Assembly (NCBI GenBank): GCA_037447655.1
Contig: JBBHKE010001538.1
Location: 265,701 to 329,700, forward strand
Reading direction: 5' to 3'
Source of the DNA: Zygnema cylindricum
Taxonomy: Eukaryota > Streptophyta > Zygnematophyceae > Zygnematales > Zygnemataceae
Length of the DNA stretch: 64,000 bases
Within the stretch, counting starts at the first letter, position 1. Each line of letters begins with the position of its first letter. Under the pieces are notes generated by a model. That model was not told the origin of the DNA, searched no databases, and saw nothing but the letters and a program-made list of their open reading frames with translations. Below are positions 1 through 64,000 of this stretch, piece after piece. Made by a program: the position numbers and the translations under genes.

Positions 1-671
1 AACATGAGGTGTGATATTTATTTAAATGTTGTTTCGAGGATCTAATCCAATTACGTGAGTTACGGATAGAGTACATAGAGATTCCTAAAAATACGGTACG
101 ACACGTCATACACGAAACAAATGAACTGGACATTTGTTTCAACGGCAATTAATGAAAGCTGGTCTGGATCAGACGGCGCGTATCATCGCCGAGATCTCGG
201 AATGGCCGCTTTGTCGGTTTTTTGGGTATGACGTGACTTGGCGCCACGTGGTGAGATAACATTGAAGAGCACGAATCCCGAGGAGCATAAGGACGAGTGA
301 GACAAAGACACGCGTCCATCCAATGGCCTTCCCGTGCACAGGTCGTACATAAAGTACATCGGCCGCACTACCTTTCTGTACTCTACAATCGTGTGATTGG
401 TTCGTACATCAGTAGGTAGGTGTTGTGAGAGGGGTTTAGGACTTAGAAAATTTGGTAGGTAGGGACCTCTCTCCCTTAAAGAGTTTTGTCTAAACTTGGC
501 ATCTTTGCCACTTCATAACTTATCGACTAGTTGGCCGTTTTCAGTGATTGTTTTTGCTACGGACTCAGTGGAGGCCAAATTGTCAATTTGTTTTCTTGGG
601 TAACACTTGTTGTGGTTGAAAATTTAGAGGCTTCCTGAATTGTGTAGTCAAATGGAGGACACATAATTGTA
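1..671 (+). repeat. RLC-1 5' LTR (3' portion)
   Basis: Aligns with 6123-6831, roughly 90% by eye, and ends directly before the primer-binding site. The terminal CA has become TA. It holds the G-box region (CCACGTGG near 244) and the promoter-proximal GTAC cluster (340-400). The tRNA-like part of this LTR would lie left of the window. Confidence 0.85.
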
Positions 672-686
672 GGTTATGGGCCCACC
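672..686 (+). other. primer-binding site, initiator tRNA-Met anticodon arm
   Basis: GGTTATGGGCCCACC starts immediately after the LTR end. It is the exact complement of GGTGGGCCCATAACC, the anticodon stem-loop of plant initiator tRNA-Met as I recall it. The ATG inside it (676-678) is also the conserved gag start of the family. Confidence 0.8.
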
Positions 687-1850
687 CTCTAAGTTGCCCA
701 CCTTCAATGGATCTAGGTTCATCTATTGGGAAGCCATGATGATGGGGGCTTTGTGCGAAAAGCGATACTGGGGTATTGTCAGTGGACAAGTTAAACGTCC
801 ACCCTAGGGAACTCCAACAAGGTTTGGTGGAATAAGGTTTTCTACAGCAGCACTTGCTGCGGTAGTGGAGGTAGATGATGGGGACCCTGCCGCCGGCACA
901 TACCTTTTAATTAAATAAATAAACCCTAATATAAAATTCCCGTAAACCTCAGGATAGCCAAGGTAGCCATGGCTCTAGCTTCCTCTCCAATTTCTCAGTG
1001 ACTGCGACAAGTATGAGAGTTGGAGAGAGAAGTTAGAGATAGACTGCCTCGACTTCTATATTTCTTTTCAGACCTAGAAAATACTAATAAAACCATTAGT
1101 TTCTACATATGGCTGCCAAAAACTTCATTCTAAAACACCTCACTCAAGCCTTGGCAACCCCTTATCTTCACATTTACGAGGCCGAGGAGTTGTGGGTGAG
1201 TTTGTTGGAAATCTATAGAGCTGGTACCATTCAGCAACTCCAATTGGCCGAACAAAAGTTAGGGAATTATACTTACAAAGGGGGAAAGATGTTAGACTAT
1301 TGTAATGATCTTTCTTTTTTGTATATGGAGATGGAGAGTGCCGGGTGGTCAGGTACAATGAAGATGAAAGTTAACACTCTCATCATGAAGCTACTCGACG
1401 AGTATGAAAACATAGTGTACTGAGTACAGGAAATGACTGACACTTCATGGAAGTGGAACACAGTGGTTCGGATGATACTTGTGCAAGAGTACACAATTGA
1501 GATTAGGAGAGGGGGAAAGAGCATCTAAGCTCTAGCTGCAGGAGGAAACCGATGGGGGGAGGATCTGAAGAAACCATTCAAAGGAGAGAGAGATCAGTTC
1601 GGAGGACCGAGGCCCCCAAAGGGTCTTTGTCACTTTTGCAAAAAGTCATGACACTTCATAGCGGATTGTGTTAAGCTGTCGGAGTTGAGGCTCTAAGAGA
1701 ACCGTGGAGGGAGTTCTTCCGGAGGGAAGAACAAGGCACTTGTGGTCACAAATGTGAGAGGTGAGACCAAGAACGAGTCTTTTGAGGAGGAGGATGGGGA
1801 GCTTCTTCTTGACGAGAGTTTGGAAGAGAAATAGATCCCTCGAAAATTGA
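676..1850 (+). pseudogene. RLC-1 gag (broken)
   Basis: Capsid/nucleocapsid precursor of a Ty1/copia element. The N-terminal box (MGPPSKLPTFNG, then a tryptophan-rich segment ending GIVSGQVKRPP) ends in a stop near 807. An inverted LTR tip (891-1107) replaces about 40 codons. The copia-type gag core resumes at 1109 (MAAKNFILKHLTQAL) and runs to a stop at 1421. Beyond it the zinc knuckle reads CHFCKKS*HFIADC, with the glycine of the CX2CX4HX4C box lost to a stop. Several more stops follow. Not functional. Confidence 0.85.
891..1107 (-). repeat. LTR tip fragment inside RLC-1 gag
   Basis: Reverse complement matches the first ~217 bp of the LTR beginning at 63666 (about 90% by eye), from the terminal TGTAGAAA at 1107 to the T-run of the tRNA-like cassette. 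No target duplication is visible and gag codons are missing at the junction. This suggests a template-switch product or partial deletion rather than a simple insertion. Confidence 0.75.
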
Positions 1851-3100
1851 AGTGTGCTCTCGGAGCAATTCGGGAAGCTCCACAGTAAGGATGGAATATC
1901 GACTCAGGTGAATCCATGCATATGTGTTGTGATAAACACCTCTTTACTAAGCTAAGAAAAATCCCTACTGTAGAGATAGAGTATGGGGATGGGAGAGTAG
2001 TTACAACAAATCTAGTGGGGTTAGTAGATGTGAAATTCTTAGTGGTGGGAAATACTTCTAAACTCACCTTCTCAGATGTACTCTATATTCCTCAGCTGAG
2101 TAAAAATCTTGTCTCTACGTCTGTGTTAGATGACAAAGAGTTTGATACCTTCACTAGAAAGGGAGTCTATACAGCCAAATTTGAGGATGGAGTCTACTTC
2201 ACGGCAGATTAGGGTAGCCAGGGAGTGTTTAGGTTTAACTTCAATAATGAAAAGAAGAATACTAACTATGTTGGTGTTCCAAAGTTGATGATTTGGCATA
2301 AGCCATTGGGGCATGTGCATGTTCATAGGTTGAGGGAAATGAAAAAGCTCGGTGTAGCAGAAGGCATTCAATTTGGGGATAATGAAATGAAGGATGATTC
2401 TAGTGGCTATGCTCAAAGAAAGGCTCACAAACATCCTTTTCCCAAAGCCGCCACATCTAGAGTTGAGAAAGTGCTAGATCTGGTCCACACAGATATCTGG
2501 GGACCTGTAAAAGTACCTTCCGTTGGAGGAAAGAGGTTTATGATGACAATAACCGATGATTGGTCTAGATACTCTAGAGTCTACTATCTAAAAACAATGT
2601 ATGAAACACCAACTTACTTCAAAGAATATAAAGCCTAGAGTGAGAAGTTGCATGGAACCCCCATTAAAAGAATAAAGAGTGACAATGGGGGGGAAGATAC
2701 CTCTAACTAGTTTGAGGGATACTTGAGAGATGAGGGAGGTTAGCACCAGAAAACCATACCATATAACCCGGAACAAAATGGGGTAGTTGAGAGGTTCAAC
2801 CGAACACTAAGAGATAGTGCATGCAGTATGTTGGCAGACAAGAAAATAGGAAAGAGATTTTGGGCAGAAGCCATGAATTGTGCCAATTACATTAAGAATA
2901 AAGTCCTTACCTCAGCTGTAAAGGGAATGACACCTTATGAGAGATGGGTTGGAAGGAAACCAGATATCTCTCACCTTAAAGTATTCGGTTGCCAAGTTCA
3001 TAGTCTTGACACAGATAGGAAAAACTGGAAACTAGATGCTAAGGGAAAACCTAGATACTTTGTAGGATATGATGAGAATGTCAAGGGATATAAAGTCTAT
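1851..3100 (+). pseudogene. RLC-1 protease and integrase (broken)
   Basis: The protease active site reads DSGES (near 1903-1917; family norm DSGAS) followed by MHMC. The GAG-pre-integrase zinc region is seen as WHKPLGHVHVHRL, with the CxxC partner degraded to SGYAQ. The catalytic core is seen as LVHTDIWGP, then SDNGGE, then EQNGVVERFNRT, the copia D,D,E triad. C-terminal part reaches GKPRYFVGYDENVKGYKVY, where solo-1 interrupts it. Stops sit near 2212, 2636, 2708 and 2742. Pre-insertion reading continues at 4403. Confidence 0.88.
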
Positions 3101-4402
3101 TGAAATTATATGGGCTCCATTGCCACACATAATTCGAAAATTAAAAGAAGCTAATCTAGATAGTGCCGACTCCCAGTTTATATAAACCTAAATGATTGAC
3201 CCCTTAACAATAAAAACCCGATTAAAGAGTCACCCCTGTGAAATAAGACATTCTGTGTGCTCAATTCCACCACATAATGCAAATTTAGAATATGTGATTT
3301 GGATACATTCACCCACTTTGACTTTCCCTTAGAAATGCTGCCACCCAGGCAAGCAAAAACTCTAATCGACTACACCCTTGTGTAGCTTGGTCTTCTGTGA
3401 GTGTGGAGCAAAAAGAATCACCGAAAATGGCCAAGTAAATTAATAGTTATGGCTGGCCATAGTTTGCCTTTTATACAAAGTGCTCTCTCGGAGAGGCAGC
3501 TACCTACCAGAAATATTCTAAGTCCTAAAACCTCTCTCTAAGCTCACTAGTACTAAGGTACGAACCAATTGCAAGACTGTAAAGTAAATAAAGGTACAGG
3601 TACCGGTGTACCTTTTGTACGGCCATCGTACGACATGGCCAAAAACCAACACGTGTCTTATTCGGACTCGTTCTATTAATTCTCAAAATTTGTGCTACCA
3701 AATATTATCTCTCTACGTGGCTCCAGGTCATGCTACGTCTGAAAAACAATACTGTATAAGAAAGTACAGGTGTTGGAGTACTTTCTGTACGGACTTTGTA
3801 CGACAATGCCATATTGCGACATTTGTCACTTTTGGATTTATTATCTTCTATTTTGAAGATTCTGTAAACCCGTTTGATGTTGCCATGTGTCATCCAGAGT
3901 GGAGGCGTATGCAAACCGCCAAATTGTCCATTTGCGAAGCCGTCGCTAACCACAGCCGTCTGATCTATTTCGGCATTTAATACGGACAGCCGAAACAAAT
4001 GTCCGTACTATTTGTTTCGTCCGTACTTTAAAGTACAATTGTTTTTATGCCGTATAAATCCTAATTCAGTTAAATGGAAAATCCTTCTAGATACTATTTA
4101 AATATCTACCAAATCCAATATATCTTAGCATTAGTCCTAGACTAAACGGATAAGGCTAACGGCTACGGGTTGCTTGACGGACGGCAGGTATCAGTATCAA
4201 GTACTGGGTCCGTCAAATACCTTTTTGGTAAGTCTACCAATTCTACACCCTGTCTCCCTATAGAGCCTAGGCAGCCATGGCTTTAGCTCCCTGTCCAGCC
4301 TTCAGCCTTCAGTGACTACAACAAGTGTGGGGGCTTGGAGTAGGGAGTTAGAAGCAGACTACCACTGCTCTTTTTCTATACTAAAATACATAAATATCAA
4401 CA
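3101..4402 (-). mobile_element. solo-1: solo copia LTR
   Basis: Single LTR, 1302 bp, ends TGTTG...TTTCA in element sense. It is flanked by the 5-bp target duplication TCTAT (3096-3100) / TCTAC (4403-4407) in RLC-1 integrase. Related to the LTRs of RLC-8. It presumably arose by LTR-LTR recombination of a full element. It holds a tRNA-like cassette, the GTAC cluster and a degraded G-box (CTACGTGG near 3714). Confidence 0.9.
4138..4226 (+). other. antisense tRNA-like Pol III cassette (solo-1)
   Basis: A-box-like segment ACTAAACGGATAAGGC (4141-4156), then outer stem TTGACGGAC (4174-4182) pairing perfectly with GTCCGTCAA (4208-4216). The inner hairpin CAGTA/TACTG (4192-4206) has a 5-nt loop. T5 terminator at 4222-4226. 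Runs opposite to the LTR. Confidence 0.65.
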
Positions 4403-5910
4403 TCTACGACTTAGCAAAAAGATATATCATTTTGGTCAAGCACCTAGTTGTCATGGATGAAGAGAAGTCATTTGACCTTTTTAAATATACCAAGAAGATA
4501 AGAATCAGATTTGATTCCGAAGGTGAGGAGGACTCCATCTTTCCCGAAAGGGACATGACTAAAACAAGGATTGCAATTTCAGGGGAGATCCTAGATACAG
4601 GAGATCCACCAGAAACTTCACAAATTTCTATGGACTTTGAGGAGACAGAATACGAGGAACCAGAACCAGCTTCCATGGATAGGGGAGCAAATGAGACAGT
4701 AAGGAGAAATCCAAGACATCCCTCCATCCCAGCATCGGAGTTTGAGGGAGGGAGATGGAGCAAGAAAAAGATACAAGAAAAATAGACCGCTCACAAGGTA
4801 ACTAAGCTATCTAACCCAAATGAGCCTCAATCAGATGGATTAGAGCCATAAATGATGAGATGGCCTCCATCATGGAAGCAAAGACTTGGAAACTTGCAGA
4901 CTGTCCTCCTGATAGAAAACGGATTGGGTATAAATGGGTGTTTAAACAAAAACTGGAACTGAACCCAGATAATACCTTTGAGAGATATAAGGCTCGATTG
5001 GTAGCAAAGGGGTTCACCCAAAAAGAGGGGATTGACTATGAGGAGACTTTTGCTCAAGTTGTTCGGTTCCCATCAGTAAGGATTCTCCACAATTTGGCAG
5101 TAGCGGAAGACATGGAAATACAACAGATGGTTATTAAGACTGCCTTTCTCAATGGTGAGTTAGAGGAAGAAATTTTTATGCATCAACTAGAGGAATTTGT
5201 GGAGGTAGGAGAACTGAGCAAAGTTTGCAGACTCATAAAGTCCTTATATGGACTGAAGCGAGCTCCCCAACAGTGGAATAACAAACTAGATGAGTTTCTC
5301 ATTCGTCAAGGATATATTGGGATCAACTCTAACCATTCTAACTATATGTTTGAAGAAGAGAATGGTGTCATTTTTATTGCAATTTATGTAGATGATCTGC
5401 TTGTGTTAAGTAAGTCTTTGGAAAAGATCAATAAGTTAAAAAAAGATCTTAGAAGCAGATTTGACATGAAGGATTTGGGGGAGGCAAGATATATTTTGGG
5501 AATCCAAATGGAGAAAGATAGGGGGAAAAGGATTACCAGACTTACTCAGAAAGAAGCAATAGGTAATATGCTTGAGAAATTCCAGATGGAAAATGCAAAC
5601 AGTTGTACCACTTCTATGGACTTGAAAAAAGTAAGTGATCGGAGTGTAGAAGGAGGAGTGATAATCTTAGATGATCAGATGAGTCCAGAGGAGAGAGAGT
5701 TTATGAAGTCTATTCCTTATCGACAGGTCGTAGAAAGTTTGATCTACTTTATGAAATGTATAAGGCCGGACATAGCGGTTGCAGTAGGAGTCGTCAGTAG
5801 CAGTCTTAAGGATTGTACAAAGAGAGATAGGGAGGCAGCTAAGAGAGTCATGAGATATTTGGAAGGAACCAGAGAGTTATGGTTGCATTTGGGAGGGGAG
5901 CACACTGATA
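4403..5910 (+). pseudogene. RLC-1 integrase tail, RT and start of RNase H (broken)
   Basis: Resumes after solo-1 with YDLAKRYIILVKHLVVMDE, then an acidic linker and the box NPRHPSIPASEFEGG. A stop at 4783 and a frameshift near 4830 precede a 363-codon open stretch (4860-5951). RT blocks seen: WVFKQKLELNPDNT, RYKARLVAKGFTQKEGIDYEETFA, a mutated TAFLNGELEEEIF block, LYGLKRAPQQWNNKLDEFL, and the catalytic YVDDLLVLSKS near 5385-5415. RNase H starts (RPDIAVAVGVVSSSLK) but breaks off after GGEHTD at about 5910, fused to the LTR. Confidence 0.88.
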
Positions 5911-6831
5911 CACCTCCTCTCTCTAGCCACCATACTTATTGTAGTCATTGAAGGATAAAAGGGGTTGTTGAGCCATGGCTGTCTTTAGTTCAGCAGGCAG
6001 GACTAAAGAGTGACTTATGTCACTCTCAACAAAAGGTTGAGTCCGGCAGGACTCGAACCTTCGACAGGCAGAGCGAAGTGTAGCCGTTAGCTCTAACCAG
6101 TATGATGTAGAAGTCCGCTAGAAAACACGAGGTGTGATATTTATTTAAATGTTGTTCAAGGATCTAATCCAATTAACACAATTACGGATAGGGAACATAG
6201 AGATTCCTAGAAATAAAATAAGACACATCATACACGAAACAAATGAGCCGGATATTTGTTTCAACGACTAATACTGAAAGTCGGTCTGGATCTGACGGCG
6301 CGAATCATCGCCGAGATCCTAGAATGGCCTCTTTAGCGGTTTTTGGGCGTGATGTGACTTGGCACCACGTGGTGAGATAACATTGAAGAGCAGGAATAGC
6401 GGGGAGCATAAGGACGAGTGAGACAAAGACACGCGTCCATTCAATGACCTTGCCGTACATAGGCCGTACAGAAAGTACATCGACCGTAATACCTTTTTAT
6501 ACTCTACAGTCGTGTGATTGGTTCGTATGTCAGTAGATAGGGGTTGTGAGAGGGGTTTAGGACTTAGAGAATTTGGTAGGTAGTGACCTTTCTCCCTTAG
6601 AGAGTTTTGTATAAACTTGGCATCTTTGCCACTTCATAACTTATCGGGTGGTTGGCCGTTTTCAGTGATTCTTTCTTCTTCAAACTCAGCAAAGTCAAGA
6701 CTCCATAGAGGTGCAATTAGATTGTCAATTTGTCTGCTTGGGCAACAATGGTTGTGGCTGAAAGTTGGTTAGTTAAAAACTATCGAGAGGCTTCATGAAT
6801 ACTGTAGTCCAATGGAGAACACAGAATTGCA
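5911..6831 (+). repeat. RLC-1 3' LTR (5' end deleted)
   Basis: Same family as the RLC-2 and RLC-13 LTRs (about 1000 bp when whole). The first ~80-100 bp and the polypurine tract are missing. It ends AGAATTGCA at 6831, then unrelated AT-rich DNA. The conserved AGCCATGGCT block is at 5971-5980. TATA-like GTATAAAC near 6610. Confidence 0.85.
6031..6105 (-). other. antisense tRNA-like Pol III cassette (RLC-1)
   Basis: On the minus strand: CTGGTTAGAGC (A-box-like, 6090-6100), then an exact B-box consensus GGTTCGAGTCC (6049-6059) inside a T-arm-like hairpin, then T4 at 6031-6034. Opposite to the element. Confidence 0.68.
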
Positions 6832-7661
6832 GTATCGTATCAATAGCCATAGTATTCACATTTTTATCACATAGTTCAACCATGGCTCAAATTAAAAATT
6901 GCATGCCTAAAAAAGCCAGCAAATCAAGAGGCCGTGTTTGGTTTTTCATTTTATCTTTAGTTGTTTGTTTAATTTGTTTCCGTATACTCACATGGTTTAC
7001 CATCGCGTTTTCTCAGTAAAACTCGTTATTCTTTTCCACAAGCTATTAATAGTACGACGTGTAAGATAACAAATGCGGTGCTTGCAATGTCCATATTGCT
7101 TGCAAAATTTGAACTTCAATTTCCAACGACATTATTTACAAAATACTTAATCGTGCGTGGACGGTTAATATAATAAGTAATAAAGAAAATGTGTCTCATT
7201 GTAATGAATTTGGAACCATTACAAGTATTTTATTGGGTAAAGAGGATTGCTCTTTGAATTTTTATTGTGGATATACACATACAAGAGTACAACGACTAAA
7301 AATTCTAAAACAAGAACAAGAAGTCAAATTGTCTTCTCCTCGTTTAATGGCATAATGGAAAAGGTTCGAATTAAATGTAAGTGAACAGATGAGTACAAAC
7401 ATGTTGATATACTTCATGTAAATATTTATAGTTGTTAGATATAGAAATGTCGAGTAAATGAAACTATTTGCAAAAAACAATATGACTCATGTAAAAGTCA
7501 TCATTATAATAACAAACGCAACAGCTAGGCAGCTTCACTTGGATCTTGGAATTTGCTGTTCAAACTTGTAATAACGGGGTCTTATAAAACCATCTCAATG
7601 TATCATAAATACACAATTCTCAATTTAGAACACACATTCACAAGAATATAGATAACAAATC
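6832..7661. other. AT-rich unique DNA, no gene recognised
   Basis: Sequence with no similarity to the retrotransposons around it. A 74-codon reading frame (6795-7019) starts inside the LTR; its second half has a basic stretch and a hydrophobic segment, but I recognise nothing and consider it chance. This is the left half of the RLC-2 target site; the right half resumes at 14014. Confidence 0.6.
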
Positions 7662-8661
7662 TGCAATTCTGTGTCCCCTATTATCGACCAAAATTGAGGA
7701 AGCCTTTAGGTAGTTTTACACTAACCCACTTTCAACTAGAGCGACTACCACCCAAGCAGACAAATAGACAATCTGACTGCACCCCTCTGCAGTCTGGACT
7801 CCCTTAAGTCCACAACAAAAAGAATCACTGAAAACGCCCATCCAGGCGATTAATTATCAAGTGGCAAAGATGCCAATATTTATACAAGCTTGTTGGGAGA
7901 GAGGCGGCTACCTTCTCAATCCTCTAAGTCCTAAACCCCTCTCACAACCGTTATCTACTGTTATACGAACCAATCAAAAGACTATACAATACAGAAAGGT
8001 ACTAAGGTCGATGTACTTTCTGTACGGCTTGTGTACGACAAGGCCATGGAGTGGACGCTTGTCTCCTTCGGACTCGTCTTCATGCTCCCCGAGATTCCTG
8101 CTTCTCAAATATATCTTGCCACGTGTTGCCATGTCATGTTACGTCCTAAAACCGCCAAGGCGGCTATTCTAGGATCTCGGCGATGATGCGGGCCGTCTGA
8201 TCCAAACCGACTTTTAATGCTCGCCGTTCAAAACAAATGTCTGGTACATTTGTTTGGTGTGCACTATAAAATCCAGTTGGTTTCTATGTTGTCTATTAGT
8301 AATTCCGTTAATCAGATTAATACTCTAGTTACTGTTTAAATAACAATCATACCCTATGTATCCTAACGGACTACTACGACAGACTGGTAAGGGCTGACGG
8401 TTACGCCTCGCCCTGCCGGTAGGAGGTTCGAGTCCTACCAGACTCAACCTTTTTGGTTGAGAGTGACTTAGGTCACTCTTTAGCCTTGCCTAAGGAGCTA
8501 AGGCAGCCATGGCTCCACCGCCCTCTCTCTCTTTCAGTGACTATAACAAGTATGGGGGCTAGAGAGAGAAGGTGGAGGCAGATTGCCTGTGCTTTTTCTT
8601 TTAGCTAATTTAACTAATTAAGACCTAGAAAATACCTCCCCTAAATCTACTGATTTCAATA
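7662..8661 (-). repeat. RLC-2 3' LTR
   Basis: Ends TG...CA in element sense, with the first CA-side base changes typical of old copies. Next to it, 8662-8677 reads as the polypurine tract CTAGAAAATAAGGGGG in element sense. A TATA-like TATAAATA lies at 7886-7899 (minus). Confidence 0.88.
8371..8454 (+). other. antisense tRNA-like Pol III cassette (RLC-2 3' LTR)
   Basis: Exact B-box consensus GGTTCGAGTCC at 8425-8435 within the hairpin GGTAGGA/TCCTACC. A-box-like GACTGGTAAGGGC upstream (8382-8394). T5 at 8450-8454. Confidence 0.68.
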
Positions 8662-8674
8662 CCCCCCTTATTTT

Positions 8675-10239
8675 CTAGTCTAATTTCAGTTTCTCTTTTA
8701 AACCACATTTTTCTCTAAAGTATTTTAGCTTGGGAGATGGCACAGGTTTTGTCATCATATCAGCCACAACTTCCCCTTCACCTCTGTACACCAAATTCAC
8801 AATTTTATTTTCTACCTTTTCCCTCACAAAAATCAACCTTATATCAATGTGCTTAGCCTTGAAATGATGTTTAGGATTGGCTGCAATTGCAATTGCAGCC
8901 TGATTATCACAAAACACTTCATGCACTCCCTTCTTCATATACCCCAATTTTGCAATAAAGACTTGACCCACATCAGTTCTTTCACAGCAATACAAGAGGC
9001 CATGTATTCAGCCTCTATAGTGGAGTGAGACACCACCTTTTGTTGCTTGCTGCTCTAACAGCAAACACCTTCCCTCACATACAACACATACCTAGAAGTG
9101 CATCTTCTCATAGGTGCATCCCCATTACTGGCATCACTCCTAGTAGTGATGTCAGTGTGCTACCCTCCCAAATGCAACCATATATCCCTAGTTCCCACAA
9201 GGTATCTCATCACTCTCTTAGCTGCCTCCCAATCTCTCTTCCTAAGTCATTAAGACTCCTGCTAAGGACTCCAACTGCTGCTGTTATGTCCGGCCTAGTA
9301 CAATTTATAAAGTAAATCAAACTTCATATAACCTGTCTGTAGGGAGTAGACTTCATAAACTGTCTCTCTTCTAGACTCATCTGATCATCTAGTATTATCA
9401 CTCCTCCTTCTACACTACCATCACCTACTTTCTTCAAGTCCATGGGAGTGGTACAACTGTTTGCCTTTTCCATCTGAAATTTGTCAAGCATATTCCGATA
9501 GCTTCCTTCTGAGTGAGTCTGATTATTCTTTTCCCTCTATCTCTTTCCATTTGAATCCCCAAAATATATTTAGCCTCTCCTAAATCCTTCATGTCAATTC
9601 TGCTTCTAAGATCTTTCTTTAACTTATTGATCTTCTCCAAAGATTTACTTAACAACAGCAAATCATCCACATAATATACAATAAAAATCAACTCATTCTC
9701 ATCCTTAAACATATAAATAGAATGGTCAGAACTGATCCGAATATATTCGAGACCGGTGAGAAACTCATCTTATTTCCTATTCCATTGTTTAGGAGCCTGC
9801 TTCAGTCCATATAAAGACTTTTTGAGCCTGCCGACTTTGCTTTTTTCTCTTTTCTTTATAAACCCCTCTCGTTGTCTCATAAGGATTTCTTCCTCTAGTT
9901 CACCGTTGAGAAAGCGGTATTGATATCCATCTGGTGAATTTCAATGTCTGCTGCCGCTGCTAGACTAAAGAGAATCCTTACAGATGGAAACCGAACCACT
10001 GGAGCAAAAGTCTCCTCATAATCTATCCCCTCTTTTTGGGTGAATCCCTTTGCAACCAACCGAGCCTTATGTCTCTCATTGGTATTATCTAGGTCCAGTT
10101 TCAATTTAAATACCCATTTGCACCCGATACGGTTTCTGTCTGGAGGAGAGTCCACCTGCTCCCAAGTATTAGCCTGCATAATTGAAGCCATCTCATCATT
10201 TATGGCTCTGAACCATCTATCTCTCTCCAGACTGTCCAT
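8675..10239 (-). pseudogene. RLC-2 RT and RNase H (broken)
   Basis: Reverse transcriptase blocks in order (minus strand): NRIGCKWVFKLKLDLDNTNERHKARLVAKG, EGIDYEETFAPVVRFPSVRILFSLAAAADIEIHQMDINTAF (block ends in a frameshift near 9900), then YYVDDLLLLSKS and DMKDLGEAKYILGIQMERDRGKR. RNase H is seen only as its last part (VFCDNQAAIAIAANPKHHFKAKHIDIRL, 8675-8995); the middle is frameshifted. Ends with KCGLKEKLKLD next to the polypurine tract. Compared with RLC-9, no domain is missing, only disrupted. Confidence 0.88.
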
Positions 10240-10254
10240 TGCCCCCGAGTACGA

Positions 10255-11681
10255 CTAAGGCTCATCTGGGTGTGATAACTTTGTTACCTTGTGAGCAGCT
10301 TGTTTTTCTTGTAGCCATTTGCTGCTCCTCCGTCCTCCCTCAAAGTTCAAAGTTGGAATGGATGGAAGTCTTGGATTCCTCCGCACTAACTCTTCAACTC
10401 CCTTATCAATGGAAGCCGGTTTTGGCTCCTCTTCCTCTCTCTCTTTAGAGTGTGTAAAAATATGAGGGGATTCTGAGATATCTCCCCCATCTTTGATCTC
10501 CCTTAAATCTGCAATCACGTTTTCACTAGTGTCTCTTCTGGGAAGATCTAAGTCCTCCTCACTTTCGGACTCAAAACTCATCCTGATTTTCTTAGTGTAT
10601 TTGAAGGGATCAAAAGATTTCCCTTCATCGAGGACAACTAGATGCTTTATCAGAATGATATCTTGTTTGGCTAAGTCATAGATTCTATATCCCTTAACAT
10701 CCTCATCATATCCCACAAAATATCCTGGTTTCCCTTTAGCATCTCATTTCCAATTTTTCTTATCTGTGTCAAGACTGTAAACTTGACTACCGAATACTTT
10801 CAAGTGAGAAATATTCGGTTTCCTTCCAACCCATCTCTCATAAGGGGTCATTCCTTTAACATGTGTAGTGAGGAATCTATTCATAATGTAGTTAGCACAG
10901 TTCATGGCTTCTGCCCAAAATCTTCTTCCTATTTTTTTATCTGCCAACATGCTGCATACACTATCTCCCAAAGTTCGGTTTAACCTCTCAGCTATCCTAT
11001 TTTGTTTTGAATTATTTGGTACATTTTTCTGATGCTAAACTCCCTCATCTCTGAGGTATTCCTCAAACTTGTTAGAGGTGTACTCCCCCTCATTATCACT
11101 CTTTATTCGCTTAATAGGGGTTCCGTGCAACTTCTCACTCCAGGCTTTATATTCTTTAAAGTACTTTGGTGTTTTAGACTTTTTTTAAGAAGTGGACTCT
11201 GGAATACCTAGACCAATCATCAATAATTGTAAGCATATACCTCTTCCCCCCAACCGAAGGTACTCCTGCTGGTCCCCAGATATCTGTGTGGACCAGATCT
11301 AGTACTTTCTCACCTCTATATGTGGCATGTTTTGGGAAAGGGGAGTCTGTGAGCCTTACCTTGGGCACAGCCACTACAGTCATCCATCATTTCATTCTCC
11401 CCAAACTAAATGCCTTCTACTACACCCAGCTTCTTCATTTCCTTTAATCTATCAAAATGCACATGTCCCAAACGTTTATGCCAGATCATCAAGCTCGGGA
11501 CACCACTATAGTAAGCACCCCTTTTTGCATTACTCAGGTTAAGCCTAAACTTTCCTTGTCTTCCCTTATTTGCTGTGAAGTAAACTTCATCTCCATACTT
11601 AGCTGAAAAGAATCCTTTTCTAGTGAAGGTATCAAAATCTTTGTCATCCAATGCAGAAATAGACACAAGATTTTTACTCAA
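10255..11681 (-). pseudogene. RLC-2 integrase (broken)
   Basis: GAG-pre-integrase zinc box WHKRLGHVHFDRLKEM near 11480, then LVHTDIWGPAGVPSVGGKRYM (first catalytic Asp), a frameshifted middle with SDNEGEY (near 11085), then MLADKKIGRRFWAEAMNCANYI and KPNISHLKVFGSQVYSLDTD. The C-terminal linker (10255-10716) is acidic and carries NPRLPSIPTLNFEGG. It ends KVTKLSHPDEP and is separated from RT by one stop. Confidence 0.87.
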
Positions 11682-11689
11682 CGTGGAAT

Positions 11690-12996
11690 GTAAGGCACAT
11701 ATGAAAAGGTGAGAATATAAGTCTTACCCTCCACTAAGACTTTGAGATCTACCGAGCCCACTAGATCTGTGGTAACTACTCTCCCATCCCCATACTCTAT
11801 TTCTACAGTAGGGATCTTTCTTTAGCTTAGTGAAGAGGTGCCTGTCACGACACATATGCATGGATGCACCTGAGTCGATAATCCATCCCTCCTCCGGAGC
11901 TTCTCAAATGTCTCCAAGGGCACACTACTGTTTCTGAGTGATCTCTTTCTCCTCTAGATTCTCATCAAGAAGGAGCTCCCCATCCTCCTCCTCAAAAGAC
12001 TTGTCCTCCTCGGTCTCTCCTTTCACTTGTGTGACCACAAATGCCTTTTTATTCCCTTCGAAAAAATCCCCTCCACGGTTATCTTGGAGCCTCAGCTTTG
12101 ACAGCTTGATGCAATCAGCTATGAAGTGTCCAGGCTTTTTGCAAAAATGGCAAAGACCCTTTAGAGCCCTCGGTTCTCCAGATTGGTCCTTCTCCCCTTT
12201 GAAGTTGTTGTACGGCTTCTTGCGATCCTTCCTCCACTGGTCCGTTCCGGCAGCTAGAGCTTGAACGCTCTTTCCTCCTCTTCGGATCTCAACAGTGTTC
12301 TCTTGCACGATTATCATTCGGACCACGATGTTCCACTTCCAAGACCTATCATCCATTTTTTGTACTTGGTACACTATATTTTCATACTCATCAAGCAACT
12401 TCATGATGAGGGTGTGAACTTTCATCTTTATAGTGCCTGTCCATCCAACAATTTCCATCTCCATGTACAGACAAGAGAGATCATTACAGTAGTCTAACAT
12501 CTTTCCTCTTTTGTACGTATAATTGATACGTATTTGCTCAGCCAGCTAGATATCCTGAATGGTACCAGCTCTATAGATCTCGACTAAAGTCATCCAGAAC
12601 TCCCCAACCTTGAAGATGTGAAGATGAGAGGTCGCCAAGGCTTGAGTAAGGTGCCTCAGAATGAAATGTCTGGCATTCATGTTGGTGTACTCCCACATTC
12701 GAATATCATTTTCCTTCGTCTTCACAGCCACCGCTCCAGGTGCCGTGGCAATAGGAGTAAGAGGTGTCTCCTTTCCTTTTTCGGACACACTGCTGTCCCC
12801 ATCATCTGACTCCTCCGTTGGAGTCGATGCTGATGCAGAAAACCTCACTCCTCCAAACCTTGGTGGAGTTCCCTGAGATGGACGTTTCACTTGTCCAATT
12901 AACAATACCCTAGTATTGTTTTTCACACAATGCCCCTATTATCATGGCTTCCCAGTAAATGAACCCTAATTCGTTGAATATGGGCACCTTAGAGGG
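11690..12996 (-). pseudogene. RLC-2 gag and protease (broken)
   Basis: Gag starts in the primer-binding site, shifts frame within the first 80 codons, then shows a Ser/Thr/Glu-rich spacer and the copia gag core (HFILRHLTQALATSHLHIF; MLDYCNDLSCLYMEMEIVGW). The zinc knuckle is intact in sequence: CHFCKKPGHFIADC near 12135. An acidic stretch (EEDKSFEEEDGELLLDENLEE) precedes protease, seen as GWIIDSGASMHMC (near 11840-11890). Confidence 0.87.
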
Positions 12997-13009
12997 TGGG
13001 CCCATAACC
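12995..13009 (-). other. primer-binding site (RLC-2)
   Basis: Minus-strand GGTTATGGGCCCACC directly at the LTR edge, exact complement of the initiator tRNA-Met anticodon arm. One further upstream G extends the match, but it falls on the LTR's last base. Confidence 0.8.
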
Positions 13010-14008
13010 CGCAATTCTGTGTCCCCCATTATGGACCAAAATCGAGGAAGTCTCTAGGTAGTTTTACACTTACCCACTTTCAACTAGAGCAACTGCCATC
13101 CAAGCAGACAAAAAGACAATCTGACTGCACCCCTTTGTATTCTGGACTCCCTTGAGTCCACAGTAAAAAGACTCACTGAAAACTCCCAACTAGGCGATTA
13201 ATTTTGAAGTGGCAAAGATGCCAATATTTATACAAGCTTGTTAGGAGAGAGGCGGCTACCTCCTCAATCTTCTAAGTCTTAAACCCCTCTCACAACCCCT
13301 ATCTATTGATGTACGAACCAATCAAAAGAGTGTACAGTACAAAACGGTACTTAGGCTGATGTACTTTCTGTACGGCTTGTGTACGACAAGGCCATGGAGT
13401 GGACGCCTGTCTCCATCGGACTCGTCTTCATGCTCCCCAGAATTCCTGCTTCCCAAATATAACTTGCCACGTGTCCCCAGGTCATGTTACGTACGAAAAC
13501 CGCCAAGGCGGCTATTCCGGGATCTCGGCGATGATGCGGACCGTCTGATCCCAACCGACTTTTAATACTCGCCGTTCAAAACAAATGTTTGGTACATTTG
13601 TTTTGTGCGCACTATAAAATCCAACTGGTTTCTATGTTGTCTAATAGTAATTCTGTTAATCGATTTATTTCTCTAGTTACTGTTTAAATAGCAATCATAC
13701 CATATGTATCTAACGGACTACTACGACAGACTGGTAAGGGCTGACGCCTACGCCTCGCCCTGCCGGTAGGAGGTTTGAGTCCTACAAGGCTCAACCTTTT
13801 TGGTTGAGAGTGACTTAGGTAACTCTTTAGCCTTGCCTAAGGAGCTAAGGCAGCCATGGCTCCACCGCCTTCTCTCTCCTTCAGTGACTACAACAAGTAT
13901 GGTGGCTAGAGGGAGAAGGTGGAGGCAGACAGCTTGTGCTTTTTCTTTTAGCTAATTTAACTAATTAAAACCTTGAAAATACCTCCCCTAAATCTAGTGT
14001 TTTCAACA
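13010..14008 (-). repeat. RLC-2 5' LTR
   Basis: 999 bp, about 90% identical to 7662-8661. The last LTR base has changed A to G at the PBS junction. The other end (TGTTGAAAAC in element sense) abuts the AAATC target duplication. Confidence 0.9.
13718..13801 (+). other. antisense tRNA-like Pol III cassette (RLC-2 5' LTR)
   Basis: Same layout as 8371-8454. The B-box has one change (GGTTTGAGTCC, 13772-13782). T5 at 13797-13801. Confidence 0.62.
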
Positions 14009-14329
14009 AAATCAACATTCTTATCAAAGAAGAGCGTTAATGCCAACATTGCGTCAATGATCTCTTACACTAAACCGCCAATCGATATTAGTTCTAATTT
14101 TATTTAAGGTAGTTCAAGTTCTTTTTCCCATCACCCAAATTTCTAATTTTGAATCGTGATTTCGTAGTAGAAAGGAAAGACATAACATTCAATATTCGAA
14201 ATATTTTTGAACTACCACCGATTGGCTGTGTTGTTGCTCTCTATTTTCCATCTCGCCCAAGCTTCCTCAAATGTATTGTCCCACTATTAAGCTAAATTAT
14301 CCAAAATCAAAGCAAGTATATGCCGATTA

Positions 14330-14480
14330 TAAAACATGCTTCAACATATTACTACACTGGATTATTTGTTACTAAGCTGGTAGTTGCCGATTACAAAGTG
14401 GACACCGACCGATTACGAATTAGATAAAGTCCGATTACTAGGCTAACATCACTTGATTACTAAGCACGTATTTGGGTATG
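14330..14480 (+). repeat. decayed minisatellite, GATTACTAAGYTGGTATC type
   Basis: Repeated variants of GATTACTAAGCTGGTA with CCGATTAC spacing of about 21-25 bp, e.g. near 14376, 14402, 14432 and 14451. Unit and orientation match the longer array at 28735-29040. Confidence 0.6.
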
Positions 14481-15412
14481 TCTTTGTGTGCCAAAAAGGT
14501 TTTTGTTTGTCGTTTTCCACTAAAACTTAGCGTTGTATCGCGTAAGTTTTAACCGTACAAAAAAATCAAAAAAAAGAATACATTTTGCGTCATCGTCAGA
14601 CTAAGATGTACTACATGTTGTCGTCTTGTGTTTTTTGACCCACGACCACATCAAGAATTGTCACCTTCAACCTTTATTTTAAAACACATTGGCAATGTAT
14701 TTTAAAACAAACTATTTTTCGGTAAATAAATAGGTACACATATTCACACATGTCGGAATTTTTCAAAAATTTCAAACGATTCAAGCGACAACGAAAAGTA
14801 CACGATTTGTTTTGTCTCTTTGCGTTCAGTACGATTTTTTTTTTCGCATGGATCTTAAGATTTCGATGCCATTTCACGTCGACCGGACGGGAGACGCAAA
14901 GAGGCAAATCGCATCTTCTTCAACCATGAAACTGCACAAACTAAAAGGCGATACGTCTACAATGTCACAGAAAGTCATGCAACGTCACAAGCAATTACAT
15001 AAATATCGTACATTGTCACAGATTGTAGATGTTGACAATCGTCACAGCATTATCAACGTATATTATCGTCACACCCTTAAGCAACAATATTTGTTGATAG
15101 ACATAGGGATACTTGGAATCCGGGTCCTCTACATCTGCGCTAAAAAATAAAATTATGTTCGCGAAGTTATAAGTACATGGAGACACACCCTTAGCCAATA
15201 ACCAAGGCCGGACTTCCATTACCAAAAAAGTAGGCTTGCTTACGGGGGGCCGTACCGCTTCGTACAAGTTCGTACCTTTTTTTTTCTTGCAAAAAAAAAA
15301 ACATTACGCGAGAATCTCTAATGTAATATGCGTTAAAATTGATCCTCGAATGCATTACAATTTTTAATCGAGATGCCACGTAGCTACCCTTTCAGTGTGT
15401 GGTGAATGTCAT

Positions 15413-15490
15413 TGAAGAGGACACTTTGCACACACTGAACGTGTGAAATTGGGGCTACGTGAAAAAGAGAGAAAATATCCACGATGAAAT
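15413..15490 (+). repeat. block shared with 28265-28345
   Basis: About 75 bp with few mismatches to the second copy: GAGGACACTTTGCACACACT, then GAACGTGTGAAAT, then GAGAAAATATCCACGATGA. Unrelated to the LTRs next to it. Nature unknown. Confidence 0.7.
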
Positions 15491-15510
15491 CGTGAATATA
15501 TGCTTGCAGG

Positions 15511-16563
15511 TGCAATTTTGAGACCTCCATAGGTTCTTAGAAGGGGCAGCTTACAGAAAGCCCCTAAGATAACTCTGACCTCTTTGTGTTTCAGCAAGAA
15601 TAAGTGCCACCCTGACTGATAAAGTCTCTGACCACCTTCACCTTTGTGAAGAAAAGACTCTTTTGAGTTGATAGCAAAAAGAATCTCTGAATTTGCTCCC
15701 TTCAATAGTAAGTTATGAATGGTCAAAGTTGGACTTTTGTACAGAAGCACTCTGGGAGAGAGGCGGCTACTTACAATTTTTTTTAAGTCCTAAATCCCTC
15801 TCTTAAACCTCTACTACTAGAGTACGGCACCAATCAAAATATTGTGTCGTACAGAAAGGTACAAGAACTGGAGTACTTTTTGTACGTCTATCGTACGATA
15901 TGGCGAAAATATTGACGCCTGCCATATCTGTATTGTTTCCCATAATCTCCAAAGATGTCGCAAGCCAATGAGGTTGTGCCACGTTTCATTTAACGTGGCG
16001 GTGACGGAAAACCGCCAAAACACCTATTTCGCGATCTCGACACTTATCGTGGCCGTTCGATCAAAACCGACTTTTAATCCTAGCCATCGAAAATATATGT
16101 GCGGTATTTGTTTTATCATCGAAAGAAATGCACGTATTTGATTCGCGATGTACCGTAAACCGTATTGTGCTAATTTTTTTCTATGTCCTTAGATTCTATT
16201 TGCGCCGTAAAATGAATTCATCTACGTGTATCTATTTAAATAATTATCGAACCCTATATGCTTCAACACTCGTCCTTATCTTGAAAAACAAAGCTAACCG
16301 CTACAGGTATTTGACGGACAACAGGTATCACGATCAAATCGTGGGTCCGTCAAGTGCCTTTTTGGTTAAACCTACCAAAAACTATTGCTTGTCTCTCTCT
16401 CTAGACAACATAGGTAACCATGGCTTTAGCTCCCTCTCCAACTTTTACTGACTATGACAAGTGTGGGATTTGAAGAGAGAAGTTATCGGTAGACCTCCTC
16501 TACTTCTTTTGTGCTTTACAATATTAAACCTAAAAAATACTAAAAGAACCTTTAATTTCTACA
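15511..16563 (-). repeat. RLC-3 3' LTR
   Basis: 1053 bp, starts TGTAGAAATT and ends CAAAATTGCA in element sense. Polypurine tract CTAGAAAATAATGGGAG at 16564-16580 (minus). G-box degraded to CCACGTTT near 15977. GTAC cluster at 15815-15900. Confidence 0.87.
16289..16363 (+). other. antisense tRNA-like Pol III cassette (RLC-3)
   Basis: A-box-like AAGCTAACCGCTAC (16291-16304). Outer stem TTGACGGAC (16311-16319) / GTCCGTCAA (16345-16353) is perfect. Inner hairpin CACGA/TCGTG (16329-16343). T5 at 16359-16363. Confidence 0.66.
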
Positions 16564-17379
16564 CTCCCATTATTTTCTAGTCACTCTTCATTTTAAGACC
16601 ACACTTCTTCCTGCAGAAAAAATAGCTTAGGGGAAGGCACAAGTTTGGTTATCATATCTGCTACCATTTCACTATCTGGTTTATACTCTAAACCGATTAT
16701 TTTGTCTTCTTCCTTCTTGATAACGAAGTTAGGTCTAATGTCCATATGTTTGGCTTTAAAGTGGTGTTTAGGATTGGCAGAAAAGGCAATGGCTGCCTGA
16801 TTATCTCAAAACACTTTCAGGACACCACTCTTGAGATGACCAAGCTCACTAAGCAAAGACTTGACCCACATTAATTCTTTTACAACAAAGCAAGAGGCTA
16901 TGTGCTCAACCTCCATGGTGGACTAAACAATGACCTTTTGGTGCTTGTTGCTCTAGCAACAAGCTCCATCACCCACATACAATACATACCCAGACGTGCA
17001 TCGCCTCATAGGAGTTTCTTGATAGTTTGCATCTCTCCAAGTGGTGATGTCTGTATTTATCCCACCCAAATTTAACCATAGATCTTTTGTCCCTATGAGA
17101 TATCTAAGGACTCTCTTAGCTGCCTCCCAATATTTCTTAGTGGGAGCATTCAGACTCCTAACTAGTACTCTTACAGCTGTAGCTATGTCCGGCCCGGTAC
17201 AATTTATAAAATATATTAGGCTGCCCACTACTTGTCTAAACGGAATTATGTGCATAAATCTTTTTTCTTCAGGGCCTAACTCATCATTGAAGGTTATGAC
17301 TCCCTCTTCCACACTCCCCTCACTTCCCTTCTTTAGTTCCATTGGAGTGGTACAACTATTTTCCTTGTCCATTTAGAAT
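16564..17379 (-). pseudogene. RLC-3 RNase H (broken)
   Basis: Open from MDKENSCTTPMELKKGSEG (17372) through YFINCTGPDIATAVRVLVRSL and TSGYVLYVGDGACC to a stop near 16953. Decayed further: STMEVEHIA for the usual STMEAEYMA, a stop in place of Cys in the CDNQAAIA box, then KHHFKAKHMDIR. RLC-4 interrupts it at 17380. Confidence 0.85.
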
Positions 17380-18122
17380 GCTGGTCAAAGATGACCTTTA
17401 TAGTTACAAGCTCTCTTAGAGAGAGAGGTACCTAAATATTACTAAGTCTCGGTCTGCCTACTCACGACTACCTACTATTAAACCCTAGTCCAATAGGAAC
17501 ACTATAAAGTACAAGAAGGTACAATGGGCGATGTACTTATTGTACAACCATTGTACGACAAGGTCTACAAGGTGACACCTGTCATATCGGAAGCCATGGT
17601 TCCTCCTCCCATCTTCTCCGGTATCAAATAATGTGGCGCCACGTGGCACCGCGTGACGCTATATCCGTATGCCGCCAAAAAGCCCACTTCGCGTGGCGGC
17701 TATAATGCCGGCCGTCCGATCAAAACATATTTTACACGGTTCAGATTCGCGTACATGCAGAAATTGCTCATTTTGGTTAGTCTGCTGTTAATTAGCTGTT
17801 TCGTTATTGTTTATATATTTATGAAACCCGTCACGTGTATCTTTTCGTAAGTAACTTAATGGATAAGGCGTTGGTCTATCTTAGTAGCCTACAGACCCCG
17901 GTTCAAACCCGGCCGGCGGCAGTATTTTGCTAAAACTAGTAAAATACTTTCTAATTCATTCTTCCTCCTTCTAGATGATGCGGCAACCATGGCGTGCCTT
18001 TGGTCCTCTCTTACTCTCTCTTTACATTCTAACTAAAATATAGAAGTGAACTATTAGTCACCTCTTTTCAACACTCTATTTATTTTTCCAACACAGACCT
18101 AGAAAATACATAAATTTCAACA
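17380..18122 (-). repeat. RLC-4 3' LTR (outer end deleted)
   Basis: Matches 20502-21234. It lacks the final ~360 bp (R-U5 side). Polypurine tract next to it at 18123-18139. The palindromic site GGCGCCACGTGGCACC lies at 17633-17648. Confidence 0.88.
17848..17928 (+). other. antisense tRNA-Arg-like cassette (RLC-4 3' LTR)
   Basis: A-box TAACTTAATGGATAAGGCG (17852-17870) closely resembles plant tRNA-Arg D-arms. An anticodon-like stem GGTCT/AGACC follows. B-box GGTTCAAACCC (17900-17910) sits in a T-arm CCGG/CCGG with 7-nt loop. T4 at 17925-17928. Confidence 0.72.
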
Positions 18123-18151
18123 CTCCCCTTATTTTTTAGTCTACTTTCTTT

Positions 18152-20185
18152 TCAACTCCCACTAAACACAAATTTTTTTTTTTTCTTCTTTTTCCTTTTC
18201 TTCTTTCTTTTCTCCTCAGTAAACTCTAAGTGAATACCCTTGTATTTAAAGAAGTGTGTTAGATGAACCGAAATAATAATTACATCACAAAATTTATTTT
18301 GCATGCCATTTTTCATAAATCCGAGAAAATACTTTATCCACCTCATTTCTTTTCCATCCTCACTAAATCCAATTTCCCTCTTGCAATTCAAACAGCCAGC
18401 CCCATCTCCAATCTGCAGCACACACCCAGATGCTAACCCTCTTACAGGCACACCTTCATAAATGCCATCACTCTCATTAGTGATGTCAAACCCATTACTC
18501 CCCATATTTATCGTTATATCAAGATTCCCCACTAAGTTCCTCATAAAATCTACATCTTCCGAGCTCATATTTTTATCCATGATACTCACCCCATTTTCTG
18601 AATTTTCCTCACTCTCTCCCATGGAATTCTTTCCACAATCACTTTCTATAATGATTCCCAAAAAGTATTTCTCCTCTCCTAAACTTTTCATTAAATATTT
18701 CTTTTCTCCCCTATCCTTTAAAAACCCCTCTAGTTTTACTTCTCCCCTTTCCTCCAAATCCGTTGAAGTCTCCCTTTCCAACCAGTTTTCTATTTCCAAA
18801 ATATTTATAAAATTATCCTCATTATTTTTATTTTTCCCTTTTTCATTTATGTATCCTAGATTTGACTTTCTCATTTCTAAGTCATACTTTTTACACTCTT
18901 TCACATCCTCATCATTTCTAACTCCCTCAAGTACCGCCCTTCCTCTTACTTCCCTTATACCTCCAAAAGCACATCGTTGCTTCCGTGTAATTTCTGTGTA
19001 CTTCTCTCTCTTCTCCATTCTACCGATGTGAAGAAGCTCCAAAATTTCTTCATCCTCTTCATCCTCTTCCCTTTCTTCCTCCTCATCCACATTCCAACTT
19101 CTAAGTTCTTCCAAACAAGGGCATTCCTCTATATAATGACCCGGTTCCCTACAAAAGAAGCAAACACCCTTTTTCAAAGCTCCCCTTTCTTTTCCTCTCC
19201 CTCTCTTTCCACCAAAGTTAGGATAAGGTTTACCTTCGTCTTTCTTCCTCTCATCACGCTTCCGCTCGTCACCGATGTTCCTCTCATCACGCTTCCGCCA
19301 ATCACCACCGTTCCTCTCATCACGCTTCCGCCAATCACCACCAGCTGTAAAGGCAGTTACCCTCTCACTTCCCCTACGAAGCTCCAAAGTGCTTTCCCTC
19401 ACAAGAATTATCCCCATGGTAAAGCTCCAAGTCCATGAGGAGCCATCCATTGCCTGCATACGATTAATGATATTTTCGTACTCATCTGGGAGTTTCATGA
19501 GTAGTGTATTGATCTTTCCCTCCTCAGATTCTACATACCCCGCACTAGCAAGCTCAACATATAACGCAGCAATATCATTGCAAAACTCTATCATATTACC
19601 GCCTTTATAAACATAGGCCTCTATTTCATGTTTTACTAACTGCTGCCTCTGAATAGTCTCACTCTTATAAATCTGCCTTAGTGTTTCCCATATTTCCGAA
19701 GACTTAGTATGACTTAAAAGAGTGATAGCTATGGACTTAGACACATATCTAAGTATGAGATGTTTTGCTATAGTGTTTTTATACTCCCAAATTTTACTAT
19801 CATTTTCTTCAGTTTTACTTACAACCCCTCTAAGTGGAGCTGTGGCGAAGAGCATAGCTCCCCTCACCATAAGTGTCCCTTTATCATTCTCCCTTTTTTC
19901 CCCTTCCACCACAATATTTTTCCCTTCACCTTTCGTTGCATCTGAACTCCGGTTGATATTCTGGGCAGCCTCAGATGGTTCTCCACAGTAAGCTCCTCCA
20001 AAGCCAAGTGGCGGACATCTCACATGTCCCGAAACAATTCCCCATAAGTGCTTCTCGAAAAGCAATCCCTTCATAATAAACTCCCAATAAGTGAAGTCTG
20101 TTCCATCGAACATAGGCACCCTAGATGGTGGGCCCATAACCTGAAATTCTATGGGCTCCATTGCCCACAGAATTCGCAGATCCAA
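18152..20185 (-). CDS. Gag fused to a degenerate pol relic (677 codons, RLC-4)
   Basis: Predicted structural protein of a non-autonomous copia element. The first ATG lies in the LTR; Met17 (20135-20137) is the family start within the primer-binding site. Residues ~20-50: FTYWEFIMKGLLFEKHLWGI box. ~130-230: copia gag core (TLLSHTKSSEIWETLRQIY; MIEFCNDIAALYVELASAGY). ~275-320: tandem RKRDER repeats. ~345: zinc knuckle CFFCREPGHYIEEC. After a highly acidic tract come in-frame vestiges of protease flank (KQRCAFGGI), integrase tail (NDEDVKECKKYDLE), RT (SLGEEKYFLGI) and RNase H (CVLQIGDGAGCLNC; FKYKGIHLEF), then a Lys/Arg-rich tail. No YVDD, DSGA or catalytic integrase residues remain. It is open throughout, unlike most frames here, so it may still be made. 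Confidence 0.88.
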   Translation of the reverse strand: MDLRILWAMEPIEFQVMGPPSRVPMFDGTDFTYWEFIMKGLLFEKHLWGIVSGHVRCPPLGFGGAYCGEPSEAAQNINRSSDATKGEGKNIVVEGEKRENDKGTLMVRGAMLFATAPLRGVVSKTEENDSKIWEYKNTIAKHLILRYVSKSIAITLLSHTKSSEIWETLRQIYKSETIQRQQLVKHEIEAYVYKGGNMIEFCNDIAALYVELASAGYVESEEGKINTLLMKLPDEYENIINRMQAMDGSSWTWSFTMGIILVRESTLELRRGSERVTAFTAGGDWRKRDERNGGDWRKRDERNIGDERKRDERKKDEGKPYPNFGGKRGRGKERGALKKGVCFFCREPGHYIEECPCLEELRSWNVDEEEEREEDEEDEEILELLHIGRMEKREKYTEITRKQRCAFGGIREVRGRAVLEGVRNDEDVKECKKYDLEMRKSNLGYINEKGKNKNNEDNFINILEIENWLERETSTDLEERGEVKLEGFLKDRGEKKYLMKSLGEEKYFLGIIIESDCGKNSMGESEENSENGVSIMDKNMSSEDVDFMRNLVGNLDITINMGSNGFDITNESDGIYEGVPVRGLASGCVLQIGDGAGCLNCKREIGFSEDGKEMRWIKYFLGFMKNGMQNKFCDVIIISVHLTHFFKYKGIHLEFTEEKRKKKRKKKKKKKFVFSGS
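19246..19343 (-). repeat. 33-bp tandem repeats in RLC-4 gag
   Basis: Three units of 33 bp encode 11-residue repeats of the type GGDWRKRDERN just before the zinc knuckle. The homologous array has about four units in RLC-8 and two in RLC-5. Confidence 0.85.
20127..20141 (-). other. primer-binding site (RLC-4)
   Basis: Exact GGTTATGGGCCCACC on the minus strand, directly at the LTR edge. It overlaps the gag start. Confidence 0.8.
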
Positions 20186-21234
20186 AAGAAGCTAATCTAG
20201 ATAGTGCCGACTCCAAGTTGATATAAACCCAAATAAATGATCCCTTGACAACAAGAACTCCAATATACCTTCACCCCTGTGAAGAGAAGACCTTCTGTGT
20301 GCTCAGTTCCACCACAAAATGCAAAGCTTCAATATGTGTTTTGGACAATATTCCCCACTTTGACTTTCCCACTGAATAAGTGCCACCCTGGCACGCAAAG
20401 ACTCTGACCGACTACACCCTTGTGTAGCTTAGACTCCCTTGAGTTCGCAGCAAAAAGAATCAGTGAATTTGCTCACCCGAGCATTAAGTTATGGCTGGTC
20501 AAAGATGACCTTTATAGTTACAAGCTCTCTTAGAGAGAGAGGTACCTAAATATTACTAAGTCTCGGTCTGCCTACTCACGACTACCTACTATTAAACCCT
20601 AGTCCAATAGGAACACTATAAAGTACAAGAAGGTACAATGGGCGATGTACTTATTGTACAACCATTGTACAACAAGGTCTACAAGGTGAGACCTGTCATA
20701 TCGGAAGCCATGGTTCCTCCTCCCATCTTCTCCGGTATCAAATAATGTGGCGCCACGTGGCACCGCGTGACGCTATATCCGTATGCCGCCAAAAAGCTCA
20801 CTTCGCGTGGCGGCTATAATGCCGGCCGTCCGATCAAAACATATTTTACACGGTTCAGATTCGCGTACATGCAGAAATTGCTCCTTTTGGTTAGTCTGCT
20901 GTTAATTAGCTGTTTCGTTAGTATTTATATATTTATGAAACCCTCACGTGTATCTTTTCGTAAGTAACTTAATGGATAAGGCGTTGGTCTACTTAGTAGC
21001 CTACAGACCCCGGTTCAAACCCGGCCGGCGGCAGTATTTTGCTAAAACTAGTAAAATACTTTCTAATTCATTCTTCCTCCTTCTAGATGATGCGGCAACC
21101 ATGGCGTGCCTTTGGTCCTCTCTTACTCTCTCTTTACATTCTAACTAAAATATAGAAGTGAACTATTAGTCACCTCTTTTCAACACTCTATTTATTTTTC
21201 CAACACAGACCTAGAAAATACATAAATTTCAACA
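20142..21234 (-). repeat. RLC-4 5' LTR (complete)
   Basis: 1093 bp, TGTTGAAATTTATG...AGAATTTCA in element sense. Unlike the other families it lacks the conserved CAGTGACTACAACAAG loop near its start and has a tRNA-Arg-like cassette. Confidence 0.92.
20960..21040 (+). other. antisense tRNA-Arg-like cassette (RLC-4 5' LTR)
   Basis: Same as 17848-17928 apart from a one-base deletion in the anticodon-like loop. A-box 20964-20982, B-box 21012-21022, T4 21037-21040. Confidence 0.72.
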
Positions 21235-23600
21235 CTTTCTAACATGTTTCCATTGACCTCCTTGTGAGTTAATCTTATTATCTTTCTATCTCCGTCTCTC
21301 TCTACCTAAATTCGTAAAATATACCCTGCTTCGCCCCTATCTTTTATCTAAAATCTACCTTTTGGATCCGTTTTCAGCTTATTTATTTTATCGATAGATT
21401 TACTTCATCAACATAAATTGTAATAAATATAATTCCTTTCTCATCTTTAAACAAATAAATTGAGTGATGTGAGCTGATCTGAATGTATCCCAATCTTATA
21501 AGAAACTCATCGAGCTTGTTATTCTATTGCCGGGGCACCTGTTTTAGCCCATTCAAAGATTTGATCAATCGACAAACCTTGCTATCCTCCCCTTGCTAAA
21601 CAATTCTTTCGGGTTGTCGCATAAAGATCTCCTCTTCCAACTCTCCATGTAGGAAGGTCGTCTTGATGTCCATTTGATGTACTTCCATGTCTTCTGCTGC
21701 TGCCAAACTAAGAAGTATCCGGACGGAGGGAAACCTAACGACTGGGGCAAATGTCTCCTCGTAGTCAATTCCCTCTTTGTGGGTAAATCCTTTCGCCACT
21801 AACCGAGCCTCGTAGGGCTCAATGGTGTTATCCGGGTTAAGTTTCAATTTAAACACCCACTTATACCTGATTGGCTTTCTGTCAAGAGGACAGTCCACCA
21901 ATTCTCATGTATCGGCTGCCATAATCAAAGCCATCTCCTAATTAATGGTAGTCTTCCACGAGTTCCTTTCCGATTAGTTCATCGCCTCACCATAAGTCTG
22001 GGGTTCATCCGGGTGAGACAGTTTGGTTACCTTGTTGTTAACTTATTTCTCTTGCAGTCTTTTGCTACTTCTCCTTCAACCCTCAAACTTTGATGCTGGA
22101 ATGGATGGTTCTTGTGGATTCTTTCGAATAGTTTTGACTTCTCCCCTATTCCTTGATTCCGGGTCTATTTCCACCACGTCTTCTGCTTCAGTTGGAGTTG
22201 GCACTAGGGGTTCTACTTCTGAATCCTCCTCGGTCTGATTTGTACCTGCAAGATCATCATCTTCTCAAAAACGTGGATAGTTATGAAGCTCAAAGTCATC
22301 AATATTTTCTGACTTAAATCTGATTTTACTGTCTTTGTATGCTTAAAGGGATCTGTAGATTTCCCTTTATCTATAACCACTAGATGCTTCACTAGGATTA
22401 TATCTTCTCTCTTAAGGTCATAGACTTTATATCCTTTTACATCTTCATCATATCCTAGCACATATCTTAGTTTTCTTTTTGGATCCAACTTCCTACTTGA
22501 CCGATCTGTGCTTAGACTGAACAGTTGACTACTGAAAACCTTTAAGTGTGTTACATCTGGTGTTTGGCCGGTCCATCTCTCATAAGGAGTTTGGCCTTTT
22601 ACTTCTTGAGATAATTAGCACAATTCATTGGTTGTGTCTAGAAACTCTTTGTTATCTTCTTATCGGACAACATACTCCTAACACTATCACTTAGTGTCCT
22701 ATTTAACCTCTCGGCTACACCATTCTGCTCAAGATTTTTATGGACTGTCTTTTGATGTTGCACTCCATCTTTTCTCACAAAATCCTCAAATTGATTGGAG
22801 GTATATTCCCCCCCATTATCACTCTTTACTCTCTTAATAGAGGTTTCCTGAAGTTTCTCACTCCACGCTTTATATTCTTTAAAAACTTGTGGAGCCTCTG
22901 AATTATTTTTAAGAGAGTGAATTATTTTTAAGAAAGTACACTATAGAATAGTGAGACCAATCGTCAATGATTGTCATCATAAACCTCTTACCCTTGGGTA
23001 AAGGCACTTTGGCTGGTCCCCAAACACCTCTGTGTACCAAGTCTAAAACGTTTTCTCCTTTATAAGTGGTTTCTTTTGGGAAGGGTCACTTGTGTGCCTT
23101 ACCTTGAGCACAATCACTATAATCACTTAGGTTTTCACTTTCTCCAAACTGAATTCCTTCCACTATTCCCATCTTTATCATTTCTTTCAACTTATCTAAA
23201 TGCACATGTCCAAGCCTCTTATGCCACAACATAATATCATGAACACCAACATAATAAAGTTTATTCTTTTCATTGCTTAAATTCAGCCTAAACATCCCTT
23301 TGCTACCTTTTTGAGCAGTGAAATAAACTTCCTCCTCAAAGCTAGCAGAACAGGTTCCCTTCCTAGTGCTAGTCTCAAAACCCTTATCATCTAACACTGA
23401 CGTTGAGATAAGGTTTTTTTTAACTATGGAATAAACAACACATCAGAGAATGCCATTATGGATGTCTTTCCCTCCACTAAGACTTTTCGATCTACCGATC
23501 CCACCATAGTAGTAGTGACTACTCTCCCATCACCATACTCTATCTCTACGGTGGGAATCTTTCTCATCTTAGTGAAAAACTGTTTGTCCTTACACATGCA
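21235..23600 (-). pseudogene. RLC-3 RT, integrase and end of protease (broken)
   Basis: RT: RYKWVFKLKLNPDNT, EGIDYEETFAPVVRFPSVRILLSLAAAEDMEVHQMDIKTTFLHGELEEEIFMRQP (21596-21901). The RT catalytic region near 21400 is frameshifted. Integrase linker at 22213-22488 (LGYDEDVKGYKVYDLKREDIILVKHLVV). Integrase DDE core (22600-23060) is full of stops. GAG-pre-integrase LWHKRLGHVHLDKLKEM with SDCAQGKAHK at 23086-23397. Protease downstream part (KIPTVEIEYGDGRVVTT) ends near 23600, where homology stops abruptly before the DSGA site. Confidence 0.86.
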
Positions 23601-23944
23601 TAAAGGTGTTGTCCATAGCCATTTCTAGCCATGGATTCACCCTCGGAAGCACCACAGACTACCCCAAAAACAGCCTACTTTGGATACACACAGAATTCAA
23701 CAGAATTAACAAAATAGGCTGAAACTACATTAAAAGATATTATCTAGGATATAGAATAACCTCACAAAGTTTCAGACAAAAATAATAAACATAGAGATCA
23801 CATCATCTATTCAAAGTTGCAGAAAAACAGTCTGCCAGAAATTTGATAAAATAGACTAACTTCACAATGAAGTAAAACACAGACCAGGAACACAACAGGC
23901 CTGAAAATCTGTGACAATATTACGAGTATAGATAGGAACACACA
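23601..23944. other. unidentified sequence between RLC-3 and RLC-5
   Basis: About 345 bp unlike any other part of the window. On the minus strand it is T-rich, contains TTCCGAG shortly before an ATG (MARNGYGQH), and so resembles the U5-to-gag junction of another LTR element. This is a guess; no second copy is present for comparison. Confidence 0.35.
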
Positions 23945-24123
23945 TATTGAAATTTAAGTATTTTCTAGTCTGTATTAGGATAGAAAAAAGCAGAGGCAAC
24001 CTCCCTCTTACTCCCTTCTCCAAGCCCCCAAACTTGTTTTAGTCACTAAAAGCTAGATAGGGAGCTAGAGCCATGGTTGCGTGGGACCTTTAAAGAGACA
24101 GGGAGAAATTTGGTAGATTTACC

Positions 24124-24205
24124 AAAAAAAGAGATTGACGGACCCAGGATTTGATCCTGGTACATATCGTCTGTCAATCTGCCTGTAGCCGTTAGCTTTG
24201 TCTTA
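24124..24205 (-). other. antisense tRNA-like Pol III cassette (RLC-5 5' LTR)
   Basis: Minus strand: AAGCTAACGGCTAC (A-box-like), GTC-side outer stem pairing 24170-24178 with 24135-24143 (one mismatch), T-arm CCAGG-ATCAAAT-CCTGG (24144-24160), T7 at 24124-24130. The T-stem equals that of initiator tRNA-Met. Confidence 0.68.
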
Positions 24206-24435
24206 TAGACTAAAACGTGTGCTGAGATATATAGGGTTCAATCAACATTTAAATGTTAACACATAGACTAATTTATTAAACGTAAAAACAATATTCTCAG
24301 CACATAGATACAACTAGATTTAGTACGAATTTGGATACCGCACAAAACAAATGTGCGGCATATTTATTTCGACGGCTATAATTAAAAGTCGGTCTTGATC
24401 GAAGAGCCATGGTGGGAGCCGATATCGCGAAGTGG

Positions 24436-24722
24436 GCGTTTTGGCGTTTTTCGGTCACCGCCACTCCGGATGACACGTGGCAACATCTTACGGGTTTGCG
24501 GAATCTTCGAAGCGCACAATAACAAGTCAAGATGTGACAGATGTCATCGTTATGGCCATGCCGTACAAATACCGTACAAAAAGTACTATGACACATGTAC
24601 TTTATGTATGGTACAGTCTTGTGATTGGTGCCGTACCTCAGTAGTAGAGGGTTTAGAGAGGGGTTTAAGACTTCGAAAAATAGTAGGTAGGCGCCTCTTT
24701 GTGAGAGAGCTTCTGTATAAAA
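24436..24722 (+). promoter_or_regulatory. LTR promoter: GGCG box, G-box, GTAC cluster, TATA box
   Basis: In order: TTTTGGCGTTTTTCGG (24439-24454), TGACACGTGGC (G-box/ABRE-like, 24471-24481), several GTAC words (24562-24640), TATAAAA (24716-24722). The same order recurs in all full LTRs here. Transcription would start roughly 30-40 bp after the TATA box, near the conserved CTGCTCAAGGGAG. Confidence 0.65.
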
Positions 24723-25091
24723 GGTCAACTTTTACCAGCCATAACTAACTGCTCAAGGGAGTAGATTCAAAGATTGTTTTTGCTGCAACCTCAAGGGAAT
24801 CATCGCTACACATGGGTGTAGTCAGTCAAAGATTTTGCTTGCGAGGGTGGCTGCATTTGTAAGGGAAAGTCACGGTGGGGGAATATGTCCAAATACTCAT
24901 ATTCTAACTTTGCACTCTGTGGGGAAACTGAGCACACAAATTGTCTTCTTTCAAAGGGGTGAAGCTCTATTGGGGTTCTGACTGTTAGGGTTTCAGTCAT
25001 TTGGGTTTGTATCAAATTAGAGTCGGCACTATCTAGATAAGCTTCTTTGGATCTGCGATTTCTGTGGGGGAGTGGAGCTCACATAATTTCA

Positions 25092-25106
25092 GGTTATGGG
25101 CGCACC
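25092..25106 (+). other. primer-binding site (RLC-5)
   Basis: GGTTATGGGCGCACC; one mismatch to the initiator tRNA-Met anticodon arm complement. Confidence 0.72.
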
Positions 25107-26960
25107 ATCTAGGGTGCCTATGTTTGATGAAAAAGACTTCACTTACCAAGAATTTACAATGGAGGGATTACTTTTCGAAAAGCAGTTATGGGGAATTGTT
25201 TCAAGACAAGTGAGGTGTCCGCCACTGGGCTTCGGTTGAACTCACTATGGAGATTCATCAAGGACTTTCTAGAAAACCAAACGGAGTTCAGATGTAACGG
25301 AAGGTGAAAGGGATATTATTGCCATGGAAGAGGGAAAAGGGGAGAAGGGTAAAGGAACACCTGTGGTGAGGGGAGCTAGGCTCTCGCCTACAATTCCACT
25401 TGTAGGGGTTATAGCTAAAACAAAAATTGAAGAAAATGACAATAAAATTTTGGAGTATAAAAATACTATAGCATAACATCTCATACTTAGAAACGTGTCT
25501 AAGTCCATAACTATCACTCTTACAAAGCTAACCAAGTGTTCAAAAATATGGGATACACTAATTCAGATTAATATGAGTGAGACTATACAGAGGCAACAAT
25601 TAATAAAACGGGAAATAGAGGCCTATGTTTATAAAGGCGGTAGCATGGTAGAGTTTTGCAATGATATTGAGGCGTTATATGTCGAGCTTGCTAGTGCAGG
25701 ATATGTAGAATGCGAGGAGAAAAAATTGACACACTAATCATGAAACTTCCAGATGAGTACGACAACATCATTAACCGTATGCAGGAAATGGATTGCTCCT
25801 CATGGACTTGGAGCATTACCACGGAGATGATTCTTGTGAGGGAAAGCACTTTGGAGCTTTGTAGAAGAAGTGACAGGGTGAATGCAGTGACAACTGGTGG
25901 TGATTGGCGGAAGCGTGATGAGTGGAAAGATGGTGATTGGCAGAAGCGTGGTGAGAGGAAGAAAGATAAAGATAAGCCTTATTCAAACTTCGGTGGAAAA
26001 AGAGGAAGAGGAAAAGAAAAGGGAGCTTCGAAAGGAGGGGTTTGCTTCTTTTGTAGGAAACCGGGTCACTATATGGCAAAATGTCGTTGTTTGGAAAAAA
26101 ATAGAAGTTGGAATGTGAATGAGGAGGAAAAAGGGGGGGAGGAGAAACATGATGAAAATATTTTGTAGCTTCTCCACATCGGTAGTATGGGGAAGAGAGA
26201 AAAGCACATATAAATTCCACGAAAGCAACAATGTGCTTTTGGAGGTATAAAATAGGTAAAAAGAAAGGAGGTACTTAAAGAAGTTAAAATAATAAGGATA
26301 TTTTCATAGATATTTTGGAGACAGAAAAATGGTCAAAAGAGGAGACTTCAACGGATTCCATAGAAAGGGGAGAAGTAAATCTAGAAGGGGCTCCAAAAGA
26401 TAGGGGAGAAGAGGAATATTTAATGAAAGGTTTAGGGGAGGAGACATATTTATTGGGAATCAAAATAGAAAGTGATAGTGGAAAGAATTCCATAGGAGAG
26501 AGTGAGGGAAGTTCAAAAAATGGGTAATTATCATGGACAAATATATGAGTACGGAAGATGTAGATTTTATGAGGAACTCAGTGGGGAATCTTGATTTAAG
26601 GATAAATTTGGGGGGTAATGGATTTGACATCACTAATGGGAGTGATGCCATTTATGAAGGTGTGCCTGTAAAAGTGTTAGCATCTGGGTATATGTTGCAG
26701 GTTGGGGATGGGGCTGGCTGTTTGAATTGCAAGTGGGAATCTGGATTTTACTAGGATGAAAAAGGTATGAGGTGGATAAAATCCTTGCTCCAAAAGCCCG
26801 GATTTATGAAAAACGGCATACAAAAAAAAATGTGTGATGCAATTATTATTTCGGTTCATCTAATACAGTGTTTCAAATACGAGGGTATTTTCTTAAAGTT
26901 TTATGAAAGGAAATCAAAAAGAAAAAAAAATGTTTTTTTTGTTGTTTTTTTTTGTTATTA
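25096..26960 (+). pseudogene. RLC-5 gag/pol-relic protein (broken)
   Basis: Same domain order as the RLC-4 protein: MGAPSRVPMF start, FTMEGLLFEKQLWGI box, gag core (25495-25737, TETIQRQQLIKREIEAYVYKGGSMVEFC-like), two RKRDE-type repeats, zinc knuckle CFFCRKPGHYMAKC (near 26040-26080). The pol relic follows: EERGEVNLEG-like segment, GLGEETYLLGI, GYMLQVGDGAGCLNCKWE, MRWIKSLL, FKYEGIFLKFYERK and a basic tail. Stops near 26166 and 26756 and frameshifts break the frame that RLC-4 keeps open. Confidence 0.85.
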
Positions 26961-27001
26961 AGAGTGATTGAAAGAAAAAGTAGACTAGAAAATAAGGGGA
27001 G

Positions 27002-27211
27002 TGTTGAAATTTAAGTATTTTCAAGTCTGTATTAGGATAGAAAAGAGCAGAGGCAACCTGCCTCTAACTCCCTTCTCTAAGCCCCCACACTTGTTGTAGT
27101 CACTAGTGTTGAAATTTAAGTATTTTCAAGTTTGTATTAGGATAGAAAAGAGTAGAGGCAGCTTGCCTCTAACTCCCTTCTCCAAGCCCCCAAACTTTTT
27201 TTAGTCACTAA
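27002..27211 (+). repeat. tandem duplication of the LTR start
   Basis: Two ~105-bp copies (27002-27106 and 27107-27211), each beginning TGTTGAAATTTAAGTATTTT, differing at about 8 positions. The 5' LTR has a single copy. Confidence 0.85.
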
Positions 27212-27285
27212 AAGCTAGATAGGGAGCTAGAGCCATGGTTGCCTAGGACCTTTAAAGAGACAGGGAGAAATTTGGTAGATTTACC

Positions 27286-27365
27286 AAAAAAGAGATTGAC
27301 GGACCCAGGATTTGATCCTGGTACCTATCGTCTGTCAATCTGCATGTAGCCGTTAGCTTTGTCTT
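27286..27365 (-). other. antisense tRNA-like Pol III cassette (RLC-5 3' LTR)
   Basis: As at 24124-24205: A-box-like AAGCTAACGGCTAC, T-arm CCAGG/CCTGG, outer stem, T6 at 27286-27291. Confidence 0.67.
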
Positions 27366-28251
27366 ATAGACTAAAACGTGTGCTGAGATATATAGGGTTC
27401 AATCAACATTTAAATGTTAACACATAGACTAATTTATTAAACGTAAAAAAAATATTCTCAGCACATAGATACAACTAGATTTAGTACGAATTTGGATACC
27501 GCACGAAACAAATGTGCGGCATATTTATTTCGACGGCTAGAATTAAAAGCCGGTCTTGATCGAAGAGCCATGGTGGGAGCCGATATCGCGAAGTGGGCGT
27601 TTGGCGTTTTTCGGTCACCGCCACTCCGGATGACACGTGGCAACATCTTACGGGTTTGCGGAATCTTCGAAGCGCACGATAACAAGTCAAGATGTGACAG
27701 ATGTCATCGTTATGGCCATGCCGTACAAATACCGTACAAAAAGTACTATGACACATGTACTTTATGTATGGTACAGTCTTGTGATTGGTGCCGTACCTCA
27801 GTAGTAGAGGGTTTAGAGAGGGGTTTATGACTTAGAAAAATAGTAGGTAGCAGCTTCTTTTTGAGAGAGCCTCTCTACAAAAGGTTAACTTTGACCAGCC
27901 ACAACTAACTGCTCAAGGGAGCAAATTTAGAGATTTTTTTTGTTGCGGACTAAAGGGAATCATCGCTACACATGGGTGTAGTCAGTCAGAGATTTTGCTT
28001 GCCAGGGTGGCTGCATTTGTATGGGAAATTCAAAGTGAGCGAATGTGTCCAAATACTCATATTCTAACTTTGCACTTTTTTGGGAAACTGAGCACACAGA
28101 TTGTCTTCTTTTAGGAGGGTGAAGATCTATTGGGGTTCTGACTATTACGTTGTCGGCCATTTGGGTTTGTATCAAATTCGAGTTGGCAATATCTAGATTA
28201 TTTTTTTTAGATATGCGATTTCTGTAAGGGATTGGAGCTTATAGAATTTCA

Positions 28252-29040
28252 TGGTGAGTGTACTCGTAGAGGACACTTTGCACACACTGAACGTGTGAAA
28301 TCGGGGCCGCGTGGAAAAGAGAGAAAATATCCACGATGATTATGTGATTGTAGGTGGCACAGGCTATGTGCCTTCCGCCTAGGTTGTTGCGAATCTGTCG
28401 AAATTATCATGTCACGCTCCCACCATCAAAGTTTGTTGTTGCCTTTTTGTCGTTCCGTTTTGAAATTTGAGATAGTGCATTAATACACTCTACATGAGTC
28501 ATTAGTAACCTCAGCTATACACCGCTGTTGTATATTTTTACTTTCGCAGGTACAGATTTTGCGTTCAGATTTTGCTTTCAAAGATACTTTGAAGATTTTT
28601 AACAACTAATATTAACCTTCGTGGTATCAACCAGAATAAGCCAGGAAAATAAAAAGTGGTTTACGAACACGACCAAATGGAAGACACACCAATCACTAAA
28701 TGTAATTGAACATTTAATGATATCGCTAATTGAAGTTTGGCCTAAGTTGGTATCAACCCATTACTACGCCAGTAATCAACCGATTACTAAGGAGGTGTTT
28801 TTTGACTAGTAAGGTGGTAATTACTAAGCAGGTATCGCCCAATTACTAAGTTGGTATCGGATTATTACTAGGCCAAAATAGACTGATTATTTAGCTCGTA
28901 AGGGTAGTTGCTATGCAGATATCGAGGGACTTCTAAGCTTATGTAGACTCATACTAATTTTGTACCGATGGGTTATTTGGTTCGTATTGGTTGATTACTA
29001 ATTTGGTATCAGTCGATTACTAAGTTGACATCAACCAACT
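28252..29040. other. unique DNA with shared block and minisatellite
   Basis: 28265-28345 repeats the block at 15413-15490. 28350-28730 has no recognisable feature. 28735-29040 is a decayed minisatellite. Confidence 0.6.
28735..29040 (+). repeat. decayed minisatellite, 21-22 bp unit
   Basis: About a dozen variants of GATTACTAAGTTGGTATCRRC, clearest at 28819-28860 and 28990-29035. Intervening units carry substitutions and indels. It runs directly into RLC-6 integrase. Confidence 0.7.
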
Positions 29041-29848
29041 TTATGACTAATATTAAGATGGTGAAGATGGTGAAGACTAATATGATAGAAGGTGTCAAGC
29101 TTGGTGAAAAGGAATCCCATGTTTGTGATGGTTGTGCTCTAGGAAAGCTTCATAACCTTCCCCTACCACAGAATTCAGATTATCGAGCAAAGGATCTTCT
29201 CGGCCTTATCCACTCGGATGTATGGGGATCGGCCAAAGTTCCTTCCCTTGGTGGAAGGAAATACCTTGTTACCTTCACTGATGACCACTCACGTTTCATT
29301 CCAGTGTACTTTATGAAGGAGATGAGTGAGGTCTTCACACATTTCAAGCATTTCCGGATCTGGGAGGAGAAACTCCACGGAAAATCGATCCTTGCTTTGC
29401 GATCAGACAACGGTGGAGAGTATGTATCAAATGCCTTTGCTGAATAATTAAAAGAAAATGGAATTTCTCATGAGTTTACTGTTCCATACACTCTTGAACA
29501 TAATGGTGTGGCTAAAAGACTCAATAGGATCTTGAATGAATGTGCTATGTCTATCATGATGGATAAAGGTGTAGATCCAAAATTTTGGGGGGAAGCTTTT
29601 CAGTGTGATTTTTTACATTAGAAATAGAATAGAAACCAGATCTGTGAAGGATAAAACACCTTTTGAAATGTGGAAAGGAAGAAAGCCGAATGTTAGTCAC
29701 TTTAGAGTATTTAGAAGTAAGTGTTTTATGTTAGATAACCTTCCAAATTGGAAATTATGTCCGAAATCTGTACCTAGGATATTTTTGGGCTATGATGATG
29801 AGTCTGTAGGATATACAGTTACAATTCAGATTGCTAGAAATGTTTAGG
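29041..29848 (+). pseudogene. RLC-6 integrase (broken, N-terminus lost)
   Basis: Starts within the zinc region (VCDGCALGKLHNLPLP), then LIHSDVWGSAKVPSLGGRKYLVTFTDDHSRF, LRSDNGGEYVSNAF (stop at 29446 right after), EHNGVAKRLNRI (catalytic Glu of the DDE triad replaced by Lys in this copy), and after a frameshift near 29610 the segment KDKTPFEMWKGRKPNVSHFRVF to GYTVTIQIARNV. The start is lost to the minisatellite junction. Confidence 0.87.
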
Positions 29849-29910
29849 TCAAAGAAAAAAGTCAATATGTTGATGTTTTTAGCATGAATGAGGCGGAAAA
29901 GGCATAAAAA

Positions 29911-31798
29911 TTGCAGGAATATGTCATCCTTCAGCAAATTCCTTTCAAGCAAACAGCGGTTTCTTCCTCTATATCTAAATTACCACATGTTTTGGGGCTG
30001 CTTGATCCACCCACTATTGCAACTACTACCAGAACACCTCCTCCTCCTCCTGTTCTTCCTCCAAGACAACGTCGAGGACCAACAATTCTCGCTTCAAATT
30101 TTCCAGGGGGAAAAAGACAAAGCAGCCGGCTCAGAGGTGACCGAGTGCATCATGCCTATTCTGCAATCACAGAGGAGCCTCTTACCATTCAAGAAGCTTT
30201 CTCCGTTCCGGAAAAAGATCTGTGGATTGCTGCAGCGAATGACGAGATAAAGTCAATTATGGAGGCTCAAACTTGGGAGCTTCGGGAACTTCCATCGGAT
30301 CGAAAAGCGATTGGTTGTAAGTGGGTATTCAAGTTAAAACTGAATCCCAATAATACCATTGAGAGATATAAGGCCAAGCTTGTTGCTAAGGGGTATAGCC
30401 AGAAAGAGGGCATTGATTATGAAGAGACGTTCTCACCTGTATTTCGTTTTCTTACTGTTAGGATTCTCTTATCTTTAGCAGCAATAGAGGATATGGAATT
30501 GCATCAAATGGATGTGAAGACCGCTTTCTTGCATGGGGATTTGGAGGAAGTTATATATATGAAGCAGCTAGAGGGATATGTAGAAAAAGGGAAAAAAAAT
30601 CTGGTTTGTAAATTGTTGAAGTCCCTTTATGGTCTGAAGCAGGCTCCACAACAGTGGAACCTAAAACTGGATGAATTTTTGACAAATCTTGGCTATACTA
30701 AAATCAGTTAGATCATTGAGTTTATGTAATGGAAGGGGAAGATGGAGTGATATATACTGTTGTTTATGTTGATGATTTGCTGTTGCTAAGCAAATCCATT
30801 AATGAAATTAACAAAATAAAAACAACTCTAAATTCCCGGTTTGAAATGAAAGATTTAGGGGAGGCTAAGTATATTTTGGGAATTCAGGTAGAAAGGGATA
30901 GAAAACATAGACTAATTTATTTGACACAGAAATAAGCCATTGGAAACATGCTTGAAAGGTTCGGCATGTCAGAGGCAAAGGGAAGTGCTACTCCCATGGA
31001 GTTCAGACAAAAAATAGAAGGGAAAGAATCACATGGTGGGGCTGTAGTTGATGACTCTTTGGAGTTAGGGAGGCAGATTCTATGTTCTCCATTCGTTACA
31101 AGAAGATCGTCGGAAGCCTCATCTACTTCATGAACTGTACCCGTCCGGATATTGCAGCAGCAATTGGAGCCTTAAGCCGAAGTTTGCAAAATCTAAAGAA
31201 GTCAAACTGGGAGGCAGCAAAGAGAGTTCTTTCATATCTTGCAGTAACTCGAAACCTCCGACTCTTTGTCGGTGGAGAGAAAGTAAAAATTCAGACATGG
31301 AGCAATGCCAGCTATGGAGATATGCTAAGCCAACGCTCTACTAATGGATACATTTTGAAATTTGGAAGTGGGACATGTTGTTGGAGCAGCAAACTTCAGA
31401 AGGTGACAGCTCAGTCTACTATGGAGGCTGAGTACATGGCGGCTAGTGCAGCCGTCAAAGAGTTACTTTAGGTAAAGTCTCTCCTTCAAGAGCTTTTATT
31501 TATGCAATCTAGACCTCAGGTAGTGTGGTGTGACAATTAGGCTGCCATTGCTATTGTATCTAACCCTAGCCATCACTTTAAGAGCAAACACATTGATATC
31601 AAGCTACACTTTGTGAGAGATAAGGTTATGGGAAGAGTTCTGAAAACTCAATTATTTACCATATGAGGAGATGGTTTATTTACCAGATGAGGAGATGGTT
31701 GCTGACATGATGACTAAACCCTTGCCTGCACCTAAATTAAAGTTTTGCAGAGAAGCATGTGGCTTAAGTGGCTAGCAGAGTCTAAATCTTTAGGGGAG
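29911..31798 (+). pseudogene. RLC-6 RT and RNase H (broken)
   Basis: A proline-rich linker (TRTPPPPPVLPPRQRRG) leads into RT: AIGCKWVFKLKLNPNNTIERYKAKLVAKG, EGIDYEETFSPVFR, HQMDVKTAFLHGDLEEVIYM, LYGLKQAPQQWNLKLDEFL. A stop and frameshift near 30708 precede VVYVDDLLLLSKS. A stop at 30933 and a shift near 31080 lead to RNase H: RPDIAAAIGALSRSL, STMEAEYMAASAAVKELL, then VVWCDN*AAIAIVSNPSHHFKSKHIDIKLHFVRDK. Ends at the polypurine tract TTTAGGGGAG (31789-31798). Confidence 0.88.
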
Positions 31799-32600
31799 TG
31801 TTGTTTTGGAAAGCTTTAGTCCTCTCTATGCCTCGAGTGTGATGGAGAGAGAGTTTCACGACTTAGCATATGTTTGGTAGTAAGTTCGTTTCATTACACA
31901 CCAAAATTGATGTTCCACTAGATCGGTAGGGAGTACACCTTTGTATGCACTCCCGAGACACAAGTCACTACAAGAAAGAAGACACTCCAGAACATCCGGT
32001 TGTTTGTTCATAGATACACACGAGGACAAAATGGCACATGGAGATTTGTCTAGGTGCCAAGATTTGTCTACGGTTCCGAATCTGATATGTACGCCGCGGA
32101 CGGAGACTGCCGACAAATGTTGGTCCGTGTAAACTACATACACGACAAATGACGTGGCATATAGAATCATACTCCTTTGTAAATATCTAGTTAAGTAGAT
32201 TTTTGTCTTTGTGTGGTTAGCTGATTAGAAAAGGAATCTTTTTGTATGATGTACCTTGTTCGGTTCGAGCCGTAGGTATTTATTGTACGGCTGGGATGCC
32301 TCCGTACGTTTAGCAGCATATGCTTTAGTGTATAATAGTAGGACTTAGACGACTTTGAAGGAATGAACACTTTGTAGTCAAAAACTTTACAGCCTATTTT
32401 TGGCATTTGTAACTGTGAATATCTCACAGATCTGTTAGCAGAACTACTTTTAATTTTTTTTGTGTGTTTATCCTGATATTATCTACACTATGGTAGATTT
32501 GCAGAGCTATTGTGTCTTTGGTTTGGATTTTATCAACTGTTGAAGTTGTTATTTTTCAGACCGGCTTTTGTGAAAGTTTCTTGCTTGGTTTGGTTCCGAG
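31799..32600 (+). repeat. RLC-6 LTR (right end uncertain)
   Basis: Begins TGTTGTTTTGG directly after the polypurine tract. No second copy exists in the window, so its right end is inferred only from the ATG at 32601 that resembles a gag start. T-rich U5-like tail at 32440-32600. Confidence 0.6.
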
Positions 32601-32681
32601 ATGACTATACCGGCATCCTCATCGTCTTCGGTTCCGGCTGTTGTCGCAGAACAACAGGGTGAGACAGTGCAAGCTAACTAA
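32601..32681 (+). pseudogene. gag-start-like peptide after the RLC-6 LTR
   Basis: MTIPASSSSSVPAVVAEQQG runs 26 codons to a stop. A similar stretch (ending PAPVVVEQQF) is embedded at 62086-62149. A gag start after what should be the 3' LTR implies a tandem, LTR-sharing arrangement later cut off by RLG-7. Confidence 0.45.
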
Positions 32682-32723
32682 CAGGATGGTGGGTGGGTAA
32701 AGTAAGTGAGGTAGAATGTGGGT

Positions 32724-33936
32724 TCATCTTCCAAACTTGGAAGATGACAAGGGCTCAGGGGCTACATTGATTTGGTTCTCTTTAAATTTTCGGCCATCCT
32801 TCCCCTCCAGGGTAAGAACCCCTTTGTTAAAAACCTCTAACACCTTCAGAATTACCCGCCCGGCAAAAATGTCAAACATGTCCTTTTTCTGTTGCATCCT
32901 ATACACAAAATCCCCCGGTACAAATCACCGTTGTCGTAGTACAAAATTACCTCTCCGGCGTTGAGAATACCACAACTGATCCTGGTGTTGAGCAGCCTAT
33001 AAATTTACTATAGCGAGAGGGATCTCACGGTGGAAGACTTTGGCTCTATCAGTGATAATTTTCTCGAATGTCCCCTGGTTATCCATTTCCGGGAAGACCA
33101 CTGCTTAGGTCGAAAGAGCGTCGGGCAGGATGGGATGTCGTCCAAATAAAATGAAGTAAAGGCTATAGGAGTGGAGGGAAGCCTGTCGGCTAAACCTGTA
33201 TCCCATGTCAATCCAACGCACCCTTCTGTCCCACTCTCCCAAATCTTCTTCCACTACATACTTTCGTAGTGACCGTTTCACTGTGTGTACGCACCTTTCG
33301 GCCAAACCGTCAGCTTCGGGATGGTCCCGACTAGTCAACCGATGGTCGATGAGGCACAATTTCAAAAGGTTTTAAAATTCTTTGGTGAATTTAGAGCCTT
33401 GGTCAGTGAGAACCTCTGTTTGCGCGCGAAATTGCTATTACACCCTCTACAAAAGGCATTTGCAATCCCCTTGGACTCTTTTCGGGGCAAAACCACCAAC
33501 TCTATCCATTTCGGAAAATGTTCAATCATGACCAGGACGAAACAATTTCCACATTTGCTGTTTGGGAAAGGCCCCAAAAGATCCAGAGACCATCGATAAA
33601 ACATCCCTCGGATGGGAAGAGAATAAAGCTCCGTCCCACCTTTTTTGTCAAAAGTGACTTTAACTCGATCGCAGGAAGAGCAGGTCTGTATAACTCGATT
33701 GACTTGGGTCCGCAACCTGTGCCACCAATACGATCTCGTGATCATGGAAGTGGTCCTTTTCTGTCTGAAATGCATGCATTGCTAATGAAGGCGAGTAATT
33801 AGATTTCTCATTCGACGGGTGGAGGAACCACTTTCCTCGTCCCATCCGCCCATTTTCGGAGGAGAATACCTTGGTCCCAATCATAGGCACCCAGCCTGTC
33901 CTAAACACAGAACAATTGAACTCTAGACAAGTGGGG
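32724..33936 (-). pseudogene. RLG-7 integrase (broken)
   Basis: Zinc-region end seen as CSSCDRVK (33680-33700). Core: MFYRWSLDLLGPFPNS (first Asp), LTDQGSKFTKEF (second Asp, read across a frameshift near 33400), EADGLAERCVHTVKRSL (Glu). The C-terminal part continues as RWIDMGYRFSRQASLHSYSL, FGRHPILPDAL, a GPY/F-like segment FAGRVILKVLEVFNKGVLTLEGKDG and stop at 32724. No chromodomain visible. Solo-2 interrupts the frame between here and RNase H. Confidence 0.85.
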
Positions 33937-33941
33937 AAGAG

Positions 33942-34937
33942 TGTTGAAATTAAAGGTTTACTTAGGTATTTTGTAGGTTACTTAATTGATCTAAATAGGA
34001 GCAAGAAAAAGTAGGCGCAGCCTGCTTCTAACTTTTCTCTCCAACCCCCATACTTGCCATAGTCACTGAAGGCAGGAGAGGAAGCTAGAGCCATGGTTGC
34101 CGATGCTTCCCCTAGAGTCAGAAGGCAACCCTTTGGTAAAACTTACCAAAAAGGTTGACAGACCCAGGATTTGATCTTGGTACCTACCGTCCGTCCAAGT
34201 AGTCTAGTGTCCTTACCATGTAGCCTAGAAACTGTGTTGAAGTATATAGGGTACGATAGCTACTTAAAGAAGTGGAAATAGAGAAGTTCATTTAACTGAC
34301 GAACGGACCACAGTTATATAGACATAGTTAGATAGAATTACATCGAAAAGTACTGCTTGTATTTTTAACGACTATAAATTAAGGCCGATATCAATCGGAC
34401 GGCGGAGGAAGAAGTCGGGATCACGGAATAGAAGATTTGGCGGTTTGCGGTCATACCTACACCGAGTGACACGTGGCAACATGACATTGGATAGCAACAT
34501 CTCCGGGTCATACCATGGGGAACCTGGATATGGCAGGCGTCATCTTCTTGGCCATGTCGTACCTTCGCCGTTCAGAAAGTACTCCGGGCCAAGTACCTTT
34601 CTGTACTGTACAGTGAATTGATTGCCTCGTACTTCAGTAGTAAAGGGATTAGAGAGGGGTTTAGGACTTAGGAAAATTAGAGGTAGCCGCCTCTCTCTCC
34701 CAAAGAACTCCTGAATAAAAGGTCATCTTTGACCATTGATAATAAACTGCTCAGGGAGCAAATTCAAGGATTCTTTTTGTAACAGACTATGGGGAGTCTG
34801 TTCTTGGTGATTTTTTATCAGTCAGTATTCTGTTAAAGTGTCAGTAATACTCACACAAAGACTAAGGGATTGAGGCTATCCTAGGGGCTTTTGGTAAGCT
34901 GCCTACTCTTAGTACCAATGTAGGTCTCAGAGTTAGA
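33942..34937 (+). mobile_element. solo-2: solo copia LTR inside RLG-7
   Basis: 996 bp, TGTTGAAATTAAAG...AGAGTTAGA (final CA changed to GA). Perfect 5-bp target duplication AAGAG at 33937-33941 and 34938-34942. Closest to the RLC-12 LTR. Contains G-box TGACACGTGGC (34467-34477). Confidence 0.92.
34148..34230 (-). other. antisense tRNA-like Pol III cassette (solo-2)
   Basis: Minus strand: A-box-like region near 34215-34230, outer stem GACGGAC / GTCTGTC, T-arm CCAAG-ATCAAAT-CCTGG with one G.T pair, T5 at 34148-34152. Confidence 0.62.
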
Positions 34938-34942
34938 AAGAG

Positions 34943-36640
34943 GTGAACCACGCTGGATAGATTTGAGAGAATCGGGATCATTCCAAATATCTTTCCTTCT
35001 AGCCCCTATTGGTGCCTCCCCCTCCATGTATGCAGCAAAAGTTGACAGTTCCCCCCTAGATGGGGGAAGCCAAATTAAGGCGGAGGAGGCACGGATGATT
35101 CTCAGGATAACTTTGGGGTCCTCATCATGCCGAGCTCGTGTAGAGTGCGAAGTTGAGTGGTCAAGATTTTTGCTCAGTCCATCGGCGTTCCTGTGGATTT
35201 CTCCTGCCCGGTGAAAAATACTGAAATCATATTCTTGCAAGATCAAAACCCATTTGGCGAGTTTGCCGGTTAACTTACTATTCTCTATGATCCATTTGAG
35301 AGGTTGGTGATCAGTAATGAGGGTAAAGTGTGTCCCGTATTGATAGGGACAGAAGTGTTGAATGGCCCAAATCACCGTGAGAAGCTCTCCATGGTAACTG
35401 TTGTAGTTTCCCTCGGCTCTATTATTACTTCTTTTGGCGTAAGCCACCGGATACTTCACTCTGGCGTCATCAATCTGAGCCAAAACTGCCCCCAATCTAA
35501 ACTTGCTCCAGTCGGTGTATAAGAGGAAAGAATTGTGGTGATCAGGCATCCGGAGCACGGGGTGCTCCTTGAGCGCATCCTTCAAGAACCGTAAGGACGT
35601 CTGCTGTTCTTTAGACGACTACCACTCTTGGTGATTCCGCTCTAACTGAATCAGGGGTTGGGCGTGACTGTTGAACTCGGGGATAAATCTTCGATAGTAG
35701 TTGGCCAAACCCAGAAAAGTGCGGAGGGCCGAGATGTCTTGCGCTGGAGGGAGAGAGTCTGGAGCTGCTACCTTGACCATATAGGGGCCCACTATCCCGC
35801 AGGTTACTTCATGTCCAAGGTGAATGATTTTCTGCACCTGAAAGATACCCTTGCCCTGGTGACACTTCAAGCTTGATTCTTGGAGGGCACCGAAGACAAT
35901 CTGGAGATGCTCCAGGTGCTCCTCAAAGGTTTTGGAGAAAATAATGACATCATCAATTTAGCATCCGGCACAATCGATTCCTCGGAGAGCTTTGTCCATC
36001 GCTCGTTGGAATTTTTCTGGAGCATTTTTTAGCCCGAAAGGCGTATAGATACACTCATATAACCCGGACCCTGCCCAAAATGCAGTCCGCTCCTAGTGCT
36101 TCGCTTCTATTGCAATTTGGTGAAACCCATTTTTCATGTCAAGGGTGGAATATATCGTGGCCTCGGCAAGAGATTCGAAGATCTCCGGGGTTGGCATCAA
36201 ATATGGTATGGTGGCGACGTTTAACATACGGCAGTCCCCACACATCCGGAAATCCACAGTTTTCTTGAACGAATCCTTCTTCGGAGGGTGAACGGTCGGG
36301 GAAGCGAACCCGTGTAGTCTTGTACTCTTTTGCACCAAGCCGGCTTCCACCAAAGGTTAGACTTTGCCTGTGATAAATTCTTTTTCTTTGAAGCTGAGAG
36401 AGTACTACTTCTTCTAAACAGTTGCAATCTCGTGTATCAAGTCGATTCTATAAGCGGTCCCCATTTTAAATGCGGACGTCGGTGTGTGACCAGGAAAACA
36501 CCTTTTTGTATCTTTCCAATAGTTCTGAGAGCTGGTCTTTCTTGTGAGGGTCAAGCTGCTCCCCTAAAGTACAATCCATCTTCCCTGGTTCTACTGCCGC
36601 CCATGCTTGCGGTGGTCGGCCCACCGGGTGATATTGAATT
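34943..36640 (-). pseudogene. RLG-7 reverse transcriptase and RNase H (broken)
   Basis: Pre-RT segment QLSELLERYKKVFSWSHTDV (36495-36560), then LVEAGLVQKSTRLHGFASPTV, DFRMCGDCRMLN, YSTLDMKNGFHQIAI, FGLKNAPEKFQRAMDKAL. The catalytic box reads stop-IDDVIIFS in place of YIDD (near 35955). Then LGHEVTCGIVG, LRTFLGLANYYRRFIPEFN. A 234-codon open stretch (34881-35585) covers RNase H: LYTDWSKFRLGAVLAQ, ELLTVIWAIQHF, LITDHQPLKWI, HRNADGLSKN. The last ~20 codons of that stretch read into solo-2. Typical Ty3/gypsy RT-RH of normal length. Confidence 0.9.
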
Positions 36641-36917
36641 TGAGTCCTACTTGTTGGTTTACTCCTTCCCCTCGTGATATGACGCTACTGTTGACAACTT
36701 CCGCTAAGTTTTATTCTTCCAAGCCTCCTCTCCCCCCCACTGAGGGAACCTTTAAGTCATGTGAAATTTTTAAGTTTCTTTTTTTTGTCTCTCTCCCCCC
36801 CTCAAGTTGCAAAGTGGACTGCATGGCTAACAATTTTGGAGCTTAAAGGTAGATAGTTCTAGATTTTGGAGATTTGAGCCTAGAAAAGGCAAGAGAATTT
36901 TAAGACCCATGTGACGC

Positions 36918-37207
36918 ATTCAAGTCAATACTCGTTCCTATTAAGCTACACCGCTTGAAGTCTTAAATACCGAGTGTCGCTGTGGTATCCGGATGAAATC
37001 CCATCGCTTGTTCTTGTTCTGCAATTATTGGTGCTTTCCAAATTTTTGTTGTATTGTAAAAGATCATTCCCATTGCTCCCTTTTGATATGCATGGCTGTT
37101 CGAGAAGGAAACCAAAGTTGAAAGCGCTCGACGTGGAAATCCTAGCTTGATGCACCAGAAGAAAGGGGGATGGTCGGTTAAAAGTTGGAAGCGCTCGACG
37201 TGGAAAC
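36918..37207 (-). pseudogene. RLG-7 C5-cytosine methyltransferase, C-terminal part
   Basis: Continuation of the domain at 46597-47310 after RLC-8. Read on the minus strand: KLGFPRRALSTLVSFSNSHAY (37100-37160), AEQEQAMGFHPDTTATLGI (36967-37023), then, after a stop, DFKRCSLIGTSIDLN (36918-36962). The last two match methyltransferase motifs IX-X (ERExLMGF..T, then R...LGNxxD). A stop interrupts between them. A ~70-bp segment around PPFF..KLGFPRRAL occurs twice, the first copy being split by RLC-8. Confidence 0.78.
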
Positions 37208-38382
37208 TGAAACTCTGAGACCTCCATTGGCCCTCAGAGTATGCAGATCCAAAAGAAGCTAATCTAGATAGTGCCGACTCCAAGTTAATATAAACCCAAA
37301 TGACTGACCCCTTGACAGTCACAATCCCAATATAGATTCACCCCTGTGAAATAACACTTTCTGTGTGCTCAGTTCCACCACAAAATGCAAAGTTAGAATA
37401 TGAGATTTGGACACATTCACCCACTTTGACTTTCCCTTAGAAATACAACCACCCTGGCAGACAAAAACTCTGACCGACTACACCCCTGTGTAGCCTGGAC
37501 TCCCCTGAGTCCGCAGCAAAAAGAATCACTGTAAATGGTCAAATAAATTGATAGTTATGGCTGGCCAAAGTTTGCCATTTATACAAGGTGCTCTCTGGGA
37601 GAGGCAGCAATCTACCCAAAATTTTCTAAGTCCTATTCCCTCTCTAAAACTCTATCTATTGAAGTACGGCACCAATCAAATTACTGTGTCGTACAGAAAA
37701 GTGCAGGTGCCGGTGTACTTTCTATACGGCCATTGTACGACATGGCCAAAATGTCGACACGTGTCAAATCAGGATTAGTTCCTGTAATCTCCGGAATCCC
37801 CGTAATCCAATGTTATCATGCCACGTGTCATCTGACGTGTAAAATACCGTAAAACGCCAAAAGTACCTTTTCCGTGATCGTGGCGCCTATAGCGGCCGTC
37901 CGATCAAAACCGGCTATAATCCTAGCCGCTGAAATTCGACGCGCGGTATTTGTTTCGCTATCGAAACAAATGCGCGATATCCATTATGTCCGCGTACCGT
38001 ACTACGCACTAATTCAAACTGTATCCAAGCACTAAGTATCTATTCGCCGTTAAACGAATTAATCTACATGTAACGATTTATATATTTACCAAATCTAATA
38101 TATCGTAATATGTGTCCTAGCCTAACGGTCAGAGCTAATGTTTGTGTGAAATTGGCGGACGGCAGGTACCAGGATCAATTCCTGGGTCCGGCAACTAACT
38201 TTTAGTAAATATATCTAATCCACCCCATGTCTTCTCTAATGAGCTTTAGGCAGCCATGGCTCTAGCTCCCTATCAAGCCTTCAGTGACTACAACAAGTGT
38301 GGGGGCTTGGAGTAAGGAGTTAGGGACAGACTGCCTTTGCTCTTTATCTATAAAGACCTAAAAAATACTCAAATATCAACAC
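37208..38382 (-). repeat. RLC-8 3' LTR
   Basis: TGTTGATATTTGAG...CAGAGTTTCA in element sense. Polypurine tract CTAGAAAATAAGTGGAG at 38383-38399. G-box GCCACGTGTC (37820-37829). GTAC cluster 37660-37740. Confidence 0.92.
38116..38203 (+). other. antisense tRNA-like Pol III cassette (RLC-8 3' LTR)
   Basis: A-box-like TAGCCTAACGGTCAGAGC (38118-38135). Outer stem TTGGCGGAC / GTCCGGCAA (38152-38160 with 38186-38194, one mismatch). T-arm CCAGG-ATCAATT-CCTGG (38169-38185), 5 bp with 7-nt loop. T4 at 38200-38203. Confidence 0.7.
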
Positions 38383-38454
38383 TCCACTTATTTTCTAGTC
38401 TACTTTTTTCAACTCTTATAAACAAAAAACAAACACTCCTTCCCCTATTTTTTT

Positions 38455-39622
38455 TTATTTTTTTTTTCTTCTTCTTTTCCTTTTTCTTTTCCTTTTATAA
38501 AACTTATGAAAAATAGTGTCGTATTTAAAACAATGCATTAGATGAAGTGAAATAATAATTGCATCACACATTTCATTTAGCACCTCACTTATCATAAATC
38601 CGATCAAAGATTTTATCCACCTCCTCACGTTTTCATCTAACCAGAATCTACTTTCCCATTTGCATTTCCAACAGTCAGCCCCATCCCCAACCTGTAACAC
38701 ATATCCGGATGATAACCCTTTTACAGGCACATCTTCACAAGTGACATCACACCAAGTAGTGATGTCAAATCCATCCACCCCCAAATATTCCCAAAAAACA
38801 CTAGTCCCCACTAAGTTCCTCATAAGATCTACACCTTTCGTACTCATATTTTTATCCATGATAATTACCCCATTTTCTGAACTTCCCTCACTCTCTCCCA
38901 TGGAATTCTTTCTACTATTACTTTCTAATTTAATTCCCAATAAATATTTCTTCTCCGCTAAACCTTTAATCAAATATTTCTCTTCTCCCCTATCCTTTAA
39001 AACCTCTTCGAGTTTCACTTCTCCCCTTTCCTCGGAATCCGTTGAAGTCTCCCTTTCCGACCAGTTTTCTGTTTTTTTATTATCTATAAAATTATCCTGA
39101 TTAATTTTATCTTTCTCGTTTTCACTTATCGATCCTATAACAGACTTTCTTATTTCTAAGTCATACACTCTACACTCCTCGACATCCTCAAGTACGTCCT
39201 CTCTCTTTACTTCCCTTATACCTCCAAAAGCACACTGTTGCCTTCGTGCAATTACTATGTGCTTTTCTCTCTTCCCCATACTACTAATCCAGAGAAGCTC
39301 TAAAATATCTTCATCCTCTTTCTCCTCTTCCCATTCTTCCTCCTCATCCACATTCCAACTTCTAAGTTTTTCCAAACAAGGGCATTCCTCCATATAATGA
39401 CCCGGTTCCCTACAAAAGAAGCAAACCCCCTTTTTCAAAGCTCCCCTTTCTTTTCTTCTCCCTCTCTTTCCACCAAAGTTCCGATAAGGTTTACCTTTGT
39501 CTTTCTTTCTCTCATCACGCTTCCGCTCGTCACCACCGTTCCTCTCATCACGCTTCCGCTCGTCACCACCGTTCCTCTCATCACGCTTCCGCTCGTCACC
39601 ACCGTTCCTCTCATCACGCTTC
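38455..39622 (-). CDS. RLC-8 gag C-terminus and pol relic (split by RLC-9)
   Basis: Downstream part of the RLC-8 structural protein. It starts in the RKRDER repeats, then zinc knuckle CFFCREPGHYMEEC, an acidic tract and the same shrunken pol segments as RLC-4: RQQCAFGGIREV, ECRVYDLEIRK, GLAEKKYLLGI, GYVLQVGDGADCWKCKWE, RRWIKSLIGF and a Lys/Arg-rich tail. The frame agrees across the RLC-9 insertion with 44611-45442, so before RLC-9 arrived this was one open frame of about 665 codons. Read now, it starts spuriously from the RLC-9 LTR (39642). Confidence 0.85.
39509..39622 (-). repeat. 33-bp tandem repeats in RLC-8 gag
   Basis: Near-perfect units encoding GGDERKRDERN; about four copies, the outermost cut by the RLC-9 insertion (target duplication GCTTC lies inside the repeat). 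Confidence 0.87.
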
Positions 39623-39939
39623 TGTAACTCTGAGACCTCCATAGAACCTCAGAGTAGGCAGCTCACACGAAGCCTCTAGGATAACCCTGACCCCTTTGTG
39701 TTTCAGCAAGAATAACTGCCACCCTGGCAAACAAAAACTCAGACCACCTTCACCCCTGTAAAGGCAAGACTCCCCTGAGTCTATAGCAAAAAGAATCTCT
39801 GAATTTGCTCCCCTCTTCAACCTTCAGTGACTACAACAACTGTGGGAGCTGAAGAGAGAAGTTAGAGGCAGACTGCCTCGGCTTCTTTTCTGCATTTTGC
39901 AAAACCTAGAAAATACTAAAATAACCTTTTATTTCTACA
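39623..39939 (-). repeat. RLC-9 3' LTR (317 bp, U3 promoter deleted)
   Basis: In element sense: the first ~125 bp match the start of relatives' LTRs (to ..CACTGAAGGTTGAA), then a jump to GAGGGGAGCAAATTCAGAG, the presumed start of R. The rest matches their U5. Polypurine tract at 39940-39956. Confidence 0.92.
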
Positions 39940-39982
39940 CTCCCCTTATTTTGTAGTCACTTTTTATTTTAAGACCACACTT

Positions 39983-40765
39983 CTACCGGCAGAAAATTAA
40001 TTTAGGGGAATGAACAGGTTTGGTCATCATATCAGCTACCATTTCACTATCTGGTTTATACTCCAAACTGATTATCTTGTTTTCTACTTTCTCCCTAACA
40101 AAGCTAAGCCTAATGTCCATGTGTTTGGCTTTAAAGTGATGTTTAGGATTGGCACAAATGGCAATGGCAGCCTGATTATCACAAAACACTTTTTGGACAC
40201 CACTCTTAAGTTGACCAAGCTCACCTAGCAAAGACTTGACCCACATTAATTCTTTTACAGCAGAGCAAGAAGCCATGTACTTAGCCTCCATGGTGGACTG
40301 AGCAATGACCTTTTGCTGCTTGCTGCTCCAGCAGCAAGCCCCATCACCCACATACAATACATATCCAGATGTGCATCTCCTCATAAGAGCATCCCCATAG
40401 CTGGCATCACTCCAAGTGGTGATGTCAGTATTTTTCCCACCCAAATGCAACCATAGATCCCTAGTTCCTATGAGATATCTAAGGACTCTCTTAGCTGCCT
40501 CCTAATCTTTCTTAGTGGGAGCATTCAGACTCCTACTTAGTATTTCTACAGCTGCGGCTATGTCCGGACGGGTATAATTTATAAAATATATTAGGCTGCC
40601 CACTACTTGCCTATAAGGGATGGTCTGCATAAATCTTTTCTCTTCCGGGCTTACCTCATCATCTAAGATTATAACTCCCTCTTCCTCACTCCCCTCACTT
40701 CCCTTCTTTAAATCCATAGGAGTGGTACAACTATTAGCCTTGTCCATTTGGAATTTTTCTAACAT
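39983..40765 (-). pseudogene. RLC-9 RNase H (two open pieces)
   Basis: Ribonuclease H of the copia pol polyprotein. 40502-40765: MLEKFQMDKANSCTTPMDL to YINYTRPDIAAAVEILSRSLNAPTKKD, then TAG replaces the family Trp codon. 39983-40450: TDITTWSDASYGDALMRRCTSGYVLYVGDGACCWSS, AQSTMEAKYMASCSAVKELMWVKSLL, VFCDNQAAIAICANPKHHFKAKHMDIRLSFVREKVENK, ending VHSPKLIF next to the polypurine tract. One catalytic-region change: EAEYMA has become EAKYMA. Separated from the main frame by a shift in a GA run. Confidence 0.9.
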
Positions 40766-40797
40766 GTTTCCAATGGCCTCTTTTTGAGTTAATCTGA

Positions 40798-43700
40798 TTA
40801 TCTTTCTCTCTCTCTGTCCCTTTCTACCTGAATTCCCAAAATATACCTTGCTTCTCCCATATCCTTCATCTCAAATCTTCCTTTTAAATCATTTTTCAAC
40901 TTATTTATTTTATCCATAGATTTACTTAAAACAAGCAAATCATCGACATAAATTGCAATAAAAATAATTCCTTCCTCATCTTCAAACAAATATATAGAGT
41001 GATCTGAGCTGATCCGAATATATCCCAAACGTGTAAGAAACTCATCGAGCTTTTTGTTCCATTGCTGGGGCGCCTGTTTCAGCCCATACAAAGATTTGAT
41101 CAATCGGCATACCTTGCTTTCCTCCCCTTGCTCCACAAATCCTTCAGGCTGTCGCATAAAAATTTCCTCTTCGAACTCTCCATGTAGGAAGGCCGTCTTG
41201 ATGTCCATCTGATGCACTTCCATGTCTTCTGCTGCCGCCATACTGAGAAGTATCCGAACCGAAGGAAACCTAACGACCGAAGCAAAAGTCTCCTCGTAGT
41301 CAATTCCCTCTTTCTGGGTTAATCCCTTCGCCACTAACCGAGCCTTGTAGCGCTCAATGGTGTTATCCGGGTAGAGTTTCATCTTAAATACCCACTTACA
41401 CCCAATTGGCTTCCTGTCAGGAGGACAATCCACAAATTCCCATGTATCGGCCGCCATAATTGAGGCCATCTCCTCATTTATGGCTGTTTTCCACCGGTTT
41501 CTTTCAAGACAAGTCATTGCCTCATTATAAGTTTGAGGTTCATCGCGGTGAGACAGTTTGGTTACCTTATTGTTAACTTGTCTCTCTTGCAGTCTTTTGC
41601 TGCTTCTTCTTCCTCCCTCAAACTCGGTTGCCGAAATAGATGGTTCTCTTGGATTTTTCCGAACAGTTTCTAATTCTCCCCTATCCCTTGATTCCGGGTC
41701 GATTTCCACCACGTCTTCCGCTTCGGTTGGAGTTAATACAAAGGGTTCCACATTTGGGTCCTTCTCGATCTGATCCGTACCTGCAAGATTATCATCTTCT
41801 TGAAATCCTGGATAGTTAGGAAGCTCAAAGTCATCAGAATTTTCTGACTCAAATTTGATCTTGACTGTCCTTGTATGCTTAAAGGGATCAATAGATTTTC
41901 CTTCATCCATAACCACTAGATGCTTCTCTAGAATAATATCCTCTCTTTTGAGATCATAGACTCTATATCCTTTTACATCTTGATCATATCCTAGTAGATA
42001 TCCTGGTTTTCCTTTTGGGTCTAACTTCCAGTTTGACCGATCTGTGTCTAAACTGAACACTTGACTACCGAAAACCTTTAAGTGTGAAACATCTAGTTTT
42101 CGGCCTGTCCATCTCTCATAAGGTGTTTGGCCTTTTACTGTTGAAGTAAGAACTCTATTTTTGAGATAATTTGCACAGTTCATTGCTTCGGCCCAAAACT
42201 TCTTTCCTATCTTCTTATCGGACAGCATACTCATAGCACTATCACTCAGTGTTCTATTAAATCTTTCAGCTACACCATTCTGCTGAGGATTTTCAGGAAC
42301 TGTCTTTTGGTGTTGCACTCCATCTTCTCTCAAAAAATCCTCAAACTGGTTAGAGGTATACTCGCCACCATTGTCACTCCTTACTCTCTTGATTGAGGTT
42401 TCATGGAGTTTTTTACACCATGCTTTATATTGTTTAAAACATTCCTGAGCCTCTGACTTTTTTTTCAAAATATACACTCTGGAATATCGAGACCAATCAT
42501 CGGTGATAGTCATCATAAATCTTTTCCCCCCGGGTGATGGCACTCTGGCCGGCCCCCAAATATCTGTGTGTACTAAATCTAGAATCTTTTCTCCCTTATA
42601 GGTGGCAGTTTTTGGGAAGGGCAACCTGTGTGCTTTACCTTGAGCACATCCCCTACAATCACTTAGATTCTCACTTTCACCGAACTGAATCCCTTCCACT
42701 ACTCCCATCTTTTTCATCTCTCTTAACTTATCTAGATTCACATGCCCAAGCCTCTTATGCCACAACATTATATCTTGAACACCAGCATAATAAAGTTTCT
42801 TCTTTTCATTGCTTAAAATCAGCCTAAACATCCCTTGGCTACCTTTTTCAGCAGTGAAATAAACTTCCTCCTCAAAGCTAGCAGTAAAGACTCCTTTCCT
42901 AGTGCTAGTATCAAAACCCTTATCATCTAAAACAGACGTAGAGATGAGGTTTTTGTTCAGCTCCGGAATAAACAACACATCGGAGAATGTAACTATAGAT
43001 GTCTTTCCTTCTACTAACACTTTTAGATCTACCGATCCTACAAGAGTAGTAGTGACTATCCTCCCATCCTCGTACTCTATCTCTACGGTGGGAATCTTTC
43101 GTATCTTAGTGAACAGGTGTTTATCTTTACACATGTGCATGGATGCTCCTGAATCTACAATCCAGCCTGCTTCACCTTTCAATCCACCGAAAGCACATTT
43201 CTGTTTTCGTGGAATTTCGACCTCGTTTTTCATTTCCAACTCCTCATCCAATAGGAGTTCATCGTCCTCGTCCTCGGAATCCGCCTCATGTACCTGCGTC
43301 ACAAGGGCCTTTTTCTTTCCTCTCGCAGGTCCACCAGTGTGCCCCTCCTTTAACCGCAGCTCGGTTAACTTAGTGCATTCAACCATATAGTGCCCGGGTT
43401 TCTTACAAAAATGGCACAGTCCCTTAGGAGTCCTTGGTCCGAACTCCTCGGTCTGATTTTTTTGCCCCTCCCCTCGATAATTTCCAACCTGTTTTCTAAA
43501 ATCATTGTTTTGCCAATCGGTCCCGGCTGCTAAAGCTTGCCCACTCTTTCCTCCCCTTCGGATCTCAATTGTATTCTCGCGAACGAGAATCATCCCTACC
43601 ACTGAATTCCAAATCCACCTTGGGTTCGCCAAGTCCTGCACACGGTTGACTATGTTCTCGAACTCCTCGGGTAACTTCATCAGTAAACAGTTAACCTTTT

Positions 43701-44313
43701 CCTTTTCACTAAATACTTTTCCAGCACTTTCTAGTTCCATGAAAAGTGTAGCAAGCTCATTGCAAAAATCCAACATCTTCCCCCCTTTGTACACATACTC
43801 CTTAATTTTCTGATCAGCCAACTGTTGTTGCTGAATCGTACCACTTCGATACATCTCTATGAGAGCCATCCAAAGATCAGATGCCCTCTCTACTTGCAAA
43901 TGGGGAGATGCAAGCCCTTGAGTAAGATGGCGGAGGATGAAGTGCTTAGCCGCCATATTGTTGTAGTCCCACGTATCGATATCATTCTCCTCGTTCCTCA
44001 GAATAGGTGACATGAATGCCGAACCGGCTGCTATTGGTGTGACCGTCTCCTTCTCCTTGCCTTTGTCCACCACCTCTCCTTCCTTTGTCTCCTGCGTTGA
44101 AGATGAATCTGCATCTCTAGTGAATTTTCCTCCTGTAAACCCTGGAGGTATCCCGAGATTGGATGGACGCCTCACCCGTCCACTCACTATTCCCCAAAAC
44201 CGTTTCTCACATAGAGCTCCTGTCATCATACTTTCCCAGTATATGAAGCCAGCTCCATTGAATATGGGCACCCTAGATGGTGGGCCCATAACGTGTAACT
44301 CTAAGACCTCCAT
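40798..44313 (-). CDS. RLC-9 gag-protease-integrase-RT polyprotein (1171 codons)
   Basis: The best-preserved autonomous protein in the window. Starts MEVLELHVMGPPSR; the first ATG is in the LTR, Met9 is the PBS ATG. Approximate residues: 120-230 gag core (HFILRHLTQGL; MLDFCNELATLFMELESAGK); ~300 zinc knuckle CHFCKKPGHYMVEC; ~384 protease GWIVDSGASMHMC; ~519 integrase zinc box WHKRLGHVNLDKL with CRGCAQGK; DDE core LVHTDIWGPA, VRSDNGGEYTSNQF (~645), NGVAERFNRT; RT WVFKMKLYPDNT, HQMDIKTAFLHGEFEEEIFM, LYGLKQAPQQWN, YVDDLLVLSKS (~1121), MKDMGEARYILGIQVERDR. Then a GA-run frameshift adds a false end. Gag and pol share one frame, so no frameshift is needed between them. Confidence 0.93.
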   Translation of the reverse strand: MEVLELHVMGPPSRVPIFNGAGFIYWESMMTGALCEKRFWGIVSGRVRRPSNLGIPPGFTGGKFTRDADSSSTQETKEGEVVDKGKEKETVTPIAAGSAFMSPILRNEENDIDTWDYNNMAAKHFILRHLTQGLASPHLQVERASDLWMALIEMYRSGTIQQQQLADQKIKEYVYKGGKMLDFCNELATLFMELESAGKVFSEKEKVNCLLMKLPEEFENIVNRVQDLANPRWIWNSVVGMILVRENTIEIRRGGKSGQALAAGTDWQNNDFRKQVGNYRGEGQKNQTEEFGPRTPKGLCHFCKKPGHYMVECTKLTELRLKEGHTGGPARGKKKALVTQVHEADSEDEDDELLLDEELEMKNEVEIPRKQKCAFGGLKGEAGWIVDSGASMHMCKDKHLFTKIRKIPTVEIEYEDGRIVTTTLVGSVDLKVLVEGKTSIVTFSDVLFIPELNKNLISTSVLDDKGFDTSTRKGVFTASFEEEVYFTAEKGSQGMFRLILSNEKKKLYYAGVQDIMLWHKRLGHVNLDKLREMKKMGVVEGIQFGESENLSDCRGCAQGKAHRLPFPKTATYKGEKILDLVHTDIWGPARVPSPGGKRFMMTITDDWSRYSRVYILKKKSEAQECFKQYKAWCKKLHETSIKRVRSDNGGEYTSNQFEDFLREDGVQHQKTVPENPQQNGVAERFNRTLSDSAMSMLSDKKIGKKFWAEAMNCANYLKNRVLTSTVKGQTPYERWTGRKLDVSHLKVFGSQVFSLDTDRSNWKLDPKGKPGYLLGYDQDVKGYRVYDLKREDIILEKHLVVMDEGKSIDPFKHTRTVKIKFESENSDDFELPNYPGFQEDDNLAGTDQIEKDPNVEPFVLTPTEAEDVVEIDPESRDRGELETVRKNPREPSISATEFEGGRRSSKRLQERQVNNKVTKLSHRDEPQTYNEAMTCLERNRWKTAINEEMASIMAADTWEFVDCPPDRKPIGCKWVFKMKLYPDNTIERYKARLVAKGLTQKEGIDYEETFASVVRFPSVRILLSMAAAEDMEVHQMDIKTAFLHGEFEEEIFMRQPEGFVEQGEESKVCRLIKSLYGLKQAPQQWNKKLDEFLTRLGYIRISSDHSIYLFEDEEGIIFIAIYVDDLLVLSKSMDKINKLKNDLKGRFEMKDMGEARYILGIQVERDRERER
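44279..44293 (-). other. primer-binding site (RLC-9)
   Basis: CGTTATGGGCCCACC in element sense; first base differs from the tRNA-Met match, the other 14 fit. Confidence 0.77.
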
Positions 44314-44610
44314 AGAACCTCAGAGTAGGCAGCTCACACGAAGCCTCTAGGATAACCCTGACCCCTTTGTGTTTCAGCAAGAATAACTGCCACCCTGGCA
44401 AACAAAAATTCAGACCACCTTCACCCCTGTAAAGGCAAGACTCCCCTGAGTCTATAGCAAAAAGAATCTCTGAATTTGCTCCCCTCTTCAACCTTCAGTG
44501 ACTACGACAAGTGTGGGAGCTGAAGAGAGAAGTTAGAGGCAGACTGCCTCGGCTTCTTTTCTGCATTTTGCAAAACCTAGAAAATACTAAAATAACCTTT
44601 TATTTCTACA
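44294..44610 (-). repeat. RLC-9 5' LTR (317 bp, U3 promoter deleted)
   Basis: Same internal deletion junction as 39623-39939. Ends AGAGTTACA at the PBS. Confidence 0.92.
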
Positions 44611-45442
44611 GCTTCCGCCAATCACCACTAGCTGAAAATGCATTGACCCTGTCCCTTCCCCTACAAAGCTCCAAAGTGCTTTCCCTCACAAGAATTATCC
44701 CCATGGTAAAGCTCCAAGTCCATGAGGAGCCATCCATTGCCTGCATACGACAAATTATGTTTTCGTACTCATCTGGGAGTTTCAAAATTAGTGTATTAAT
44801 CTTACTCTCCTCAGATTCTACATATCCCGCACTAGTAAGCTCAACATATAATGCAGCAATATCATTGCAAAACTCTATCATGCTACCGCCTTTAAAAACG
44901 TAGGCATCTATTTCCTGTTTTACTAATTGCTGCCTCTGAATAGTCTCACTCTTATAAATCTGAGTTAGTGCTTCCCATATCTCTGAAGACTTGGTTAGAC
45001 TTAAAAGAGTGATAGCTATCAACTTAGACACATATCTAAGTATGAGATGTTTTGCTATAGTGTTTTTGTATTCCCATATTTTCCTATCATTTTCTTCAGT
45101 TTTAATCCCTACATGTGGTACCATAGCTGAGAGCCTAGCTCCCCTCACCATAGGTGTCCCTTTTTCCTTCTCCCCTATTTCCCCATCCACGGAAAGGTTT
45201 TTCCCTTCACCTTCCGTTGCATCTGAACTCCGGATGATATTCTCGGCAATCTCAGATGATTCTCCGTAGTAAGCTCCTCCAAAGCCAGGTGGCGGACATC
45301 TCACTTGTCCCGCAACAATTCCCCATAAGTGCTTCTCGAAAAGCAATCCCTCCATTGTAAACGCCCAATACGTGAAGCCTGTTCCATCAAACATAGGCAC
45401 CCTAGATGGTGGGCCCATAACTTGAAACTCTAAGACCTCCAT
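44611..45442 (-). CDS. RLC-8 gag N-terminus (split by RLC-9)
   Basis: MEVLEFQVMGPPSRVPMFDG start (first ATG in the LTR), FTYWAFTMEGLLFEKHLWGI box, spacer, then gag core TLLSLTKSSEIWEALTQIYK and MIEFCNDIAALYVELTSAGY, ILKLPDEYENIICRM, and the first RKRDER repeat, where RLC-9 lies. Open throughout; close to RLC-4 gag. Confidence 0.87.
45408..45422 (-). other. primer-binding site (RLC-8)
   Basis: AGTTATGGGCCCACC in element sense: 14 of 15 match the tRNA-Met anticodon-arm complement. Confidence 0.77.
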
Positions 45443-46596
45443 TGGCCCTCAGAGTATGCAGATCCAAAAGAAGCTAATCTAGATAGTGCCGACTCCAAGT
45501 TAATATAAACCCAAATGACTGACCCCTTGACAGTCACAATCCCAATATAGATTCACCCCTGTGAAATAACACTTTCTGTGTGCTCAGTTCCACCACAGAA
45601 TGCAAAGTTAGAATATGAGATTTGGACACATTCACCCACTTTGACTTTCCCTTAGAAATGCAGCCACCCTGGCAGACAAAAACTCTTACCGACTACACCC
45701 CTGTGTAGCCTAGACTCCCCTGAGTCCGCAGCAAAAAGAATCACTGAAAATGGTCAAGTAAATTGATAGTTATGGCTGGCCAAAGTTTGCCATTTATACA
45801 AGGTGCTCTCTGGGAGAGGCAGCAATCTACCCAAAATTTTCTAAGTCCTATTCCCTCTCTAAAACTCTATCTATTGAAGTACGGCACCAATCAAATTACT
45901 GTGTCGTACAGAAAAGTACAGGTGCCGGTGTACTTTCTATACGGCCATTGTACGACATGGCCAAAATGTCGACACGTGTCAAATCAGGATTAGTTCCTGT
46001 AATCTCTGGAATCCCCGTAATCCAATGTTATCATGCCACGTGTCATCTGACGTGTCAAAAACCGTAAAACGCCAAAAGTACCTTTTCCTTGATCGCGGCG
46101 CCTATAGCGGCCGTCCGATCAAAACTGGCTATAATCCTAGCTGCTGAAATTCGACACGCGGTATTTGTTTCGCTATCGAAACAAATGCGCGATATCCGTT
46201 CTGTCCGCGTACCGTACTACGCACTAATTCAAACAGTATCTATGCACTAAGTATCTATTCGCCGTTAAACGAATTAATCTACATGTAACGATTTATATAT
46301 TTACCAAATCTAATATATCGTAATATGTGTCCTAGCCTAACGGTCAGAGCTAATGTCTGTGTGAAATTGGCGGACGGCAAGTACCAGGATCAATTCCTGG
46401 GTCCGGCAACTAACTTTTAGTAAATATATCTAATCCACCCCATGTCTTCTCTAATGAGCTTTAGGCAGCCATGGCTCTAGCTCCCTATCAAGCCTTCAGT
46501 GACTACAACAAGTGTGGGGGCTTGGAGAAGGGAGTTAGGGACAGACTGCCTTTGCTCTTTTTCTATAAAGACCTAGAAAATACTCAAATATCAACA
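45423..46596 (-). repeat. RLC-8 5' LTR
   Basis: 1174 bp, about 97% identical to 37208-38382. GTAC cluster at 45880-45955 (four or more GTAC words), G-box GCCACGTGTC at 46035-46044. TATA-like TATAAATGG near 45792 (minus). Confidence 0.92.
46333..46418 (+). other. antisense tRNA-like Pol III cassette (RLC-8 5' LTR)
   Basis: Same as 38116-38203: A-box-like TAGCCTAACGGTCAGAGC, outer stem, T-arm CCAGG/CCTGG, T4 at 46415-46418. Confidence 0.7.
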
Positions 46597-47310
46597 AAAA
46601 CCCTAGCTTATTGTACTGGAAGAAAGGGGGACAGTCAGTTTTTGTCACGGGCGTTGCCATTCGCTTTTTCCCGAGGATTTGCTACACAAGATTTTCGGGG
46701 TTGGGGATCTATTTCTCTAACAACTTCTTGAGGATGGGAAGAGGGATAAGATTTGTCAAATAAGCCATAACTCCGTGGGCCCGAGATCCCATCTGTGTTG
46801 CATCGAAGACCAATGGAGCTTCTAAAATCTGGGTGATTTGATTCAGCTATTGGCCACATGTCTTCGTTGATCATCCCCCAAGTGGACATTTTCTGAAACG
46901 TACCCAAATTGCGTGTGTGTCCATGAGATTAACTGTACCATTTGAAAAAATGTTCTACTCTTGTTGTCTTTATGCCCTTTTCCTTGTCCGGCTAGGGAGT
47001 ATCCCTAACAAGGCCATTGCGCCTCTACCATATCTATTTGTCCCAGGCTGGCTAGATGAGGTGTCATGATGTTATCCACGTCCTGGGGAAGACTCCGATG
47101 AGCTCTAGAAATTGCCGACACTGGGAGCTGTTGAGGATATAGTTGGTGAAATTGTTGAAGGCGGTGTTCACTGACGGCTCGGGCTTTCGGGGATATTTCC
47201 ACTGCTACATAGGTTTCCACTTTTTATCCTGCTTTCAAAACCACCTCCAAATCACAAGTGATTCCCGAGAATAGAGATAGAATCTTGAGACCTCGATTAG
47301 GAATTTTGAA
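46597..47310 (-). pseudogene. RLG-7 C5-cytosine DNA methyltransferase, N-terminal part
   Basis: Predicted SAM-dependent cytosine-5 methyltransferase domain in a Ty3/gypsy pol. Minus strand, in order: KILSLFSGI (47260-47286, motif I, SAM binding); YVAVEISPKARAVSEHRL (motif II-like); IDMVEAQWPC (motif IV, catalytic Cys codon 47008-47010), followed by a stop and GYSLAGQGKG..D..SR; FGYVSENV (motif VI, ENV at 46885-46893); after a frameshift FDATQMGSRAHG (motif VIII-like QxRxR region, 46770-46800); TNLIPLPILKKLL; PVTKTDCPPFFQYNKLG, where RLC-8 enters. It sits between protease and RT. Stops and at least one frameshift make this copy dead. A host methyltransferase gene fragment is unlikely because both flanks are RLG-7 pol. 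Confidence 0.82.
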
Positions 47311-47607
47311 TGACACCACTTGTCAGTTGAGTTTCTTACTTTCGGACGTGATCATCGAAGAATTTGACCGAAGGTGTGAAATTGTTTTGTTCTGTAATAT
47401 TGTTGAAAAAGCCTGATCCACTTCCCGCCGAAGTGTTCTAAATTGTAATAATCGGTCTTGATATTCCTTTTCCCACCGTTTGGAAATACGGAACTGCTAA
47501 ATGACATCGACAATATTTGCGAAGTTGGCGAGCACTTCTGACGGAGTGGAAGTTGCAAAAATAGGGTAACATCCGCAAACTAGAGCATTTGCTTTACCTC
47601 GGTTCCA

Positions 47608-48082
47608 TTAATCTAATGGTACCACCTCCTTGGTCCCTTCCGGATCCTTGGGGTCTCGAACAGTAAACAGCTCTTTCCACACACTTAATTCCATATTCAG
47701 CCTTGTCCAGGTAGCCATCCCCAACACAATTTCAAATTGCTTCCCTTCCACCACCACGAATGGAAGCTCAATTCGGACTTGTTGTCCCACGTTATTAGCA
47801 ATTTCAATGGACATGTTCTAAAAAATTCCTAGCACTGGCTGGTTTCCATTACTTACTGTGCTCAGGCATATGTCGCCTTGGCAGATTTCAAGCCTGAGTT
47901 TTTCTGGCATGTGCTGTAAAGCCAAGGTAGTGATCAGATTCGGGAGCGCCCCCTGTGTCGACCACGACGTCCAGATAGCCTCTATATCCGTTGAGTTTGA
48001 AATTGGCGGTCCGATTGAGGATGAGTTCCACCAATAATGCCTTGTAATCCTTATCCATCATAGGGTTCTTGGGATCTACCAT
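47608..48082 (-). pseudogene. RLG-7 aspartic protease (broken)
   Basis: Minus strand: LVELILNRTANFKLNGYRG, then active site DVVVDTGGAPESDHYL (DTGG, near 47960). A frameshift follows, then PEKLRLEICQGDICLSTVSNG, a stop, and MSIEIANNVGQQVRIELPFVVVEGKQFEIVLGMATW, ending KEVVPLD near 47608. Consistent with a retropepsin. The segment 47311-47607, between protease and methyltransferase, is a degraded linker with no recognised domain. Gag would lie upstream but is cut off at 48085. Confidence 0.78.
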
Positions 48083-48085
48083 GAA

Positions 48086-49677
48086 GTCTCATGAAGATCT
48101 GTCGCATGAAGATCTCCTCCTCTAGTTCTCAATGCAAAAAGGTTGTCTTGATGCCCATCTGGTGTACTTCCATGTCTTTTGCAGCTGCCAGACTGAGAAG
48201 TATCCGGACCGAGGGAAATCTTACGACCGTAGCAAAGGTTTCTTTGTAGTCTATTCCCTCTTTCTGAATAAAACCTTTTGCCACCAACCGGGCCTTATAC
48301 CGCTCAATAGTATTGTTCGGATTCAATTTTAATTTGAAAACCCACTTACATCCAATTGGTTTTCGGTTGGGTGGAAATTCCACCAACTCCCATGTATCAG
48401 CCGCCATGATTGAAGCCATCTATTCATTGATGGCTGTCTTCCACCGGTTTCTCTCCTGCCATTTTATTGCTTCTCCATATGTTTGAGGTTTATCTAAGGA
48501 AAAAGATTAGTTTTCTTGTTGTTAACTTGTTTCTCTTGAAGTTTTTTGTTGATTCTTCTCCCTCCCTCAAAATTTGCGGCCGGAATAAATAGTTCCCGTG
48601 GATTCTTTCAAATCACCACGGCTTCTCCCCTGTCCCTCGCAAACATATTCGTTTCCACCACGTCTTCGGCTTCAGATATAGGTGTCACCGGTGTTTCCAA
48701 GTCTAAGTCTTTCTCAGTCTGTTTTGAACCTGCAAGATTATCATCCGATCTTGCAAGAGTATCATCTTCTTAGAGATCCGGATAGTTAGAAAGATGAAAT
48801 TCATCACAATTGTCTTACTCAAATCTGATTCAGACTAACTTTGAGGATTTGAAGGGATCTACTGACTTCCCTTCATCCATAGCTACCACGTGCTTAACTA
48901 GAATTATACCTTCTCTCTTTAGATCATACATTCTATACCTTTTTACATCCTCATCATATCCCAGCAAGTATCCGGGTTTCCCTTTAGGATCTAGTTTCCA
49001 ATTAGATTTATCTGTATCTAAACTGAAAACTTTGCTACCTAAAACCTTTAACTGAGATAGATCTGGTTTTCGGCCAGTCCATTTCTCATATGGAGTTTGT
49101 CTTTTCACCGCCAAAGTAAGTACTATATTTCAAAAATAATTAGCACAATTCATAACTTCGGCCCAAAATCTTTTTCCTATCCTTTTATCTGTCAATATAC
49201 TCTGCGCATTATCATTCAGTGTCCCATTCAATATTTCGGCAACACCATTCTGTTTCGGGTTTTTCCGAACTGTCTTTTGATGTTGCACACCGTTCTTTCT
49301 TAAGAACTCCTCAAACTGATAAGAGGTATATTCCCCTCTATTGTCACTTCTAACTCTTTTTATTGAGGTCTCGTGAAACTTCTCGTCCCATGTCTTATAT
49401 TGTTTGAAATACTTCGGAGTTTCTGATTTGTTTTTCAAAAAATATACCCGAATGTACAGAAAACCATTCATCACTAATGGTTAGCATACATCTTTTTCCT
49501 CTGGGAGATGGCACTCTTGCCAAACCCCAAATGTCTGTGTGTACCAAATCAAGAACTTTTTCTCCTTTATAGGTTGCTTCCTTTGGAAATGGTAATCTAT
49601 GTGCTTTACCGTGAGCACACCCACTACAATAATTTAAATTCTCATTTTCCCCAAAGAGTATCCCTTCAACTACTCCC
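48086..49677 (-). pseudogene. RLC-10 integrase and start of RT (broken)
   Basis: From the RLC-11 insertion point: HRLPFPKEATYKGEKVLDLVHTDIWGLARVPS (near 49510-49610), NKSETPKYFKQYKTWDEKFH, VRSDNRGEYTSYQF, KQNGVAEILNGT (copia DDE with changes around it), KRFWAEVMNCANYF, then 48830-49114 DLSQLKVLGSKVFSLDTDKSNWKL to VKRYRMYDLKREGIIL. RT: WELVEFPPNRKPIGCKWVFKLKLNPNNTIERYKARLVAKG, then KTTFLH, where homology ends at ~48086. Confidence 0.87.
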
Positions 49678-50732
49678 TTAGAAATTAATGGTCCATTTTA
49701 GTATTTTCTAGGTCTAAATAGAAATATAGAAAGAAGCCGAGGCATTCTACCTCTAACTTCTCTCTCCAACTCTCAAACTTGTCGCAGTCACTGAGAAATT
49801 GGAGAGGGAGCTAGAGCCATGGCTACCTAGGCTGTCCAGAGGTTTACGAGAAATTTATATTAGTTAGGGGTTTATTTTATCTAAAAGGTATGTGCCGGCC
49901 ACAGGATTTGATCCCTGTACCTACCGGCCGGCAGACAGTGGATAGCCGGTAGCCTTAGCCGTTAAGTCTAGAACTAGTGTTACATACTATATAGTTTGAT
50001 ATTTATTTAAACATGTATACGTAGGATAAATCATTTAACTAAAATTGTTTACGGGATACATAGATCCGGTAATGTATAAGTACGGATTACGGTACGGACA
50101 AGAAATCAATATCGCGCATTTATTTCTTAAGTGAAACGAATACCGCGCATGTATTTATTACGGCTACGATTAAATTCGGATTTAATCGGACGGCCGGAAT
50201 TAGCGCCGAGATCGCGGAAGAAGATTTTGGCGGTTTGTGGCCATCGCCACATCGGATGACACGTGGCGAAATTACATTGGATCGTGGAATCTCCGGAGAT
50301 TATGGCTCCGAATCCGGATATGACATGTGTCGACATTTAGGCCATGTTGAACAATATCCGTACATGAAGTACACCGGCAGATGTACTTTTGCGTACGGAA
50401 CTGTAATCTGATTGGTTCCGTACATCAGTAGATAGAGTGTGTGAGAGAGATAGGACTTAGAAAAATTAGGAGATAGGACCCTCTCTCCCAGAGAGCTTCT
50501 GTACAAAAGGTCAACTTTGACCCTCCATAACTTACAGCTCAGGGGAGCAAATTCAGAGATTCTTTTTGCTATCGACTCAAGGGAGTCTTGCCTTCACGGC
50601 GCTGCAGGTGGTCAGAGTTTTTGTCCACCAAGGAGGCAATTGTTTTTGCTGAAACACAAAGGGGTCAGAGTTATCCTACAGGCTTCTTGGAAGCTGTCCA
50701 CTCTGAGGACTTATGGAGGTCTCAGAGTTTCA
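49678..50732 (+). repeat. RLC-11 5' LTR
   Basis: Starts TTAGAAATT (one base lost from TGTAGAAATT), ends CAGAGTTTCA. TTTTGGCGGTTT (50225-50236) and G-box TGACACGTGGC (50257-50267). TATA position reads TACAAAAGG (50502-50510). Confidence 0.93.
49883..49970 (-). other. antisense tRNA-like Pol III cassette (RLC-11 5' LTR)
   Basis: Minus strand: TTAACGGCTAAGGCTACCGG (A-box-like), outer stem TGCCGGCC / GGCCGGCA (8 bp, perfect), T-arm ACAGG-GATCAAAT-CCTGT, T4 at 49883-49886. Confidence 0.67.
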
Positions 50733-51840
50733 GGTTATGGGCCCACCCTCTAGGGTACCAATCTTTAATGGAACTGGCTTCATATACTGGGAAAGTATGA
50801 TGGTAGGAGCTCTATGGGAAAAAAGGTTTTGGGGGATAGTGAGTGGACGGTTGGGGCGTCCATCAAGTCTTGGAATCCCTCCAAGGTTTCGAGGAGGCAG
50901 ATTCACCAGGAAAGAGGATTCACCTTCAATGGAGGAAACAAAGGAAGGAGAAGTGGTGGACAAAGGAAAGGAGAAGGAGGCGACCACTCCAATAGCAACT
51001 GGTTCGGCATTCATGTCACCTATTCCGAGGAACAGGGAGAATGATACTGAAACCTGGAACTTCAACAATATGGCGGCAAAACACTTCATCCTTCGCCATC
51101 TCACTCAAAGACTTGCATGTCCTTATTTGCAGGTAGAAAGGGCATCCAATCTTTGGATGGCTCTCATTGAGATGTACTGAAGTGGTACGATTCAGCAACA
51201 ACAGTTGGCTGATCAGAAAGTTAACGAGTACGTTTACAAAGGGGGGATGATGTTGGATTTTTGCAATGAGCTTGCTACACTCTTCATGGAGCTAGAGAGT
51301 GCGGGAAAAGATTTTAGTGAAAAGGAAAAGGTTAACTGTTTACTGATGAAGTTACCCGATGAGTTCGAGAACATAGTCAACCGTGTGCAGGACTTGCCGG
51401 ATTCAAGGTGTATATGGAACTCAGTGGTAGGGATGATTCTCGTTCGGGAGAATACGATTGAGATCCGAAAGGGAGGAAAGAGTGGCCAAGCCTTGGCAAC
51501 TGCGACCGATCAGAGGAACACGGATTCCCGGAACCGGTCGGAAACTATGGGGGGAGGGAGCAAAAAAATCAGACCGACGAGTTTGGACCAAGGGCTCCCA
51601 AAGGTTTATGTCATTTTTGTAAGAAACCTGGGCACTATATGGCAGAGTGCACTAAGATAACCGAGCTTCGGTTAAAGGAGGGGCAAACCGGTGGTACCCC
51701 GAGAAGAAAGAAAAAGGCCCTTATGACACATGTACATGAGGCGAAATCCGAGGACGAGGACGATGAGCTCCTTTTAGATGAGGAGTTGGAGGCGAAAAAC
51801 GAGGTCGAAATTCCACGAAGGCAGAAATGTGCTTACGGTG
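50713..51840 (+). pseudogene. RLC-11 gag (broken)
   Basis: MEVSEFQVMGPPSRVPIFNG, then IYWESMMVGALWEKRFWGIVSG, a charged spacer, HFILRHLTQRLACPYLQVE to IEMY, where a stop (51178) replaces the family Arg. Continues MLDFCNELATLFMELESAGK, LMKLPDEFENIVNRVQDL, frameshift near 51540 and the zinc knuckle region (VIFVRNLGTIWQ in one frame, CHFCKKPGHYMAEC read across frames, near 51610-51650). Acidic SEDEDDELLLDEELEAKNEV follows. Confidence 0.9.
50733..50747 (+). other. primer-binding site (RLC-11)
   Basis: Exact GGTTATGGGCCCACC directly after the LTR. ATG at 50737-50739 is the internal gag start; another in-frame ATG at 50713 lies in the LTR. Confidence 0.82.
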
Positions 51841-53463
51841 GATTGAAAGGTGAAGCAGGCTGGATTGTAGATTCAGGTGCCTCCATGCACTTGTGTAAGG
51901 ATAGGAACCTGTTCACTAAGATAAGAAAGATTCCCATCGTATAGATAGAGTACGGGGATGGGAGGATAGTCACCACTACTCTTGTAGGATCGGTAGATTT
52001 GAAAGTGTTAGTAGAAGGAAAGACATCCATAGTAACATTCTCCGATGTATTGTTTATTCCGGAGCTGAACAAAAACCTCATCTCTACATCCGTATTAGAT
52101 GATAAGGGTTTTTTTACTAGCACTAGGGAAGGAGTCTTTACTGCTAGTTTTGAGGAGGATGTCTATTTCATTGCTGAGAAAGGTAGACATGGGATGTTTA
52201 AGCTAGTTTTAAGTAATGAAAAGAAGAAACTTTATTATGCTGGTGTTCATGATATTATGATGTGGCATAAGAGGCTTGGGCATGTGAATCTAGACAAGTT
52301 AAGAGAAATGAAAGAGATGGGAGTGGTGGAAGGGATTAAGTTCAGTGAGAATGATAATAAAAGTGATTGTAGTGGATGTGCTCAAGGTAAAACACACAGA
52401 TTACTCTTTCCTAAAACAGCCACCTATAAAGGAAAAAAAATTATAGATCTAGTACACACAGATATTTGGGGATCGGCTAAAGTGCCCTCGCCAGGGGGGG
52501 AAGAGATTTATAATGACTATCACTGATGATTGGTCTCGGTATTCCCGAGTGTATTTTTTGAAAAACAAGTCCAAAGTTCAGGATTGTTTTAGACAATATA
52601 TAGCATGGAGCGAAAAACTCCATGAAACTCCAATCAAGAGAAGACTGAGTGACAATGGTGGAGAGTATACTTCTAACCAGTTTGAGGATTTTCTGAGGGA
52701 AGATGGGGTCCAACACCAAAATACAGTCCCAGAAAACCCGAAACAGAATGGGGTAGTTGAAAGGTTAAATAGAACACTAAGTGATAATGCTAGAAGTATG
52801 TTGTCAGATAAGAAGATAGGAAAAAGGTTTTGGGCAGAAGCAATGAACTGTGCTAATTACCTCAAGAATAGAGTTTTTACTTCAGCTATAAAAGATCAAA
52901 CACCTTATGAGAGATGGACAGGCCGGAAACCAGACATATCTCACTTAAAGGTTTTCGGCAGTCAAGTATTCAGTCTAGATACTGATCGGTCCAATTGGAA
53001 GCTAGATCCTAAAGGAAAACCGGGAAACTTATTAGGATATGATGAGGATGTTAAAGGATATAGAGTTTATGATCTTAAAAGGGAAGATATAATCTTAGTA
53101 AAGCATTTAGTAGTTATGGATGAAGGAAAGTCTGTGGATCCCTTGAAATATACAAAGTCAGTAAAAATCAGATTTGAGTCAGAAAATTCCGATGACTTTG
53201 AGCTTCCTAACTATCCAGGTTTTAGAGAAGATGACATTCTTGCAGGTACAAATCAGACCGAAAAGGACTCGGCTGTGGAAAATCCAGTGACAACTCTACC
53301 TGAAGCGGAAGACGTGGTGGAAATTGATTCAGAATCAAGGGATAGGGGAGAAGCCGAGTTTGTTCGAAAGAATCCACGAGAACCATCTATTCTGGCCTCA
53401 GATTTGACGGGGGGAGGAGAAGTAGCAAAAGACTGCAAGAAAAACATGTTAATAACAAGGTAA
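51841..53463 (+). pseudogene. RLC-11 protease and integrase (broken)
   Basis: Protease GWIVDSGASMHLCKD (51861-51905); stop at 51942; NLISTSVLDDKG. GAG-pre-integrase MWHKRLGHVNLDKLREM and CSGCAQGK. Core: LVHTDIWGSAKVPSPGG, frameshift in a G run (52495-52501), ITDDWSRYSRV, LSDNGGEYTSNQF, KQNGVVERLNRT, KRFWAEAMNCANYLKNRV, DISHLKVFGSQVFSLDTD, GYDEDVKGYRVYDLKREDIILVKHLVVMDEGKS. Acidic linker and NPREPSILASDL end in a frameshift near 53410. Confidence 0.92.
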
Positions 53464-55067
53464 CTAAACTATCTCATCAAGATGAACCTCAAACTTATGG
53501 AGAGGCGATGACTTGTCCAGAAAGAAACCGGTGGAAGACAGCCATCAATGAAGAGATGGCCTCAATCATGGCAGCCGATACTTGGGAGCTGGTGGATTGT
53601 CCACCTAACCGAAAACCAATCGGTTCTAAGTGGGTTTTCAAATTTAAACTGAACCCAGATAACACAATCGAGCGCTACAAGGCCAGATTAGTGGCAAAGG
53701 GATTTACACAAAAGGAGGGAATTGACTACAAGAAAACCTTTGCCCCGTTGGTCAGATTTCCCTCCGTCCGCATACTTCTCAGTTTAGCAGCAGCGGAAGA
53801 CATGGAAGTGCACCGGATGGACATCAAGACAGCCTTTTTGCATGGAGAATTGGAAGAGGAGATCATCATGCTACAACCCGAAGGTTTTGTGGAGGAAGGA
53901 GAGGAGAGTAAGGTATGCCGGCTGATTAAATCTCTTTATGGTTTGAAACAGGTGCTCGACAATGGAATAAGAAGCTTGATGAGTTTCTTACCGGTCTGGG
54001 ATAAATCCGGATCAGCTCAGATCACTCAATCTATGTTTTCGAAGATGAGGAAGGTTTTATATTTATTGCAATTTATGTTGATGATTTGCTTGTTTTAAGT
54101 AAATCAATGGAAAAAATTAATAAACTGAAAACCGATCTTAAGGGGAGATTTGAAATGAAGGATATGGGGGAAGCAAAATGTATTTTGGGAATTCAAGTAG
54201 GGAGAGACCGAAAAAGAAAAATTATAAGATTGACTCAAAAGGAAGCAATAGGGAACATGCTTGAAAAATTTCAAATGGATAAAGCTAATTGTTGTAGAAC
54301 TCCAATGGAGTTGAAGAAGGGAAGTGAGGGGAGTGAGGAAGAAGGAGTCATAGTCTTAGACGAGGAATTATCTCTTGAAGAACAGAAGTTCATGCAGACT
54401 ATTCCTTACAAGCAAGTAGTGGGAAGTCTAATCTATTTTATGAATTGTACCCGGCCAGATTTTGCTGCAGCTGTAGGAGTGCTGAGTAGAAGTCTAAATG
54501 CTCCCACTAAGAAGGATTGGGAGGCAACTAAGAGAGTCCTTAGATACTTGGTAGGAACTAGGGATCTATAGTTGCATTTGGGTGGGGAGAATACTGACAT
54601 CACTACTTGGAGTGATGCCAGTTATGGTGATGCTCCAATGAGGAGATGCACTTCTGGATATGTATTATATGTGGGTGATGGGGCTTGCTGTTGGAGTAGC
54701 AAACAGCAAAAAGTTATTGCTCAGTCCACCATGGAGGCTGAGTATATGGCCTCTTGCTCTGTTGTAAAAGAATTGATGTGGGTCAAGTCTTTGCTTGGTG
54801 AGCTTGGTCACCTTAAGAGTGGTGTGCAAAAAAAATTGTGATAATCAGGCAGCAATCGCTATTTTTGCCAATCCTAAACATCATTTTAAAGCAAAACACA
54901 TGGACATCAGACTCAGCTTTGTTAGAGAGAAAGTAGAAAATAAAATAATCAGTTTAGAGTACAGACCAGATAGTGAGATGGTAGCAGATATGATGACCAA
55001 ACCTGTGCCTTCCCCTAAACTAATTTTCTCCAGGGAGAAGTGCGGTCTAAAATTAAAGATTGACTAG
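53464..55067 (+). pseudogene. RLC-11 RT and RNase H (broken)
   Basis: RT: WELVDCPPNRKPIGSKWVFKFKLNPDNTIERYKARLVAKG, HRMDIKTAFLHGELEEEII, LYGLKQ, then a frameshift at 53950 and YVDDLLVLSKS (near 54077-54110). MKDMGEAKCILGI, RPDFAAAVGVLSRSL, stop at 54570 (Trp to TAG). RNase H: TDITTWSDASYGDAPMRRC, WSSKQQKVIAQSTMEAEYMASCSVVKELMWVKSLL, frameshift near 54830, CDNQAAIAIFANPKHHFKAKHMDIRLSFVREKVENKIISLEY, VADMMTKPVPSPKL, stop at 55065. Confidence 0.92.
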
Positions 55068-55080
55068 AAAATAAGGGGAG

Positions 55081-56136
55081 TGTAGAAATTAATGGTCCAT
55101 TTTAGTATTTTCTAGGTCTAAATAGAAATATAGAAAGAAGCCGAGGCAGTCTACCTCTAACTTCTCTCTCCAACTCTCAAACTTGTCGCAGTCACTGAGA
55201 AATTGGAGAGGGAGCTAGAGCCATGGCTACCTAGGCTGTCCAGAGGTTTACGGGAAATTTATATAAGTTAGGGGTTTATTTTATTGAAAAGGTATGTGCC
55301 GGCCACAGGATTTGATCCATGTACCTACCGGCCGGCAGACAGTGGATAGCTGGTAGCCTTAGCCGTTAAGTCTATAACTAGTGTTACGTACTATATAGTT
55401 TGATATTTATTTAAACATGTATACGTAGGATAAATCATATAACTATAATTGTTTAAGGGATACATAGATCTGGTAATGTATAATTACGGATTACGGTACG
55501 GACAAGAAATCAATACCGCGCATTTATTTCTTAAGTGAAACGAATACCGCGCATGTATTTATTACGGCTACGATTAAATTCGGATTTAATCGGACAGCCG
55601 GAATTAGCGCCGAGATCGCGGAAGAAGATTTCGGCGGTTTGTGGCCATCGCCACATCGGATGACACGTGGCGAAATTACATTGGATCGTGGAATCTCCGG
55701 AGAATATGGCACCGAATCCGGATATGACATGTGTCGACATTTAGGCCATGTCGTACAATATCCGTACATGAAGTACACCGGCAGATGTACTTTTGCGTAC
55801 GGAACTGTAATCTGATTGGTTCCGTACATCAGTAGATAGAGTGTGTGAGAGAGATAGGACTTAGAAAAATTAGGAGATAGGACCCTCTCTCCCAGAGAGC
55901 TTCTGTACAAAAGGTCAACTTTGACCCTCCATAACTTACTGCTCAAGGGAGCAAATTCAGAGATTCTTTTTGTTATAGACTCACGGGAGTCTTGCCTTCA
56001 CAAGGGTGCAGGTGGTCAGAGTTTTTTTCTTCCAGGGAGGCAGTTGTTTTACCTAAAACACAAAGGGGTCAGAGTTATCCTAGAGGCTTCTTGGAAGCTG
56101 TCCACTCTGAGGACTTATGGAGGTCTCAGAGTTTCA
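55081..56136 (+). repeat. RLC-11 3' LTR
   Basis: Polypurine tract CTAGAAAATAAGGGGAG (55064-55080) precedes it. TGTAGAAATT...GAGTTTCA, then CTCCC. Confidence 0.94.
55287..55370 (-). other. antisense tRNA-like Pol III cassette (RLC-11 3' LTR)
   Basis: As at 49883-49970: outer stem TGCCGGCC / GGCCGGCA intact, inner T-arm one base changed, T4 at 55287-55290. Confidence 0.66.
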
Positions 56137-56141
56137 CTCCC

Positions 56142-56728
56142 ATCTTTTTCATTTCTTTTAACTTTTCTGGATTCATATGCCCAAGTCTATTTTTTCACAA
56201 CATAATATCATCGACACCAGCATAGTAAAGTTTGAGTTTTTCATTACTTAAAGCAAGTATGAACGTTCCTTGGCTACCTTTCTCAACAGTGAAATACACA
56301 TCTTCCTCAAAACTAGCTGTAAAAACTTATTTTTTGGTGGTGGTTTCAAAACCTTTATCATCTAATAGAAATGTAGAGATAAGGTTTTTGTTTAGCTCCG
56401 GAATAAACAATACATCAGATAATGTAACTATTGAGGTTTTCCCTTCCACTATGACTTTCAGATTTATCGATCCTACATAAGTAGTGGTAACTACCCTCTC
56501 ATCCCCATATTGAATCTTTACTGTAACAATCTTTCTCAGCTTAATGAACAGATGCTTATCCTTGCATATGTGCATGGAGGCACCTGATACCACAATCCAG
56601 CCCCCTTCACCTTTGAGTCCACCGAAAGCACATTTATGCTTCCGTGGAATTTTGTCTTCTGTCTTAGCCTCCAACTCCTCATCCAAAATATGTTCGTCGT
56701 TCTCCTCAACGGATTCCTCCTCGAGTAC
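56142..56728 (-). pseudogene. RLC-10 protease and GAG-pre-integrase edge (broken)
   Basis: Open piece 56327-56686: KIPRKHKCAFGGLKGEGGWIVVSGASMHIC, in which the protease active-site Asp of DSGA is Val, so the enzyme would be dead even if the frame were intact. Then VTVKIQYGDERVVTT, NLKVIVEGKTSIVTLSDVLFIPELNKNLIST. The remainder to 56142 is frameshifted (SEKLKLYYAGVDDIML-like). Confidence 0.88.
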
Positions 56729-57754
56729 CTATGTGAAAAGTGTATTTTTCTTCCCTCGTGGCTGACACCCGGTCTTCCCCTCCTTTATCCGAAGCTCGGT
56801 TAGTTTGGTACATTCCGCCATGTAATGCTCACGTTTCTTGCAGAAATAACAAAGCCCCTTAGGTCCCCTTGTTCCTGACTTATCGGATTGATTTTTCCGG
56901 TCTTCTCCTCCATGGGTTCCAAGGCGTTTACGTGAATCTTTGTTTCTCCAACATGCTACGGCCGCTAAGGCTTGTCCACTTTTAACTCCTCTCCATATTT
57001 CAATTGTATTTTCTCGGACGAGGATCATACCAACTACCGAATTCCATATACGCCTGGAGGCCTGCAGCTCTTGTACCCGGTTCACAATGTTCTCATACTC
57101 ATCGGGTAGTTTCATGACTAAGCATTGAACCTTTGCCTTCTCGGTTTGTGCTTTTCCAGCACACTCTAACTTCATGAGGAGTATAGCAAGCTTATTGTAG
57201 AAATCGATCATCTTCTCTCCTTTGTGAAAGTATCCATTGGTCTTTTCCTCTGCCAGCTTCTATTGCTAAATCGTACCGCTCAGGTACATATTTATAAGCG
57301 CATCTCACAGATCGGATGCCCTTTCCACCTGCAAATGAGGACCTACAAGTCCTTGTGTGAGATGACGGAGGATAAAGTGCATGGCCGCCACGTTGTTGTA
57401 GTCCCAGGTATCGATGTCATTCTCCTCATTCCTTGGAATAGGAGACATGAAAACATAGTCGGTTGCTATTGGTGTGGTTTTTTCTTCTTTTTTTCCCTTT
57501 TCCATCACGATGCCTTCTCCGTCTTCTAAGTCTTCTGATGGCGGTGGATCTGGTTTCTTAGCAAATATACTTCCTCCAAACCCTGGAGGCATAGCAGGAC
57601 CGGATGGACCATTTACTCGCCCACTCACTATTCCCAATAATATTTTCTCACATAGGGCTCCCATCATCATACTCTCCCAGTAGATGAACCCCGTCCCTTT
57701 AAATGTGGGCACCCTAGAGTGTGGGCCCATAACCTGTAACTCTAAGACCTCCAT
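56729..57754 (-). pseudogene. RLC-10 gag (broken)
   Basis: MEVLELQVMGPHSRVPTFKG start (57754; PBS ATG downstream), IYWESMMMGALCEKILLGIVSG, spacer, HFILRHLTQGLVGPHLQVE to 57305, then a short broken part and MIDFYNKLAILLMKLECAGK, LVMKLPDEYENIVNRVQEL, and a damaged zinc knuckle CYFCKKREHYMAEC (Gly lost). Confidence 0.88.
57720..57734 (-). other. primer-binding site (RLC-10)
   Basis: GGTTATGGGCCCACA in element sense; 14 of 15 match. Confidence 0.77.
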
Positions 57755-58014
57755 AGGTACTCAAAGTATGCACCTTACCAAAAGCCCCTAGGAAAGCCTC
57801 AATCAATTGTGAGAGGGAGCTCCTTGTGAGAGAGGTGGCTAATTGTAATTCTCCTAAAACCTAAACCACTCTCTAATCCCTCTACAACTGAAGTACGATT
57901 TAATCTAATATCTGTACAGTACAGAAGGTACTTGACCCGGAGTACATTTTGTACGGCCATTGTACAAAATGGCCAAGAAGACGACGCCTGCCATGTGCTA
58001 GTTTGCCATGGTAT
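57735..58014 (-). repeat. RLC-10 5' LTR (R-U5 side only)
   Basis: Starts at the PBS with AGAGTTACA in element sense and runs through the TATA region into the GTAC cluster (57890-57965), where RLC-12 begins. The remainder would be beyond RLC-12, outside the window. An internal ~130 bp of U5 is also missing. Confidence 0.82.
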
Positions 58015-59010
58015 TGTTGAAATTAGAAGGCTTTCTTATGTATTTTCTAGGTTTCTTAAGTAATCTAAGATGACGAAGGAAAAAGCTGAGGCAGCTTGCT
58101 TCTAACTTTTCTCTTTATTCCCTATACTTGTTGTAGTCACTGGAGGCTGAAGAAGAAGCTAGAGCCATGGCTGCCTATGCTTCTCCTAGAGTCAGAAGGC
58201 AATCCTTTTTTAAACTTACCAAAAAGGCTAACGGACCCAGGAATTCATCTTGGTACCTACCGTCCGTCCAAATAGCCCAACATCGTTACCCTGTAGCCTA
58301 GCACGTTTGTCGAAGTATATAGGGTACGATAGCTACTTAAAGATGTGCAAAGAGGAAAGCTCATTTAACTAACGAACAGACCACAATCACATAGACACAG
58401 TTAGACACAATCACATCGAAAAGTAATGCTTGTATTTTAACAGCTATAAATTAAGGTCGATATCAATCGGACAACGAAGGAAGAAGCCGACATTGCGGAA
58501 TGAACGTTTTGGCGGTTTTTGATCACAGCCACACCAAGTGACACGTGGCAACTTGACATTGGATGGCGCCATCTGCAGGACATACCATGTCGAACCCGAA
58601 CATGGCAAGCGTCGTCTCCTTAGCCATGGCGTACAATGGCCTTACAGAAAGTACTCGCCAAGTACCTTATTGTACTATACACTGAATTGATTGGCTCCGT
58701 ATTTCAATAGTAGAGGGTTAAAAGAGGGGTTCAGGACTTAGAAAATATAGGTTGGAGCTTTTCTCCCATAACGCTTCTGTATAAAAAGGCATCTTTGACC
58801 ATTGATAATTAACTGCTCAAGGGAGCAAATTCAAGGATTCTTTTTGTGGCAGACTTAAGGGAAAAAGCTCTACCAAAGGTTTCACTTTCGTCAATTTATA
58901 TTCTGTCATAGTGTCAACAATACTCATACAAAGACTAAGGGATCGAGGTTATCCTAGAGGCTTCTGGTAAGCTGCCTACTCTGAGTACCAATGGATGTCT
59001 CAGAAGTACA
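58015..59010 (+). repeat. RLC-12 5' LTR
   Basis: 996 bp, TGTTGAAATTAGAAGG...AGAAGTACA. Closest to solo-2. G-box TGACACGTGGC (58540-58550). TATAAAAA at 58771-58778. Confidence 0.88.
58221..58305 (-). other. antisense tRNA-like Pol III cassette (RLC-12)
   Basis: Minus strand: A-box-like region near 58290-58305, outer stem GACGGAC / GTCCGTT, T-arm CCAAG-ATGAATT-CCTGG, T5 at 58221-58225. Confidence 0.62.
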
Positions 59011-59296
59011 CGTTATGGGGCCACCCCATAGGGAGCCCATATTCAATGGGACTGGGTTCATCTACTGGGAGAGTATGATGATAGGAGCCCTATGTGCGAA
59101 AAGATTTTGGGGTATAGTGAGTGGGCAAGTAAAGCGCCCATCCGGTTCTGCTATCCCTCTAGGGTTTGGATGGAGAAATTTTGCTAGGAAACCAGATCCA
59201 CCGCCATCTAAGGACTCAGAAGACGGAGAAAGCATCGTGATGGAAAAGTAAAAAGAGAAAGAAAAAACCACACCTATAGCAACCGGATCTAATTTT
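58991..59296 (+). pseudogene. RLC-12 gag N-terminus
   Basis: MDVSEVHVMGPPHREPIFNG, IYWESMMIGALCAKRFWGIVSG, then PDPPPSKDSEDGESIVMEK and a stop at 59249; cut by RLC-13 at 59297. The primer-binding site 59011-59025 has two mismatches (CGTTATGGGGCCACC). Confidence 0.85.
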
Positions 59297-60296
59297 TACA
59301 ATTCTGTGTTCCCCATTTGGACCAAAATTGAGGAAGCCTCTAGGTAGTTTTTAACTAACCCACTTTCAACTAGAGCAACTGCGACCCAAGCAGATAAAAA
59401 GATAATCTGACTGCACCCCTGTGCACTCAGGACTCCTCTGAGTCCACAGCAAGAAGAATAACTGAAAACGCCCAACCAGGCGATTAGTTATGGAGTGGCC
59501 AAGATGCAAATATTTATACAAGTTTATTGGGAGAGAGGCGGCTACCTCCTCAATCTACTAAGTCCTAAACCCTCTCACAACTCCTATCTACTGAGGTACG
59601 GAACTAATCAGAAGACTGTATAGTACAGAAAGGTACTACGGCCGATGTACTATCTGTACGGCCTATGTACGACAAGGCCATGGAGTGGACGCGTGTCTTC
59701 TTCGGACTTGTCCTCATGCTCTCCGGGATTTCCTCATCTCATTGACATTGTGCCACGTGTCGCAAGGTCATGTCACGACTGAAAACTACCAAGGCGGCCA
59801 TTTCGGGATCTCGGCGATGGTGCGGGACCTCGGATCAAAACTAGCTTTAAACGATAGCCGTTCAAAAATAAATGTCCGGTACATTTGTTTCGTGCGCACT
59901 AAAACTCCAACTAGTTTTTATGTATTCTATTTGTAATTCCGTTAATCGGATTATACGCCTATCTATTGTTTAAATATCTATCAAACCCTATGCATCCTAA
60001 CAGACAACTACGACAGACTGGTAAGGGTTGACGGCTACGCCTCGCCCTACTGGTCGGAGGTTCAAGTCCTGCAGGATTCAACCTTTTTGATTGAGAGTGA
60101 CTATGGTCACTCTTAAGCCTTGCCTAAGGAGCTAAGGCAGCCATGGCTCCACCGCCCTCTCTCTCTTTCAGAGACTACAACAAGTATGGGGGCTAGAGAG
60201 AGAAGGTGGAGGCAGGCTGCCAGTGCTTTCCTCCTTTTTCTTTTAATTTTAATTAAGACCTAGAAAATACCTCCCCTAAATCTAGTGATTTCAACA
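59297..60296 (-). repeat. RLC-13 3' LTR
   Basis: 1000 bp, aligns with both RLC-2 LTRs. Polypurine tract CTAGAAAATAAGAGGAG at 60297-60313 (minus). G-box GCCACGTGTC (59751-59760). TATAAATAT (minus) near 59511-59519. Confidence 0.9.
60003..60088 (+). other. antisense tRNA-like Pol III cassette (RLC-13)
   Basis: A-box-like GACTGGTAAGGGTTG (60016-60030), B-box GGTTCAAGTCC (60059-60069), T5 at 60084-60088. Confidence 0.65.
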
Positions 60297-61797
60297 CTCC
60301 TCTTATTTTCTAGTCTAATTTCAGTTTCTCTTTTAGTCCACAATTTTCTCTACAGTACTTTAGCTTGGGAGATGGCACAAACTTTGTCATCATATCAGCC
60401 ACCATTTCCCCATCACTCCTAAACACAAATTAACAATTTTATTTTTTACCTTTTACCTCACAAAACTCAATCTAATGTCCATATGCTTAGGTTTGAAATG
60501 ATGTTTTCGATTGGCTGCAATTGCAATTGCAGCCTGATTATCACAAAACACTTTATGCACTCCGTTCTTCATGTATCCCAATTCTTGCAACAAAGACTTC
60601 ACCCACATCAGCTCTTTCACAGCAGAACAAGAGGCCATGTACTCAGCCTCCATAATGGACTGAGCAACATCCTTTTGCTGCTTGCTGCTCCAACAGCAAG
60701 CACCTTCTCCCACATACAATACATACCCAGAAGTGCATCTTCTCATCGGTGCATCCCCATAACTGGCATCACTCCAAGTAGTGATGTCATTGTGCTCCCC
60801 TCGCAGATGCAACCATAGATCCCTAGTTCCCACCAGGTATCTCATTACTCTCTTGGCTGCCTCCGAGTCTCTCTTTCTATGATCATTAAGACTCCTATTG
60901 AGGTCTCCAACTGCTGCAACTATATCAGGTTTGGTACAATTCATAAAGTAAATCAAGCTTCCTATGACTTGTCTGTAAGGATTATAATTCATAAACTGCC
61001 TCTTTTTAGACTCATCTGATCATCTAGCATTATCACTCCTCCTTCTACACTCCCATCACTTACTTTGTTCAAGTCCATGGGAGTGGTACAACTGTTTGCA
61101 TTCTTCATCTGAAATTTCTCCAGCATATTTCCTATAGCCTCTTTCTGAGTAAGTCTGATTATCCTCTTCCCCCTCTCCCTTTCCATTTGAATTCCCATAA
61201 TATATTTAGCCTCCCCTAAATCCTTCATGTCAAATCTACTTCTAATATCTTTATTTAGCCTATTTATCTTTTCCATAGACTTACTCAATACCAGCAAATC
61301 ATCCACATAAATCGCAAAAAAAATCACACCATTCTCATCCTCAAATATATAAATAGAATGGTCATAACTGATCCGAATATATCCCAGACTGGTAAGAAAC
61401 TCATATAATTTCTTATTCCATTATTTGGGGGCCTTCTTCAGTCCATATAAGGACTTTATAAGTCTGCACACTTTGCTTTCCTCTCCTTCTTCTACAAAAC
61501 CTTCTGGTTGCCGCATGAAGATTTCCTCCTCCAGTTCACCATTGAGGAAGGCGGTCTTAATATCCATCTGATGGATCTCCATGTCTTCCGCTGCTGCTAA
61601 ACTAAGGAGGATCCTTACAGATGGGAAACGAACTATCGGAGCAAAGGTATCCTCATAATCTATCCCTTTTTTTTGGGTGAACCCCTTTGCCACCAACCGA
61701 GCCTTATATCTCTCAATGGTATTATCTAAGTTCAGTTTCAGTTTAAATACCCATTTACAACCAATAGGTTTTCTATCTGGTGGACAGTCCACCAGCT
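60297..61797 (-). pseudogene. RLC-13 RT and RNase H (lightly broken)
   Basis: RT: RKPIGCKWVFKLKLNLDNTIERYKARLVAKG, EGIDYEDTFAPIVR-like with KKGIDY, HQMDIKTAFLNGELEEEIFMRQPEGFVEEGEESK, LYGLKKAP, stop near 61420, then IYVDDLLVLSKSMEKIN and DMKDLGEAKYIMGI. RNase H: NPYRQVIGSLIYFMNCTKPDIVAAVGDLNRSL, TDITTW-type WSDASYGDAPMRRC, SIMEAEYMASCSAVKELMWVKSLL, VFCDNQAAIAIAANRKHHFKPKHMDIRLSFVR. Frameshifts near 60990 and 60450. Confidence 0.9.
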
Positions 61798-62345
61798 CCC
61801 AAGTATTTTACTCCATGATTGAGGCCATCTCATCATTTATGGCTCCACCCATCTCTCTTTCTCTGGACTGTCCATTGCCTCCAAGTATGAGTGAGGCTCA
61901 TCTAGGTGAGAAAGCTTTGTTACCTTGTGAGCAGCCTGTTTTTCTTGAAGCCTTTTGCTGCTCCTCTGTCCTCCCTCAAAGTCCGAAGCTAGAATGGATG
62001 GAAGTCTTGTATTCCTACGCACTGTCTCTTCAACCCCCCTATCTATGGAAACGGGTTCTGACTCTTCTTCCTCTCTCTCCTCATTATGTCTACTTTTACT
62101 ACTACTGTTACTGCTCCACCTGCTCCAGTGGTCGTAGAACAACAGTTCCAAGGTATTTGCTTCCATGATGGAAGCCATCTCATCATTTATAGCTCTAATC
62201 CATTTGTCTTTTTCTGGGCTATTCACTGCCTCCAAGTATGACTGAAGCTCATAAGGATGAGATAGCTTAGTTACCTTATAAGCAGCATGTTTGTCTTATA
62301 TCCTTTGCTGCTCCTTCTCCCTCCCTCAAACTCTAAAGCTAGAAT
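61798..62345 (-). repeat. duplicated linker with embedded foreign gag-start patch
   Basis: The segment from the integrase tail to the RT start occurs twice: 61798-62085 and 62150-62345 (about 80-85% alike by eye, both with PSILA.[DE]FEGG..SSK and NDEMASIME). Between them, 62086-62149 reads on the plus strand as MSTFTTTVTAPPAPVVVEQQF, like the gag start at 32601. Confidence 0.75.
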
Positions 62346-63665
62346 GGAAGGAATTCTCGGGTTCAGTTCCATCTCTTCTGTCTCCTAAAAGTCCATAGAA
62401 AAATGTGAGGTGTCTGGTAGACCTCTTGTATCTTGGATCTCGCTTGAATCTGCAATCACTGTTTCACTCATGTCCTTTTCGGAAAAGATAAGGCTCTATT
62501 CGCTTTCAGACTCAAAGCGAATTTTTATATTTTTGGTATATTTGAAGAGGTCAAATGACTTTCCTTCATCCATGACAACTATGTGCTTGACCTGAATAAT
62601 ATCTTGTTTTGCTAAGTCATACATTCTTAATCCCTTGACATCCTCATCATATCCTACAAAGAATCCTGGTTTGCACATAGCATCTAGTTTCCAGTTTTTA
62701 TTATCCGTATCAAGACTGTAAACTTGGCTACCGAATACTTTAAGGTTTGAGATATCTAGTTTCCTTCCAGCCCATCACTCATAAGGTGTCATTCCCTTTA
62801 CAGTTGAGGTAAGGTCTTTATTTTTAATGTAGTTGGCACAGTTCATGGCTTCTGCCCAAAATCTCTTTCCTATTTTCTTGTCAGCCAACATACTACATAC
62901 CCTATCTCCTAGTGTTCAGTTCAATCATTCAGCTACCCCATTTTGTTCCGTGTTATATGGTACAATTTTCTGGTGCTGACCTTCCTCATCTCTCAGGTAT
63001 TCCAAAAACTGGTTAGAGGTATATTCTTCCCCATTATCACTCCTTATTCTCTTAATGGGGGTTCCATTTAACTTTTCACTCCATGTTTTATATTCTTTGA
63101 AGTAAGTTGGTGTTTCAAACTTTGTTTTTAGAAAGTAGACTCAGGAGTACCTAGACCAGTCATCCGTTATTGTTAACATAAACCTCTTCCCTCAAACCGA
63201 AGGTACTCTTGCAGGTCCCCAGATATCTATGTGGACTAGATCCAGTACCTTTTCCCCCCTATATCTGGCGGTTTTGGGAAAAGGAAGTCTGTGAGCTTTT
63301 CCTTGAGCACAACCACTACAATCATTCATCATTTCATTATCCCAAAACTGAATGCCTTCTACTCCCCCAAGCTTTTTCATTTCACTCAACCTATCAAAAT
63401 GCACATGCCCCAATCGTTTATGCCAAATCATCAACTTAGGAACACCAACATAGTAAGCATTCTTCTTTTCATTACTCAGGTTAAGCCTAAACATGCCTTG
63501 GCTACCCTTATCTGCCGTGAAGTAGACTTCATCCCCATACTTGGCTGTAATGACTCCCTTTCTAGTGAAGGTATCAAACTCTTTGTCATCTAATACAGAT
63601 GTAGAGACAAGATTTTTTCTCATCTGATAAATGTAGAGTACATCTAAGAATGTGAGTATAGAAGT
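62346..63665 (-). pseudogene. RLC-13 integrase (broken)
   Basis: 63192-63623: NLVSTSVLDDKEFDTF, LMIWHKRLGHVHFDRLSEM, CSGCAQGKAHRLPFP, LVHIDIWGPARVPSV (Thr to Ile next to the catalytic Asp). The core downstream is full of stops: SDNGEEYTSNQF-like near 63030, EQNGVAE-like near 62930, KRFWAEAMNCANYI. 62496-62678: FFVGYDEDVKGLRMYDLAKQDIIQVKHIVVMDEGKS. Confidence 0.87.
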
Positions 63666-64000
63666 TGTAGAAATTAATGGTTTTTAAGTATTTTCTAGGT
63701 GTGAATAGAAATAAAGAAGCCGAGGCAGTCTACCTCTAACTTCTCTCTCCAACTCTCAAACTTGTCGCACTGACTGAGAAATTGGAGAGGAAGCTAGAGC
63801 CATGGCTACCTTGACTATCCTGAGGTTTACGGGAATTTTATAATAGGGTTTATTTATTTAATTAAAAGGTATTTGCCGGCAGCCGGATTTGATCCTTGTA
63901 CCTTCCGGACGGCAGATAAGATATAGCCGGTAGCCTTAGCCGTTAAGTCTAGCGGTAGTGTTACGTAGCATATAGTTTGATATTTATTTAAATATGTATA
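63666..64000 (+). mobile_element. RLC-14: start of an LTR, continues past the window
   Basis: TGTAGAAATTAATGG start, same family as RLC-11. Inserted in RLC-13 near the protease-integrase junction. Only 335 bp visible. Confidence 0.85.
63864..63950 (-). other. antisense tRNA-like Pol III cassette (RLC-14)
   Basis: Minus strand: TTAACGGCTAAGGCTACCGG, outer stem TGCCGTCC / GGCTGCCGGCA (imperfect), T-arm-like AAGGATCAAATCC, T4 at 63864-63867. Confidence 0.6.

Follow-up and report, generated by a model that had tools for sequence, protein, structure and literature searches.

Retrotransposons that carry C5-cytosine DNA methyltransferases (DNMTs) have been published from one charophyte and from dinoflagellates, according to passages of de Mendoza et al. 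2018 (PMC5890265). The charophyte element, KnitGypsy-Dnmt3 of Klebsormidium nitens, is described there as a Gypsy element with a Dnmt3 in Pol and DIRS-like repeats, under purifying selection (Ka/Ks < 0.2). The same passages report SymbioDIRS-Dnmt3 and SymbioLINE-Dnmt from Symbiodinium, retrotransposons with C5 DNMTs of which the DIRS type uses Dnmt3. Passages of PMC12344493 describe retrotransposon DNMT3s as well, and name LTR Copia and DIRS where PMC5890265 names Gypsy; those of PMC6338049, PMC6453930, PMC9033089 and PMC11096116 do not describe them. No report of a Marchantia copy or a Zygnema copy was found among the open-access papers searched, which is no proof of absence.

Analysis of the window, a stretch of 64,000 nucleotides, revealed one colinear Ty3/gypsy pol region, designated RLG-7, which ran on the minus strand from 48076 down to ~32654 in the order protease, DNMT, reverse transcriptase (RT)-RNase H and integrase (Table 1). 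We hold its identification as a Gypsy element with a DNMT3-type methyltransferase between protease and RT with high confidence. This was the reading of the first-pass annotation, made from the sequence alone, and the colinear pol pieces bore it out. The assignment to Ty3/gypsy follows the PR-RT-RH-INT order, the Gypsy-type RT and RNase H and the DDE integrase, as seen in the window pieces and in the pol of L001, a relative in the same genome. The second reference sequence was P0001, a protein from a JGI metagenome annotated as a site-specific DNA-cytosine methylase, which has DNMT, RT, RNase H and integrase in one frame. Likened by its description in passages of PMC5890265, which state neither a domain order nor a PHD finger for it, KnitGypsy-Dnmt3 has in common with the RLG-7 family the Gypsy domains, a Dnmt3-type domain in Pol whose motifs are unrearranged, the action of purifying selection, and DIRS-like repeats. 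The host is probably different. The Symbiodinium elements do not belong to Gypsy but are LINEs or DIRS elements with a tyrosine recombinase, and are independent captures according to the same passages. The captures in a charophyte and in dinoflagellates to which the first-pass annotation referred are on record there. With a charophyte Gypsy element that has Dnmt3 in its Pol known since 2018 (PMC5890265), the locus is less surprising. That it is a plant element, as the annotation further had it, is plausible at most; the Copia-rich window resembles a Zygnema alga.

Table 1. Features of RLG-7 and of the insertions in it (window coordinates).
Feature	Position	Strand	Evidence
Retropepsin-like protease remnant	47500..48076	-	Two frames, 48076-47942 and 47952-47500; L001 PR ORF E 3.7e-71
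DNMT N-terminal part with linker; contains motifs I, IV (catalytic PC) and VI (ENV)	46846..47451	-	PF00145 8.3e-7; P0001 48%; L001 60%
DNMT middle part, motif VIII (GSRAH), different frame	46598..46843	-	P0001 43%; L001 59%
DNMT C-terminal part, motifs IX-X region	36905..37175 (36905 computed by hand from the alignment, approximate)	-	Inside match to L001 residues 276-1039 (67%); P0001 38%
Reverse transcriptase, with stops	35600..36353	-	PF00078 6.3e-19; 63% to P0001, E 1.3e-96
RNase H	34932..35585	-	PF17917 6.6e-30
LTR-like segment separating RNase H from integrase, not native to RLG-7	33942..34931	.	80.6% to 58015-59004
Integrase (H2C2, core, C-terminal), three pieces	32757..33939	-	Integrase_H2C2 5.6e-9; L001 57-81%
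Pol C-terminus remnant (start of PHD-like region)	32654..32827	-	L001 pol 1408-1463, 47%, E 1e-9
Later Copia insertion RLC-8 within DNMT	37208..46596	-	LTRs 37208-38381 and 45423-46596, 1174 bp, 97.6% identical
Nested Copia inside RLC-8	Repeats 39623-39939 and 44294-44610		98.7% identity

The six minus-strand peptides on which the methyltransferase had been recognised were located within a few bases of where they had been placed. A C5-cytosine DNA methyltransferase was indicated by the PF00145 profile together with motifs I, IV, VI, VIII and IX-X, in that order. With stops read as X, the N-terminal piece scored 29.2 bits against PF00145 (cut-off 22); its match to TIGR00675 (9.3e-11) was short of that model's full-length cut-off. 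The middle and C-terminal pieces by themselves had no methylase match in Pfam, and all three pieces were colinear with the DNMTs of both P0001 and L001. A two-sequence profile built from the DNMTs of two relatives matched four window translations (best 2.8e-38). When the window was shuffled 20 times by blocks of 12 bp, it gave nothing at E <=1, and chance motif matches were rejected on this ground. When only the DNMT pieces served as protein queries, 228 and 64 candidates were obtained, of which none reached E 1e-3 and 1e-2 respectively, and scans of viral contigs and genome contigs found no relative.

By profile and predicted fold the domain of the RLG-7 family is DNMT3-type: the best match of both kinds was to DNMT3, the motif order was unrearranged, DRM scored below DNMT3 and the DNMT2 profile far below it. 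The family has a DNMT3-type catalytic domain in common with the DNMT3 of plants and animals, but its catalytic loop reads PCQ where the aligned DNMT3 chains read PCN. DRM enzymes are rearranged, whereas the family domain is not; an origin from DRM was rejected, as the circularly permuted order was absent and motif I preceded IV-X in the window and in the relatives. The VIA structure comparison had no DRM or DNMT1 chain among the 50 matches listed, a result that excludes nothing. In a Foldseek comparison with viral models the top match was a methyltransferase of a phage (E 1.8e-14, 23% identity), a case of shared fold.

The window copy is dead, as first proposed: the RT contains stops, and DNMT, protease and integrase are split over frames or pieces. 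The evidence for its protease goes beyond the DTGG motif, because the L001 PR ORF matched both pieces (64% identity at 48076-47942 and 68% at 47952-47500); L001 PR itself matched Asp_protease_2 at E 1.6e-4, slightly short of the Pfam cut-off. Beyond the protease, RLG-7 was truncated at ~48099/48100 against another Copia fragment, the match to which begins there. The LTR-like segment within pol had no match from P0001 or L001 pol and is probably a solo LTR. Scanning the window for Rfam families and for tRNAs gave no match.

Relatives of RLG-7 were present in the same genome (352.8 Mb), two of them with open DNMT-RT-RH-INT frames of 1505 and 1510 codons. L001 encoded, in order, a gag-like ORF, PR, DNMT, RT, RH, INT and a PHD-like end, the latter matching Pfam at 2.4e-4 and 4.3e-3, both short of cut-off. 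The PC, ENV and GSRAHR motifs were intact in L001, L002 and L036, while L026 had GSRAYR. Dnmt3 lay inside the Gypsy Pol frame in L001, L002 and P0001; DNMT and RT were in different frames in C895 (compared by hand). The single, broken copy in the window might suggest a host methyltransferase gene, whole or in part, that had come by chance to lie in or next to a Gypsy element, but this is very improbable and was refuted by the colinear open frames of the relatives. A DNMT row was obtained in all 12 places aligned (the eight best P0001 matches, three further copies and the window), at least 100 DNMT residues were present in 21 of the 39 match rows (hand count), and DNMT lay upstream of RT in P0001, P0095 and P0008 also. 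Among rows starting at RT, the three for which the flank was read (C895, C1515 and C1920) proved to contain DNMT. The first-pass annotation had reckoned with the motifs being absent from other copies; since open-framed relatives carry the same domain, motifs included, a stray piece of a host gene is not what the window contains.

The annotation's further view that the PR-DNMT-RT placement is unusual was weakened, because DNMT upstream of RT recurred in P0001, P0008, P0095 and L001, with PR ahead of it in the last two. P0095 (MARPO_0091s0058 of Marchantia polymorpha, recorded as 'hypothetical protein, partial') had a DSGA motif (presumed PR), DNMT, RT and RNase H in one frame, as in the RLG-7 family, with 42% identity to L001 in DNMT and 54% in RT-RH. 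The DNMT of P0001 showed 45-51% identity to the main subfamily of the genome and 57% to C895/C1515. P0001 lies on a contig of 4.7 kb, the end of which may have cut off its N-terminus. P0008 retained only the C-terminal half of DNMT, and P0061 differed in its order, RT-RH-DNMT-INT, and in having EC for the catalytic PC. Newly added here are the DNMT in a Marchantia polymorpha Gypsy polyprotein, the broadly congruent DNMT and RT trees, the PHD-like end and the PR-DNMT-RT order.

Between the two open-framed relatives dN/dS was equal for DNMT (0.133) and RT (0.125). The pair L006-window gave 0.130 for DNMT, 0.062 for RT, 0.099 for RH and 0.204 for INT; eight of the nine pairs include a decayed or partial copy, and the values 0.065 and 0.130 accompany dS of 2.7 and 1.5. 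Uneven dS between domains in L001-L004 suggests that copies of the family have exchanged sequence. The DNMT protein diverged faster than RT (51% versus 77% identity between L001 and P0001). Within this genome, then, the DNMT recurs among family members as a module that selection maintains, and its catalytic motifs are intact where the copies are open.

The proposed search for intact copies with LTRs yielded open frames, but complete copies ended in split repeats (A-coding-B-A-B') and the window copy was truncated. This arrangement ended two complete copies, C1769 and C1718, where the second A is cut down to 988 bp, and C1374 had DIRS-like repeats with 3.7 kb between two B repeats. Among the 12 copies with flanks read, repeat A lay on both sides of the coding region in these three, with extra B and B' on the 3' side; the arrangement was partial in C2630 and C2623 and not complete in seven. 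As for a target-site duplication, AATT was found in C1769 and none was seen in C1374, C1718 and C544. Membership of DIRS was rejected, since a scan of pol, PR and two ORFs upstream of them found no tyrosine recombinase family, and an integrase core (rve) was present instead.

A single capture of DNMT3 by this Gypsy lineage before liverworts and the host lineage separated is conceivable, at somewhat less than an even chance; DNMT would since have been carried and selected with RT, and the Klebsormidium element would be a branch of an old streptophyte-wide split-repeat family with a PHD-like chromatin reader. Passages of PMC5890265 write of independent acquisition in the K. nitens lineage, and P0061 has its DNMT elsewhere; a capture in the RLG-7 family independent of the Klebsormidium one is a real but rather doubtful possibility, against which stand the same DNMT class, superfamily and kind of split repeats (PMC5890265, in part). 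The DNMT and RT trees, broadly in agreement over Marchantia, P0001 and the present genome, also speak against it.

Cytosine methylation is a main host means of silencing transposons, so a transposon with a selected methyltransferase presents a paradox. The best explanation as a whole, which we regard as probable, sees in RLG-7 a dead copy from a Ty3/gypsy family whose Pol includes a selected DNMT3-type module between protease and RT. DNMT3-type enzymes methylate CpG. The DNMT, made as part of Pol, would enter the particle together with RT and integrase and could methylate the element's own double-stranded cDNA, probably at CpG, before or at integration, which might make it easier for the copy to get into a host that methylates, or to last there; this self-methylation step is our favoured guess, though we place it below an even chance. 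CpG observed/expected was 0.60-0.78 in ten family pieces; elsewhere in the window, three stretches gave 0.55-0.62 and an RLC-8 LTR gave 0.85. No CpG depletion was found in the ten pieces, and so no visible mark of self-methylation. This would also fit a DNMT retained for a role other than methylating the element's DNA (methylating RNA, binding nucleic acids within the particle or interfering with the chromatin of the host), as would the EC of the distant P0061. According to passages of PMC5890265, no methylation by the Klebsormidium DNMT was seen in yeast, a result the authors call inconclusive, and RNA methylation is considered for SymbioLINE. Such another job is somewhat unlikely given the DNMT3-type profile and fold, the far lower DNMT2 scores and the intact motifs of L001, L002 and L036. 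Methylation of the element's own integrated copies or of host loci, silencing itself and limiting host damage, is unlikely too, since selection for self-harm at the level of the element is hard to sustain, even if the PHD-like end of Pol could read chromatin and a host-benefit role was raised by the authors (PMC5890265, in part). With many copies, open frames and graded decay in one genome and a liverwort protein of the same layout, both the target of the enzyme (cDNA, chromatin or RNA) and a single old capture become askable.

The Copia element RLC-8 had been said to have entered later on the strength of its target duplication. The later entry stood, resting mainly on the colinearity of the DNMT protein across the insert, because the duplication agreed at only four of five bases (GAAAC/AAAAC flanks). 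To the left of the insert, a tandem duplication of ~67 bp accounts for a 13-residue overlap of the DNMT pieces.

The Ty3/gypsy element RLG-7 was found to be one pol region lying in pieces on the minus strand, from ~48076 down to ~32654. The order of the pieces was judged against the open pol frame of L001, a relative in the same genome, and the metagenome protein P0001 (1494 aa) as reference gave an identical domain order; the C5-cytosine DNA methyltransferase (DNMT) that the first-pass annotation had placed between the protease (PR) and reverse transcriptase (RT) of a Gypsy pol is colinear with both frames. Identity to P0001 was 48% and 43% for DNMT pieces 1 and 2 and 60% for the two main integrase pieces. 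Stop codons in the DNMT (5), RT (3), RNase H (1) and integrase (9) bore out the view that this copy is dead. It ends abruptly at 48099/48100, the start of a truncated Copia element, and as the two upstream ORFs of L001 had no counterpart anywhere in the window, RLG-7 is without its 5′ end and gag. A ~67 bp tandem duplication in the DNMT lies beside the Copia insertion point (37107–37207 and 46597–46640).

Pieces of RLG-7 in the window, from comparison with L001
Feature	Position	Strand	Basis
Protease	48076–47500	-	L001 comparison
DNMT, first part	47451–46598	-	L001 comparison
DNMT C-terminus, RT and RNase H, beyond Copia insert	37175–34932	-	L001 comparison
Integrase, beyond LTR-like segment	33939–32757	-	L001 comparison
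C-terminus remnant	down to 32654	-	L001 comparison

The N-terminal DNMT piece alone matched PF00145 (8.3e-7). A profile built from the P0001 and Marchantia DNMTs gave a best window match of 2.8e-38 and no match at E ≤1 in 20 block-shuffled windows. The DNMT match is not chance, and the first-pass observation is right and well founded.

A search of the source genome (352.8 Mb, 2689 contigs) with P0001 gave at least 39 match rows; 31 of 8978 candidates were scored, so copy numbers are lower bounds. By hand count, 21/39 rows covered at least 100 DNMT residues (P0001 30–345). The rows for C895, C1515 and C1920 begin at RT, yet reading their flanks revealed a DNMT in all three. The DNMT is present in the open frames of L001 (1505 codons) and L002 (1510 codons), two relatives in the source genome. 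L001 encodes, in order, repeat A, an ORF of no assigned kind, a gag-like ORF and a PR ORF, followed by an in-frame stop and then DNMT-RT-RNase H-integrase with a cysteine-rich PHD-like end. By eye, the gag-like ORF has one zinc-knuckle motif and one incomplete; a Pfam scan of it gave no match.

The window copy clustered with L005, L006 and the second C173 copy, with support of 0.865 in the DNMT tree and 0.896 in the RT-RNase H tree. Genome copies other than C895/C1515 formed one group; P0001 branched outside it, and Marchantia, P0008 and P0061 lay farther away still. C895/C1515, included in the DNMT tree only, fell on the P0001 side. For these few sequences the two trees appear in broad agreement.

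For L001-L002, dN/dS was 0.133 in the DNMT, 0.125 in RT, 0.070 in RNase H, 0.097 in integrase and 0.42 in the linker. Among 16 chosen pairs a DNMT ratio was obtained for nine, dS being saturated in seven. Seven of the nine values were 0.133, 0.219, 0.129, 0.165, 0.122, 0.162 and 0.065 (dS 2.7); the L006-window pair gave 0.130 (dS 1.5) and the near-identical C895-C1515 pair 0.618, from 6 differences. RT ranged from 0.062 to 0.284 in those of the nine pairs with RT present. On these ratios, selection acting on the element lineage appears to have preserved the DNMT; in the lineage leading to the window copy this pattern is also seen, up to the copy's death. Over longer distances the DNMT protein diverges faster than RT.

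The RT-based protein search gave 405 matches. Among the 120 listed, PF00145 was already annotated in two and the DNMT profile flagged four (P0001, P0095 from Marchantia polymorpha, P0061 and P0008), a count that covers only the sequence present, several others starting just before RT. The RT-RNase H of P0095 is 84% identical to that of P0009 from the liverwort Calypogeia fissa. In P0061, a distantly related Gypsy protein from ENA, the DNMT occupies residues 1168–1500, between RNase H and integrase, and the catalytic PC is replaced by EC. Precomputed annotation placed a PHD finger (PF00628) in 17/19 of the nearest listed Gypsy relatives (P0002–P0020).

Flanks were read in 12 copies. Repeat A (1186 bp, starting TGTCAAGC) is located at the 5′ end; the 3′ end carries repeat B (331 bp, ending CTCGACA), a second A and a shorter B′ (~200 bp). 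The entire A-coding-B-A-B′ arrangement is present in C1769. C1718 has it with the second A cut to 988 bp and an extra inverted A piece adjoining, and C1374 with 3.7 kb of other DNA separating the two B copies (L010:334–4049, between the 3′-end B repeats). It is partial in C2630 and C2623 and incomplete in 7/12 copies (C544, C1156, C173, C895, C1515, C961 and C2086). Diverged A matches (71–77%) occur in C2623, C1156 and C2086; the flanks read in C895 and C1515 held none. The arrangement differs from the product of ordinary LTR reverse transcription. Split repeats coexist with a DDE integrase in a Gypsy element (L009, L010, L016, L017, L031, L032). The 2018 paper PMC5890265 describes a DIRS-element repeat structure with Gypsy domains for the Klebsormidium nitens element KnitGypsy-Dnmt3.

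This kind of element is already known. What is added is a further host genome rich in copies, a liverwort relative, the PR-DNMT-RT order and the PHD-like end. The DNMT3-type domain in Pol is shown to be recurrent and selected. The DNMT may be packaged together with RT and would then methylate the element's own cDNA; CpG observed/expected in family elements is not below that of the surroundings, which counts against the cDNA methylation step. In yeast, two DNMT3s of the Symbiodinium elements SymbioDIRS carried out de novo CpG methylation, and the Klebsormidium DNMT gave no methylation, a result termed inconclusive by its authors (PMC5890265).

In being Copia-rich the window resembles the Zygnema cf. 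cylindricum SAG 698-1a_XF genome, for which PMC11096116 gives 29.8% Copia and 5.9% Gypsy; the resemblance is circumstantial, and would place the host among streptophyte algae rather than land plants. Nested in RLC-8, the Copia insert that splits the DNMT, is another Copia (39623–44610); its 317-bp repeats share 98.7% identity, it has an open frame of 1171 codons (40798–44313), and it looks young. A plus-strand Copia at 49679–56136, with 1054-bp repeats 96.3% identical, was apparently inserted into the minus-strand Copia truncated at 48100 against RLG-7.
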